From a virus, in the IMG/VR virus record IMGVR_UViG_3300030106_002199, positions 1 through 41,354 of that record: a stretch of DNA of 41,354 nucleotides; one strand, given 5' to 3'. The position numbers and the translations under genes were made by a program. The notes beneath the pieces were generated by a model. It searched no databases. It was not told the origin of the DNA and worked only from the letters and a program-made list of their open reading frames with translations. Shown here piece by piece: positions 1 through 41,354 of this stretch (position 1 is the first letter of the stretch; each line of letters opens with the position of its first letter).

Positions 1-247
1 AATACACAAAGATGTTGTTACCAGAGTTATTTGATGGTGCAGCGGTAAATGTAAGTGTAGTTCCGTTGCTCACTGCATATGCTACAGATGGTTCTTGTAT
101 AACACCATCTACGGATACAAGTATGTCTTCATCAGATCCCACTGCGTGTTCTAGCGTAAATGCAGTGTTAGATCCATCACCAGAAAACTGTGTGGCTGCT
201 TTACTAGCTACAAATCTATTTCCTGCTGTATTACCTAAATAGGGCAT
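1..247 (-). CDS. Tail-fibre-like virion protein, 3' end cut by window edge
   Basis: The first 82 residues are readable from an ATG at 247; no stop occurs before the left edge, so the C-terminus lies outside. The sequence is Ser/Thr/Gly/Asn-rich with FSGDGSNTAFTLEHAV and DILVSVDGVIQEPSVAYAV. This beta-rich pattern is common at the start of marine phage tail fibre and appendage proteins (knowledge of the family, from memory). Its start overlaps the stop of the preceding gene (TAATG), so it is translationally coupled to the fibre cluster. Likely an external virion protein; exact role unknown. Confidence 0.75.
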   Translation of the reverse strand, partial: MPYLGNTAGNRFVASKAATQFSGDGSNTAFTLEHAVGSDEDILVSVDGVIQEPSVAYAVSNGTTLTFTAAPSNNSGNNIFVY

Positions 248-603
248 TATGTGATCTCCATATAACTCATGGTCACTGATAGCTTATCTGCAACAGAACA
301 ATCTATCTTTACTATATCTCCTACATTTAAAACTATCTTGTTACCAGCCATAATTTCTACTGATGATCCAACTGGCACTGGTATGTCCTTAACAATATGT
401 GCTGTAGTATTTTGTGTCTGTGATGTTTGTGTAGTTGTACTTACGAGTTGCACTGTTCCAGTAACTTGTGCTGTATGCACATTAGCCAGTGTTAATCCTA
501 ATACAATAATTGTACTTCCAGACTGAACTGTATAAAGAGTTTCTGGCGATCCAGCACTGGCTGGAGCAACATCTCTTGTAATTACTTTGAATGTATTTGC
601 CAT
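247..603 (-). CDS. Small virion-associated protein, fibre cluster
   Basis: 118 residues with no signal peptide or membrane segment. The sequence is rich in Val/Thr and alternates hydrophobic and polar residues (for example GSTIIVLGLTLANVH), as in a beta-sandwich. The sequence itself does not identify a family. It sits between two fibre-like genes, 4 nt after the 397-residue protein and overlapping the next start by one base. A tail appendage or capsid-decoration role is inferred from this context only. Confidence 0.7.
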   Translation of the reverse strand: MANTFKVITRDVAPASAGSPETLYTVQSGSTIIVLGLTLANVHTAQVTGTVQLVSTTTQTSQTQNTTAHIVKDIPVPVGSSVEIMAGNKIVLNVGDIVKIDCSVADKLSVTMSYMEIT

Positions 604-607
604 GTCA

Positions 608-1801
608 TTATCCTAACGCTATTGCTAAAGCTGTAGCCTCATCTGCTGCTGCCGAAGCAGTTGTTGCACCTATATCAGATAATACTTCAGAAGCACTTCT
701 GCCTTCTATACTCGTACCATCAACTCTTAAAAAATCATTATCTGCAATACCACTTGTTGCAACTAATACATTACCATTAGATATACCAGTTGATAAAGTA
801 GCTGTTGTAGTTACTGGTGTTCCATTTAATGTAATAGCATCTGCCTCTAATGTACCATCAAAGTCACCATCTACTGCATCTATATTACCTTTGAATATTG
901 TAGCTGTAATTGTGCCAGTGCTTGGATTGTAAGTTAAATTACCATCCATCTCTAAGCCTACGTTACCAGTGCTAGATGTAGCATCTTCAACAAATGTAAT
1001 TAAGTTTTCTTCGTTTGTACTTTCATTATCTGTTACCAGTACATGAGATGAGTTTGTTGCATTAGTTGCATTTGTAACTGTTACACCTGCAATAACTGTA
1101 TTTAGTGCAGTGCCGTTTACTGTAATTGCGTCAGCTTCTAATGTGCCATCTACATCTACATCACCAGATATGTCTAAGTCTGCCATTGTTGCAGTGCCAG
1201 TTATGGTTGGTGCAGTTAAAGTTTTATTTGTCAATGTTTGTGTAATATCTACAGCAACTAAATCTTGTGTGTCACTGCTACCACTACTTGGAAGTCGTAA
1301 AGTATTACTTGCACTTACTGAATGTGGCTGTGGTTGCAATGTTTGAAAGTGGGCATTTGAGACCTCACAATACATTTTTAAAGATGCTGGTGATCCACTA
1401 TTAGATTTAAAATCAATAACACCACCTAAAACTGTTAAATCATCACCAACAGATAAATCTGCACCTAATGTAGCGTTACCACTAGCATCTAAAAACACTG
1501 ACTTAGAAGCTGGTATTGTACAAAATATTGTCTTTGTACCAGAACTAAAATTAACTGCATTATCACTATTAGAGCTACTTATAGGTGTTCTAGCTAAAGT
1601 GCTAGAATCACTATTTAATGTGCCTAAACCGACTTCAAATTCAGAAGTTCCAGGCAAAACTATAGCATAATATGTTGTGTTGCTATTACCTATGCCTGCA
1701 GCAAATGTTTCAAAACCAGTGACTGCACCACCTAATGTAAGTGTCCCTGTGCCAGTTGTGGTGGTTGTTTCTTTTACTCTGTCGTTTAATACTAAAGCCA
1801 T
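608..1801 (-). CDS. Phage tail fibre-like protein with internal repeats
   Basis: 397 residues. The N-terminus (MALVLNDRVKETTTTTGTGT, then a GAVTGFETFAAGIG-type stretch and TYYAIV) matches the start of many marine phage fibre proteins. The middle contains a repeated element, DGTLEADAITVNGT near residue 220 and DGTLEADAITLNGT near residue 320, typical of a trimeric beta-fibre shaft. The C-terminus ends in an Ala-rich helix. It presumably projects from the tail and contacts the host surface. The adjacent fibre-like genes suggest a multi-protein appendage. No chaperone or endosialidase-type motif was recognised. Confidence 0.75.
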   Translation of the reverse strand: MALVLNDRVKETTTTTGTGTLTLGGAVTGFETFAAGIGNSNTTYYAIVLPGTSEFEVGLGTLNSDSSTLARTPISSSNSDNAVNFSSGTKTIFCTIPASKSVFLDASGNATLGADLSVGDDLTVLGGVIDFKSNSGSPASLKMYCEVSNAHFQTLQPQPHSVSASNTLRLPSSGSSDTQDLVAVDITQTLTNKTLTAPTITGTATMADLDISGDVDVDGTLEADAITVNGTALNTVIAGVTVTNATNATNSSHVLVTDNESTNEENLITFVEDATSSTGNVGLEMDGNLTYNPSTGTITATIFKGNIDAVDGDFDGTLEADAITLNGTPVTTTATLSTGISNGNVLVATSGIADNDFLRVDGTSIEGRSASEVLSDIGATTASAAADEATALAIALG

Positions 1802-2232
1802 TACTTCAATTCTATTGTTAAGTTACCAGCGTTTATTCTAAATATATCACCACTTGCTATTGCCTTACTCGCATCTAATGCACCAACAAATAATATGTTT
1901 CCACCACTAGATGCGTCTGCAATAAATACATGTGTAATTGTATTATTAGTTCCACCAGAAGCTGGAAACTCTATATTAGATGCATTTATTGCTGTTTGTG
2001 TATCTGTAGAGTCTGCACCTATAGTTGTCCAACTAGAAGCACCTACTTGTTGTCTTGCGTAATTTGTAAAAGTTGCTTCAGTTACAGATCCAGTTTCTGC
2101 TGCACTTACTGCTGTTGCAAGTCCTACATAAATACTGTCTCCAGGCGATGAAAAGCTAAGAGAGTTATTTTTAAAAATAAAATGTAATAATCTTCTCTCT
2201 AAGTAATTGGTTGCCGCATTTGCTGTTGCCAT
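1801..2232 (-). CDS. Virion structural protein, tail/fibre cluster
   Basis: 143 residues. The N-terminal helix (TNYLERRLLHFIFKNNSL) is followed by a beta-rich part with SIYVGLATAVSAAETGS, a pattern seen in marine phage tail-region proteins (recalled, not searched). Its stop overlaps the fibre start at 1801 (TAATG). The lack of signal peptide or TM fits an assembled virion component. A connector between tail and fibre is possible but unproven. Confidence 0.65.
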   Translation of the reverse strand: MATANAATNYLERRLLHFIFKNNSLSFSSPGDSIYVGLATAVSAAETGSVTEATFTNYARQQVGASSWTTIGADSTDTQTAINASNIEFPASGGTNNTITHVFIADASSGGNILFVGALDASKAIASGDIFRINAGNLTIELK

Positions 2233-2241
2233 TTTCTACTC

Positions 2242-2889
2242 CTATGTTCTCGGTCTCGATGGTAGACCAACTCTGTAACCATCTGTGTTCTCTCTGGCTT
2301 CTCCTAAATCTTTTGCTCTTTCTAAATACTGTGTGTATAAGCCATTATAATTTTGTATCACATCTGGCTCACCTTTCATAAAAGTATAAGCCTCTACTAG
2401 TGAACCATATAATAAAGCAAAAGGAACATTCGTACTCATCCATGTTGTTCCACCATCTGCTCCTGCTGTAATACTAGCAGGTCTATGATAATAATTTAAT
2501 TGAAAGGCATAGTTAGAATTCGGCGTTGGAGCAACAATAAAATTATCTTCATCAAACCTAGCGTAATATTTTGGAACACCTGTAGTTGTTGATGCAGGTG
2601 TATGCTCTCTAATATAGTTTACATCTTTTTGTAATAAAAAACTCTCATTACCAGAAGCTGTTATTTGAAAAGAAAAAGAAGCTAAATAATCTGCTGGCGT
2701 TGTTACAAAAGGATCTGCATTAGTAAATGCTGATGTTGCATTTTTTCTAAAAATATCTAAATCTATACTTTTAAATATTTTTTCTTCTGCTGCTTTAATA
2801 AAGCTATTTATATTGTTTACAAATACAGTTTCACTATTATCTGTATAGTCTTGTATAGCTGTTTTCAGTGTTGCAAATGTAAAGCTCAT
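2242..2889 (-). CDS. Head-tail adaptor/neck-like protein (SU10-adaptor type, tentative)
   Basis: 215 residues. It starts MSFTFATLKTAIQDYTDN with long N-terminal helices (NSFIKAAEEKIFK), then a middle beta part, and a C-terminal helix-rich part (YGSLVEAYTFMKGE). This layout resembles adaptor proteins that sit under the portal in podovirus-like phages such as SU10 (recall of the family). Two similarly organised proteins occur nearby (this one and 3393-4064), and one is probably the adaptor. ATG is adjacent to the stop of the 167-residue gene upstream. Confidence 0.6.
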   Translation of the reverse strand: MSFTFATLKTAIQDYTDNSETVFVNNINSFIKAAEEKIFKSIDLDIFRKNATSAFTNADPFVTTPADYLASFSFQITASGNESFLLQKDVNYIREHTPASTTTGVPKYYARFDEDNFIVAPTPNSNYAFQLNYYHRPASITAGADGGTTWMSTNVPFALLYGSLVEAYTFMKGEPDVIQNYNGLYTQYLERAKDLGEARENTDGYRVGLPSRPRT

Positions 2890-3393
2890 TTATACTTCCA
2901 GTGTAACTGCTCCTGCTGTTGCATTATCTCCACCACCTCTTTGACTGCCAATAGTAGCAGTTCCACTACTAGCTGTAAATGTATAAGTATTGTCATCTAC
3001 TTTTGTAATACTATATCCTGCACTTTGTGTCAATACTGTAGCTAAAAACCCATCGAATCCTAGTGCTTTTCTAAAACGAACTGTATCACTTGTAGCTCTT
3101 CCATGATTAGGTTCTATTACAGTTATAACTGCTGAACCACTTGATCCAGAAGTAAATGGATTTATCCCTAATAAATTTTCTACACTACCGTCACTTCGTG
3201 TATCAGGTCTTGCATCTCTTAGAGCTTGTGCGTCAATAACTGTTCTATGAGGATCTAATTGTTCATGTTTTGCCTCATATTCAGAAATATGAACGATAGA
3301 TCCATTCCATTCTTTTATTCTTTCTTTATATGGAAACCTCATACCACTTCTATCTGATATAAAAAAGGCATGTTTTCCACTTGAATAAGCCAT
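2890..3393 (-). CDS. Conserved marine-phage tail/neck structural protein
   Basis: 167 residues. N-terminal half contains RSGMRFPYKERIKEWNG and VHISEYEAKHEQLDPH, which I recognise from uncultured marine phages as a conserved structural protein between two adaptor-like genes. The C-terminal half is Gly/Ser/Thr-rich and probably beta-structured. It starts one base into the previous stop (3393) and ends right before the next start, so the three neck genes form one coupled block. The exact place in the particle cannot be read from the sequence. Confidence 0.65.
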   Translation of the reverse strand: MAYSSGKHAFFISDRSGMRFPYKERIKEWNGSIVHISEYEAKHEQLDPHRTVIDAQALRDARPDTRSDGSVENLLGINPFTSGSSGSAVITVIEPNHGRATSDTVRFRKALGFDGFLATVLTQSAGYSITKVDDNTYTFTASSGTATIGSQRGGGDNATAGAVTLEV

Positions 3394-4064
3394 TAAATAT
3401 ACCTCTCATAAGGTAATAATTTTAAACTTGTTCTATCTCTATCTTCAGTTGCTGCTCTATCAAATTCTTCATCGTATATCGCTTTTAATATTTGTATTCT
3501 ATCTGGAGCTTTTTTTATAGCTAAATAATAAGCTAATCCTGCAGCAAGGCAAGGATAGAATCTAAAAGGAACATCCACTGTATTACTAGCAGAATCAGCA
3601 TCTTCTATTCTAGTTAACCTGTCAACTACTAAAGTGTATGTTGCATTAGGAGTAGGAAAAACACGAAATTTAGGTGTTATTTGTCTATCAACATAATATT
3701 GTGTAGGCTTTCCTTGAGATAGTTTACTCGATAAATTTAAATATGTATCACGACCAATTCTATTTACCGTTACATCTAATTGATTAGAAGATCCTGCGTT
3801 TTCTCTAATAACTGCAGATAATATATCTATCGTATCTGCATCAAGTGTGTATTCAGTAGTACCTTGAGATAGTGTGATAGAAGTTTGAGTAATAGTCCAA
3901 CGATTTAATCCTCTATTCGCCCAATCTGCAAACATAAGATTTAGAGATCGTTTCGCTGTTCTAAGATCATATCCTGTTCGTATTTCTAAGCCACAACGCT
4001 CAAAAGCCTCTTCGATATAATCGTCTACAGCAAGTTCGAAATTTGTTGAACCAGAGGTAGCCAT
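3393..4064 (-). CDS. Head-tail adaptor protein (probable)
   Basis: 223 residues. N-terminal helices include DDYIEEAFERCGLEIRTG and LRTAKRSLNLMFADWANRG, followed by a beta-rich centre (TQTSITLSQGTTEYTLD; KFRVFPTPNATYTLVVDRL) and C-terminal helices (PCLAAGLAYYLAIKKAPDRI). This alpha-beta-alpha arrangement with the Leu/Trp-rich N-terminus is characteristic of podovirus-like head-to-tail adaptors. Neighbouring neck genes support it. It would dock on the portal at 10635-12992. Confidence 0.65.
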   Translation of the reverse strand: MATSGSTNFELAVDDYIEEAFERCGLEIRTGYDLRTAKRSLNLMFADWANRGLNRWTITQTSITLSQGTTEYTLDADTIDILSAVIRENAGSSNQLDVTVNRIGRDTYLNLSSKLSQGKPTQYYVDRQITPKFRVFPTPNATYTLVVDRLTRIEDADSASNTVDVPFRFYPCLAAGLAYYLAIKKAPDRIQILKAIYDEEFDRAATEDRDRTSLKLLPYERYI

Positions 4065-4498
4065 TACTTATCTTCCTTATATTCCATATAACCACCCATC
4101 ATACGCTTTTCTATTTCTTCATCCATAAAACCACCTTTTGCCATTTCTGTAACATCCATTAGTTTTCCAGGATTTAAAGGTGTTATTAAAGCTGGATCTG
4201 GAACCATTCTTCTTGGAGGACCACTCGGATTACCACCAGATAAACCTCCTCTCATCATACCTTTTACACCTTGTTCTTTTTTTACTCTATTGATGGCACC
4301 CATAAGTCCACCACCTTTTTTACCTTTAACAACATCTTTGTTTGACTTTCGACCTGACGGATCTTTTAATTTAAAAAGAGTATCTTTAGCTGCATCTATA
4401 TCTTTTTGAGTTAATTTTCCTGTCTCTCTTAGCTTTGCTATTTTAAGAGCATCAGATTGTATATCTGTTCTATTAGCCTGTGGGTTATTCTTGTTCAT
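4064..4498 (-). CDS. Gly/Met/Lys-rich hypothetical phage protein
   Basis: 144 residues, unrecognised. The N-terminal third is helical and charged; the middle is Gly-Lys-rich (VKGKKGGGLMGAINRVKKEQ); the tail carries KGGFMDEEIEKRMMGGYMEY. Such low-complexity Gly/Met proteins are common beside virion genes of marine phages. It overlaps the basic protein upstream by 4 bases and the adaptor start by one, so it is co-translated with structural genes. Function unknown; a minor or internal virion component is a guess. Confidence 0.6.
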   Translation of the reverse strand: MNKNNPQANRTDIQSDALKIAKLRETGKLTQKDIDAAKDTLFKLKDPSGRKSNKDVVKGKKGGGLMGAINRVKKEQGVKGMMRGGLSGGNPSGPPRRMVPDPALITPLNPGKLMDVTEMAKGGFMDEEIEKRMMGGYMEYKEDK

Positions 4499-4782
4499 GC
4501 TTTTCTCCTTTTTCTTCTTAATGGTTTTACGTTTCTTGGTTTACCCTTACTTGGTTGTCCTAATGCTACCTTTTGTCTTATCCTACTTCTTTTTTCTGCC
4601 GATGTCATCTCTTTTGTTGTTTTTGGTGTTTTAGAAGAAATACGCTTACTTGGTCTACAATAAGGAGTTCCTCGTTTTTCTCCTTTTTTCCTACCACATT
4701 TTTTACCAGTTCTAACATCTTTCCAGTCCTCTTTGAACCATCTTTTTAATGCTAAACCTGCTTTTGTTTTTCTTACTGCCAT
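4495..4782 (-). CDS. Small basic marine-phage protein (DUF5872-like, tentative)
   Basis: 95 residues when started at ATG 4782 (MAVRKTKAGLALKRWFKEDW); I prefer this to the longer frame because the ATG overlaps the preceding stop as TAATG. Very basic, with WFKEDWKDVRTGKKCG and PYCRPSKRISSKTPKTTKEM. I recall this Cys-containing basic domain from marine phages and place it near DUF5872, without being able to search. Part of a run of Lys/Arg-rich proteins at 4495-5725. DNA or RNA binding is plausible from charge alone. Confidence 0.65.
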   Translation of the reverse strand: MAVRKTKAGLALKRWFKEDWKDVRTGKKCGRKKGEKRGTPYCRPSKRISSKTPKTTKEMTSAEKRSRIRQKVALGQPSKGKPRNVKPLRRKRRKA

Positions 4783-5045
4783 TATGAACGCTTTGTTTGT
4801 TTTCTTCTTCCTGCTAATACGATACCACAACCTCTTGCGATATTTTTATTTTTTGCTGGTCTTTTAGCCCCCATATACATTCCTGTACTTGCTTTTCGTA
4901 CACTAGACTTTTTCTTCTTTTTACCACCTGTGCCGTAATTTGCAGCACCAACTTTTCTACATTTAGCTATTGCTCCTGAAGCATATGCTGAAGGAAAAAC
5001 TTTATATCTGGCTTTAACTTTATGATAACAAGCGTCTTTTGGCAT
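4782..5045 (-). CDS. Small basic Cys-containing marine-phage protein
   Basis: 87 residues. MPKDACYHKVKARYKVFPSA and ASGAIAKCRKVGAANYGTGG form a recognisable motif in marine phage small proteins. The C-terminus has ARGCGIVLAGRRKQTK, another motif often found alone in such phages, so this looks like a fusion of two short conserved elements joined by a poly-Lys linker. Good ribosome site (AAAGGAG) upstream of the ATG. Function unknown; the charge suggests nucleic-acid contact or packaging with DNA. Confidence 0.7.
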   Translation of the reverse strand: MPKDACYHKVKARYKVFPSAYASGAIAKCRKVGAANYGTGGKKKKKSSVRKASTGMYMGAKRPAKNKNIARGCGIVLAGRRKQTKRS

Positions 5046-5215
5046 TATCTACTCCTTTGTTTATGACATCTACATGTCCATCTTTTTCTGCCACAGTATA
5101 AACAATATTTAACTGGACTTCCTTTTATTACTTCTCCTTTTCTTAGAGGCACAATGTGCTCTTTCAGAAAATCCTCTAGGTCGTGAGCAATCGATTTTTC
5201 TCTTCCTCTTGGCAC
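5045..5215 (-). CDS. Possible overprinted Cys-rich zinc-ribbon-like ORF (GTG start)
   Basis: A 56-residue frame starting at GTG 5215 and ending in TAATG at the next gene's ATG. Its first 107 bases lie inside the basic protein at 5109-5258 in another frame; its last part fills the only gap in this cluster. The C-terminus reads KYCLYCGRKRWTCRCHKQR, a CxxC ... CxC arrangement that could bind zinc. An AAGGAAG site precedes the GTG. There is no ATG start, and it may be chance. Listed because the composition looks like protein and the end is coupled to the next start. Confidence 0.3.
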   Translation of the reverse strand: MPRGREKSIAHDLEDFLKEHIVPLRKGEVIKGSPVKYCLYCGRKRWTCRCHKQRSR

Positions 5216-5258
5216 TCCACTTCCTTTTTCCAGGGGCTTTAATCACTTGTTTTGACAT
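5109..5258 (-). CDS. Very small basic marine-phage protein
   Basis: 49 residues from ATG 5258, chosen for the AGGGG site 5 bases upstream; an ATG nine codons earlier has a weaker site. The core KRKIDCSRPRGFSERAHCAS followed by a Lys/Arg tail is a motif I recognise from marine phage and cyanophage small basic proteins. Two Cys and one His could form half a metal site. It belongs to the basic cluster between adaptors and capsid-fibre genes. Function unknown. Confidence 0.65.
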   Translation of the reverse strand: MSKQVIKAPGKRKWSAKRKRKIDCSRPRGFSERAHCASKKRRSNKRKSS

Positions 5259-5278
5259 TTGACCCCTACTCATAACCA

Positions 5279-5437
5279 TTAAATTAGTTGCTCCAATCCA
5301 CTAGCGACAATAATTAAAGACACAATCATCCATAGTCTATTATCGAGTTTATTTAATTTATTATTAATTCCATCGAATCTTGCATTGCAAACTTCTTCAT
5401 GTTTTTCTAACATTTTTAGTAGTTCTTTGCTTGTCAT
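5279..5437 (-). CDS. 52-residue membrane-anchored coiled protein
   Basis: The short frame begins ATG at 5437, just after the stop of the 95-residue basic protein. Residues 1-34 are a charged helix (MTSKELLKMLEKHEEVCNAR), and residues 35-47 (WMIVSLIIVASGL) form a single hydrophobic segment near the C-terminus. The layout recalls XhlA-type small phage lysis/membrane proteins, but similarity is only architectural. Could equally be a virion-associated membrane-contact peptide. Confidence 0.55.
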   Translation of the reverse strand: MTSKELLKMLEKHEEVCNARFDGINNKLNKLDNRLWMIVSLIIVASGLEQLI

Positions 5438-5725
5438 CTAACACTTCCACCTTCTTCTAGTCGCACAAATTCTTTTTTTAGGAGTTTTTGCACAATTAAT
5501 ATTATGCTTTTTAGCTTGTCCAGCAGACCTAGCACAAAAAGACTTTCTCCTCTTTGCTGCTTTACTTCCTGGTTTTACTTTACCTGTTACAGCAGTTTTA
5601 AGTTTACTTCCTGGATTATCTCGTCTGTAACGAGCAACACCTGCCTTTGTCATTCCAGCTCCACTTTTAGTGGAGCGGAAATATTTTTTAGTTTTAGGTG
5701 GCTGTTTTTTCTTTGCTCTTGTCAT
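5438..5725 (-). CDS. Basic Cys-containing protein (DUF6321-like)
   Basis: 95 residues, strongly basic. AGMTKAGVARYRRDNPGSKL followed by KTAVTGKVKPGSKAAKRRKS and FCARSAG is the signature I know from DUF6321 proteins of T4-like and other marine phages. The family ends with paired Cys and an RRWKC tail, also present. The role is not known. It starts on the last base of the next upstream gene (5725) and is part of the structural operon, so a virion or packaging-related task is possible. Confidence 0.75.
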   Translation of the reverse strand: MTRAKKKQPPKTKKYFRSTKSGAGMTKAGVARYRRDNPGSKLKTAVTGKVKPGSKAAKRRKSFCARSAGQAKKHNINCAKTPKKRICATRRRWKC

Positions 5726-6012
5726 TACGATAAGAAAATAGTTAACTTATTACCACTACCAGTAAAAGCATGAACAAATGCTCCGTTCTCTGCAAGTATT
5801 CCATTGTCAGGTATATTTAACGTATGTAGTCCAGTTGGAAAACTTTGTACTAGCAAGTCAGTTCCACCTGATCCATCTTTTATTGTTAAAGCACCTGCGG
5901 AATTACCAAAAACGAGAATTTGTCTTATCCTTGATCTAGAAGGACCCACAACTGCAGCATCATCTCCCTGATCATGATTAAAGGCTTTTACATCAGATCT
6001 TGTTCCAGACAT
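5725..6012 (-). CDS. Small capsid decoration/fibre-like protein
   Basis: 95 residues. The N-terminus is charged (MSGTRSDVKAFNHDQGDDAA); the rest is a beta-rich module (QILVFGNSAGALTIKDG; GLHTLNIPDNGILAENGAFV) that ends in SGNKLTIFLS. Similar modules are common in marine phage genomes next to the capsid gene. A decoration or head-fibre role is inferred from size, composition and position two genes downstream of the major capsid gene. Confidence 0.65.
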   Translation of the reverse strand: MSGTRSDVKAFNHDQGDDAAVVGPSRSRIRQILVFGNSAGALTIKDGSGGTDLLVQSFPTGLHTLNIPDNGILAENGAFVHAFTGSGNKLTIFLS

Positions 6013-6021
6013 TTAATCCTC

Positions 6022-6573
6022 CTACGCTATTTGGACGTATTCGATTATAAATGTAAAAGAACCTTGTGTTGTTGCATCTTGTGTGTTTGTAATATTACAA
6101 AATATAGTTCTTTCTGCAGATGTATATTGAACAGAAGCTGGAGCAGTCGTACCACTTTGTGTTTGTAGAACGAGGGATGTAACTGTTACGTTATGCTCTA
6201 CTACAGTTGTTCCACCATCTAATATTTCATCTGTTACTGCAGCAACAATTTGTGCACCTGAACTTGATGTTCCAACTTCATAACCAATATCGCCTGAACT
6301 TCCTAGTGTAGGGGCAGAATCACAAAATATCTTAATATCTGTAATTATAGTATTAGCTGGTTGTGTAAACTCTCCAATATTATCACTATCTCCTGCAGTA
6401 GTATTACAGGTTACACCTGAAGCAAAACCTACATGTTTGATAAATTTATTGGTTACAATTCCAGTAGATGCTGTACTTGCTACTGTAGTAATAGTACCAG
6501 TAGTTGCGTTTTTTGAAATTACTTGAAATCCGTTTTCTGATCGGACTGGACCTGAAAATGTTGTATTAGCCAT
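6022..6573 (-). CDS. Putative capsid-associated structural protein
   Basis: 183 residues, Thr/Ser/Gly-rich, without TM or signal sequence. It begins MANTTFSGPVRSENGFQVIS and continues with long beta-like alternation (TIITDIKIFCDSAPTLG; RTIFCNITNTQDATTQ). It is the first gene after the terminator that follows the major capsid gene, with a GGAGAG ribosome site. Head-fibre or decoration function is an inference. Confidence 0.65.
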   Translation of the reverse strand: MANTTFSGPVRSENGFQVISKNATTGTITTVASTASTGIVTNKFIKHVGFASGVTCNTTAGDSDNIGEFTQPANTIITDIKIFCDSAPTLGSSGDIGYEVGTSSSGAQIVAAVTDEILDGGTTVVEHNVTVTSLVLQTQSGTTAPASVQYTSAERTIFCNITNTQDATTQGSFTFIIEYVQIA

Positions 6574-6640
6574 GTTACTCTCCTTGTCTTGGCAAATGTC
6601 AGTTACACCATGTAACTGTCAAGGTTTGTTTTAGTTTATA

Positions 6641-6670
6641 TTAAAAAAGGGTGACTGACTAGTCACCCTT
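6641..6670 (-). terminator. Rho-independent terminator after the major capsid gene
   Basis: On the minus strand a perfect stem AAGGGTGACT / AGTCACCCTT with a 4-base loop is followed by six T. It lies 10 bases after the capsid stop at 6681, so it would end or attenuate the capsid transcript ahead of the fibre genes. A second small inverted repeat (CAGTTACA / TGTAACTG, 6600-6618) lies further downstream. Confidence 0.85.
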
Positions 6671-6680
6671 TAAAATATTT

Positions 6681-7592
6681 TTATGCTCCTGGAGAACCAA
6701 AAACACATCTTGGATCAGAGAACCCGAAAGAATATCTTTCTCTTGCTTTAAATCTCATATTTCCAGTGTCAAAATCACCTTCCATTTGAGTTTTAATTGG
6801 TGCTCTTTCAAAGTGTTTAAATCCGTTTGGTGCATCAGTTTTGATAAAAAACGCATCTGTATCAGTTAAGAAATGATTGATAACGTAACCTTGTGGCAAC
6901 ATTCCCATATTTCTTAAAGCATTAATATCGTTATCTGCAGTTCCAGTTCTTAACTGTGTTTGAGTAAGTCTGTCTGCAACAAACTGTAATGCTGGAGGAA
7001 CAATTAATTTCATTCCTCTTAATGCGATCTTTAATCCTCTTTCATCCACAAAACCTGTGATTGTAATAAGAGCATCTTCTAAAGATGTCTCATTTAAATC
7101 AGCAGCAACTGAAGGCTCATTATTAAATGTTCCTCCACTTGTCAATGGGTGTGATGCATCACAAAGAGCAACACCGTCACCACCAGCAAAAGCACCTGCA
7201 GTAAAAGCATTATTTAATATTGATGCAGCTTTTACTTGCTTTGTATGTGCCATTGATCTTGCTAATGCACGTGTGTATCTTGCTCCAAGACGATCATAAA
7301 GATTATCTTCGATTGCTTCTTCAGTAATTGAAAACGCTAATGCAATAGTTTCGTGTGTGTACCTTGCTGTAAAGGATTCGTTTGCAGTATCAAAATTTAC
7401 TGCTGAACCCTCAAACTTAGTAGGTGCAGTTCCGAAACCTGACAACATTACCTCTTCTTCGAATGCTCGATCAGAAGTCTCTGTGTCAAAAATTTCTGCA
7501 TGTTCATTTTCGTATCTAGCGAACTCCATACCAAATAAGGCGTTGAGTCCAGGCTCTAGCTCTTTAGCTAATTGTGCTCGTGAAATAGGCAT
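6681..7592 (-). CDS. Major capsid protein (HK97-fold type)
   Basis: 303 residues. It starts MPISRAQLAKELEPGLNALF and has the layout of phage coat proteins that assemble the icosahedral shell: an N-terminal helix, the conserved ALCDASHPLTSGG stretch (near residue 140), a GLKIALRGMKLIVPP segment, and the end RFKARERYSFGFSDPR. It lies downstream of the scaffold and a likely decoration protein and is followed by a strong terminator, as expected for the most abundant virion protein. The start is set by a GGAGAG site just upstream of ATG 7592. Confidence 0.85.
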   Translation of the reverse strand: MPISRAQLAKELEPGLNALFGMEFARYENEHAEIFDTETSDRAFEEEVMLSGFGTAPTKFEGSAVNFDTANESFTARYTHETIALAFSITEEAIEDNLYDRLGARYTRALARSMAHTKQVKAASILNNAFTAGAFAGGDGVALCDASHPLTSGGTFNNEPSVAADLNETSLEDALITITGFVDERGLKIALRGMKLIVPPALQFVADRLTQTQLRTGTADNDINALRNMGMLPQGYVINHFLTDTDAFFIKTDAPNGFKHFERAPIKTQMEGDFDTGNMRFKARERYSFGFSDPRCVFGSPGA

Positions 7593-7601
7593 TACACTCT
7601 C

Positions 7602-8246
7602 CTATACGCCAAGGGTTGATGGAGTACCAGCAGCAATTCCACCGTTTGGTGAATTGAAGTGGTTATTTAATCTTACAACAACAGGAATACCTGCTGCGGC
7701 AAAATCCTCATTATTTACATCTTCTTGCCACCCCATAATACGGAGGTTTAAGTTTGCAGTAGTAGCAATAGTGCTTACTGCTAACTTTGCAGAAGATATA
7801 CCTGTAGTATTAGATCCACTTGTCGCAGTTGCAAAATTGGCATTTGCAAAAACATGACCACGAAGTGTTGCTTCGCTTGTCACGGATGCATCTGTTGCAA
7901 TTTTATAAAGCTGCATTGGATCGTCATATACATACGCTTTAATAGGAAAATTAGAATCTGCTCCACTTCCTGTCCATTGGTTGGAGAAGACTGGTTTTCC
8001 TGTAGTAGAAGATACAAACTCACATCCACCAAAAACGCCAAGTAATCCAACTGTTCCACCTGCAGCTGCACCAACAATGTCGATGAAACCTGTACTTAAT
8101 GGTATCACAGGAGATCCTTGATAAATTCTATTTGAATTATCGTTTTTGATTTCGTAAAGAGTATATCCAGAAACGCCTACATTATTGACATTAGAACCAA
8201 GTTTTTGTATTGGTTGTAAGCCAAAGGCGAGGTTTGTATTAGCCAT
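7602..8246 (-). CDS. Capsid-proximal structural protein, possible head stabiliser
   Basis: 214 residues, starts MANTNLAFGLQPIQKLGSNV. Beta-rich and Gly/Ala/Ser/Thr-rich; SNRIYQGSPVIPLSTGFIDI and PIKAYVYDDPMQLYKIATDA are reminiscent of decoration proteins encoded just before the major capsid in marine phages. No catalytic motif. It is placed between the scaffold block and the capsid, 10 bases from the capsid start, so it is most probably made in amounts similar to the coat protein. Confidence 0.7.
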   Translation of the reverse strand: MANTNLAFGLQPIQKLGSNVNNVGVSGYTLYEIKNDNSNRIYQGSPVIPLSTGFIDIVGAAAGGTVGLLGVFGGCEFVSSTTGKPVFSNQWTGSGADSNFPIKAYVYDDPMQLYKIATDASVTSEATLRGHVFANANFATATSGSNTTGISSAKLAVSTIATTANLNLRIMGWQEDVNNEDFAAAGIPVVVRLNNHFNSPNGGIAAGTPSTLGV

Positions 8247-8280
8247 GAATGACTCCCTATCTTAAAGTTAAAATTAGTCC

Positions 8281-8754
8281 TTAAACTTTCGTTCTTGGAC
8301 CACCGAAGGTTACTTTACTCCCTCCCTCCTTAGTAATAGGCATAGAGGGGTGCTGTTCTTTCAGTAAGTCGTTATCGACTGCAGTCATTTGATCCTCAGT
8401 TTGTTGCTGAAAATACTCTTGTCTTGATTCGACAACTTCTTCTGGCACCTTTGCCAACATAAGTCCTCCCACACCAATAATTCCTTCATGCTTACCGTCT
8501 TCGATAGTAGGCACAGGAAAATCTGGATGTTCATCAGCTCGCACTGGTTCAAAACCTTCTCTTAGTCTCGCAGAGACATTTTTCTGGTCTTGAAACCCTC
8601 TTACTTCAGTTCTTATCCACCTGTATTTATAGCCCTCAGGAGGCTGTGGTGCTTCAAGAGACGATGATGGCTTCCAAGGTCTTTTGCGTTCTTGCTTTGA
8701 ACGAGATTCAGCAGCACGTGAGGTTCTATTCATATTCTTGTTTTCTTCTGTCAT
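8281..8754 (-). CDS. Virion morphogenesis protein, unknown role
   Basis: 157 residues, hydrophilic. The N-terminus is Arg/Lys-rich (SRSKQERKRPWKP); the central PEGYKYRWIRTEVRGFQDQK is a motif I have seen in uncultured marine phage head modules. The C-terminus is Gln/Glu-rich and ends KVTFGGPRTKV. It is directly coupled to the scaffold gene (shared base at 8754) and precedes the likely head stabiliser, so a role in head assembly is probable; the biochemical function is unknown. Confidence 0.65.
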   Translation of the reverse strand: MTEENKNMNRTSRAAESRSKQERKRPWKPSSSLEAPQPPEGYKYRWIRTEVRGFQDQKNVSARLREGFEPVRADEHPDFPVPTIEDGKHEGIIGVGGLMLAKVPEEVVESRQEYFQQQTEDQMTAVDNDLLKEQHPSMPITKEGGSKVTFGGPRTKV

Positions 8755-9689
8755 TAAGCTGGCTCCTTCACATGTTTTGCGTATTCTTCGAGTGGTACTC
8801 CAAGTTTTTTAGCGATAGCCACTTGACTTTTAGTCAAGCGAATAGTATTGCGTCCATTTTTTACATTTCGATTAGCAGGAGCAACCGTCTGGACGTTTTT
8901 ACGTGTTGTTCCTGCTGCAGAGCCTTTCTTTGACTCTGGTTCTTGGTACTCCCCATCTGCTGTAAAGCGTTGGGGGAATTCTTCTCTAATTCTTCTATCC
9001 ACTTCTTCATAATATTCATCAGAGGTAGCATCATAGCCTTCCTCTTCTGTCATTGTACGATGAATATCATAAATTGTCAAGGTCATTGCTTTATTTTTTC
9101 CAAACCATTTATTTTTACTAGCCCATTGAAGTGCTTTTTCATCATAATATTGTTGCTGTGGTTGAGTTTGTGCAATTTCTTCTTCTACAGTTTTTGCTTT
9201 TGTTTCAGTTGAAACTTCTTTTTCTTGAGAAAACTCTTCTTTTTTCTTTTTTACGTTTTCTTCTTCGACACTTAATTTTGCTATAAGTGCAGAGGCATCT
9301 GCCATAGCATCAGTATTGCCTTCTTCGTAAGCTAACTTATATGCTCTTTTAGCTTCAGCTAATTGACTTTCTATTTTGCCACCGTATTGAACATTAAGTT
9401 CTTGACTAGTTTCATTAAACTTAGAAGTTAATTTTTCGTTTTCTGCTTTTACTTGTTTCGCATAATCAAGTGCTGCTTGTTCTCGTCTTTCAGCCTCTTT
9501 TGCTTTCCAAGTTAAAGTATCTATACGCTTTTTTACATCATCTCGATGCTCTAGAAGTTCTTTATCTTTTTTCTGCTCAACAGTTTCCTGCTGTTCTTCT
9601 TCATCCTCCTCAACTTCTATATCTAAAGTAAGTTGCTCTTGTTCTTCGGATTTTAATTCTTCTTTTTCTTGAACCTGTGTGTTATCCAT
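8754..9689 (-). CDS. Capsid scaffolding protein
   Basis: 311 residues, highly charged. Residues 10-60 are almost all Glu/Gln/Asp; residues 60-180 form a long coiled coil (KAKEAERREQAALDYAKQVK); a middle region is Gln/Tyr-rich; the C-terminus is basic (RLTKSQVAIAKKLGVPLEEY). This acidic coiled coil with a basic C-terminal helix is the classic layout of tailed-phage scaffolds, whose C-terminus contacts the coat protein during prohead assembly. The position between portal and coat agrees. No protease domain is seen. Confidence 0.8.
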   Translation of the reverse strand: MDNTQVQEKEELKSEEQEQLTLDIEVEEDEEEQQETVEQKKDKELLEHRDDVKKRIDTLTWKAKEAERREQAALDYAKQVKAENEKLTSKFNETSQELNVQYGGKIESQLAEAKRAYKLAYEEGNTDAMADASALIAKLSVEEENVKKKKEEFSQEKEVSTETKAKTVEEEIAQTQPQQQYYDEKALQWASKNKWFGKNKAMTLTIYDIHRTMTEEEGYDATSDEYYEEVDRRIREEFPQRFTADGEYQEPESKKGSAAGTTRKNVQTVAPANRNVKNGRNTIRLTKSQVAIAKKLGVPLEEYAKHVKEPA

Positions 9690-9699
9690 TTTTTACTCC

Positions 9700-10164
9700 T
9701 TATACGTTTAAGATATCTCTAGGATCTGTTATTACAGCCAAAACTTCATCATCATTTAATAATCGAGGTTCTGCACCTTGAATTTTAAATCTTGATCCTG
9801 CATATCGACCAAATAAAACCCAATCACCTTTTTTACACCAAGGACCATCAGGAAATTTATTTTCATCTTTATATGCATCTGGACCTAAACTAACAACATA
9901 ACCTGTATTGGTTGCTAAATTAGACCGTTCTATAGTTTCGTCTGCGTAAATAATACCGTTCTTTTCTTTCGGTATCGTATAAGGAAGGATTAAAATTCGC
10001 CAACCTGTAGGTTTTGGCAACCTTTCAAGGGCAGATTTATTATCTTCTTCCTTCGGCAACCCAAACGTAGATGGATCTAAAGGATTAGAAGTTGACTTCT
10101 CAGCCAAGCGTTCCTTTTCTATACCTCGTTTTACGTGGTCAGGAACGAAAAGTGTTTTAGACAT
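9700..10164 (-). CDS. GroES-like co-chaperonin domain protein
   Basis: 154 residues from ATG 10164 (MSKTLFVPDHVKRGIEKERL); an ATG three codons earlier is possible. Residues 50-154 have the Cpn10 pattern: LPKPTGWRILILPYTIPKEK, a mobile-loop-like stretch, NTGYVVSLGPDAYKD, CKKGDWVLFGRYAGSRFKI and DDEVLAVI. GroES family members cap the GroEL chamber; phage versions (T4 gp31) help fold the coat protein. Its place in the head module, just before the scaffold gene, fits that job. The 50-residue N-terminal extension is unlike bacterial GroES and could bind a phage partner. Confidence 0.75.
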   Translation of the reverse strand: MSKTLFVPDHVKRGIEKERLAEKSTSNPLDPSTFGLPKEEDNKSALERLPKPTGWRILILPYTIPKEKNGIIYADETIERSNLATNTGYVVSLGPDAYKDENKFPDGPWCKKGDWVLFGRYAGSRFKIQGAEPRLLNDDEVLAVITDPRDILNV

Positions 10165-10348
10165 TGTCAGCATTCTCCATTCTATTTGCTACATTTTTTA
10201 AAGTTTCTTCTACGTGGGCAAGAGCAGAAAGTTGCCCCATAACATTTTGATATTGCTCCATATTAGCAACACCATTCGACATAAGCATTTCGCTTAACTC
10301 TGCTCGTCGTTCTGTCACTATCTTTTTTAAAAGATATTGAAAATCCAT
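10157..10348 (-). CDS. Small helical hypothetical protein
   Basis: 63 residues, probably two helices (LLKKIVTERRAELSEMLMSN and QNVMGQLSALAHVEETLKNV). It resembles short helical head proteins that occur next to portal genes in other phages, but I cannot assign a family. The stop overlaps the start of the GroES-like gene and the start overlaps the stop of the 94-residue gene, so it is tightly coupled to head assembly genes. Confidence 0.6.
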   Translation of the reverse strand: MDFQYLLKKIVTERRAELSEMLMSNGVANMEQYQNVMGQLSALAHVEETLKNVANRMENADNV

Positions 10349-10632
10349 TACCTAAGACCTATAAATTTTAACCCTTTTATTGCTGCACCACCACCTTTTG
10401 AGTTTCCAGCAGCACTAGCTTCATCCCCCATATAGTTTTCTAAGTCTTGTCCCATCATAGCAGAACCACCTAGTCCACCCATTTTTTTACCTTTGACTTT
10501 TTTTAACATCTTTTTTATGTCTTTAGGATCAAGACCTAGTTCTCTTTGTATATCTAATTCTAGTATAACTTTATTATCAGGATCAGTCTCATCTGCCATC
10601 ATCTGTATATACTTTTCTGCTTCTTTACTCAT
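10348..10632 (-). CDS. Small Gly/Lys/Met-rich hypothetical protein
   Basis: 94 residues. The N-terminal half is acidic helix (EKYIQMMADETDPDNKVILE), followed by a basic turn (DIKKMLKKVKGKKMGG) and a Gly/Ala-rich end. It follows the portal gene with a 2-base gap and has a good GGAGG site. Function unrecognised; the location suggests a head or portal accessory. Confidence 0.55.
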   Translation of the reverse strand: MSKEAEKYIQMMADETDPDNKVILELDIQRELGLDPKDIKKMLKKVKGKKMGGLGGSAMMGQDLENYMGDEASAAGNSKGGGAAIKGLKFIGLR

Positions 10633-10634
10633 TG

Positions 10635-12992
10635 CTACCTCCTTGTGTTAGCCATTGATACATTTGCTTTTAATGCTGCAATATCTTCTTCTGATTGTAT
10701 TTCTCTTTCTTTTATTTGTTTATCTTGTTGTAATTTTGCTGCAGCAAGTTCTTGTCTTGCCATATCAGCAGATGCTTTTCTTTGTACTTCTGCAGCATCT
10801 ATTTCAAGTTCTTTTTGTTTTAGTTGTACAATAGGATCAAACTGACCTGTTCCTGATATTTGTTGTGCCATCTGACTTATCTCCTGTGTAGCCTGAGCTG
10901 TAGCTTGTGCTAACATTGCTTCTTGTTCAGGTGGTAACACTTGACCCTCTGGTGGTAAAGGTTGACCTATAATTTGTTCAACTTGCTGTCTATACTTTAA
11001 CGCAAGATGTTCTTGCATATGTGCCATAAGCGTTTGCATTGCCATCTGATTTCTTTGAATATTTGGATCTTGTAAAAACGCTGAGTGGGTAGCCACGTGT
11101 GCATCGTGATTTTGTTGTGGAAACGCTTTAAGTGGCTTCGCCATAAGAGCCTCAGCATTTTCGCTTGCTGGATCTTTAGGTGCCATTTCAGCTTTAGGGG
11201 GTAAAATAGAATCAATATTTTGAACACCCAACGCTGAATACATTCGTCTATATGCTTCTTGTAAGTCATGGATCTGTGGTGCTGCCTGTGCTAATTGAAG
11301 TTGAGTTTGAGCCATAGATATTCGTTGACTCATACTAAACATCGCTGGATCACTTACTGGTACGACATCTATACGGTCATCGAAATCGTCTTCTTTTATT
11401 GTTCTTTTCGCTGCAGGAACATCATAAGGATATTCCATTGGTAAAGATTGTTTTATTACTTCAGCTAATATTCTTAATTCTTGCCTTTGAGCAAAATGTA
11501 ATCTTTTATGTATTGCTGATAATATTTTTGTTCCTTGTTCTAATAGAGCAACTGTTGTGCCTACTGGCATTCCTTGACTACTATCACCTACATTTATATC
11601 AGCTACTGATGCAAATCTTCTTCCACTATCTATTAATACACCTAACATTTGTAATAAAGTTGCCGATGGTTCTTTATAAGGAAGTGGCATAATTGCTTCA
11701 CGGATAGAAGATCCTGGAGCATCTACATCTCTAAATTCTCCTGGTTGTAATGGCTGATCATCATCTCGAACTCTTAATCCTCTCGACTTAAATCCTGCTG
11801 GTAAATTAGCTAAAGTTCCTGCATCGATTAATTGTCTTAATATTGAAGTAGCTGATTTAGTTAATCCACCAATCATATGTATTAAACCAAAACCATAAAA
11901 ACCTAATCCTGGAGTAAATTTATAATGAGTAAAATATCTAATTCTTTGTTTTAATTCATCGTTTTCTCTATAATTACGTCTTATAGATAAAACGTCCATA
12001 TCTTCTGTTAATGTAACAATATACGGTAAAGCAATTCCAGTCGGCTCTCCGTTTTTATCTTCGTCTTCATAACCCTCAATATTTAAATCAACATGCATTT
12101 CTAATAAAGTTACTACATCAGACATATTAGACGATTTTCTAAAACCTGTTATACTTTGCACTTTTTCTTTAGCTTCAGAATCCTCTAACCCTTCGTCTTC
12201 GAATATTTCGATATCTCTATAAAACCCTGATACTTGTAACTTTCTTAAATCGTTATAATTCATAGTTACAATATGCGTGAAACGAGGACAAGTTTGTAAA
12301 TTACTTTCAGTATAAGATACAACTAAATCATCTGCAGGTACAAATTTACTTACAGGTCGTCTTAGATTTTGATCATAATAAGTCTTTTTAAAGGCAGATC
12401 CTGTTAAAGGAAGGTAATATAACATTTGATCTAGTTCTGGATCGAATTCTTCCATTACGTCCAAAACTAAAAAGTTCATAAAACCTCTTACCCTTTCGGC
12501 TTGCTCTTCGACTTCTTTCGACTTTTCACCGACGATCCTCGTTTGGACTGGACCTCCTGGAGGGAGGAGTTCTTTGTACGCTTGGCTTTGGAACTGCGTC
12601 GCACTTTCTGCGAGGAGTGGGTGGTAGACCCCTGACGCCCCCCTGAACGGTTCGCTTCTTTCATCAGTGCTTGTTCCAAGGAGATCGAGTCCTTCTGTGT
12701 AGCTGTCGAGCCACTCTTGCCTTGATTCCGTGTCTTCTTTGTAGGCTTCGATAAGATCGGCAGCCATTTCGCTAAGTTGAGCTTCGTCGATATTTTCTGC
12801 CAAATTTTCATAAAAATCATCAATATCCCCCTTTTGTGATTCTTCTTCGTAATTAACTATAGCCCCACCATCCTCTAAAAGAACAGTATTATTTGCATCA
12901 AACTCAGTTTCAGGTGCTTCTTCTACTTCGATTTCTATTTCATCTTCAGGAGAATCAACAACTTTTAACGGTTTATTCTTTTCTACAGCCAT
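10635..12992 (-). CDS. Portal protein
   Basis: 785 residues. The dodecameric portal forms the packaging vertex and binds TerL and the adaptor. Family signs: an acidic N-terminus; the SEPFRGASGVYHPLLAESAT segment (about residue 114-133), AYKELLPPGGPVQTRIVG, a central crown/stem region with YYLPLTGSAFKKTYYD, and a long helical C-terminal barrel rich in Gln/Ala (KLQQDKQIKEREIQSEEDIA). The length is close to P22-like portals with a barrel. It is 8 bases from TerL. The stretch around 12480-12780 is much richer in GC than the rest. Confidence 0.85.
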   Translation of the reverse strand: MAVEKNKPLKVVDSPEDEIEIEVEEAPETEFDANNTVLLEDGGAIVNYEEESQKGDIDDFYENLAENIDEAQLSEMAADLIEAYKEDTESRQEWLDSYTEGLDLLGTSTDERSEPFRGASGVYHPLLAESATQFQSQAYKELLPPGGPVQTRIVGEKSKEVEEQAERVRGFMNFLVLDVMEEFDPELDQMLYYLPLTGSAFKKTYYDQNLRRPVSKFVPADDLVVSYTESNLQTCPRFTHIVTMNYNDLRKLQVSGFYRDIEIFEDEGLEDSEAKEKVQSITGFRKSSNMSDVVTLLEMHVDLNIEGYEDEDKNGEPTGIALPYIVTLTEDMDVLSIRRNYRENDELKQRIRYFTHYKFTPGLGFYGFGLIHMIGGLTKSATSILRQLIDAGTLANLPAGFKSRGLRVRDDDQPLQPGEFRDVDAPGSSIREAIMPLPYKEPSATLLQMLGVLIDSGRRFASVADINVGDSSQGMPVGTTVALLEQGTKILSAIHKRLHFAQRQELRILAEVIKQSLPMEYPYDVPAAKRTIKEDDFDDRIDVVPVSDPAMFSMSQRISMAQTQLQLAQAAPQIHDLQEAYRRMYSALGVQNIDSILPPKAEMAPKDPASENAEALMAKPLKAFPQQNHDAHVATHSAFLQDPNIQRNQMAMQTLMAHMQEHLALKYRQQVEQIIGQPLPPEGQVLPPEQEAMLAQATAQATQEISQMAQQISGTGQFDPIVQLKQKELEIDAAEVQRKASADMARQELAAAKLQQDKQIKEREIQSEEDIAALKANVSMANTRR

Positions 12993-12999
12993 TTTTACC

Positions 13000-14514
13000 T
13001 CAATAGTAAACGTATTGTCTTACACTATGTTCTAACGATTCATCTTCGTAATCAGATGGATGTCTCAAAAAACCTCCTTGACGAAATCGTAACATAGCTT
13101 GAGTAGTGGAATCGACCAAATCATCATGATCACCATTAGGGAACTCCGTAAGCTCCTCAACAAGCTCCTCTGCCCACCTTGTTTCTGGCACCCACACGAG
13201 TCCTGACTCGAATAAAGGTGCCACTGCATTAGTCCTAGCAATTTTATCCTGCCCTCTGTTTGGCGAATAGTTTTGTACAGGAATACCCATCGCCCTTAAT
13301 TCTTGTGTTAATGGCATTCCTGATGCTTTGGCTTCGATGATAACCGAATCTGGATCCCATTGTAAATAACTTTCTTGAGCAACTTCTTTTAATTCAGGAA
13401 AAGTGTACCTATCTCGGATAGAATCTAACAAAATTATATTCGCTTGTTCGGATTCATTTACCCTAAAAACACCCCAAGTTGTAATAGCACTATAATCTGC
13501 CCTTTCTGACTTTAAAAAAGCAGTATCATAGCTTTGAATTATAAAATCTACTAGTGGGGGGTCAGATTTTTCCCAAATATTAATCCATTCTTTCTTAATT
13601 ATTGCTCCATCGCCCCCTGTTGGTTCTTGCATCCACTGAGCAGACCATTTTGAGTGGGGTAAAGACGCTCGAATACCTTCTAATTCCTCAATTTTCCAAA
13701 ATTCTTCCCAAACTGGCTTGCCAGACGGCATAATTGCAGGAAATTCTATTAATTCCCACTTATCTGCCTTTAAATCTGACATTTGAGCCTTTAATAATTG
13801 ACCTGTTAAGTCCTTTTTTGACCATCTAGTCATTACTAAAATGATAACACCTCCTGGTTGGAGTCTCTGTCGAGGTCCAGAAGTGTACCATTCATATGCC
13901 ATTTCCATAGCTGTTTCGCTTAACGCATCTTGTTCCGAGTGAGGGTCGTCAATAATAAGGATATCAGCACCTCTACCAGTAATAGCACCTCCAACACCCG
14001 AAGCAAAATACTCTCCTCCTTCGGTTGTTTCCCATCTACCTGCGGCTTTTGAATCTGCTCGCAATGAAACATTTGGAAAAACCTCCTTATATTCTCTTGT
14101 ATCTACTAAATCTCTAACTTTTCTACCAAATCGTACAGCAAGTTCACCTGTATGTGTAGCTTGAATTATTTTTAAATCTGGTCGAATACCCAAGAGCCAT
14201 GATGGAAGCATATATGACGACATTTCTGACTTCGAATGTCGTGGAGCCATATTAATAATAACTCGTTTTAACTCCCCTCGTGCAATTTTATTAAATTGTT
14301 CGCACATTATCCTATGGTGTGCACCTTCGATAAAAGAACTCCACATCGTTCTAACAAAGGTTAAAAAATCTCCTCGGCATTCTTCTTGGAGCTTTCTTCG
14401 TTTTAATTCGTCTGTAAGTAAATTTAATTCTAATAATTCGTCTCGTTTTAATTCACCTAGATCGGTAGACGAAATATACTTTTCTACATCTTCTAAACTA
14501 TTAAGTTGCATCAA
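13000..14514 (-). CDS. terL: Terminase large subunit
   Basis: 504 residues, the ATPase-nuclease motor that pumps DNA through the portal. The ATPase P-loop variant is MAPRHSKSEM (residues 89-98), Walker B is DILIIDDPHSE (184-194), and the coupling motif is VMTRWSKKD (228-236). The RNase H-like nuclease has the expected acids: D330 in IIQSYDTAF, E393 in VIIEAKASG and D463-D467 in DHDDLVD. Terminase_6-like layout, full length. It sits next to the portal but about 3.4 kb from the small subunit gene at 17889. Confidence 0.92.
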   Translation of the reverse strand: MMQLNSLEDVEKYISSTDLGELKRDELLELNLLTDELKRRKLQEECRGDFLTFVRTMWSSFIEGAHHRIMCEQFNKIARGELKRVIINMAPRHSKSEMSSYMLPSWLLGIRPDLKIIQATHTGELAVRFGRKVRDLVDTREYKEVFPNVSLRADSKAAGRWETTEGGEYFASGVGGAITGRGADILIIDDPHSEQDALSETAMEMAYEWYTSGPRQRLQPGGVIILVMTRWSKKDLTGQLLKAQMSDLKADKWELIEFPAIMPSGKPVWEEFWKIEELEGIRASLPHSKWSAQWMQEPTGGDGAIIKKEWINIWEKSDPPLVDFIIQSYDTAFLKSERADYSAITTWGVFRVNESEQANIILLDSIRDRYTFPELKEVAQESYLQWDPDSVIIEAKASGMPLTQELRAMGIPVQNYSPNRGQDKIARTNAVAPLFESGLVWVPETRWAEELVEELTEFPNGDHDDLVDSTTQAMLRFRQGGFLRHPSDYEDESLEHSVRQYVYY

Positions 14515-15214
14515 GCGTCATCGCTTCTGGGGGTAATTCTTCATATTCCGTAAAAGCACCTTCTTCTACTTCATCTAAATTTAACTGAGGCGAAAATAAT
14601 AAAGCTAATGGGTAAGATAAAACTCCTGCACCTTTTGCAACAGCTTTTCCAGCAACTCCTAATCCTTCTAAAATCATACCTCCTGGATTTATTTTAAAAG
14701 ATTCAGCTATCGCTGTTTTTGCTCTTTCAGGTGCAAATTGAAATATTCCTTCTCGTAACATTCTAAAATATTGTTTATCGTTTATATTTCCTATAGCTCG
14801 TTCTAAATCTAAACTATCTACATATCGTAAACCATCTTTTAACATTTTTTCTGCTCCTTGAGGTCCACCGATCCTATTTTCTTTCATACCGTATGCATGA
14901 AACTTAAACGCATCTTTTGCAGCTTTAGAAAATTCATCAGGAGAAACTAACATCGTTTTAATACGACCTCCTCCTGTTTGCTTTATTGATTTTATTGAAG
15001 GCATGTTTTGTTGGTTAGCGAAATTTTTAGCCTTTTCTAAATCAGGTGTAAAAAATTTTCCTCGTGTCGTTTTACCTTCTTGTTTTTGAAATTCCATATC
15101 GCCAGAATATCCGAAATCAAATTTTGGATTCGGTAATTTACGAGGCTCACCACGATAAACACGGATCATGCCTTGTGGGTCTTTTTTAAATAAAGACATT
15201 AAACCTTGTTCCAT
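14501..15214 (-). CDS. Hypothetical virion protein with ADP-ribosyltransferase-like N-terminus
   Basis: 237 residues. Residues 17-70 read MIRVYRGEPRK ... TTRGKFFTPDLEKAKNFANQ. A vYRG start followed by FFTPD and a helix with xxAxxFA is the pattern of ART-fold proteins (first Arg of an R-S-E triad, then an S/T-containing beta strand). I do not see a convincing catalytic Glu, so activity is open. The C-terminal third is hydrophobic and Gly/Ala-rich (GLGVAGKAVAKGAGVLSYPL), as in ejected internal proteins. It overlaps TerL by 14 bases. Confidence 0.55.
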   Translation of the reverse strand: MEQGLMSLFKKDPQGMIRVYRGEPRKLPNPKFDFGYSGDMEFQKQEGKTTRGKFFTPDLEKAKNFANQQNMPSIKSIKQTGGGRIKTMLVSPDEFSKAAKDAFKFHAYGMKENRIGGPQGAEKMLKDGLRYVDSLDLERAIGNINDKQYFRMLREGIFQFAPERAKTAIAESFKINPGGMILEGLGVAGKAVAKGAGVLSYPLALLFSPQLNLDEVEEGAFTEYEELPPEAMTLDAT

Positions 15215-15360
15215 TATTCTTGTTCCCTACGAAAATATACATCGACATGGGCTTCGCATTTTGGACACGATAAATTAGTTACCATCGAATATTCTTCTTC
15301 GTCTTCCAAATCATGGTCACCACCCCAAATTAATTTTGTACCACAATGATAACAATCCAT
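15214..15360 (-). CDS. Small zinc-ribbon protein
   Basis: 48 residues, starting at ATG 15360 and ending TAATG into the next start. MDCYHCGTKLIWGGDHD supplies one CxxC pair and NLSCPKCEAHVDVY the second, so it should fold as a two-knuckle zinc ribbon around an acidic linker. Similar tiny proteins are common beside terminase genes in marine phages. Function not known; a protein-protein adaptor or DNA-contact factor is possible. Confidence 0.75.
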   Translation of the reverse strand: MDCYHCGTKLIWGGDHDLEDEEEYSMVTNLSCPKCEAHVDVYFRREQE

Positions 15361-15995
15361 TATTTTTCGCCCCTTGCTTTTGCTGCAAGATTAGCTGTTA
15401 AATCATTTAATGAAAAATTTTCTATACCACTTACTATATTACCAAGTGCACCTTCTCGACTGCCACTAAGCACGTCTCCTATATCTTTAATAGCTAATCC
15501 TTTACTTACCATTTGAGCCATAGGTTGTATAGGATTAGGAACAAGAGATAAAAGACTTGTTAACCCCCTACCAATTTGAGAAGGAGTTATTGAAAAACCT
15601 GTTCCTGTTGTACCTGATCCACCTAATGCACTATTAGGATCAAACCCTGCGATACCTGTAACATTACCTTTTGTATTAACTGATACATTTGGACCCATGC
15701 CACCAAAAGGAGTTAAATCGAAATCTTCTGTGCCAGTTCCTTGATCGCCCTCTGTGCTTGTCGCTCCTAACCCTGCCGAAACAGATTGCTGATCAGCTAA
15801 AGAACTTTCTAATCCCATATCATCGGCAGGATTAAAAAAAGTAGGAATACCGAATAATGAACCAATTCCTCCACGATCTTTTAATAATTGGGCTTCTTGG
15901 GGATTGATATATGCGAGCATGTGTGGTTGACCACTAATCGTGGTTTGTTTAGGTATAGTATCTGTAGGAACTGCTGCTACTCCACCAACTCGCAT
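15360..15995 (-). CDS. Hypothetical virion/morphogenesis protein, Gly-rich
   Basis: 211 residues. It contains SGQPHMLAYINPQEAQLLKD followed by GGIGSLFGIPTFFNP, a motif seen in uncultured marine phages near the terminase (from memory). A low-complexity Gly/Thr middle is followed by a hydrophobic C-terminal helix region (GRGLTSLLSLVPNPIQPMAQ). No enzyme motif. It opens the packaging operon with a good AAAGGAG site, so it should be expressed with TerL and portal. Possibly an internal virion protein. Confidence 0.6.
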   Translation of the reverse strand: MRVGGVAAVPTDTIPKQTTISGQPHMLAYINPQEAQLLKDRGGIGSLFGIPTFFNPADDMGLESSLADQQSVSAGLGATSTEGDQGTGTEDFDLTPFGGMGPNVSVNTKGNVTGIAGFDPNSALGGSGTTGTGFSITPSQIGRGLTSLLSLVPNPIQPMAQMVSKGLAIKDIGDVLSGSREGALGNIVSGIENFSLNDLTANLAAKARGEK

Positions 15996-16179
15996 TACTG
16001 ACTCCTTTTTTCCAGATATAACCTATTTGTAAAAAAATTAAAACCAAAAAAGATCCTATCGTAAAATTTCTGGTATATCGGCTGACAACCTTGCACTTTA
16101 GTGCTAGAAAAAGGGTGGTTCTCGCTGTAAAGGGGGGTGGGGGGCTGTCGTGTCGCTTTTATAATAGGGTGGTGTGCGT
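15996..16179. other. Intergenic leader with G-rich tract
   Basis: No convincing gene is found. On the minus strand it is the leader of the packaging/virion operon; TTGTCA and a TACGAT-like element near 16050-16085 could form a promoter. The plus strand carries runs of G (aaaggggggtggggggc, about 16119-16146), unusual in this AT-rich genome and able in principle to form a quadruplex. A TATAAT on the plus strand near 16159 has no obvious plus-strand gene after it. Confidence 0.45.
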
Positions 16180-16203
16180 AAAAAAAGGGGGCTAAAAGCC
16201 CCC
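16180..16203 (-). terminator. Rho-independent terminator
   Basis: The minus strand gives GGGGGC-TTTTA-GCCCCC followed by seven T. It lies six bases past the stop of the 53-residue membrane protein at 16209 and would isolate that gene from the late virion operon. Confidence 0.85.
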
Positions 16204-16208
16204 AAGTT

Positions 16209-16370
16209 TTACGGTTTTGCTATTTCTCTAGCCGTAGCCCAAGCAGTACCAAATATTAATAATAAGCCAATACTAATATGGACTGGATCCCAAATTAAGA
16301 ACGAAGTAATAAAGTACAACGTAGCTAAGAAAAAACAAATAGTACAAATAATCACGTGGAATAATTTCAT
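16209..16370 (-). CDS. 53-residue membrane protein
   Basis: Two hydrophobic segments (FHVIICTICFFLATLYFITS, residues 4-23, and ISIGLLLIFGTAWAT, residues 32-46) separated by a short WDPVH loop, so a hairpin membrane protein. Starts at ATG 16370 with AGAAAGGA upstream. It lies between two terminators as a single-gene unit. Could be a small inner-membrane protein for exclusion or lysis control; no family recognised. Confidence 0.6.
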   Translation of the reverse strand: MKLFHVIICTICFFLATLYFITSFLIWDPVHISIGLLLIFGTAWATAREIAKP

Positions 16371-16391
16371 TTTAATATCCTTTCTAAGAAA

Positions 16392-16410
16392 GGGGGGCTA
16401 CTAGCCCCCC
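16392..16410 (-). terminator. Terminator-like hairpin
   Basis: A GGGGGGCT / AGCCCCCC stem with a 3-base loop directly after the stop of the winged-helix gene at 16417. The T tract on the minus strand is short (TTTCTT), so termination may be partial. Confidence 0.6.
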
Positions 16411-16416
16411 AGTAAA

Positions 16417-16770
16417 TTAGTTAACTTTAAAGTAATCGTTTAAAAGCCTTTTATGGTAGAAAGTCCAAATCCTTTCTACTGACTGGGTAGTAGATAACTT
16501 ACTAGTTTCAGGATTTTTTAAATCCTTAATAATTTCCCCTTTAGTAGCCGTACCACCAAGATTATCTAAACTATATAGAATAGCTTGGGCTTGGGCTGGT
16601 AAAGGATAAGCCTTTAAGTTTTCTAATACATTATCAGCTAAACTATAAGTTACGTTATTACTACCTTTAGGAGAAGGGGCAGGAATACCACATTTAGCAA
16701 TAGAAGACTTATTTAAGGTAGGAGTTACAGTAGAACCATTATCTACAATTTTAGTAATTTTCTTAGACAT
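16417..16770 (-). CDS. Winged-helix-like phage protein, paralogue A
   Basis: 117 residues. After a flexible N-terminus with KCGIPAPSPKG, residues 57-117 form a compact helix-helix-wing domain: AQAILYSLDNLGGTATKGEI, then SVERIWTFYHKRLLNDYFKV. The same domain with clear similarity is found at 17079-17393 and at the end of 30186-30584. This looks like a DNA-binding winged helix resembling replication or gene-regulation modules, but no known family was recognised. It has its own promoter-like leader (AGAAAGGAAAAT) and terminator, so it may be an early-expressed regulator. Confidence 0.65.
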   Translation of the reverse strand: MSKKITKIVDNGSTVTPTLNKSSIAKCGIPAPSPKGSNNVTYSLADNVLENLKAYPLPAQAQAILYSLDNLGGTATKGEIIKDLKNPETSKLSTTQSVERIWTFYHKRLLNDYFKVN

Positions 16771-17045
16771 AATATTTTCCTTTCTATCTTTCTAAGTTAT
16801 ATATTCTATTATTGTCATTTTCTTACTAAAGTAAAGTAAAAAGTTTATTATTTTTCAAACTATCGTTTAACATCGTTAACTAATTATTTTGGGCGAGTCA
16901 GTCAAACAGTCAAACAAACCAGTAGAGAGAATGGGTCATTATTATACCTGAGCCTTTGCTCGTGCTGTAATAAGTGATGATGAAAGGCTATGATGAAGGG
17001 CTATGATGATGAGCCCCAGTCAGTCAGTCAATCAGGTGCAATCGG
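16771..17045. other. Intergenic region with promoter-like leader and GTCA repeats
   Basis: No gene seen in this roughly 300-base gap. Near 16800-16850 the minus strand carries CTTTACTTTAGTAAG and AATAATAGAATATATAAC followed by the AGAAAGGA leader of the gene at 16770. At 16896-16920 and 17017-17036 are imperfect GTCA tetranucleotide repeats (gtcagtcaaacagtcaaac; cagtcagtcagtcaatcagg), and at 16976-17012 a doubled ggctatgatga motif. These repeats recur at 17521-17580 and in the nuclease gene. Confidence 0.5.
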
Positions 17046-17073
17046 CAAAAAAAGAGGGAGCCGAAGCTCCCTC
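17046..17073 (-). terminator. Rho-independent terminator
   Basis: The minus strand reads GAGGGAGC-TTCG-GCTCCCTC followed by seven T. It is a strong GC-rich stem with a stable UUCG loop, five bases after the stop of the 104-residue winged-helix gene. Confidence 0.9.
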
Positions 17074-17078
17074 AATCA

Positions 17079-17393
17079 TTAAGCATCGAGTTTAATATAC
17101 TCATCCTCGACCAATAACTTACGATAGAAATCATAAATTCTTTTTGGCGACTGAACAGTTTTTAAACCATTCGCGAGCAAGTTATCAACTACCTCGCCTT
17201 GCGTAGCAGAGCCACCAAGAGCTTCAATAGTATTTAGAATAATCATAGCCTGACCAGCTATCTTACGATTTTCAATAACCTTTGTTATCAAAGTAACTTT
17301 ACGATTATTAAAACCGTTTTTAGCAGGAGCAGGGATACCAGAGTTACCTACAGGAGATTTAGCGACAGGAGCTACCTTTTTAGATTTTTTCAT
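17079..17393 (-). CDS. Winged-helix-like phage protein, paralogue B
   Basis: 104 residues, paralogous to the gene at 16417. It shares GIPAPAKNG in the flexible basic N-terminus and the domain AMIILNTIEALGGSATQGEV ... SPKRIYDFYRKLLVEDEYIK. The N-terminus is Lys-rich (KKSKKVAPVAKSP), which fits DNA binding. It is a single-gene unit with its own promoter (17447) and strong terminator. Two tandem paralogues with independent control suggest related regulators acting at different times. Function unknown. Confidence 0.65.
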   Translation of the reverse strand: MKKSKKVAPVAKSPVGNSGIPAPAKNGFNNRKVTLITKVIENRKIAGQAMIILNTIEALGGSATQGEVVDNLLANGLKTVQSPKRIYDFYRKLLVEDEYIKLDA

Positions 17394-17446
17394 AACTTTC
17401 TACCTTTCTAATTTAATTAAGTTATACCAGTATCATATACCATACT

Positions 17447-17460
17447 CTTACTATAGTAAA
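17447..17460 (-). promoter_or_regulatory. Promoter motif TTTACTATAGTAAG
   Basis: The minus strand carries TTTACTATAGTAAG about 55 bases ahead of ATG 17393, matching the recurrent motif TTTACTATAATA seen ahead of 19307 and 24291. The TACTAT/TATAGT core fits a sigma70-like -10 box. The leader downstream contains TTAGAAAGGTAGAAAG, the shared ribosome-binding leader. Confidence 0.55.
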
Positions 17461-17520
17461 GTATTAATTACTGATTTTTAAATCTTTTTTATGACAAAAT
17501 GATTCCTGCTGCCTGGATCC

Positions 17521-17580
17521 GAGTCAATCAATCAATCGGTCATTCAGTCAATCAGACAGTCATTCGGTCAGTCAAACAAA
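17521..17580. repeat. GTCA/ATCA tetranucleotide repeat tract
   Basis: A run of imperfect 4-base units, agtcaatcaatcaatcggtc then attcagtcaatcagacagtc, partly overlapping the 3' end of the nuclease gene. Related tracts occur at 16896-16920, 17017-17036, 17664-17686 (actgactgactgactg) and 17790-17802 (ttgactgactg). Probable slippage-generated microsatellite cluster; whether it has a function is unknown. Confidence 0.7.
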
Positions 17581-17959
17581 GTTGCTTTAGCACGAGCTTC
17601 CAGTCAAACGGATGTTGTTGATGATGAATGGTGGGTGATGATGAACAGAGGGTACGATTTCTTAGACTGACTGACTGACTGCCTGGAACGCACCAAATTT
17701 GATGTTTTGAAGGGTCATGGATAAGAATCCAAGAGACACCTCCTCGAGTTGCACGACGCGTGTGCCATGCACATTGCTGGGCTGATAGATTGACTGACTG
17801 TATCGTTCCTATCTTGAGTTCAATCCAAAACTCGTTGCCCTGCCAACAGGCATTGACGTCAGGCACTCCTGTGCCAAGGGCTCCTGTTTCAATCCTTTGC
17901 CAGTGAACTTTGGGTAAGCTGTTCTTCAGCGTTTGATACAGGCTCTTTTCTGTCTTCAT
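17552..17959 (-). CDS. VRR-NUC-type PD-(D/E)xK nuclease
   Basis: 135 residues. The nuclease core is visible: RIETGALGTGVPDVNAC with E24 and D34, then FWIELKIG with E47 and K49, and a C-terminal helix plus GVSWILIHDP. VRR-NUC enzymes cut branched or structured DNA; in phages they may resolve replication or packaging intermediates. The start at 17959 overlaps TerS by 71 bases. GTCA-type repeats insert residues inside the gene (TIQSVNLSA and SQSVSLRN), and the last 30 codons run into a repeat tract, so the C-terminus may be degenerate. Confidence 0.75.
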   Translation of the reverse strand: MKTEKSLYQTLKNSLPKVHWQRIETGALGTGVPDVNACWQGNEFWIELKIGTIQSVNLSAQQCAWHTRRATRGGVSWILIHDPSKHQIWCVPGSQSVSLRNRTLCSSSPTIHHQQHPFDWKLVLKQLCLTDRMTV

Positions 17960-18467
17960 GCTCTACTACTTTCATATTGCTTCCATTTACAATTTGCTTT
18001 ATCCTTGAAACAAGATCCTCTGAACTCATGCTTTCCATCTTTGAAACCATGACCTCCTTCCGATCTATATACAACCCTGCTACCTTGCCCCTCGACACTT
18101 CAGCAGAGATCGCAGCAGCAATTTGCCCTGAATCCTTCGCTTCATCACGCAAATGGGAAAGTTCTGTTAGATGCGAGTCAACACTAACTTCTGCTCGTTG
18201 CTTCTGCTTTTCCAAAAGCTCAATAATAAAATTGCCAACCAGTGGATTCTTACGAAGCATTGCAGAACCTTGAACTTTTGAGCCAATCATGTCTTTCGTA
18301 AAGCCTGACTTTCTCGCTGCAGCTGCAGCAGACATTCCTTCAACATATAGTCTACAAAACTTTTTGTGCTTTGGTAGTAATGGTCGGTGTCTCTTACCAT
18401 CTGAGCAAACCCAGTAATTTCCACATTCTGATGGCGAAACTGGAGTGTACACAAGATCTCTCATCAA
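17889..18467 (-). CDS. terS: Terminase small subunit
   Basis: 192 residues. The N-terminal helix-turn-helix is KHKKFCRLYVEGMSAAAAAR then KSGFTKDMIGSKVQGSAMLR, the Terminase_2 pattern that recognises the packaging site. It is followed by a helical oligomerisation region (GNFIIELLEKQKQRAEVSVD; GQIAAAISAEVSRGKVAGLY) and an acidic tail that can contact TerL. It is separated from TerL by about 3.4 kb. Its leader contains the duplicated intergenic element and a promoter-like TTGTAT-N17-TAAGAT. GC content and codon choice look higher than in the neighbours. Confidence 0.8.
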   Translation of the reverse strand: MMRDLVYTPVSPSECGNYWVCSDGKRHRPLLPKHKKFCRLYVEGMSAAAAARKSGFTKDMIGSKVQGSAMLRKNPLVGNFIIELLEKQKQRAEVSVDSHLTELSHLRDEAKDSGQIAAAISAEVSRGKVAGLYIDRKEVMVSKMESMSSEDLVSRIKQIVNGSNMKVVEHEDRKEPVSNAEEQLTQSSLAKD

Positions 18468-18569
18468 TATGACCTTTTCTCACTTTCTTTGTTTTCTTTC
18501 CTTATATCTTACCAGACACAATAGTAATATACAATGGTTTTTTATTCTAAAAACAAAAAACTTTTCTCC

Positions 18570-18682
18570 CGACCCTTTATCTATGACTAACAGTTATGAT
18601 ATCTTGAAAACAAATATCATAGCCAAGAACCAAGAGCCACAGAGCATTATAGAAGATATTATGAGATTATGAGATTATGACG
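18570..18682 (-). promoter_or_regulatory. Duplicated intergenic element, copy A (upstream of terS)
   Basis: Three blocks match, in the same order, the region at 35761-35877. Block 1: CGTCATAATCTCATAATATC at 18655-18682, with an 8-base tandem duplication (AGATTATG in plus orientation). Block 2: TTTGTTTT then ATATCATAACTG at 18591-18614. Block 3: TCATAGATAAAGGGTCG at 18570-18586 and a following T run. Relative to terS transcription the element lies about 100-215 bases upstream of the ATG. It could be an operator pair, a replication origin or a packaging-site component. Confidence 0.55.
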
Positions 18683-18725
18683 TGAGTTTTAGAAATTAAA
18701 ACATGAAAAGTGAACAGGAGGGACA

Positions 18726-18745
18726 TTGGGGCATTTCTGCCCCAA
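18726..18745 (-). terminator. Terminator-like hairpin
   Basis: A perfect 8-bp stem TTGGGGCA / TGCCCCAA with a 4-base loop, directly after the stop at 18751. It is not followed by a T tract on the minus strand, so it may work as an mRNA 3' end stabiliser or a weak terminator. Confidence 0.5.
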
Positions 18746-18750
18746 GTTAG

Positions 18751-19023
18751 TTAAGCGAAACAAGAAAAGCTACAAAAGAAGCCTTGACGAAGCTCCTCGT
18801 CTTGAACAAGAGCCCAGCCATCAATAAAATGGTTTAGCTCACCTGTATCAAGATTAAGGGCGAATGCTTCATAGCCTTCTGGGAAAGAATGATATTTTAT
18901 ATGACCAACGTGATCAGGACCAGAGCCTGCTTCAATAGTTACATCATCCATTTCGCAAAGCATATTGAATGTCCTGATAAATATATTAGTCATTCCCTCA
19001 CGGTGTGCATAAAGTGCATACAT
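18751..19023 (-). CDS. Small hypothetical protein
   Basis: 90 residues, unrecognised. Mixed alpha/beta with NIFIRTFNMLCEMDDVTIEA, HVGHIKYHSFPEGYEAFALN and a Cys/Phe-rich end (GFFCSFSCFA). The start shares bases with the stop of the 94-residue gene (TAATG). It is the last gene of a two-gene early unit driven from 19337. No function can be stated. Confidence 0.55.
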   Translation of the reverse strand: MYALYAHREGMTNIFIRTFNMLCEMDDVTIEAGSGPDHVGHIKYHSFPEGYEAFALNLDTGELNHFIDGWALVQDEELRQGFFCSFSCFA

Positions 19024-19307
19024 TATAAATTCTCCTCTTTCTTTAACTGCTCAATTAACTCTTCATCAATGTAATCTGAGTCTATATCCTCTGGGTGAGG
19101 AATACGAGAATGAGGGGCTTCTTTTCGTAAAGGATTACCCCACTTATCATACTTACCCCAAAATGGGTTAACGTGCCAAACATCATTACCTGTAGCGATA
19201 TAAGCTCTATCAGGGTTTTGGGAACCAATCTCTCTAGCCTCAGCTCGATCCCAATCTTGGGGTGATGCGTAAATAAAATCACGATCTTCTTGTTCTTGTA
19301 TGTACAT
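19023..19307 (-). CDS. Small acidic hypothetical protein
   Basis: 94 residues, acidic, Trp/Asp/Pro-rich (SPQDWDRAEAREIGSQNPDR; NDVWHVNPFWGKYDKWGNPL). The C-terminal helix is DEELIEQLKKEENL. No family recognised. It is first in its transcription unit, with the AGAAAGGAAGA leader and a clear promoter motif. Small acidic early proteins of phages often inhibit host enzymes, but this is only a general possibility. Confidence 0.55.
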   Translation of the reverse strand: MYIQEQEDRDFIYASPQDWDRAEAREIGSQNPDRAYIATGNDVWHVNPFWGKYDKWGNPLRKEAPHSRIPHPEDIDSDYIDEELIEQLKKEENL

Positions 19308-19336
19308 TTTTCTTCCTTTCTAAAATTAATCTTACC

Positions 19337-19350
19337 TATATTATAGTAAA
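19337..19350 (-). promoter_or_regulatory. Promoter motif TTTACTATAATATA
   Basis: The minus strand gives TTTACTATAATATA about 30 bases before ATG 19307; the same 14 bases occur at 24473-24486. TATAAT is a consensus -10 box. Upstream, GTAAAAACAGTATAATG and AGTAATCGT resemble the region upstream of 20514 (GTAAAAGCATTATTTTG, AGTAATCGT), suggesting duplicated promoters. Confidence 0.65.
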
Positions 19351-19392
19351 GCAAAGCGACGATTACTATTACATTATACTGTTTTTACTCGT

Positions 19393-19421
19393 AAAAAAAC
19401 CCCACTATTTTCATAGTGGGG
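19393..19421 (-). terminator. Rho-independent terminator
   Basis: The minus strand has CCCCACTAT-GAAA-ATAGTGGGG followed by seven T. This ends the DUF932 transcript ahead of the next promoter. Confidence 0.88.
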
Positions 19422-19451
19422 CGAAAGGAACTGTTATGTCGTAAATAAAAT

Positions 19452-19481
19452 GACTATGTCCAGAATCAACTGGACATAGTC
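19452..19481 (-). terminator. Hairpin directly after the DUF932 gene
   Basis: A perfect 12-bp inverted repeat GACTATGTCCAG / CTGGACATAGTC with a 6-base loop, 8 bases past the stop, followed on the minus strand by ATTTTATTTA. With the next hairpin at 19393 it forms a tandem terminator or a 3' stabilising structure. Confidence 0.65.
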
Positions 19482-19488
19482 GACCAAG

Positions 19489-20514
19489 CTATGCGTTTGC
19501 ATATTCGATAGCTTTGTCTAATGCTTTGGCTTTCCTGTTTGCTCCAACGCCAAACCATGATGAATGAAGAGCATTACCAGGAGCTGACTGCTTTTTCTGA
19601 TGATCTTCGTGATAAGTCACACCATTCAAAGCACCCCACCAAGTTCCCTTGGCTGACTTCATCGTAGCACCTGGACTTAGATCGATGTTTTGAAGGACCT
19701 GAGTCGCTGTAGCATTAAACTGCTCTTGCATAACGAATTCATCATCAGTAAGTGCTTTGGCTTTATCAACAAGTACGGAAGGTTGATACAACTCAGCAAT
19801 ATAATTAAGAACTGATTCTTGTTTGTATTGACGAGATGCAAGGAACTCGGACTTTTCTTTGAAGTCGGTTATCGCTTGACTACTGAGACCAAGTGCTTCT
19901 TCTGCTGCAGCTCGGACATCTTCATCGAACTCTTTGACGTGGGGCATACGCAGTGCAGTACCCTCGCCTCGCAATGCCATAGTCAAGGTATTGTTACAAA
20001 CAACACGGATCGGTGTAAACTTAATCGTCATTGCTTTACCTGCTTCGTGGGGCTGATTGATGAGGAGGTAGCCTTTAACTTCATCGCCACCAGCTAATTC
20101 GAAATCATCTTTGAGTTTAGCTAAACCCCAAATCTCTTTACCATCTCGTAAAGAACCAGCAGTCTCCATTTTCATATGACCTGCTTGAGTAAACTTAACG
20201 AAGAAGTCGAAGATATCTTTGTTTTGGATAGGTATGTATTTTTCGCCACACTGCGATAAAACTGAATTATCGCTATCCCTAACAATAAAGTGATGTCCAC
20301 TAGCTTGGAGTAAACCGACATCACCAACGATCTGACCATTCTCGGTTGACCACTCAGGCTTATCTAATGTATAAGCTGGTCGTTTACTAACTGTCCAGTC
20401 AAGCTGTGCAGCTTTTTGCATTTGAGCTGGAGTAAGGGTATCAGCAACTTCTGTTCCTAACCCATGCCAAGGCTTTGCATTTGCATAAGCCATTGTTTCG
20501 ATATTATGTGCCAT
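19489..20514 (-). CDS. DUF932 phage/plasmid-like protein
   Basis: 341 residues, the usual family size. MAHNIETMAYANAKPWHGLG is the hallmark N-terminus, followed by WTVSKRPAYTLD, FFVKFTQAGHMKMETAGSLR, GKEIWGLAKL and RVVCNNTLTMALR, then a helical C-terminus. DUF932 proteins are widespread in phages and plasmids (TIGR03299); their biochemical activity is not established. The gene is a monocistronic early unit with its own promoter region and two hairpins behind it, so its dosage is probably tuned separately. Its base composition is more GC-rich than the small genes around it. Confidence 0.85.
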   Translation of the reverse strand: MAHNIETMAYANAKPWHGLGTEVADTLTPAQMQKAAQLDWTVSKRPAYTLDKPEWSTENGQIVGDVGLLQASGHHFIVRDSDNSVLSQCGEKYIPIQNKDIFDFFVKFTQAGHMKMETAGSLRDGKEIWGLAKLKDDFELAGGDEVKGYLLINQPHEAGKAMTIKFTPIRVVCNNTLTMALRGEGTALRMPHVKEFDEDVRAAAEEALGLSSQAITDFKEKSEFLASRQYKQESVLNYIAELYQPSVLVDKAKALTDDEFVMQEQFNATATQVLQNIDLSPGATMKSAKGTWWGALNGVTYHEDHQKKQSAPGNALHSSWFGVGANRKAKALDKAIEYANA

Positions 20515-20692
20515 TATTCTTCCTTTCTAAATTAATGGTTAATATTTAACTTACTACTATAATAAGAGATATAAAAAACGATTACTATAACAAAATAATG
20601 CTTTTACTGATTCAAAAAATAACGTATCGTTAAGTATCGTTTATTTCTCCCCTGTAAATGAGTGTAGAATCAAGGTTCCTCCATACTTGGTT
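20515..20692 (-). promoter_or_regulatory. Leader and promoter region of the DUF932 gene
   Basis: No gene. On the minus strand it has AGTAATCGT, TTATTATAGTAGTAAG and TTAAATATTAACC, ending with TTAGAAAGGAAGAATA before ATG 20514. The block GTAAAAnCAnTATnnTGT then AGTAATCGT is repeated upstream of the 19307 gene, suggesting copied promoters. Confidence 0.5.
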
Positions 20693-20944
20693 CTACATCT
20701 TTTCTTTATGAAACTCTTTTAAATATTCAAGAGCCCATTGTCTCGTTGGTGCTTTTCCTTGTTTAGTAAAACCATCTAAGCTCCAACCCCATTCGGTAGC
20801 GAGAGTACCAACATAATAAATGTCTCCAATCTTTTTGTTTTGAAAGAAGACTTCCCAATCAGAAACACCAGACCATTTCGCAAACTCTCTTTCTTTTTCG
20901 GTATTATATCCTGTGCTTGGTCTCTTTAATAAATACTCCATCAT
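20693..20944 (-). CDS. Small hypothetical protein, Trp-rich
   Basis: 83 residues. WSGVSDWEVFFQNKKIGDIY followed by YVGTLATEWGWSLDGFTKQG and a C-terminal helix (TRQWALEYLKEFHKEK). Looks like a small alpha/beta single-domain protein, possibly acting with the next gene, which it overlaps (TGATG). Unknown function. It is the last gene of the 24033-20693 run of short coupled genes. Confidence 0.55.
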   Translation of the reverse strand: MMEYLLKRPSTGYNTEKEREFAKWSGVSDWEVFFQNKKIGDIYYVGTLATEWGWSLDGFTKQGKAPTRQWALEYLKEFHKEKM

Positions 20945-21147
20945 ACTTCTCGTGGCTCAGGTGAATCAACAATATTTCCCAAATTCATACCTGTTTGTCT
21001 TATATCAAGCCATTGTAATACAAGTTTATTATTATGGATCTTTTGAAGACGAGCAAGATCTGGGATGATAACACACATAGGATCATGCCAATATTCTTCA
21101 GTTTGATCTGGGTAAGTGACTTTTAATAAAAATTTTGGTTTACCCAT
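20941..21147 (-). CDS. Small hypothetical protein
   Basis: 68 residues, with KFLLKVTYPDQTEEYWHDPM and LARLQKIHNNKLVLQWLDIR. Probably beta-alpha. Coupled by overlaps at both ends (ATG in the preceding stop; TGATG with the next gene). No similarity recognised. Confidence 0.55.
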   Translation of the reverse strand: MGKPKFLLKVTYPDQTEEYWHDPMCVIIPDLARLQKIHNNKLVLQWLDIRQTGMNLGNIVDSPEPREV

Positions 21148-21307
21148 TTTGTTTCCCCTCTAATGTTTTTAATTTTTGTTGAGCTAAAGATAAAAGTTCA
21201 TATGCCTCTCTTAATTTTAATTGTACATCACTAAGTTTGTTTTTAGTATCAACTAACTGAGCAGTCCTCTCTATGTACTTAGCCTCATAGTTTATTTCTT
21301 CACTCAT
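21140..21307 (-). CDS. 55-residue coiled-coil protein
   Basis: Starts ATG 21307, overlapping the previous stop, and ends in TAAACCC over the next start. The whole chain is a predicted coiled coil (ERTAQLVDTKNKLSDVQLKL; LLSLAQQKLKTLEGK) with heptad-spaced Leu. Small coiled-coil phage proteins often pair with another polypeptide; the partner is not evident. Confidence 0.6.
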   Translation of the reverse strand: MSEEINYEAKYIERTAQLVDTKNKLSDVQLKLREAYELLSLAQQKLKTLEGKQNG

Positions 21308-21485
21308 CTAATTCATCCTCCACTGATTTTTTCCATAATACAACAATATGAGCAATATTATCTTTTACTTTATCATAATGCTCAAATTGTTTTTTCAAAT
21401 CACTCTTATCTACATAGCCCCAATTATCATGACCAAGTATTTTTTGGCATGCATCATCAAGAGCATCTGAATCATATCTACTCAT
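21300..21485 (-). CDS. Small helical hypothetical protein
   Basis: 61 residues from ATG 21485 (MSRYDSDALDDACQKILGHD), preferred because ATGA overlaps the preceding stop. The remainder is helix-rich (KSDLKKQFEHYDKVKDNIAH). Function unknown. Confidence 0.5.
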   Translation of the reverse strand: MSRYDSDALDDACQKILGHDNWGYVDKSDLKKQFEHYDKVKDNIAHIVVLWKKSVEDELDE

Positions 21486-21691
21486 AAGCCTACCTCCTTC
21501 TTCCATTTTTCGACTTGTTTTAATAAAGAGACGGCACATTCATACCGACCCTCACAAATACCCTCAGTACCGTCAGTAAGAATTTCTTCACCATCGACTA
21601 CAGGGGCTTGATGGCTAATCTCATGTTTTAACCATCGTTCTATCTTTGCAATTACTTGATTAGATACATCATCTGGATTACCTATCATCAC
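21482..21691 (-). CDS. Small hypothetical protein
   Basis: 69 residues, with NQVIAKIERWLKHEISHQAP and YECAVSLLKQVEKWKKEVGL forming two helices around an acidic Gly-rich loop. It could be a small helical regulator. Overlaps both neighbours by 4 bases. Unrecognised. Confidence 0.55.
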   Translation of the reverse strand: MMIGNPDDVSNQVIAKIERWLKHEISHQAPVVDGEEILTDGTEGICEGRYECAVSLLKQVEKWKKEVGL

Positions 21692-21921
21692 TGTCCCTCC
21701 TTTGGGTATCTGAAATAATTAAAAGTTTCGTCCAAGACATGATGAATAACGTAAGTATAGTTAGCATCTTGCCAAGCAGAAACAACTTGAGACTCTGCAT
21801 CCATATAATCTATATGATCATCAGGTATCTCTCCAGGATGCTCTGGGTGAGCGATATCTTCTGGGTGCCAATATTCGACATAACCGAAACCATGACCTTC
21901 CTCTAATAGTTTCCATGCCAT
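21688..21921 (-). CDS. Small acidic His-rich hypothetical protein
   Basis: 77 residues. VEYWHPEDIAHPEHPGEIPD is rich in His, Pro and acidic residues, and the rest (YTYVIHHVLDETFNYFRYP) is aromatic. His clustering could bind a metal, but no known motif is complete. It overlaps the next gene by 4 bases. Confidence 0.5.
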   Translation of the reverse strand: MAWKLLEEGHGFGYVEYWHPEDIAHPEHPGEIPDDHIDYMDAESQVVSAWQDANYTYVIHHVLDETFNYFRYPKEGQ

Positions 21922-21923
21922 GC

Positions 21924-22115
21924 TTATGCTCCTTTCGTATTTATATTAACTAATTCCGAAAGGTTAGTCACAAGAACATAATTAGATTTATGCATAGGAA
22001 CAACAGTATGAACTTTTTGTTTAGCTTCTTTATCGCCACAAGATAAACAGGTATCATACCCAAGAGAAGCCCTGCGAGGGGGCGAAATAACATCATCGCA
22101 TACTTTACAATACAT
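21924..22115 (-). CDS. Small zinc-finger-like protein
   Basis: 63 residues starting at MYCKVCDDVISPPRRASLGY; the longer in-frame extension crosses the promoter/leader, so it is rejected. CKVC and CLSC supply two CxxC pairs, followed by GDKEAKQKVHTVVPMHKSNY, a pattern I know from small phage zinc ribbons. AAAGGATATT precedes the ATG. Likely a small metal-binding regulator or adaptor; target unknown. Confidence 0.65.
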   Translation of the reverse strand: MYCKVCDDVISPPRRASLGYDTCLSCGDKEAKQKVHTVVPMHKSNYVLVTNLSELVNINTKGA

Positions 22116-22170
22116 TAGCAATATCCTTTCTACTTTCTTTATTTTTATTATACTAAAACAAAAAGGCAAT

Positions 22171-22395
22171 TTATATAGGAAAACTATGCTTTTTATCGTT
22201 GAACTTGTAGCTAAGTGTATCTTCCATTTCTTCAATATTGATTGAATAAAAGTTCTTGTTTTTTAATGGAGCAGAGAAGAACTCTAATCTCTTTTCTGCT
22301 TCTTCTCGTGTTCGATACGAACCAATGAATGATGATCCGTGGTCCCCACGTCTTTTAATACGAATACGATAATAACCTGTTGTTGAAAGTATCAT
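22171..22395 (-). CDS. Small basic hypothetical protein
   Basis: 74 residues. STTGYYRIRIKRRGDHGSSF and GSYRTREEAEKRLEFFSAPL suggest an AP2-like or beta-alpha fold, though too short to be sure. The rest is a mixed helix. It shares 4 bases with the upstream gene. Function unknown. Confidence 0.55.
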   Translation of the reverse strand: MILSTTGYYRIRIKRRGDHGSSFIGSYRTREEAEKRLEFFSAPLKNKNFYSINIEEMEDTLSYKFNDKKHSFPI

Positions 22396-22781
22396 GCTAC
22401 ATTCTCCTCTACATGTTTTAAAACTGCGTCGGTAAGTACGGCTAAAGAACTACCACGACCTGCTTTCATATATGATGCTTCTAAAGCAGTATGAAGATTA
22501 AAACGTCGTGCCATATCTTCTACAATTCTATGAGACGAAACTCCTTCGAGTTCTTTAATAATTGAACCATCGTCTGCATAAATATTTCCTTTATGAGAGC
22601 CATCAGATTTATAAGTACGAATGAAACTCTTTACATACTTTGGTGGAAAGCCTAACTCAGTAAATGTTTTTATATCCCAAATAGTATGAGCATCGTATAA
22701 GATCTCTGCTAAATCTCTTTGATTAGCCTCTACTAATACTTTCTTAATTCGCTTAGTTGTTAAATCCATTGGCATCCTCAT
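22392..22781 (-). CDS. Hypothetical early protein
   Basis: 129 residues from ATG 22781, chosen for the strong GAGGAGG site 6 bases upstream; an ATG further upstream lies inside the MazG-like gene. Segments MDLTTKRIKKVLVEANQRDL and SSHRIVEDMARRFNLHTALE are helical; the C-terminus reads SYMKAGRGSSLAVLTDAVLK. No motif recognised. Overlaps the MazG-like gene by 29 bases. Confidence 0.6.
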   Translation of the reverse strand: MRMPMDLTTKRIKKVLVEANQRDLAEILYDAHTIWDIKTFTELGFPPKYVKSFIRTYKSDGSHKGNIYADDGSIIKELEGVSSHRIVEDMARRFNLHTALEASYMKAGRGSSLAVLTDAVLKHVEENVA

Positions 22782-23127
22782 TTTGATCCTCCTCTTTAAT
22801 ATATAATCCGTTAACCAATTTTCCTTTTCTATCTTTAATTTCTTCGTAAGCATAATCCATACAAGAAACTAAAGACATATTATTTCGCATACAAATATTA
22901 ACCATAATAACTAACATATCACCAATAGCATCTGCTATCAAAGCCTTCGGGACTTCTGGTGTATCGTAGGAGTCTGCTTGAATAACTGCTTGGGATAACT
23001 CGCCTAGTTCTTCTACAAGTTTTAGAACTTGATCTTTACTTGTACTACCCTCGATAAGGTTACGATCTTCATGCCACTTCCTTATCAAGCCCTCGAGAGT
23101 ATAATAATCATACGGCACTTTCATCAT
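22753..23127 (-). CDS. MazG-like nucleotide pyrophosphohydrolase
   Basis: 124 residues, the size of single-domain MazG. KLVEELGELSQAVIQ holds the first acidic motif (E39, E40, E43) and ALIADAIGDMLVIMVNI the second (D66, D70), which together bind Mg2+ and the NTP phosphates. Such enzymes hydrolyse (d)NTPs to monophosphates; in phages they may lower host (p)ppGpp or clear unwanted nucleotides such as unmodified dNTPs. The last is relevant because the genome also encodes a base-hypermodification cassette. It is coupled to the gene upstream (overlap at 23108). Confidence 0.8.
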   Translation of the reverse strand: MMKVPYDYYTLEGLIRKWHEDRNLIEGSTSKDQVLKLVEELGELSQAVIQADSYDTPEVPKALIADAIGDMLVIMVNICMRNNMSLVSCMDYAYEEIKDRKGKLVNGLYIKEEDQNEDANGFNN

Positions 23128-23389
23128 CTACCTCCAGTATATTGACTAGCTTGAGTTCATATTGAATCATACTATGGTTTTCGTGAGAGTAAACTTCTAA
23201 AGTGTTTTGGTGTAAAATATATGTTTCATGTTCTGTTTCTAACATTCTTGCACCATCTGATTCAACACCTTGAAAAGTTTGTAGATCACTTGCTGATAGA
23301 CCTCTCCAATCTTGTTGGATAATCTGTTCTAAAAGGTTACTAGCGATACCTGTTGAACGACCATAAGATTTTTGTTTAAAATGTTTCAT
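23108..23389 (-). CDS. Hypothetical protein, paralogue of 23728-24033
   Basis: 93 residues. LEQIIQQDWRGLSASDLQTF ... ESDGARMLETEHETYILHQN is clearly related to the C-terminal part of the gene at 23728 (LELIVSFDWRSLNDDEITLY; LDGARALETSDGTRLFIINN). Here the N-terminus is basic rather than zinc-binding. The shared core looks like a small alpha/beta domain of unknown role. The pair probably arose by duplication. Confidence 0.6.
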   Translation of the reverse strand: MKHFKQKSYGRSTGIASNLLEQIIQQDWRGLSASDLQTFQGVESDGARMLETEHETYILHQNTLEVYSHENHSMIQYELKLVNILEVDDESAV

Positions 23390-23592
23390 GTAGAATCACC
23401 TCCTCGATAAGGAAAAAGAGTGTCAGCATGACACTCTATTATATCCCAACTAAGCCCTACACAAGCATCATGTTTTTCCAAACAACGTCGCAATACTTGT
23501 CGAGCTTGATCTTTAGTTAGTAGTGGACATTGCTCCATAACATCTTCTGTGCACCATTCTAATGTAATAGTGTCTTGATCTACTTGCTTCAT
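23386..23592 (-). CDS. Small conserved phage protein
   Basis: 68 residues from ATG 23592 (MKQVDQDTITLEWCTEDVME), chosen because ATG overlaps the preceding stop (TAATG). KDQARQVLRRCLEKHDACVG and LSWDIIECHADTLFP follow the pattern of small phage proteins found in many genomes. Mostly helical. Function unknown. Confidence 0.6.
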   Translation of the reverse strand: MKQVDQDTITLEWCTEDVMEQCPLLTKDQARQVLRRCLEKHDACVGLSWDIIECHADTLFPYRGGDST

Positions 23593-23738
23593 TAGTCTAC
23601 CCAATCCATTCTTATTATTTCGTGTTTATTATCTATTACTTTTCTAATCTGCTCTTGACTATCAGCTTCGATCATAAACTCTACTAATTTGTTGAGATCT
23701 TTATTAATAGCTACTTTAACATAATATCTATTTTCCAT
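23592..23738 (-). CDS. 48-residue hypothetical protein
   Basis: Short frame from ATG 23738 to TAA 23592, linked by TAATG to the next gene and overlapping the 101-residue gene at its 5' end. MENRYYVKVAINKDLNKLVE forms a beta-alpha start; EFMIEADSQEQIRKVIDNKH is helical. Size and coupling are like its neighbours. Function unknown. Confidence 0.55.
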   Translation of the reverse strand: MENRYYVKVAINKDLNKLVEFMIEADSQEQIRKVIDNKHEIIRMDWVD

Positions 23739-24033
23739 TAGAACCCTCCTGATTAGTCACATGAAGCAAGACCCATTTACCTTGAGATTTAGTAGTACCT
23801 AACTCAAAAGAATACAAGGTCATATTATTAATAATAAATAAACGAGTGCCATCTGATGTTTCTAAAGCCCTCGCTCCATCTAGGGGAACTTCACCAAACA
23901 CAGGCTTATAAAGAGTAATCTCATCATCGTTTAAACTTCGCCAATCAAAGCTAACAATTAATTCTAAAATTTTAAAAGGGGTCATATCAAACTGGTGTAT
24001 GCCATGACCACATCTTGGACAAGTAATCGCCAT
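23728..24033 (-). CDS. Zinc-finger-headed protein, paralogue of 23108-23389
   Basis: 101 residues. CPRCGHGIH near residue 5 is a CxxC knuckle with a trailing His; the rest, LELIVSFDWRSLNDDEITLY ... LDGARALETSDGTRLFIINN, is related to the gene at 23108. Only one Cys pair is present, so zinc binding may need a dimer. It starts after the TTAGAAAGGAAGA leader, so it heads its own unit. The paralogue has lost the metal knuckle, suggesting divergence after duplication. Confidence 0.6.
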   Translation of the reverse strand: MAITCPRCGHGIHQFDMTPFKILELIVSFDWRSLNDDEITLYKPVFGEVPLDGARALETSDGTRLFIINNMTLYSFELGTTKSQGKWVLLHVTNQEGSNGK

Positions 24034-24045
24034 CTTTCTTCCTTT

Positions 24046-24291
24046 CTAATATTTCAATGGGTTTTCTTCTACAGGTGCAGAGTTTTGATAAAACTCTTTT
24101 GCATGTTTAAAGTCGTTTGTACGACCTGGAAAATTAGGCTCATACCTTGATATAGGTTCACCTAGCTTATGCTGAACATATAAGGTATCATACTTAATCC
24201 ACCACGCATAAACATCTTTTACATTAAAGTCTAATAAATAACATGAAGTTACTTCATACTTAGCCTCTAACTCATAACACATATCTGCCAT
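24046..24291 (-). CDS. Small hypothetical protein behind a structured leader
   Basis: 81 residues, with MADMCYELEAKYEVTSCYLL, DVYAWWIKYDTLYVQHKLGE and a C-terminal FYQNSAPVEENPLKY. Mixed alpha/beta; no motif. Its interest lies in the leader: about 160 bases of predicted strong RNA structure (24311-24468) between a clear promoter and the AGAAAGGAAGA ribosome site. That organisation is consistent with a riboswitch-like or protein-bound control element. Confidence 0.55.
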   Translation of the reverse strand: MADMCYELEAKYEVTSCYLLDFNVKDVYAWWIKYDTLYVQHKLGEPISRYEPNFPGRTNDFKHAKEFYQNSAPVEENPLKY

Positions 24292-24310
24292 ATTCTTCCT
24301 TTCTAAAAGT

Positions 24311-24468
24311 GTACTAGAAGTAGGACATTACCGAGTGTCTTCCGTCGAAGTCAAAGAGGGTCTGATATTCCGATAGCAACTCTGTCTAACCTCATGCTAT
24401 CGCCCCACTTCTAGTACGTTGCAACATTTAACAAATAACATGAGACTGGAGGTAGCCACCTCATGTTA
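24311..24468 (-). ncRNA. Structured 5' leader / candidate ncRNA or riboswitch-like element
   Basis: Read on the minus strand, the RNA starts with a 9-bp hairpin TAACATGAG / CTCATGTTA (24436-24468). A closed domain follows. Its outer 11-bp helix is GTACTAGAAGT / ACTTCTAGTAC (24407-24417 with 24311-24321). It encloses an 8-bp helix CGATAGCA / TGCTATCG (24395-24402 with 24371-24378) with a 16-nt loop, and a small CTTC / GAAG hairpin. The loop GAGG can pair with CCTC outside it (possible pseudoknot). It lies directly after the promoter at 24473. No known riboswitch consensus recognised. All helices were found by eye. Confidence 0.5.
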
Positions 24469-24472
24469 CTTT

Positions 24473-24486
24473 TATATTATAGTAAA
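24473..24486 (-). promoter_or_regulatory. Promoter motif TTTACTATAATATA
   Basis: Identical to the 14-mer at 19337. TATAAT as -10 would start transcription close to the first base of the TAACATGAG hairpin, so the RNA begins with structure. Confidence 0.65.
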
Positions 24487-24521
24487 AATATTAAATGAAT
24501 AAAAACTAAAAATAATGTTTC

Positions 24522-24830
24522 TTATGCCGACTCATCGCCATTATTATCGTAAGGACTTTGAGTAGTTGGAAACTCACTATGAATATTTTCAGTTATTTCT
24601 TGAGTATCTTTATACATAGGAAATAAATTATACATTAATAATCGCATATCTTCAATATTTGATACTTCTTTCATTGCTCCAGGAACTTTTTCTAGTTCTT
24701 TTATCGCAATATAAAGGGCTTGACCAATTATATATTGACCTCGCATACTTGCAAATAACTTCCTTGCTACTTGGATCTTCTGTTCTTTAGACATCCAATT
24801 TCTTCTTTCTATTTTTTCTTGTTCACTCAT
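24522..24830 (-). CDS. Small helical hypothetical protein
   Basis: 102 residues from ATG 24830 (MSEQEKIERRNWMSKEQKIQ), chosen over an ATG six codons earlier because ATGAGTGA overlaps the previous stop. Mostly helical: KEQKIQVARKLFASMRGQYI, ALYIAIKELEKVPGAMKEVS, MRLLMYNLFPMYKDTQEITE. I recall similar short early proteins in marine phages. Function unknown. Confidence 0.6.
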   Translation of the reverse strand: MSEQEKIERRNWMSKEQKIQVARKLFASMRGQYIIGQALYIAIKELEKVPGAMKEVSNIEDMRLLMYNLFPMYKDTQEITENIHSEFPTTQSPYDNNGDESA

Positions 24831-25092
24831 CGCTTTCTCCCTTTCCATGTATGATTTCCCAAGTGTTTTTATAATCTTCTTCTGCCGTGTCGATGGATAA
24901 CATTCCGTGTGTAATTAGATACTCGGAATAAAAGTCGAACGTCTCATCGGCAGTAGCACCCTCTAGCTCAACTCCTTGACCTATAAGGTTTGCAGCGATT
25001 AGATCTGCTTCGTTCTTAGCACCTAACTCTCGTAGCTTTCGCCATGCGACAACAGCCATGATGATAGGCATCGTTATAGTTTTTTCGGACAT
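24823..25092 (-). CDS. Small helical hypothetical protein
   Basis: 89 residues. ITMPIIMAVVAWRKLRELGA is helical but not a clear membrane segment; ADETFDFYSEYLITHGMLSI follows, with an acidic end. It follows a promoter-like AT-rich leader with TTATTATAATAAA and AAAGGAG. Not recognised. Confidence 0.55.
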   Translation of the reverse strand: MSEKTITMPIIMAVVAWRKLRELGAKNEADLIAANLIGQGVELEGATADETFDFYSEYLITHGMLSIDTAEEDYKNTWEIIHGKGESDE

Positions 25093-25154
25093 TTAATACT
25101 CCTTTTTATTTATTATAATAAAAATAAAAATGGAATTATATAAGAATAAAATGT

Positions 25155-27155
25155 TTATACTGCTTGCTTTGTATAATCTGACTCAGAGCCTCTCGTCCAA
25201 CCTCTAACAGATTCAGCATGAGCTATGACTTTAGAAGCATCTTTAGCTTCACCCCAGTTTGGTCCAAGTTCCACGTCTACTTTTACAGGGACTTTTATTT
25301 CTACACAATGTTCCATAATTTCTTTTATCTTTACTGCTTGTTCTTCTGATTCTACAGAAAAATCTAATTCGTCATGAACTTGTATATGAGGTATAATTCC
25401 TTCTTCGAACAATAACTGCATTGCTTTTTTAGTCATATCTGCGGCACTACCTTGTATTAATCTATTCATAGCTTTATGTGTAAAAGCCCTTTTAATAGCA
25501 TTACCATGTTCAGCATAAGCAGTTTTATGATCCATAATTTTTCGTGTACCAAACTGCATTGGCTCCCACTTATCGAAACGACAACGTCTTCCTAATAATG
25601 TTCTTATATTGCCTTGATCTGCAGCACGTCGTATAGCTCGTTCACTAAGGGCTTTTACAAATGGAACTCGTTCATGGTATTGACTAAATAATTCTTTTCC
25701 TTCTTCCATCGTTAACCCTAGACTACTAGACAGTTTTTGAACACCCATAGAATAAAATAATCCTAAGTTTATATTCTTTGCTTGCTTTCTTGGTATGCCA
25801 GCCATATCAGCTACGACTTGATGGAAGTCTGCATCTCCATCTCTAAATGCATCCCCAGCTTCTTTTGCCCCACGAAGTTCCATCATCTCTGCATAATGAA
25901 CAACGAGTCTTGGTTCTTGTTGAGAGTAATCAAAAGCACCCCACTGACATCCCTCTTCAGGAATAAATAATGATCGGATAGCCGTGCCTATTTCAGGATC
26001 CCTTGCTGGGACTTGTTGTAGATTAGGATTACTGTAACTAAAACGACCTGTAACCGTACCACCATCATCAGAACGAAGTGGATGTAGTTCAGCATGAAGA
26101 CGACCTGATTGTTGATTACTCATAAGCATTCCGTCGATAAATGTTGTCCTTGCTTTATTCATCTTTCGTGCTTTTACAATCAGCTTTGGAACTTCATGTT
26201 CGTGGTTTTCTAACCATGATTGTTGAAAGGAGGGTGATCCTTTTTCTGTAAAGTTATATGGTAGTTTTAATTTCTTAAATGCTTTTTCTATAGATGCATT
26301 CGCCCATATTTCTACATTTGATCCAACTAACTTTTTTATCTGTAATAAAGCATCTTCTTCTTTAGCCCTAAACATTTTAGACATACGTTCTGCATGATCT
26401 AAATCAATACGAACACCTTTAAACCTCATTTCGATAAGTAATGGTAGTATCGATGTTTCTAAATTAAATATCGACCATAAGTCTTGTCTTGATAATTCTT
26501 GTTTTTGAAACTTCCATAACCTTAATGTCATCGCAGCATCTTGCTCTGCATATGGACCAACATACATAGGTGGTAGTTCTGATATATCTGCTTTTGGATC
26601 TACATTCCATGCTTCTGCAGCATCACGTAACAAGTCTTCACTTTTCGTTTCTTGTAAGTAATGTTTACCTAATGCGTTTAAAGCATAACTAAATCTGTTT
26701 TCATCTATTAAAGGTGCACCGATCATAGTATCAATTATACGACCTTTTACATTAACACCCTCTGCTTTTAACCAACCAATATCATATGAAGCATTATGAC
26801 AAACTTTATCTGCATCTGTAGATACCATGTCTTTTAACCAATTAAAAACAACTTTTTCGTCTAAGTTGCCCCCTGATCTATGTCGTATTGGAAAATAACC
26901 TTCCCAACCATCAGTAGCTACAGCGATACCAACAATATGTCCATCTTTCTTCGCCCAACCTGCACCTTTAGATCGTAAGTTAGGATCCCATGTTTCAAGG
27001 TCAATAGCTATTTCTTTAGCTTTGGATAAGTCTGGTAGCACTTCTGGAACTGTCCATGCACTATCAGGAGGGAACAGAGGATCCTGTAAAGGATTTTTAT
27101 ATTTCGGCAATGCTTTCTTCCCTTTCTCTGGGAAAGAGTTTACCTTATTTAACAT
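25155..27155 (-). CDS. DNA polymerase A (3'-5' exonuclease + polymerase)
   Basis: 666 residues, the replicative family-A enzyme. Proofreading motifs: IAIDLET (D52, E54), CHNASYD (N121, D125), YAEQD (Y202, D206). Polymerase motif A is GAFDYSQQEPR (D409), motif B is RKQAKNINLGLFY (R456, K460, Y468), motif C is QVHDE (594-596). There is no 5'-3' exonuclease domain. L464 takes the place of Phe762 of E. coli Pol I, a residue studied in marine viruses because Leu, Phe or Tyr there changes fidelity and nucleotide discrimination. It closes the operon of base-modification genes, overlapping the Nmad-like gene. Confidence 0.92.
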   Translation of the reverse strand: MLNKVNSFPEKGKKALPKYKNPLQDPLFPPDSAWTVPEVLPDLSKAKEIAIDLETWDPNLRSKGAGWAKKDGHIVGIAVATDGWEGYFPIRHRSGGNLDEKVVFNWLKDMVSTDADKVCHNASYDIGWLKAEGVNVKGRIIDTMIGAPLIDENRFSYALNALGKHYLQETKSEDLLRDAAEAWNVDPKADISELPPMYVGPYAEQDAAMTLRLWKFQKQELSRQDLWSIFNLETSILPLLIEMRFKGVRIDLDHAERMSKMFRAKEEDALLQIKKLVGSNVEIWANASIEKAFKKLKLPYNFTEKGSPSFQQSWLENHEHEVPKLIVKARKMNKARTTFIDGMLMSNQQSGRLHAELHPLRSDDGGTVTGRFSYSNPNLQQVPARDPEIGTAIRSLFIPEEGCQWGAFDYSQQEPRLVVHYAEMMELRGAKEAGDAFRDGDADFHQVVADMAGIPRKQAKNINLGLFYSMGVQKLSSSLGLTMEEGKELFSQYHERVPFVKALSERAIRRAADQGNIRTLLGRRCRFDKWEPMQFGTRKIMDHKTAYAEHGNAIKRAFTHKAMNRLIQGSAADMTKKAMQLLFEEGIIPHIQVHDELDFSVESEEQAVKIKEIMEHCVEIKVPVKVDVELGPNWGEAKDASKVIAHAESVRGWTRGSESDYTKQAV

Positions 27156-27453
27156 TCTTTTGTAAAGCCATTTGTGCTTCGACTAAGAGCAGATAACGTC
27201 TAAGGTCTCTTATATCGTCTATAAGTCCTTCTGGTCTCTGATCCTCTTCTAAAGCTAAAAAGATATCGTAAGTATAATCGTTTGATTGGTTTTCTATACG
27301 ATCCCACTTCCTAGCTAACATCATAAAAGCACCTATACCACCTCGCTTTTTCCAACTATCTCCATAAGACTTTTCTGCTTCATGCAAAGCACTAACATCG
27401 TCGTTAGCTAGTACATTAACTTTTTGTATTATCTTACTACGTTTCTCAGTCAT
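27145..27453 (-). CDS. Nmad1/DUF1599-like protein (tentative)
   Basis: 102 residues. LHEAEKSYGDSWKKRGGIGA then FMMLARKWDRIENQS and DDIRDLRRYLLLVEAQMALQ match conserved small proteins in phages; the YGDSW stretch and following helices resemble the DUF1599 (nucleotide-modification-associated) group, predicted by others to act with modified-base pathways. I could not search, so this is tentative. It lies between the thymidylate-synthase-like gene (overlap 8 bases) and polymerase (overlap 11), which agrees with a nucleotide-modification role. Confidence 0.6.
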   Translation of the reverse strand: MTEKRSKIIQKVNVLANDDVSALHEAEKSYGDSWKKRGGIGAFMMLARKWDRIENQSNDYTYDIFLALEEDQRPEGLIDDIRDLRRYLLLVEAQMALQKNVK

Positions 27454-28510
27454 TCTTAGCTCTCTCTTCCTTTCTTTCTAACCACTCCATACATGCTTTT
27501 CTCCAATCTGGTGCTTGGATAGTTGAGGCTTGCAGTATGGCATGTTTATAATCTTTTTGTTTATAATAGTTCCATGCCTCAACAAGAGGTATCGCTGTAT
27601 AAGCGAATGTTTTCATATTACTAAAATGATCTGGGGTTATCCACATACCACCTAGTTCTTCATTATCTTTACTAGAACAAAACAGGTTAAAGAAATAATT
27701 TAAATCTTTATCGAAGTTTTGTTTATCTTGTATTAAGTCTTGCCATGTAATCTCTGGGTTAACTTCATAGCCATGAGGAGAGATACCTTTAGAAAGTTTC
27801 TTATCTAGTTCATTCCAGACATCTAAATAAACATGAGCATTATTACTAATTTGATGATAACAACCTACACTTAGCCCTGACATCGTTGCTATATATTCAT
27901 GAAGCATACTAAAGTGAACTGCGTTAGCCCCATATGCACCCCAAATTAAATCATTAGATCTACAACATACAGTCATATCTAATTTTATTTGATTATTTTC
28001 TTCACCTAATTCTTTTGTTGGATAGGCTTTAAAATATATTTGAGTATTACAAGGAACATCTTTGCCTTTATAATGAAGATCGTGTACAGGATCCCACATT
28101 GATAAAACTATTCGCCTATCCCATTTATTCTCTTTTAGCTTTTTAATAACGTCATGTAATTGATCGTAGCCAAACTGGTTTCGCCAACGATAACCATAAG
28201 ACCCATATAAAAAGTTACCATCGTCAGAAAACTCTTTCATTCTTTTTACAAATCTTGCTAATGGTTCTACATCTCTTCGACCAGCTAACATCCATAAACC
28301 TTCTATAAAATGAAAGAAAGGATTACAATTTCTCTCAGGAAGAAACATTACTCGTTCTCTTGGAAAGTTATAAGTAGAACAAACAGGATCTCTGAACATT
28401 AAGACATCACCATTTCTACTTGGTATCTTTACCATATTGTGTGGTTCTCTTAATGACATTACTGCTATTTGAAATACTTCTTCTACGTTATCGCCACGAA
28501 ATGTTATCAT
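27446..28510 (-). CDS. Thymidylate synthase-family enzyme, probable dUMP/dCMP hydroxymethylase
   Basis: 354 residues. The nucleophile Cys is C154 in DVPCNTQIYF; the phosphate/substrate loop is CRSNDLIWGAYGANAVHF (R184, D187, N196), then SGLSVGCYHQISNNAHVY. The active-site Asn region is retained, suggesting dUMP-type rather than dCMP-type substrate, though alignment there is uncertain. TS homologues in phages with hypermodified DNA make 5-hydroxymethyl-dUMP. It sits next to a hypermodification protein, so hydroxymethylation is favoured over plain dTMP synthesis. Confidence 0.82.
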   Translation of the reverse strand: MITFRGDNVEEVFQIAVMSLREPHNMVKIPSRNGDVLMFRDPVCSTYNFPRERVMFLPERNCNPFFHFIEGLWMLAGRRDVEPLARFVKRMKEFSDDGNFLYGSYGYRWRNQFGYDQLHDVIKKLKENKWDRRIVLSMWDPVHDLHYKGKDVPCNTQIYFKAYPTKELGEENNQIKLDMTVCCRSNDLIWGAYGANAVHFSMLHEYIATMSGLSVGCYHQISNNAHVYLDVWNELDKKLSKGISPHGYEVNPEITWQDLIQDKQNFDKDLNYFFNLFCSSKDNEELGGMWITPDHFSNMKTFAYTAIPLVEAWNYYKQKDYKHAILQASTIQAPDWRKACMEWLERKEERAKND

Positions 28511-29358
28511 TTATATCTCCCTCTTGGTGTACCTTGTCCTAAACGGACTCGTTCATATTTATCAAACTCACAAAGACTATGTTCTATCTCTCTCATCTCC
28601 ATAACTGTAGCTATCTCTGGTGGTAAAAAATTATGTCTCCAATAAAATAAAGTTAACATATCATCGTTCCATTTATGTTTAGAACTTTTCCAATCCAACT
28701 CTCTACCAAATATTCTATTTAATCCTCTCATTGCTCCTGGACCTGCATTAGCCCAAGTTTTTATATCTTTAGCTGAATTTAGAAACATCGTATGTCTTAA
28801 ATCAGTAACAAGTTCATATGCCATAAAATGACCTAAATATGGAAATTCTTGAAAGAGGATATGAGCACGTCTCAAAGTTTCTGTCTTTTCTATTAATTCT
28901 TCTATTATACTTTTTCGTTCATCCCATACCTTCTCTATACACCAAATAACACCATCAACTTTATCCATACCATTAGGTGTTTTTATTATATAACCCCCTG
29001 TAACATACTTCTTTTGTTTCTTTATTTCTTCTCTAGCAAGTTCAGGATCCCAATCAATATGAAGATTATGTTTTAATAAAGTTTCTCCAGTTTCAATAAG
29101 ATTAAACCAACGAAAGATAACAGTAGCCATAAAAACTTCTTCTTGGTTATGGAGAGGTTGTCTCATGTTCTCTCGAAACCAAACAGTTGTCTTATCGTTT
29201 TCTCGAAACGGATTAGTAAATCGATACTTATCTAAAATCTTATCCGTTGTCCAAGGACGAGGAAGACCTTGTTCTTTTTTCTTAAAGATATCATGTCTTT
29301 CCTCGATCCACCAGAAAAACCTTTTAACAGGATCCATTACTTCTTCCTTAGATGCCAA
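28507..29358 (-). CDS. DNA-base hypermodification protein (HMUDK-helical / aGPT-Pplase superfamily)
   Basis: 283 residues. The N-terminus FFWWIEERHDIFKKKEQGLP then RPWTTDKILDKYRFTNPFRE and NDKTTVWFRENM is the strongly conserved signature of the 5-hmdU kinase helical / alpha-glutamyl-putrescinyl-thymine pyrophosphorylase superfamily (Iyer, Aravind and colleagues; experimental work on phages with modified thymidine). Later, PYLGHFMAYELVTDLRHT and NAGPGAMRGLNRIFGR recall a helix-hairpin-helix glycosylase-like fold. No P-loop is present, so the protein would not itself be the kinase. Overlaps the TS-family gene by 4 bases (ATGA) and the methyltransferase by 22. Confidence 0.75.
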   Translation of the reverse strand: MASKEEVMDPVKRFFWWIEERHDIFKKKEQGLPRPWTTDKILDKYRFTNPFRENDKTTVWFRENMRQPLHNQEEVFMATVIFRWFNLIETGETLLKHNLHIDWDPELAREEIKKQKKYVTGGYIIKTPNGMDKVDGVIWCIEKVWDERKSIIEELIEKTETLRRAHILFQEFPYLGHFMAYELVTDLRHTMFLNSAKDIKTWANAGPGAMRGLNRIFGRELDWKSSKHKWNDDMLTLFYWRHNFLPPEIATVMEMREIEHSLCEFDKYERVRLGQGTPRGRYK

Positions 29359-30176
29359 TTAACATTATTAGCAGTTTCAGGATAAGCCGTAGCTAATATT
29401 ACTCTTTGCCAATGCTTATCGAATCTATTTTTAATATCGTCAATAACATTTTGTGACCACCTCATATTAGCACGGTGGTTTTTATTAAAATTATTTGTTT
29501 GGGTAAAAGTTCCATAATGACGTTCTAATACGAAATGTTTTTCTAATAAGTCTTTTAATTCTTGATAGCCCCACTCATAAACATGATCTTTAGGTAATTT
29601 ATCATTAGACCCATCGTGGTTAGGTGTTGATATATATGCAATACCTCCTGGACGTAGCTTTCTAGCAGAAGCCTCAATCCACGGTTCGATAAACTCTCTC
29701 CCCATATGTTCTATAACTTCCGTTGTCATAAAGACATCTATAGATTCATCTTCTACTGGAGGTTCAGGATTAGTTGTTAAATCTTGTAGAACTATTTGAC
29801 CTCTATTAGAAGTCATAGTTTTAAACCACTGGTGTTCTGTAACAGGAAGATCATCGTCTACCCACCAATCATCTAAACATGCTGGATCTATATCCATACC
29901 AACATAACTATTTACAATCTCTGACTTAGTAGAAACAAAGGCTTTATATAAATAACGAAGTGTCCATATTTCCCCACAACCTATTTCTAATATATCAACA
30001 GGTCTTCCAAGAGTTTTAGCTTTATCCATTATTAGTTGTCCCATCTTACAAAAACGACTAATATGAGCTAACTCATCTGGTCTCCAGTTTGCCAGTGTCC
30101 CTGCACTTGCTATATCCATTCTTGTGTTTTTAGAGTTATTTGCATTTACTGCAAGTTTTCTTCTTATCGAAGCCAT
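29337..30176 (-). CDS. Class I SAM-dependent methyltransferase
   Basis: 279 residues. Motif I is VDILEIGCGEIW (about 60-71); an acidic end of strand 2 is YVGMDIDPACLDD; motif III-IV are IVLQDLT and ESIDVFMTTEVIEHM; RKLRPGGIAYISTPNH is the post-motif. The N-terminus is basic (IRRKLAVNANN). This is the small-molecule/UbiE-like class, not a DNA adenine or cytosine C5 enzyme (no DPPY or PCQ). In this cassette it could methylate an intermediate or side chain of the modified base. Alternative: an enzyme acting on host metabolites. Confidence 0.78.
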   Translation of the reverse strand: MASIRRKLAVNANNSKNTRMDIASAGTLANWRPDELAHISRFCKMGQLIMDKAKTLGRPVDILEIGCGEIWTLRYLYKAFVSTKSEIVNSYVGMDIDPACLDDWWVDDDLPVTEHQWFKTMTSNRGQIVLQDLTTNPEPPVEDESIDVFMTTEVIEHMGREFIEPWIEASARKLRPGGIAYISTPNHDGSNDKLPKDHVYEWGYQELKDLLEKHFVLERHYGTFTQTNNFNKNHRANMRWSQNVIDDIKNRFDKHWQRVILATAYPETANNVNWHLRKK

Positions 30177-30185
30177 TGCTTTCTC

Positions 30186-30584
30186 CTATTCATAGTTGAT
30201 GTAGTTATTTGCTAACATTGTTTTATGGTAGTGCTTATATATTCTGTCAACAGGTTGAGTAGTTTGAAGTTTCTTACTCTTTTTTATAATAGGAAAAAAG
30301 TCTTCAATACTTACAGGCTTTCCATGTTTCTTTAATATATCTAATATCACTAACATTTGTGATGCACCCTTTTCTGGGTGCTTATTATAAACAATTACTG
30401 CCTCTGGGTCAAATCTGTATAAAGATTTTTTTACTTCCTCAGAGTTAGAACTTTGTTTAATAACTTTTTGTCTCCAGTTAACTGCTTCTTCAAGTTCTTC
30501 TGGGTGCCAAAATCGAAAACATCCAGGCATATACTCTTGCCAATAGCCGTCAGGAAAAGTAATCTTTGATTTTTTATCTGTCAT
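30186..30584 (-). CDS. Protein with C-terminal winged helix, paralogue C
   Basis: 132 residues. The N-terminus is FPDGYWQEYMPGCFRFWHPE, a separate small domain. The C-terminal 60 residues, MLVILDILKKHGKPVSIEDF ... TTQPVDRIYKHYHKTMLANN, match the winged-helix domain of genes 16417 and 17079. It stands at the head of the base-modification and polymerase operon with its own promoter-like leader (TTTATACTATCATAATATAG upstream). It may be an early transcriptional regulator or a replication accessory. Function unproven. Confidence 0.6.
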   Translation of the reverse strand: MTDKKSKITFPDGYWQEYMPGCFRFWHPEELEEAVNWRQKVIKQSSNSEEVKKSLYRFDPEAVIVYNKHPEKGASQMLVILDILKKHGKPVSIEDFFPIIKKSKKLQTTQPVDRIYKHYHKTMLANNYINYE

Positions 30585-30596
30585 ATTCTAACTTTC

Positions 30597-30632
30597 TAAA
30601 AATTTACTATATTATGATAGTATAAATAATTT
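30597..30632 (-). promoter_or_regulatory. Promoter-like leader of the modification/polymerase operon
   Basis: The minus strand has TTATTTATACTATCATAATA TAGTAAATTTTTAGAAAG (given in two parts) just ahead of ATG 30584. TATACT and TATAAT-like boxes precede the TTAGAAAG leader. No terminator is seen before it, so readthrough from the helicase gene is possible. Confidence 0.45.
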
Positions 30633-30653
30633 ATTGTATAAAGAAAAAACTAC

Positions 30654-32156
30654 TCATATCATAAAGTATTTATTGGTAACTGGCTGAACGATATGTAAGT
30701 TTTGTTTAGCCCTAGTTAAACCTACATAAAAAACTCTAGTGTCATCGTCAGGATCTTTTTCATAAGCCCTCCAAGTTCTATGAGGCATATCTGTCATAAG
30801 AACAACATTATCTGCCTCACCCCCTTTTGCAGAATGTATTGTAGATAAAGTAATTCTTGGCTTTTTAGTTATCTTTTCACCTAATCTTAACATAGCCAAA
30901 ATATAACTTCTTTCATGAACAGATAACCCAGTAAACATATCGTGCCATATTTTAGGTTCAGGAAGTTCTGCTAATTGTTGTACTTCTTTTAATGTTAATT
31001 TTTGTGAGGGATCAATATTAACAAATGCTTTTCTTTTTGATCCTCTTATATAAGGAACTAATTCTTCTGCTTGATCAGGAAAGATAAACAACCCTTTTCT
31101 TAAATTTTCCCAGTTTTTTACTGCCTCTATCTTTTTCTTAGAAATAGATGGATTATTCTTTCTTTCGAAATATACACCAAGACCTCTACAATGTGCTTCT
31201 ATTTCATTTAATAAATAGTTAGAACGAGATAGTATTAACCATTGACCAGAGGAGATATCAATATGTTCGAAACTTGCTTCGGTGATTACATTACCAGCCT
31301 CTTCCCTCGGACTCCAAGTTTTTTGTGTTCTTGTCTTAATACGACCTATCACTTTATTAGCTACACTAAAAACACTCTGAGGGATTCTATAACTCTTTTC
31401 CAAAATTCTAGCATCGTTAGAGATATTAATCAAGAAGTTTACGTCTGCCCCTGCCCATCTAAAGATAGCTTGATCATCATCACCAGCAATGTAGACTCTC
31501 TTAGATTTTTGTGCGAGTATCTTTACTAATTTCCATTGTAAAGGACATAAGTCTTGTGCTTCGTCTACAAACATAACATCTAAACTAGGTGCAAGTTCCT
31601 TTTGTACACACATATCAAGCATATCAGTAAAGTCGTATAACCCTCTTGCTTGTTTAAATTGATACAAGCCTTTTGAAAACCGTTCTAATGTATGCCAATC
31701 TATATCTTCGTCATAATGTTCTTGCCACTCGGCTCTTAAATCATGACACTTTAATCTTGCTAATCCTTCTACGAACTTTAACTTATCATCTTTCGATAAA
31801 AGAGAAATAGATCCTTCTTCTAGGTTTATATCACCTGTTAAACGTAAACCCATAATATCATTAAACTCTTTATAGTTTGAACGATCCATGACCGAAGTAC
31901 GAGATAGCCCTAACATTCGGTAACATAAAGAATGTAAAGTTCTAAAATTAGGAATATCTTTTCCTGATAAAGAGAACCTGTTCATTGTTCTTTCTTTACC
32001 CTCGTCAGATGCTTTCTTTGTAAAAGCAAAATAACCTATTCTATCTGGAGGTGTTCCTTTTTGCATCTCCATTTCAATTAAGTTAAGAATAGTTGTAGTC
32101 TTTCCAGTTCCTGGAGGTCCAAGAATAATAGACCAAGTAGAAGGATCAACACTCAA
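30654..32156 (-). CDS. SF1 DNA helicase, UvrD/Rep-like
   Basis: 500 residues. Walker A GPPGTGKTT (13-21), Walker B VDEAQD (197-202), GDDDQAIFRW (225-234), STIHSAKGGEADNVVL (late) and FYVGLTRAKQ near the C-terminus are motifs I, II, III, V and VI of an SF1 3'-5' helicase. It is shorter than UvrD, closer to compact phage forms. It is coupled to the primase by a 4-base overlap, so both likely work at the fork with PolA. No DnaB-type helicase is in the window, so this may be the replicative helicase. Confidence 0.88.
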   Translation of the reverse strand: MSVDPSTWSIILGPPGTGKTTTILNLIEMEMQKGTPPDRIGYFAFTKKASDEGKERTMNRFSLSGKDIPNFRTLHSLCYRMLGLSRTSVMDRSNYKEFNDIMGLRLTGDINLEEGSISLLSKDDKLKFVEGLARLKCHDLRAEWQEHYDEDIDWHTLERFSKGLYQFKQARGLYDFTDMLDMCVQKELAPSLDVMFVDEAQDLCPLQWKLVKILAQKSKRVYIAGDDDQAIFRWAGADVNFLINISNDARILEKSYRIPQSVFSVANKVIGRIKTRTQKTWSPREEAGNVITEASFEHIDISSGQWLILSRSNYLLNEIEAHCRGLGVYFERKNNPSISKKKIEAVKNWENLRKGLFIFPDQAEELVPYIRGSKRKAFVNIDPSQKLTLKEVQQLAELPEPKIWHDMFTGLSVHERSYILAMLRLGEKITKKPRITLSTIHSAKGGEADNVVLMTDMPHRTWRAYEKDPDDDTRVFYVGLTRAKQNLHIVQPVTNKYFMI

Positions 32157-33685
32157 AATGGATCCTCCCCCATATTTGGTAATTCGTAGCCCTCATCTTG
32201 TGCTTTAAATTCTGGGACATACCAAACTGTTACACCTTTACCTTTTACATGAAAGAAATGATCCCCACCTCCCAGTTCTCTGAGTCGTGCAGCAATATGG
32301 TTTCTTCCATAATCTCTAAACTGTTGTCGACTAAAATAGTCTATTAAATCTTTTAATCTAAAAAAAGTTTTACTTTCTTCTGTCCAAGGCTTTCCTAATA
32401 ATAATTCATCTCTTGATTGAGCCTGTGCTCTCTCAGTACAAAAGGATTCTAAAAGCTCTTTAAATTGACCATGAACAGATACATCTTCTGGAACTTCGAT
32501 TATAGATACACTATCTAATAATTGTTGAACGACGGTTCTCCAGTTATTTTGTCTCATAGTTAAAGGCATAAAGTTTAACTCGTCCATGCATCTTCTTTGG
32601 AACTTAGTTTGGTTTTGTAGTTCATCTGTAGTTAACTCTATTCGATGACCCTCTACATCTAAAAACCATATAGGTGGTGTTGAATCTTGTTTTTGTAGGT
32701 TACTAAATTGTGGTAAGCCCCCAGAAGAACCAACGCCATACTCACAAGTTCTACAAACTGCAGCATTACAATGTGAGGCTATAGGCTGATCATTACATTT
32801 ATATTGATAATCTTTATTACTTAATGCTTTTATAACTGCTAAAACTTCTGAAGCACCAAGTGGTGGCTTCATATATTGAAAGTTCTTTTCTTCTACTTTT
32901 TTCTCCCAATCGTCAGAAAACTTTTTTCTTAAAAATACACCAACGTCAAATAAACCATTATTCCTAGTTCCTTCAGGAAAGCCCATACTACATAGTATTT
33001 TTAAACAAGGTGGTGCACCTTCTAAATCTTTATCAGCCATATCAGCAGAGATAATTTTTAAACTTTCTAATTCTGCTTTAGTTATCGTCTTTTGTTTTGC
33101 ATATTCTATAAACTCATTTAAATCTGTTATAGCTACACCTGTATCATCATGAGCATAACGAGTAGTCCTCTTTCCACCAAAATATGGCATATTTAAAGTG
33201 CTACCTCTATCACCTTTTTCTAATAAAAGTTTTGTTTGTTTAGGAAATATCTCTGCCGTTGCATAACCTAACACAGAAGCAATATCTTTTAGTTTATGTT
33301 GAACGATAGCACAACTTACAGGTTCACTAAGAAATACAAATATGTGTGCACCACCAGATTTAGAACGAGCAACTACAAATGGTAATTTATTTGTTTTTAT
33401 AAATTTAGTTACTAAATCACTATGATTTAAAGGATATTGATCAATATCAATAGCCCCCCATGTACAAGTATTAGTTTCCGTAATCGGTATTATACCAAGA
33501 GAATTTTTACCCTCTAAATGGTTTTTCCATAATTCTTGTAGCCGAAGATCATCTATGTCTTCAGATATAATTCTATATCGACCTTTTTCTTTTCCTACAC
33601 CATTTCCCTCTTCTGGAGCATATGAACCATATGCCTTTCTCAACCCAGAAAAAAGAGTAGCAAAATCTTTTACTATTTTAGTCAT
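32153..33685 (-). CDS. AEP-type primase (TOTE-like)
   Basis: 510 residues. CTWGAIDIDQYP holds the catalytic D80 and D82, and FVVARSKSGGAHIFVFLS the SxH motif (S110, H114) of archaeo-eukaryotic primases of the TOTE type. A second part has CLKILCSMGFPEGTRNNGLF and FDVGVFLRKKF, a PriCT-like helical domain, then CNDQPIASHCNAAVCRTC, a four-Cys zinc site. It makes RNA/DNA primers for PolA. It differs from DnaG, which is not encoded here. The C-terminus has a winged-helix-like stretch (FRLKDLIDYFSRQQFRDYGR). Confidence 0.82.
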   Translation of the reverse strand: MTKIVKDFATLFSGLRKAYGSYAPEEGNGVGKEKGRYRIISEDIDDLRLQELWKNHLEGKNSLGIIPITETNTCTWGAIDIDQYPLNHSDLVTKFIKTNKLPFVVARSKSGGAHIFVFLSEPVSCAIVQHKLKDIASVLGYATAEIFPKQTKLLLEKGDRGSTLNMPYFGGKRTTRYAHDDTGVAITDLNEFIEYAKQKTITKAELESLKIISADMADKDLEGAPPCLKILCSMGFPEGTRNNGLFDVGVFLRKKFSDDWEKKVEEKNFQYMKPPLGASEVLAVIKALSNKDYQYKCNDQPIASHCNAAVCRTCEYGVGSSGGLPQFSNLQKQDSTPPIWFLDVEGHRIELTTDELQNQTKFQRRCMDELNFMPLTMRQNNWRTVVQQLLDSVSIIEVPEDVSVHGQFKELLESFCTERAQAQSRDELLLGKPWTEESKTFFRLKDLIDYFSRQQFRDYGRNHIAARLRELGGGDHFFHVKGKGVTVWYVPEFKAQDEGYELPNMGEDPF

Positions 33686-33908
33686 TATGTCTGCGATTAT
33701 GTAAAAATGAAGTTGGTATTTTATTTACTTTACCATAATCTTGTTCTCTTAAAGCCCTTGGATCATCTTCAAACCGTTCATGTTCTTCTAATTCTACAGG
33801 AGTTTTCTTTGCATTATCCTTCCATAATTTTCTCTGTAAATCAACTATAGAATTTCTATATCTATAACCTTTTGATCTACCCTTAATTTTGCTATAGCTT
33901 GTAGTCAT
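33678..33908 (-). CDS. Small basic hypothetical protein
   Basis: 76 residues, basic (SYSKIKGRSKGYRYRNSIVD; ELEEHERFEDDPRALREQDY). It overlaps the primase by 8 bases, so it may be its partner. No known motif; the strong charge segregation suggests an unstructured linker-type DNA-binding protein. Function unknown. Confidence 0.55.
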   Translation of the reverse strand: MTTSYSKIKGRSKGYRYRNSIVDLQRKLWKDNAKKTPVELEEHERFEDDPRALREQDYGKVNKIPTSFLHNRRHND

Positions 33909-33927
33909 ATCTTTCTCCGAATGGTAA

Positions 33928-33947
33928 AAGGGGGCTTTCGCCCCCTT
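33928..33947 (-). terminator. Rho-independent terminator
   Basis: The minus strand forms AAGGGGGC-GAAA-GCCCCCTT with a TTTTACC tract after it, 3 bases past the SSB-like stop. It separates the SSB-like gene from the small basic gene and primase. Confidence 0.8.
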
Positions 33948-33949
33948 GA

Positions 33950-34738
33950 TTAAAACGGTACTTCGTCATCTTTAGGTGTTGAGTCTTCGTTAACTTCATC
34001 CTGTTTAACTTTTACATCACCAGCACGAATACTTTTCAAAAAGCGACTTGCTTCTAACATAAAGTTTTTCTCCTGTACAGGACCATCAAGACCAATAGAC
34101 CAACCGTACCATGCACCTCTATCATTTTGCTCAGGCATAGTTTTAGCTAAATAACGAAACATGAATAAAGGTGCTTCAACTAATTCACCTTTACTATTTT
34201 TTACACGTCTCTGTTTCATTTGGCTTAACCATTTTCTAGCTTTACCTAATTGAGTAGAGGACATGGCTATGACGGCTTGTTGCCATTCGGTTTCTTCTTT
34301 ATTAGTAACCATAACATAAAACTGTGCAGTTTCATCAATATAATTACCATTAGATAAAACAAGTCGATTAGACTCATTTCTAGTACATTCACTCAAGATA
34401 GTTCTTTCGTGATCTGGGTTTACTAATCCACCTCCAGCTTCTCTTGGCTTCCATTCGATATATTTTTTCTGATAGTAGACAGGAACAACAATAATTCCTT
34501 CTTCTCCACCGATAATATCACTAGTAACAGTATTAAGTATATCGCCTTCTTCAGCACCTTTAATATACTTTCCCTCTGATTTTTTTACTTGTGGACTACC
34601 AGATTGTAATATTCTGATAAATGGAATAGCAAAGTCTTCAGAACTTGTATCCTCAAAACCTGTACCATTAGCTAGTATCTCATCATCAATCGCTAAAATT
34701 GATGTTTCTTCTTTTCTTGCAACTGCTTTTTCTGACAT
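33950..34738 (-). CDS. SSB-like protein (acidic DDEVPF tail)
   Basis: 262 residues. IPFIRILQSGSPQVKKSEGK begins a beta-rich core, with IIVVPVYYQKKYIEWKPREA and YIDETAQFYVMVTNKEETEW. The C-terminus is acidic and ends KDDEVPF, like the DDDIPF tip by which bacterial SSB recruits partners. Family not identified, but position with primase, helicase and polymerase supports an ssDNA-binding role. The tip could equally be a protein-docking signal. The start has a GGAGGAC site. Confidence 0.7.
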   Translation of the reverse strand: MSEKAVARKEETSILAIDDEILANGTGFEDTSSEDFAIPFIRILQSGSPQVKKSEGKYIKGAEEGDILNTVTSDIIGGEEGIIVVPVYYQKKYIEWKPREAGGGLVNPDHERTILSECTRNESNRLVLSNGNYIDETAQFYVMVTNKEETEWQQAVIAMSSTQLGKARKWLSQMKQRRVKNSKGELVEAPLFMFRYLAKTMPEQNDRGAWYGWSIGLDGPVQEKNFMLEASRFLKSIRAGDVKVKQDEVNEDSTPKDDEVPF

Positions 34739-34748
34739 ATTGTCCTCC

Positions 34749-35309
34749 TTATTTATTTATTTTAGTTACAAACCCACTATAAAGACCAAAAGTAGTTACA
34801 GGAATATCTGTTCCTTTTTCCATTTGTTCTTTACAGAAAGAATTTAAAGTTGAGTGGTGAACTGACTCTTTAGTAGTAGTATCAATACCTAATGTATCAA
34901 GCTGACTTAATACTTCGGTAAATCTATTATCCCCTCTACCAAATTTACAGTTTATTTCTTTTTTAATAATTTCACCAAAACCATTATCATCTAACCAAGC
35001 ATGTGCTTCTTTTGCTCGGTCTTTTGATATATGAGCCCTTACGAAAGGTTCAACCTTAATTTTAGTTCCATCACTTAACTCAAAACTAGAAAGCCCTACC
35101 TCTGCTAAAAGATCAGGTATTTCTTGTTCGGAGATCATTCTTATCCTCTCCTTAAAAGTCTTAATCGACTCTTCATGGACTTTGACATCTTTTTGTCGTG
35201 CGATAAGTTCGTTTGCCAATCTGCTCAACCTGTTTAATTCATCAGGTGTTGCTTTGACATTTATGGTGTTTATAGCCTCACCACTGAGGATATCGTCAAG
35301 ATTGTTCAT
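34749..35309 (-). CDS. Conserved early phage protein, coiled coil
   Basis: 186 residues from ATG 35309 (MNNLDDILSGEAINTINVKA), preferred because GGAG is 6 bases upstream. Residues about 30-70 form a coiled coil (RLSRLANELIARQKDVKVHE); the rest contains FELSDGTKIKVEPFVRAHIS and WLDDNGFGEIIKKEI, a pattern common to phage early proteins next to SSB-like genes. Role unknown; possibly part of the replication assembly. Confidence 0.65.
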   Translation of the reverse strand: MNNLDDILSGEAINTINVKATPDELNRLSRLANELIARQKDVKVHEESIKTFKERIRMISEQEIPDLLAEVGLSSFELSDGTKIKVEPFVRAHISKDRAKEAHAWLDDNGFGEIIKKEINCKFGRGDNRFTEVLSQLDTLGIDTTTKESVHHSTLNSFCKEQMEKGTDIPVTTFGLYSGFVTKINK

Positions 35310-35646
35310 CATACTCTCCAAAGTATTTTAGGTTAATATTGATGGGAAGATACATTGCTTCTTGTCTATCCCACTTTAACATTTTAAACTTTCCAGCATT
35401 AATATGAGATGCAATACTACAGGCTATGCCTATTGCAGCAGGATCCCCCATTAATAATAGATAGTCTTCGTCTGAAAAACCATTTAAGCCTTCCCTTAGT
35501 CTTGCGACTGTCGGAGCAGAACTTAAAACGATTTGTCTGTTGGGTGGAAGTAAAACTTTAATATTACCAAATTTTCTAGCACCAGATATATTCTTAGTAC
35601 CGAAATCTTGTACAACATATACAGTTGCTTGTTTTGTATTTTCCAT
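35296..35646 (-). CDS. Conserved early phage protein
   Basis: 116 residues. ATVYVVQDFGTKNISGARKF, VLLPPNRQIVLSSAPTVARL and LLLMGDPAAIGIACSIASHI, a small alpha/beta protein of unknown role that begins the leftward early operon. It overlaps the next gene by 14 bases. Similar proteins appear at the head of replication modules in other phages (from memory). Confidence 0.6.
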   Translation of the reverse strand: MENTKQATVYVVQDFGTKNISGARKFGNIKVLLPPNRQIVLSSAPTVARLREGLNGFSDEDYLLLMGDPAAIGIACSIASHINAGKFKMLKWDRQEAMYLPININLKYFGEYDEQS

Positions 35647-35947
35647 TCTACTTTCTCCTAACTTTTACTATACTATACTTTATTAATATAATAATAAACC
35701 TTTATTTTATGCAACATAGTCATGTTTAAAAGTTTTTATTATTTTATTTTTAAAAAAGCTCGTCATAATCTCATAATATCATAAGAATGTAGTTAAGCCT
35801 TTGTTTTTACTATATAACTGCTCTATGAGATTTTATTTTACATTATCATAGATAATGGGTCGTAAGGAACTTTTTTCATAACTTTTATATATCTCACTAG
35901 ATATTTATATAGTATATTAATTTTTAGAAAGAAGAAGGAGACATATT
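35647..35947. promoter_or_regulatory. Divergent promoter region
   Basis: No gene. Leftward: AGTATAGTATAGTAAAAG before the GGAGAAAG leader of 35646. Rightward: TTTATATAGTATATTAATTTTTAGAAAGAAG (in parts: TATATAGTATATTA, then TTTTTAGAAAGAAGAAGGAG) before TTG 35948. The central portion carries the duplicated element copy B (35761-35877). The adjacent XRE regulator at 37390 is the natural candidate to bind here. Confidence 0.65.
35761..35877 (+). promoter_or_regulatory. Duplicated intergenic element, copy B
   Basis: Plus-strand blocks CGTCATAATCTCATAATATC (35761-35780), TTTGTTTTTACTATATAACTG (35800-35820, in parts TTTGTTTT and ATATAACTG), and TCATAGATAATGGGTCG (35846-35862) with a following T run. 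They match copy A upstream of terS in order and orientation relative to the downstream gene. Copy B lacks the 8-base tandem duplication in block 1. Confidence 0.55.
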
Positions 35948-37402
35948 TTGTTTACGTTCAAAACTAGACCGTATAAACATCAGCTTAATGCATTAAAAGA
36001 ATCTTGTAATAAAGATGAATATGCATTGCTTATGGATATGGGAACTGGTAAATCGAAAGTCTTAATAGACACTATAGCTTATCTATATGACACTGGAAAA
36101 ATTAATTCAGCGTTTATATTAGCACCAAAAGGTGTTTATAAAAACTGGGTAGGGCAAGAAATACCTAATCATCTTCCTAACCATATAGAACATAAGATGG
36201 CATATTGGTCTTCACCATTAACAGAAAAAGTAAAAAAAGAAATAGAAGCAATATGGAAACCAGATTTTGATTTACAAATATTTGTAATGAACATTGAAGC
36301 TCTGTCTACTAAGAAAGGTTTAGAGATAGCCAAAAGATTTATCTTTAATCACAAAAATGGAATACATAACGAAGGCACATTATTAGCAATAGATGAATCT
36401 ACTGTAATAAAAAACCATAGGGCAAAAAGAACTAAGAATGCAATAGAGTTAGGAAAGTTAGCGAAGTATAAAAGAATATTAACAGGTTCACCAATAACTA
36501 AATCACCTTTAGATCTATATTCGCAGTTTGCTTTTTTAAGTGAAGAACTATTAGGATTTAGATCGTATTATTCTTTTTGTGCAAGATTTGCAGATATGAT
36601 AAAAAGATCTGCAGGATCTCATCAGTATAATCAAATATTAGGTTTTCGTAATTTAGACGAATTAACAGAACTAATAAAGCCTCATTCTTTTAGAGTAACA
36701 AAAGAACAATGTTTGGATTTACCAGAAAAAATTTATACTCGTAGAGTTATAGAACTAACCCCTGAGCAAAAAAAGATTTATCAGGATATGAAGAAGAATG
36801 CAGTTACCCAATTAGATAATATGGAACAAGTTACTGCAAACGCAGTTATAACACAACTATTAAGACTTCATCAAATAAGTTGTGGTTTTGTAAATACAGA
36901 CGATGGCTCTTCTGTTGAAATAAATAATAATCGACTATCTGAATTAATAAGTATATTAGAAGAAGTAAATGGAAAAGCTCTAATATGGGCGAATTATAGA
37001 CACGATATACAAAAGATAGAACAAGAGCTTAGTCGTATTTATGGTGAAAACTCTGTAAGGAGTTATTATGGTGATACTCCAGGAGAAGAAAGACAACAGA
37101 TTGTAGAACAGTTTCAAACTGATGATACTTTACGTTTCTTCGTAGGACAACCAAGAACTGGAGGTTTTGGTCTTACTCTAACGGCTGCTAATACAGTAAT
37201 TTATTATAGTAATAGTTATGATCTTGAGATAAGATTGCAATCAGAAGATAGAGCACATAGAATAAGTCAAACATCGAAAGTAACATATATTGATTTAGTT
37301 GCAGAAAAAACTGTAGACGAAATTATAGTAAAATCGTTAAGACAAAAAATAAACTTAGCTACCCAAGTTTTAGGAGAGGACTGGAAAAAATGGCTGATAT
37401 AA
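35948..37402 (+). CDS. SNF2-family DNA helicase/translocase
   Basis: 484 residues from TTG 35948 (GAAGGAG 8 bases upstream). Motif I is MDMGTGKSKV, motif II LAIDESTVIKN, motif III RILTGSPIT, and motif V/VI are FGLTLTAANTVIYYS and EDRAHRISQ, a superfamily 2 SNF2/SWI2 ATPase. The length is that of the core only. Such phage enzymes move on duplex DNA, remodel protein-DNA complexes or aid replication and recombination. It leads the only plus-strand operon. Confidence 0.85.
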   Translation: MFTFKTRPYKHQLNALKESCNKDEYALLMDMGTGKSKVLIDTIAYLYDTGKINSAFILAPKGVYKNWVGQEIPNHLPNHIEHKMAYWSSPLTEKVKKEIEAIWKPDFDLQIFVMNIEALSTKKGLEIAKRFIFNHKNGIHNEGTLLAIDESTVIKNHRAKRTKNAIELGKLAKYKRILTGSPITKSPLDLYSQFAFLSEELLGFRSYYSFCARFADMIKRSAGSHQYNQILGFRNLDELTELIKPHSFRVTKEQCLDLPEKIYTRRVIELTPEQKKIYQDMKKNAVTQLDNMEQVTANAVITQLLRLHQISCGFVNTDDGSSVEINNNRLSELISILEEVNGKALIWANYRHDIQKIEQELSRIYGENSVRSYYGDTPGEERQQIVEQFQTDDTLRFFVGQPRTGGFGLTLTAANTVIYYSNSYDLEIRLQSEDRAHRISQTSKVTYIDLVAEKTVDEIIVKSLRQKINLATQVLGEDWKKWLI

Positions 37403-37620
37403 TTGAAAATTTTAAAGATATAAGAAAATATAAAAGCTATACTCAAAAAGAATTAGCTGATGGTACAGGTGTTAGTGAGATAGCTATATACACTTGGGAA
37501 TCTAAAATGAGGCAACCTACCCTGAGTAACTTTAATAAAGTTTTAAATAAAATGGGATTTGAATTACATATTAGACCAATAGAACGAGTATCATATGATG
37601 AGGTAAGCAATGGATATTAA
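37390..37620 (+). CDS. XRE-type helix-turn-helix regulator
   Basis: 76 residues. KSYTQKELADGTGVSEIAIY then TWESKMRQPTLSNFNKVLNK is a Cro/CI-type HTH with recognition helix SEIAIYTWE. The short C-terminus has no dimerisation domain. It overlaps the SNF2 gene by 13 bases and the lysozyme by 11. Probable targets are its own divergent region and possibly the similar element upstream of terS. Confidence 0.8.
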   Translation: MADIIENFKDIRKYKSYTQKELADGTGVSEIAIYTWESKMRQPTLSNFNKVLNKMGFELHIRPIERVSYDEVSNGY

Positions 37621-38074
37621 TAGATTAAGAGTAGAAATAGAACAAGATGAGGGCTGTAAATACGAGATCTATTTAGACCATCTTGGTTTACCCACTTTTG
37701 GAATTGGACATTTAGTTACTGAGTGGGATGAAGAATATCAAAAACCTGTAGGCACAGAAATATCTGAAGATAGAGTAAATTCTTGTTTTCAAGCAGATAT
37801 TCATACAACGATAGATGAATGTAAAAAACTCTATCCTAACTTTCTTGATCTACCAGAAGAAGTACAACTAATCCTTTGTAACATGATGTTTAATATGGGT
37901 AGACCTCGTCTTTCTAATTTTAAGAAAATGAATGCTGCAATCGCAGATGGTGATTGGATGGAGGCATCAATCCAAATGGAAGACTCTCGTTGGGCTAAAC
38001 AAGTTCCTAATAGAGCAAACCGTTTAATAAAAAGAATGGAAGATGTTGCCGTTAAGGAACAAATAGCTACTTAG
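37610..38074 (+). CDS. T4-type lysozyme (GH24 endolysin)
   Basis: 154 residues, the size of T4 lysozyme. The catalytic triad is spaced as in T4 (E11, D20, T26): E14 in QDEGCK, D23 in YLDHLG, T29 in PTFGIGH. No signal peptide or TM, so a holin is needed to release it; a three-TM holin is on the opposite strand at 38185. It hydrolyses the glycan strands of murein. Its coupling to an XRE regulator and a helicase, not to the holin, is unusual. Confidence 0.9.
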   Translation: MDINRLRVEIEQDEGCKYEIYLDHLGLPTFGIGHLVTEWDEEYQKPVGTEISEDRVNSCFQADIHTTIDECKKLYPNFLDLPEEVQLILCNMMFNMGRPRLSNFKKMNAAIADGDWMEASIQMEDSRWAKQVPNRANRLIKRMEDVAVKEQIAT

Positions 38075-38188
38075 TTAAGCCTTTTTCTTTCTTTTCTTTA
38101 ATACAGTTTTTAATGTTTTTGCTTGTTTAGCATGTAAAGCACTAGCTTTTTTTAAACCTTTTATAACCTTGTTTATTTTCTTTTTCAT
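38075..38188 (-). CDS. 37-residue basic peptide
   Basis: Reads MKKKINKVIKGLKKASALHA followed by KQAKTLKTVLKKRKKKA, from ATG 38188 (overlapping the holin stop as ATGA) to TAA at 38075. It is an amphipathic Lys-rich helix; the VIKGLKKASALHAKQAKTL core is one I recall from marine phages as a tiny conserved protein. Tail-to-tail with the lysozyme. Function unknown; possibly virion or membrane-active. Confidence 0.6.
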   Translation of the reverse strand: MKKKINKVIKGLKKASALHAKQAKTLKTVLKKRKKKA

Positions 38189-38580
38189 TTAGTTAATCCT
38201 TTCTGTTTCTCATATGTCCTTAATCCTCCTAATCCTAGCATACCCATTAAGACTGTCATAAGACTTCCCATATCAAAAGTTGGAAGATCAGGTATAGCTA
38301 CACCTATATAGGCACAAAGGAACATGGTTACTGGAGCAAGAACGAAGTGCCAACATAAAGCTATACCACACGTCCAACCAATAAATGGTCTCCACCCAGC
38401 AACAAATATAGACTTATGTTGAGCTTCTGCTTTATTTATTGCTAATTGTCCTTTTGCTAATTCTTGAGCATGATTCTCTGCCATAGTTGCCACTTCATGT
38501 GCCAACTTATTTTTCATATCTTTATCTTCTATAAATTTTCCTAGAAGGTTACTTACTGGTCCTATCAACGCTGTTAACAT
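38185..38580 (-). CDS. Holin, three-TM GTA-type
   Basis: 131 residues from ATG 38580 (MLTALIGPVSNLLGKFIEDK), selected for AAAGGAG 6 bases upstream; the longer frame starts inside the neighbour. A helical N-terminus with NKAEAQHKSIFVAGWRPFIG is followed by hydrophobic stretches (WTCGIALCWHFVLAPVTMFL, MGSLMTVLMGMLGLGGLRTY) and KGLTK. The AEAxHxSxFVAGWRPFIGW motif marks the 3TM holin family known from gene-transfer agents. It makes membrane lesions for lysozyme. Confidence 0.82.
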   Translation of the reverse strand: MLTALIGPVSNLLGKFIEDKDMKNKLAHEVATMAENHAQELAKGQLAINKAEAQHKSIFVAGWRPFIGWTCGIALCWHFVLAPVTMFLCAYIGVAIPDLPTFDMGSLMTVLMGMLGLGGLRTYEKQKGLTK

Positions 38581-38785
38581 TGTTATCTCCTTTATGTTCG
38601 TGTCCCATCCAAATACCGAAAACACCTGTCATAACACCCATGACAACCGATACAAAAGCTGATTGAGAAGCAGTTGGTTCATCTAATGCCATAAACCATT
38701 CTGCACATCGCCAAGACATTATTGTACTTACAAGCATCATTAATCTAGGAAGGATCTTCCATTTTAAAAAAGTTTCTACACTCAT
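38549..38785 (-). CDS. Two-TM membrane protein of the lysis region
   Basis: 78 residues. TM segments LPRLMMLVSTIMSWRC and FVSVVMGVMTGVFGIWM flank EWFMALDEPTAS. I recall homologues in many phages beside holin genes. It could act as an antiholin or spanin-like helper. It overlaps the holin start by 32 bases and the upstream gene by 4. Confidence 0.65.
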   Translation of the reverse strand: MSVETFLKWKILPRLMMLVSTIMSWRCAEWFMALDEPTASQSAFVSVVMGVMTGVFGIWMGHEHKGDNNVNSVDRTSK

Positions 38786-39012
38786 TGCATCAATAACTCA
38801 TTTAATCCAAAGCCCTCTAATAAAATAAGGGTAAAAAACAATAATAAAATTCCACCTGCAATTAGTTTACCAGAAAAGTTTGTTGAACCAATTTTTATTG
38901 CAACGAATTCGTTACTTAATATTCTTAAAGATAACTCAAAACTGTTTTCGTCAATCTTCATGTTCCATGGTTTTTCATACGTTTTCTTTGTATCTAATTT
39001 TTTATCGGTCAT
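38782..39012 (-). CDS. Single-TM membrane protein
   Basis: 76 residues. Cytoplasm-like charged N-terminus (DKKLDTKKTYEKPWNMKIDE), a middle beta part, and a TM LIAGGILLLFFTLILLEGFG near the C-terminus. It is coupled to the 2-TM gene by overlap (ATG in the previous stop). Perhaps part of the lysis complex; unproven. Confidence 0.6.
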   Translation of the reverse strand: MTDKKLDTKKTYEKPWNMKIDENSFELSLRILSNEFVAIKIGSTNFSGKLIAGGILLLFFTLILLEGFGLNELLMQ

Positions 39013-39089
39013 TTCTTTTTCTTCTTTAGCTTTTTAAAATCAGCTCCAGTGATTTTATTTCTTGGAGGAGCGACTCTTGCTATCTTCAT
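39009..39089 (-). CDS. 26-residue basic conserved peptide
   Basis: From ATG 39089 to TGA 39009, overlapping the next ATG (ATGA). It reads MKIARVAPPRNKITGADFKK with a poly-Lys end. The RVAPPRNKITGADFKKL core is a motif I recall in marine phage small proteins. It overlaps the end of the 232-residue gene in another frame. Role unknown. Confidence 0.5.
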   Translation of the reverse strand: MKIARVAPPRNKITGADFKKLKKKKK

Positions 39090-39753
39090 CTGCTTTGGTG
39101 ATAGCTTCTTTGTTTTCTTTTTTTGTTTTCCAGTAGTATTCATCTGTATCTCCTAATCTAGTATTGTTACCATTTTCTACTTGATAATATATTGTGCTTA
39201 CTTTAAAATCAGGTGTAAAGGGTTTTTCTGGGGTTAATGAGTTATCATATATTCTCATTCTATTATTAGGGTATAAACAATATTGCCCATTATTTAATTC
39301 TAATAAATTAAAAGATTTATGTTCATCTGGTTGTTCACTTGTACTATAATCTATTGTATCTGGATCTCTATGATAATTATCTAATGTACAAATATAGGTT
39401 CCAGCTTGGAATCCATGATCTCTAGTAAATGCCTCAAAGTCCATCGATCCAATAAATTGTTTATATATACAAGTAACATCGTAATCCATACAGTTCCAAA
39501 ACTGTAAATTAGGTAAAGACATATCAGGATCAGGTTTTGATGGCTCTGATAAAAAAGCACTTATTGGTAATTTATCAAACATAGCACCATAATCAGGAAG
39601 ATACGTTTCAAAATAAAAAGCACGACCAGGAATAGATTTAGCACTAACCCAAATACCTTTTACATACTCACCATGACCTGATTCATGATCCATGAGATAT
39701 TCTTTTCGTACCCAGACATGTTGAGCTGGAAGATTACATATTAAACTAGACAT
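39055..39753 (-). CDS. Conserved uncultured-marine-phage protein
   Basis: 232 residues. SLICNLPAQHVWVRKEYLMD, HGEYVKGIWVSAKSIPGRAF and YFETYLPDYGAMFDKLPISA are motifs I recognise as strongly conserved in uncultured marine phages; the middle has LQFWNCMDYDVTCIYKQFIG. The C-terminus is an acidic-basic tail. It sits among late genes. A structural or host-takeover role cannot be told apart. Confidence 0.65.
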   Translation of the reverse strand: MSSLICNLPAQHVWVRKEYLMDHESGHGEYVKGIWVSAKSIPGRAFYFETYLPDYGAMFDKLPISAFLSEPSKPDPDMSLPNLQFWNCMDYDVTCIYKQFIGSMDFEAFTRDHGFQAGTYICTLDNYHRDPDTIDYSTSEQPDEHKSFNLLELNNGQYCLYPNNRMRIYDNSLTPEKPFTPDFKVSTIYYQVENGNNTRLGDTDEYYWKTKKENKEAITKADEDSKSRSSKK

Positions 39754-40055
39754 TAAGTTGTTTTCCTTTTTCCTCGAGCTTTTCTTATTGCTTCTTTTCC
39801 TCTTTTAAAAATACTAGCCACTTGTGTTTTTCCCATTACTTTAGCTCTTTGCTCACCGACTGTAAGTATTTGTATCTTTCTCGCATATGGCTTATTGATT
39901 TTTTTAACTTTTGCAACTGTGTTTCTTGCATCTGTTGGGGTGGCAAACTTGATCCTAACTGTGTCTTTAGGGTTTTCATCCGTGTATAAGCGTCTCCCAC
40001 TGCCTTTTGGTTTTTTTCCTGTGCCAACTTTAGGATCTTTCTTCTTTTTACTCAT
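39753..40055 (-). CDS. Basic conserved marine-phage protein
   Basis: 100 residues, Lys/Arg-rich. KVGTGKKPKGSGRRLYTDEN and DARNTVAKVKKINKPYARKI then QILTVGEQRAKVMGKT are conserved in uncultured marine phages as I recall. The size and charge suggest DNA binding or virion packaging, unproven. Tightly coupled with both neighbours by overlaps. Confidence 0.65.
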   Translation of the reverse strand: MSKKKKDPKVGTGKKPKGSGRRLYTDENPKDTVRIKFATPTDARNTVAKVKKINKPYARKIQILTVGEQRAKVMGKTQVASIFKRGKEAIRKARGKRKTT

Positions 40056-40777
40056 TTAGCGATACTCCTTAGACTCTCCATAATATCATCTATATTTGGC
40101 TCTTTACCGTTAGGGTTTAAAACACACTTATATTTTTTAGGACAACCTACTCGAATATCTGTAAATTCAAGTTCATATGTTTTATTTGCCCCACGATATA
40201 TACAAGCCATTTTATCTTTATAAACTTTTTGTTTCATTAACCTACAGGTTGTCATAGTTGGTAAAACTATTTCACCTCGTTGTATTTTTTGTTGCCTCGT
40301 ATATTCTTTTGAGTATGCTTTGAAATATAAAGCTGCAACAATACCGAGAACAGCAATAACACAAAATATAATACCCATAGTTTGTAAGGCATCTATTATC
40401 TCCTTTTGTTTTTGTCTTGCTTCTACCTTTCGTAAGCGTTCAGCTTCTTTTGCTTCATTTATTCTATTTGCTCGTTCTGCTATTATTTGATCCCATGCAG
40501 TTGGACCAAATCGCATATTTATAATCATCTTTAATTCATTACGTTTTTCTTCTAATAACTTTCTATCAATAAAATCATTAGCTGTAGATTCAATACCAAA
40601 CTGTTCTTTTATACCAACTTTACCACCTTTTTTGTTCATTTGAGCTTCACCCTCAAAGAACCCATCTATTTGTTTAGCTATGCCTTGTATGTCTTGAACA
40701 GTGGAGATATTTTCTTTTATAAAGTCAACGCTTTTCTTAACTAATGCTATGCCCGTGAGAACTTCTGCAACAACCAT
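40052..40777 (-). CDS. Membrane-anchored virion-associated protein
   Basis: 241 residues. After a helical N-terminus (VLTGIALVKKSVDFIKENIS) and a coiled region (EAKEAERLRKVEARQKQKEI) comes a TM (MGIIFCVIAVLGIVAALYF, about residue 153-171), then a Cys-containing C-terminal domain (CRLMKQKVYKDKMACIYRGA; RVGCPKKYKCVLNP). Four Cys could form disulfides outside the membrane. Possibly an internal virion protein that enters the envelope on ejection. Confidence 0.6.
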   Translation of the reverse strand: MVVAEVLTGIALVKKSVDFIKENISTVQDIQGIAKQIDGFFEGEAQMNKKGGKVGIKEQFGIESTANDFIDRKLLEEKRNELKMIINMRFGPTAWDQIIAERANRINEAKEAERLRKVEARQKQKEIIDALQTMGIIFCVIAVLGIVAALYFKAYSKEYTRQQKIQRGEIVLPTMTTCRLMKQKVYKDKMACIYRGANKTYELEFTDIRVGCPKKYKCVLNPNGKEPNIDDIMESLRSIAK

Positions 40778-40782
40778 AAATG

Positions 40783-41354
40783 TTACCTATTTTGTAATTC
40801 TTTTAATATTTCCTCTGCAGAAGACGGTTTAGGTACGTTCATATCTTCATCAAAAGGTGCAGATCTATCTCCTCCAAAATATATTCTTCCTAATGTTTGA
40901 ATAGCTGCAGAGTGTCCAGGAGATAGTTTCGATGCTTTTGCCATTGCTGCTAACTTATCTGGATCAATTAATCCTTGTACTAAAGCATCTTCTCTTGCTC
41001 TACCTCTAAACTTATTTATAAAAGTTAATATTCTTCCTGGACGAGTAAACACACCAACAACACTTCTTGCAAATGTTGTTAATAAATCAGTTGGCTGTCT
41101 AGCTTGTTGAGGACTAACATCAGTTAATGCAGGTTTTAAAGCTGTTAAAACTTTTTCTAAATTAGTTACATATTGATCACCAAAAGTTTGTTGTAATTTA
41201 TTTTTATTCTTTTGAACATAAGGCACTAATAATTCTAAATTTGGAATCATTACATTACCTTTTGGTATCACGTGTTGTTTAAGAGGATCCAACATATCTC
41301 TATAAACTAAAGATTTAAATGTTTTCAATAATTCAGTATTTTCCTTTATAATTG
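40783..41354 (-). CDS. Large virion protein, 5' end cut by window edge
   Basis: Open to the right edge: residues continue upstream of the first in-frame TTG (ATTATAAAGGAAAATACTGA reads IIKENT and on), so I regard the TTG as not the start. Contains MIPNLELLVPYVQKNKNKLQ, TFARSVVGVFTRPGRILTFI and LAAMAKASKLSPGHSAAIQT, mostly helical. Such helical C-terminal pieces belong to long internal or tail proteins in marine podovirus-like phages. Only the C-terminal 190 residues are seen. Confidence 0.65.
   Translation of the reverse strand, partial: IIKENTELLKTFKSLVYRDMLDPLKQHVIPKGNVMIPNLELLVPYVQKNKNKLQQTFGDQYVTNLEKVLTALKPALTDVSPQQARQPTDLLTTFARSVVGVFTRPGRILTFINKFRGRAREDALVQGLIDPDKLAAMAKASKLSPGHSAAIQTLGRIYFGGDRSAPFDEDMNVPKPSSAEEILKELQNR

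Follow-up and report, generated by a model that had tools for sequence, protein, structure and literature searches.

A conserved phage family of three small proteins with a predicted winged-helix domain, and an operator-like palindrome at two of their promoters

Three genes of a viral genome, designated here g1, g2 and g3, encode a real, unnamed and conserved protein family with a predicted winged-helix domain. We studied them in a window of 41,354 bases, the first part of a 51,421-base record, and in related viral records. A near-perfect palindrome, TTTACTATAGTAAA, lies in the promoters of both g1 and g2 and looks, from its sequence and position, like an operator. The reading that we put forward, with a chance just short of even, is that the three paralogs are winged-helix DNA-binding proteins and that g1 and g2 are controlled together through this palindrome, with the winged-helix proteins working as regulators downstream of that control.

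The three genes, their relatives and their positions

The open reading frames of g1 (16417..16770, 117 aa), g2 (17079..17393, 104 aa) and g3 (30186..30584, 132 aa) lie exactly where the first-pass annotation had placed them, all on the minus strand. In g1 an N-terminal tail precedes the domain, which covers residues of about 56-115. In g2 the tail is basic and disordered and the domain occupies residues of about 40-104. The protein encoded by g3 has a different N-terminal extension, with the domain at residues of about 72-131. Among 46 distinct g2-type proteins the median pI is 9.9 and the median tail charge is +9.

The claim that one domain is common to g1, g2 and the C-terminal half of g3 was borne out by a shuffle test and by an iterated profile. 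The BLOSUM62 local scores are 166 for g1-g2, 68 for g1-g3 and 55 for g2-g3, compared with 25-28 on average (sd 4-5) for shuffles. None of 2,000 shuffles attained any of the three scores, which excludes an alignment at chance level. An iterated profile, started from the three domains and run over every open reading frame of 60 loci and the window, recovered all three genes at E-values of 1e-24 to 1e-30. The homology of g3 is modest in a single-sequence search (phmmer E about 0.002) and becomes strong only with the profile. A profile search of the full 51,421-base record gave no fourth copy at E <= 1. The motif proposed earlier for the domain stands in part: its QxxxRIYxxYxK portion is found in all three proteins (g1 has W for Y), but the LGG.AT.GE stretch is present only in g1 and g2, and g3 has VILDILKKHGKPVSIED at that position.

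Database searches gave the family no name. None of 29 members exceeded a curated Pfam cut-off (best E 0.014), and the sub-threshold matches include Arg_repressor (E 0.061) and MarR_2 (E 0.077). There was no PHROG match for g1 or g2; the best PHROG E-value, 5e-4, belongs to a family of unknown function matched by three members. A sequence search of the PDB returned nothing notable (best E 0.097). In the one open library consulted, with a limited set of terms, we found no literature on the family or on the 14-mer palindrome.

Relatives in the viral_contigs collection were found at 21 loci for g1, 43 for g2 and 5 for g3. A g2-only alignment, used for the collection scans, gave 77 loci there, and a g3-type protein of another phage gave 15. 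The same g2 alignment produced 28 pattern matches in genome_contigs, of which none was confirmed. In a tblastn search of 50,697 phage records, queries for g1, g2, g3 and the g3 type found in other phages yielded no relatives up to E 1, apart from a Gordonia tape-measure hit (E 0.2) that we put down to chance. Two proteins of G013, a deep relative, used as queries against the phage records likewise yielded no match with an E-value of 1 or less.

The podovirus record MW202510.1 from Manatee Spring, a distant phage whose genes are laid out differently, encodes at 4081-4428 a protein with a tail and the same domain (profile E 2.2e-17); its upstream DNA was read by eye only. This record has two copies of the domain, both detected only by the profile, and its copy found no further relatives when used as a query. 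The second is an unannotated open reading frame at 1173-1856 on the plus strand (locus L125) with a domain of this kind at its end (profile E 5.7e-6); the deposited antisense frame at 1158-1907 is probably a miscalled gene.

Three copies of the domain occur in 10 of 22 related records and four in one; the other 11 have one or two, and many of these 11 are short fragments. In a tree of 43 domain rows the g3 rows form a clade with support of 98/98, and a second clade (90/97) takes in 13 of the 14 rows with a g2 label, while the g1 rows are scattered over the backbone; the bootstrap of this tree was not fully settled. The labels follow the best BLAST hit, by which some G013 copies are mislabelled. 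The three genes form an old fixed set, and we read them as anciently separated paralogs.

Their positions are conserved as well. As the first-pass annotation had it, g3 leads the modification/polymerase operon: it stands at the head of the methyltransferase, hmdU-kinase, TS and PolA genes, and in all 11 regions with a third copy it lies between a UvrD-like helicase gene and the methyltransferase/hmdU-kinase operon. The suggested link of the family to an origin or to DNA modification draws on this placement, and the link is positional only. In the window, genes for a thymidylate-synthase-like protein, an hmdU DNA kinase helical domain and a methyltransferase follow one another on the minus strand at 27446-30176; by analogy, this row resembles those of hypermodified-thymine phages. 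Genes g1 and g2 are located at the terminase locus, and g2 follows the small terminase gene in 9 of 12 loci examined (the exceptions are L030, L108 and L109).

Several other features of the window were recorded. After the small terminase gene, an overlapping frame at 17552-17959 on the minus strand, also readable in L008, L030 and L038, has no Pfam match and contains a G-x-PD...ELK stretch, which we take to recall PD-(D/E)XK nucleases. A match to the Rfam Mu-gpT-DE RNA (RF03012, 66.7 bits) lies at 6571-6624 on the minus strand, just downstream of the gene at 6681-7592. GC skew tracks gene orientation and was uninformative.

Predicted fold and structural neighbours

The earlier suggestion of a winged-helix fold agrees with the structure predictions, more firmly for g2 than for g3. 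The AlphaFold2 model of g2, computed from 29 window and locus sequences, has a mean pLDDT of 79. Values are below 50 for residues 1-17, the disordered tail, and about 91-94 across residues 51-100 of the domain. The predicted elements are a helix at residues 47-58, a strand at 62-64, helices at 65-72 and 83-96 and a strand at 100-103, i.e., the winged-helix order H1-S1-H2-H3-wing. The model of g3 is weaker (mean pLDDT 73, 82-88 in the domain): no strand is listed between its first two helices, and its N-terminal extension is modelled as two paired strands and one long helix. The PDB neighbours of both models are mainly winged helices, and all have Z below 8, where a match may reflect no more than a similar arrangement of elements. 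On these models, the shared domain of the three proteins is predicted to be a winged helix.

Among known proteins, the winged helices of Fur/Nur, MarR-like proteins and the Arg repressor have the same helix-strand-helix-helix-strand order as that predicted for g2; the Nur chain 3eyy_A superimposes on the g2 model with Z 7.1 and rmsd 2.2 over 65 residues. Unlike these proteins, the phage family has no effector domain and no Pfam match over the cut-off. Several chains of RiPP recognition elements and PqqD-like proteins are also among the neighbours of the g2 and g3 models (Z 4-7); the genes scanned include none recognised as a RiPP gene. The best viral structure match of both models is A0A6J5QDL3 in BFVD, an uncharacterised protein of an uncultured phage (E 5e-5 for g2 and 1e-3 for g3, 28% identity).

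A palindrome in the promoters of g1 and g2

Separate promoters and terminators had been claimed for g1 and g2, and the sequence supports this. A sigma70-like promoter precedes each gene on the minus strand: TTTACT-17-TATGAT at 17460-17432 for g2 and TTTACT-16-AATAAT at 16835-16808 for g1. Each gene is followed by a terminator-like stem-loop with a T-tract, at 17054..17073 after g2 and at 16392..16410 after g1. Terminators were above chance in the scan (5 found, 1.6 expected), and promoter-like matches as a class were at chance (7 found, 6.5 expected). Several relatives, e.g., L030 and L025, have a GGGGCTAGGTGGTCTAGCCCC hairpin in the 5' leader of g1.

In both promoters the palindrome overlaps the -35 hexamer, on the minus strand, as CTTTACTATAGTAAG at 17447..17461 upstream of g2 and as CTTTACTTTAGTAAG at 16822..16836 upstream of g1. 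Both contain CTTTACTWTAGTAAG with zero mismatches. The commonest perfect 10-bp palindrome of the g1 and g2 upstream regions is TACTATAGTA (TACTA/TAGTA), present in 17 of 39 non-redundant regions, whereas no palindrome exceeded 3 in 300 shuffled sets. Thinning on the basis of shared 8-mers reduced the upstream sets from 213 to 47, which does not make the regions independent. Forms with at most two mismatches to TTTACTATAGTAAA occur in 15 of 21 g1 and 10 of 18 g2 upstream regions, leaving six and eight regions, respectively, without one; the corresponding rate among shuffles is 0.2-0.3%. Upstream of g3 the palindrome is weak or missing (at most two mismatches in one of eight upstream regions, or in 2 of 11 in a separate count).

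A strict pattern, TTTACTWTAGTAW, matches at 24 sites, spread over 16 of 20 records, and its reversed control has no match; the records are related, so this conservation is partly shared ancestry. By a hand count over the 20 records, 20 of the 24 sites lie upstream of g1 or g2 at a distance of up to about 100 bases. Two of the other four are upstream of the homolog of the gene at 15360 (G005 and G006), and G009 and G012 have one each. G002, G010, G013 and G018 have no strict site. With at most one mismatch, across 16 loci, there are 12 sites in the 6.7 kb around the starts of the domain genes versus two in the other 257 kb.

Looser forms are found at some other genes. With at most two mismatches they occur at 3 of 16 DUF932 genes (0.1 expected) and at 3 of 10 copies of the gene at 24823-25092, and forms at the limit, like the two among the 11 g3 regions, were found at 2 of 12 small terminase genes and at one of three copies of the 15360 gene. 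No form was found at the methyltransferase, UvrD, PolA, Pam3 gp34, primase, large terminase, portal or HMUDK genes.

At most sites the left arm of the palindrome is the -35 hexamer, with a TATAAT-like -10 element 16-19 bases further on. A few g2 promoters, read by eye, have the palindrome on the -10 element instead (e.g., TTGACT-17-TATACT in L039). Both arms are conserved, but only one of them belongs to the -35 hexamer. This bears on the reading that the palindrome is a promoter shape conserved with no binder, for which its TTTACT and TATA core and the weaker forms at the DUF932 and 24823-25092 promoters could speak: conservation of the arm outside both hexamers, and a position that changes between -35 and -10, make that reading very improbable.

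Candidate binders and possible roles

In the explanation that we prefer, g1 and g2 would each form a unit consisting of a basic tail and a winged helix under its own sigma70-type promoter and terminator. The two promoters would be controlled together through the operator TTTACTATAGTAAA, which overlaps -35 and in some relatives -10, and a dimer bound there would block RNA polymerase. The operator would be read by a phage repressor. The winged-helix proteins may themselves be downstream DNA-bound regulators, g3 being placed within the replication/DNA-modification operon. DNA binding, repression, the identity of the binder and a regulatory role of the g1/g2/g3 system are what we infer here from sequence and predicted structure. 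The original view of the copies as a set of regulators thus gains an operator-like palindrome at two of the genes, but has to share it with a conserved protein of a second family that competes as the binder.

This protein is a Cro-like XRE (HTH_3) protein of 76 aa encoded at 37390..37620 on the plus strand, with a Pfam match over the cut-off (PF01381, E 1.6e-7, 31.6 bits versus a cut-off of 23). Its gene lies behind an SNF2-like helicase gene, on the strand opposite to g1, g2 and g3. If it binds the palindrome, g1 and g2 would be mere members of its regulon, a reading to which we give a fair share of belief, somewhat under one half. A 14-bp palindrome fits Cro/CI-like proteins. The XRE protein is found in 13 of 23 records (all of G000-G010 plus G014 and G016), and its HTH helix is nearly invariant. 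An operator variant, TTTACTATACTATA, lies at 35664..35677 on the plus strand, in the divergent region between the gene at 35296-35646 and the SNF2/XRE operon, and related variants adjoin the XRE operon in several relatives. G013, in which neither the XRE protein nor the palindrome was detected, keeps four winged-helix copies and has a different HTH_3 protein elsewhere.

The evidence for the XRE protein has limits. Its joint absence with the palindrome concerns one lineage, and the fragments G011, G012, G017 and G019-G022 may miss the gene merely through being cut. In G002 and G010 the XRE protein occurs together with winged-helix genes, but the strict palindrome is absent. One candidate operator, TTTATTATAGTAAY, lies within the SNF2 gene, upstream of XRE, and is present with at most two mismatches in most relatives; it was rejected because it encodes Tyr-Tyr-Ser-Asn and is explained by conserved codons.

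Alternatively, the palindrome could be the target of dimers of the winged-helix proteins, g2 foremost, which would thereby repress the promoters of their own genes. The promoters of g1 and g2 have the best sites in the records, as this would lead one to expect, and the predicted recognition helix of g2 (PKRIYxFYR) is nearly invariant among relatives, as is the palindrome core. The helix of g1, however, varies while the g1 operator does not. One G013 copy also carries PKRIYTFYR, as g2 of other phages does, without the palindrome, but this g2 appears to lie inside an operon with no promoter of its own. We regard such autoregulation as possible but rather unlikely. Our lean to the XRE protein as the binder is only slight because G013 is one lineage and its g2 seemingly lies within an operon.

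A structural role would be different in kind: g2 and g1 could be abundant linker-histone-like proteins that cover or compact the phage DNA ahead of packaging. Their basic Lys/Ala/Pro-rich tails, their own promoters and terminators and their place beside the terminase genes would suit such proteins, and the combination of a small winged helix and a low-complexity basic tail does recall linker histone H1. Domains of H1 are among the structural neighbours of the g2 model (H1x, 2lso, Z 6.4, rmsd 3.4, 63 residues; H1.0, 6la2, Z 5.8, rmsd 2.1, 58 residues), but they are tied with many unrelated winged helices, and the PDB sequence search gave no match to H1. The long Lys-rich C-terminal tail of H1/H5 is absent here; the tail lies at the N-terminus and the domain at the end of the protein, and g3 has no such tail. 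We consider a histone-like role unlikely.

The terminase locus also contains runs of TGAC/TGAT tetranucleotides, at 17523..17679 between the small terminase gene and g2 and at 17019..17034 on the minus strand between g2 and g1; CATCATC repeats adjoin the runs. Runs of three tetranucleotides occur in 16 of 20 records, and in the records searched they are confined to the interval from the small terminase gene to g1. All 90 slightly shorter runs are within 1.3 kb of a winged-helix gene, in a set of 20 loci most of which are centred on these genes. The locus is a possible origin or, as a guess, a packaging site. That g2 and g1 bind the runs as accessories of packaging (pac/cos site) or replication (origin) would fit this confinement, but g2 is relocated in G007, where the sole run remains near g1, and g3 is far from any run; we find such a function highly doubtful. 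The same separation in G007 rules out the runs as a part of the g2 gene unit.

A wider circuit of a lytic phage can be imagined on top of the preferred explanation, in which the winged-helix proteins and the second DNA-binding family would time the passage from replication and hypermodification to packaging. Three copies with histone-like tails would then stand at three stations, the replication/modification operon, the small terminase gene and the packaging boundary, with one shared operator. We mention this scheme as speculation that is quite unlikely to hold as a whole.

An unnamed family thus gains a predicted fold and a layout of three stations in phages with hmdU-kinase (hypermodification-type) genes. 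The palindrome provides a concrete DNA target that is a candidate for in vitro testing. If confirmed as an operator, it would offer a sequence tag by which to read how these phages, met here only as metagenome-type virus records, are regulated.

Follow-up and report, generated by a model that had tools for sequence, protein, structure and literature searches.

In phage SPP1, two homologous origins, which lie 12-13 kb apart and comprise direct repeats and an AT-rich region, are bound by one protein, and one of the two origin sites is thought to stall replication forks and trigger concatemer synthesis (PMC6316719, PMC3485210). Here we describe a paired element that resembles this oriL/oriR pair, which is bound by G38P; unlike in SPP1, the copies are inverted and flank the replication module, an inverted repeat and a GTCG core are added, and no known initiator is present. 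The ori1 and crr sites of phage P4 are, like our element, two separated cis sites with common short repeats, but the repeats, the initiator and the layout differ. Operators of the MetJ/Arc type are built of head-to-tail 8-bp boxes, as the element is; unlike them, it also has the inverted repeat and a distinct core, and no such regulator, or other ribbon-helix-helix protein, was found among the phage proteins searched (part of the ORFs).

The window, by which we mean the whole 41,354-nucleotide stretch of DNA analyzed here, corresponds to positions 1-41354 of a virus record of 51,421 bases and has a mean AT content of about 0.645. It derives from a tailed phage, as judged from genes for TerL, TerS, portal, a head protein, PolA, a TOTE-type primase, UvrD- and SNF2-type helicases and a GTA-type holin. 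Its closest relatives in GenBank are Phage DSL-LC04, 023Pt_psg01 and the pelagiphages HTVC027P and HTVC023P (TerL identity, 55-63%; helicase, 46-56%). Genes point leftward in the early/replication module (18751-35646) and also below 18.5 kb, where terS and the structural genes lie; helicase, XRE protein and lysozyme genes point rightward from 35948.

Two inverted copies of a composite element of about 110 bases, with their cores outermost, were identified in the window: A (18680-18570, minus strand) before the terminase small subunit gene and B (35763-35862, plus strand) before the SNF2 helicase/HTH operon. The first gene after A is terS (17889..18467, minus strand; phrog_51 E 3.5e-16, Terminase_2 E 1.8e-8), whose start codon is probably the ATG at 18464, and the first gene to the right of B in this genome encodes the SNF2-type helicase (35948..37402, plus strand; phrog_62 E 5e-122, SNF2-rel_dom E 5e-20). 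In both copies, an array of three tandem 8-bp boxes (TCATAATN) is followed by the inverted repeat TATGA...TCATA and then by a core (TAANNNGTCG). In A, all on the minus strand, the boxes TCATAATC TCATAATC TCATAATA (18657..18680), kept in 34 distinct terS-side copies, are followed by a place-specific middle block (18623..18656; TGTAATGCTCTGTGGCTCTTGGTTCTTGG in relatives), which is kept among terS-side copies and only loosely similar to the B side, by the inverted repeat TATGATATTTG..CAAGATATCATA (18594..18621) and by the core TCATAGATAAAGGGTCG (18570..18586). The corresponding plus-strand parts of B are the boxes TCATAATC TCATAATA TCATAAGA (35763..35786), a middle block (GTTAAGCCTTTGTTTTTACTATATAACTG, 35787..35823) kept among helicase-side copies, the inverted repeat TATGAGATTT..ATTATCATA (35824..35850) and the core TCATAGATAATGGGTCG (35846..35862), which co-varies with that of A. 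When A was compared with B by BLAST within their own 51,421-base record, they matched at E=3.5e-8 (80% over 51 bases). Within the window, TCATAATNTCATA and TCATAGATAAWGGGTCG are each restricted to A and B; allowing up to one mismatch, the former has 4 sites against 0.73 expected (0/100 shuffles reach 4), and allowing up to three, the latter has 2 against 0.07 expected. No Rfam family was found at A or B in a scan of the window.

The original prediction of a three-block element in two copies was thus correct as to both copies and the order of their parts, and CGTCATAATCTCATAAT and TCATAGATAA(A/T)GGGTCG lie on the predicted strands at the predicted places. Its middle block, "TTTGTTTT...ATAACTG", had been misaligned and is not homologous as drawn: the distance from the first box to TTTGTTTT is 66 nt in A, placing the motif within the inverted repeat, and 37 nt in B, placing it ahead of the inverted repeat. 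The true common second block is the inverted repeat itself (A 18621-18594, B 35824-35850). Copy B ends at 35862, not at 35877, and A is not set apart simply by an added 8-base duplication, as each copy has three 8-bp boxes, the third box of B being degenerate (TCATAAGA).

Past the core of A, an AT-rich tract (18512..18569, minus strand), a candidate unwinding region, leads to an extended -10-like site, TGGTAAGAT (18506..18514, minus strand), which lies ahead of terS and is kept in relatives; no sigma-70 -35 hexamer or sigma-70 site was detected ahead of terS by a consensus scan. A GC-rich stem-loop (TTGGGGCAGAAATGCCCCAA; 18726..18745, minus strand) separates the last early gene from A. It is terminator-like, has no T-run and was not called by a consensus terminator scan; in relatives, it is kept ahead of A in the form GTTGGGGGC..GCCCCCAA.

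To gather relatives, we searched with terS and the helicase, and obtained dozens of marine IMG/VR contigs with the element both ahead of terS and on the side of the helicase; the blocks are therefore kept at both places, and not absent from relatives. They reach into coding sequence only at the B core, in loci where an opposing HD gene ends there. Aligned TerS and XRE queries extended the reach to further clades. A scan with the composite pattern returned 76 stretches, or 78 with the two window copies; all were classified, and in 78/78 the first recognised gene is terS or helicase. There are 66 distinct IMG/VR versions, and their two places bracket the early module: 34 precede terS, 32 are on the helicase side and 0 lie elsewhere, counts in which absence weighs little since the contigs are fragments, and in which clades are not independent. 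Element length tracks place (100/102 at the helicase; 110/111/122 at terS). Among the matches listed, a looser scan gave more versions of the same two kinds, chance matches and an unrelated set of freshwater phages. In four records of the latter whose context was read (L261 5201-5474, L276 5515-5788, L286 and L292), about 10 TGTCATAA boxes in both orientations occupy one intergenic region near the terminase genes. Host-genome copies were also considered: none of 28 matches in genome_contigs has the third box and the core, and we read them as chance.

Spacing within the element is strict. In every clearly parsed copy, TATGA begins 59 nt past the first box at A and 61 nt past it at B, and inter-block spacings differ between A and B in a fixed way. 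The core follows the consensus TAANNNG(T/C)CG. Lengths from TATGA to the core end are 35, 39-41, 41-43, 50-52 or 62-63 nt, leaving out two terS copies parsed at a second TATGA; they form classes of about 40, 51 and 62 nt, roughly one helical turn apart, with the 35-nt class as the exception. These steps resemble helical turns, a likeness based on two or three independent length changes. The AT content of the 50 nt past the core is 0.72-0.73 (mean 0.72 on the terS side) versus about 0.645 for the window.

The two cores also vary together. Among 12 genomes that carry A and B, the two copies agree at 39/48 positions, counting the variable bases of the core and the base after it, versus 19.1 with shuffled partners (P ~1e-4, by a shuffle that ignores phylogeny). 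Core variants include AGGGTCG, GACGTCG/CACGTCG and GCCGTCG, and ATGGTCG in records in which one copy was seen. We take this to mean that lineage changes are shared by the cores of A and B, as would be the case if both were read by one factor; this suggests that one protein assembles on A and B.

Sister phages provide a comparison. HTVC023P, HTVC027P and 023Pt_psg01 are like the window phage in having related helicase, primase, PolA and TerL proteins and a similar module order. The TCATAAT element was absent from the parts read of HTVC027P, HTVC023P, 023Pt_psg01, DSL-LC04 and the L060/L061 group. The first three have iterons at or near the early/late junction, as in the window, but of unrelated sequence and in one clear cluster per genome. 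In 023Pt_psg01, 7/13 TGGCACA copies lie within 13575-13784 (210 bp); in HTVC023P (L139), 5/7 CTAGGAAA copies lie within 11680-11764 (~90 bp) with an 8-bp period; and in HTVC027P both TGTTACAATG copies and two of TGTTTCAC lie within 14782-14864. The HTVC023P iterons end near GACGTC, before terS. The inversion of terS in 023Pt_psg01 and HTVC027P leaves their iteron clusters at the junction. At the B place, L060/L061 carry a weaker group of CCTATTAG, with no group of this type before terS in L061, and the 33 kb of DSL-LC04 that were read include a 36-nt inverted repeat near terS.

The explanation we favor, with a probability of roughly 45%, is that A and B form a paired origin-type, initiator-binding site, like oriL and oriR of SPP1, that flanks the replication module. 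A phage (or host) protein would bind the 8-bp TCATAATN boxes and the TATGA/TCATA inverted repeat, and the bound complex would position a second factor at the GTCG core beside the AT-rich stretch. One or both copies could then start phage DNA replication, or stall and switch it as in SPP1. A single protein acting on both copies, melting of the AT-rich flank and replication as the outcome are our inferences. Repeats, inverted repeat, core, AT-rich flank, fixed spacing, two copies and iteron turnover are together easier to reconcile with an initiator-binding origin than with a simple operator. Each genome has two sites with shared direct repeats, as a pair of origins should. Of the three ideas in the original prediction (paired origin, XRE operator, packaging element), this one appears the best supported, by the iterons, the AT-rich flank, the concerted evolution of the copies and the SPP1 precedent. 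The conserved promoter-like site after A counts against it. GC skew follows gene strand and does not switch at either copy. No recognised initiator protein was found, and the families of the two candidate DNA-binding proteins described below are not known initiators. As sister phages have one clear cluster, the wider group does not depend on a second copy. A tentative extension, which we consider possible though doubtful, is that abundant marine phages have here a lineage-specific two-origin system: at a fixed genome position, iterons and the fast-evolving protein that binds them would be replaced over time, and the gain of a second copy would have bracketed the replication module. With exact coordinates, spacing rules and natural variants, the paired element makes binding, replication mapping and co-evolution directly testable, and it gives a starting point for finding the binding protein, for which winged-helix and XRE proteins are candidates.

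The chief rival is that A and B are sites for a phage transcription regulator, XRE or winged-helix, that switches the late and helicase operons together. It draws its weight from the conserved extended -10-like site, lacking a -35, that follows A, from the XRE and winged-helix genes that accompany the element, and from the position of B between divergent operons in the window genome. The candidate XRE/HTH_3 protein (76 aa; 37390..37620, plus strand; HTH_3 E 1.6e-7) has profile matches to HigA/HipB chains, and small XRE dimers of this kind bind inverted repeats. A putative winged-helix protein (17079..17393, minus strand) is the other candidate; it and its paralogues at 16417-16770 and 30186-30584 are mutually related by alignment, and none of the three has a match in PHROGs. 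The AlphaFold2 model of the 17079..17393 protein (pLDDT 78) has the order H-E-H-H-E and no significant PDB match. XRE and winged-helix genes accompany the element in the four genomes compared that carry it and were found in 0/6 relatives that lack it, some of them partial, a co-occurrence that is confounded by shared ancestry; one element-bearing genome, G002, has no match to the 30186 winged-helix paralogue.

What lowers this reading is an opposing gene at B. At 23 distinct B loci, an ORF of 180-203 aa runs toward B and has its stop codon inside the element, so that the B core lies in the 3' end of the gene. In L053 this ORF (9305-9916), between B and the helicase, encodes a YfbR-like HD protein; the other 22 loci of this type were recognised by position, several also by a similar N-terminus. 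No long opposing gene is present in 25 distinct loci of B length (L167, L169 and L170 being terS copies of B length). The gene splits B from the helicase/XRE operon, which argues that B is not simply the promoter or operator of the helicase operon, and in the new helicase promoter region, the gap between HD gene and helicase, boxes are mostly absent. An XRE operator, as originally proposed, is possible given the co-occurring XRE gene, and B does adjoin the promoter region of the helicase/XRE operon in the window, but at these 23 loci it is cut off from it. At A, the terS -10-like site follows the core at a variable distance (23, 56-60, 66-67 or 70 nt), and we discarded the idea that this spacing reflects activator geometry. 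Since B stays intact with or without a helicase promoter beside it, and the distance at A varies over 23-70 nt, it is the complex that is constrained, not the distance to a promoter. The element also exceeds a usual operator in length and order. On balance, we regard a regulator as rather unlikely.

A promoter for a phage RNA polymerase was considered as well, given the T7-type-like GGGTCG after an AT stretch, and rejected: B points into the end of the opposing gene at 23 loci, and no single-subunit phage RNA polymerase was recognised, the large ORFs examined belonging to portal, virion, tail or replication families. Such a polymerase could in principle still be encoded, two long ORFs (789 and 810 aa) having no informative family match.

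Instead of the origin pair, a host or phage architectural factor might use the two sites to loop or insulate the 17-kb early domain, for segregation, as a domain boundary or in early/late topology. Two inverted copies that exactly flank the early module with fixed spacing would suit such a role, and a host factor could explain why TGTCATAA-like boxes cluster in unrelated phages, but the single clear cluster in sister phages means that an A-B loop is not general, and we find this account improbable. Still less probable is a pac site recognised by TerS. Copy A adjoins terS in the window group, and the pac site of SPP1 overlaps the terS promoter (PMC6316719). However, B never adjoins terS, the sister iterons remain at the junction where terS is inverted or lies elsewhere, and contigs run through both sites, so the packaging initiation element of the original prediction now looks weak. 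A cos end was rejected, many contigs crossing A or B and several both, and clustering of contig ends was dropped as a terminus signal, as long contigs break within a variable region distant from both copies. The idea that A and B delimit a 17-kb module that moves or inverts, as inverted copies with outermost cores might suggest, is close to refuted, with 0/66 elements swapped (A-type at the helicase or B-type at terS) and a similar module in sister phages that lack the element.

Some further features of these genomes were noted. The interval between terS and terL contains short strand-asymmetric repeats (window 16896-17580; L134 16499-17746; L137 15418-17853; L136) that differ in sequence in each relative (AGTCAGTCAAAC, GCTTGAAGCTTG, GCGAGCGAGC and CCTTGGTCCGTGGGC). 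In the window, an Rfam match to Mu-gpT-DE RNA (6571-6624, 66.7 bits) adjoins the head protein gene, and 39055-39753 has a strong match in PHROGs to a family labelled ferredoxin (E 8e-112). A thymidylate synthase-like protein gene adjoins one for a 5-hmdU DNA kinase-type domain protein (27446-29358), and this pair suggests that thymine in the phage DNA is modified.
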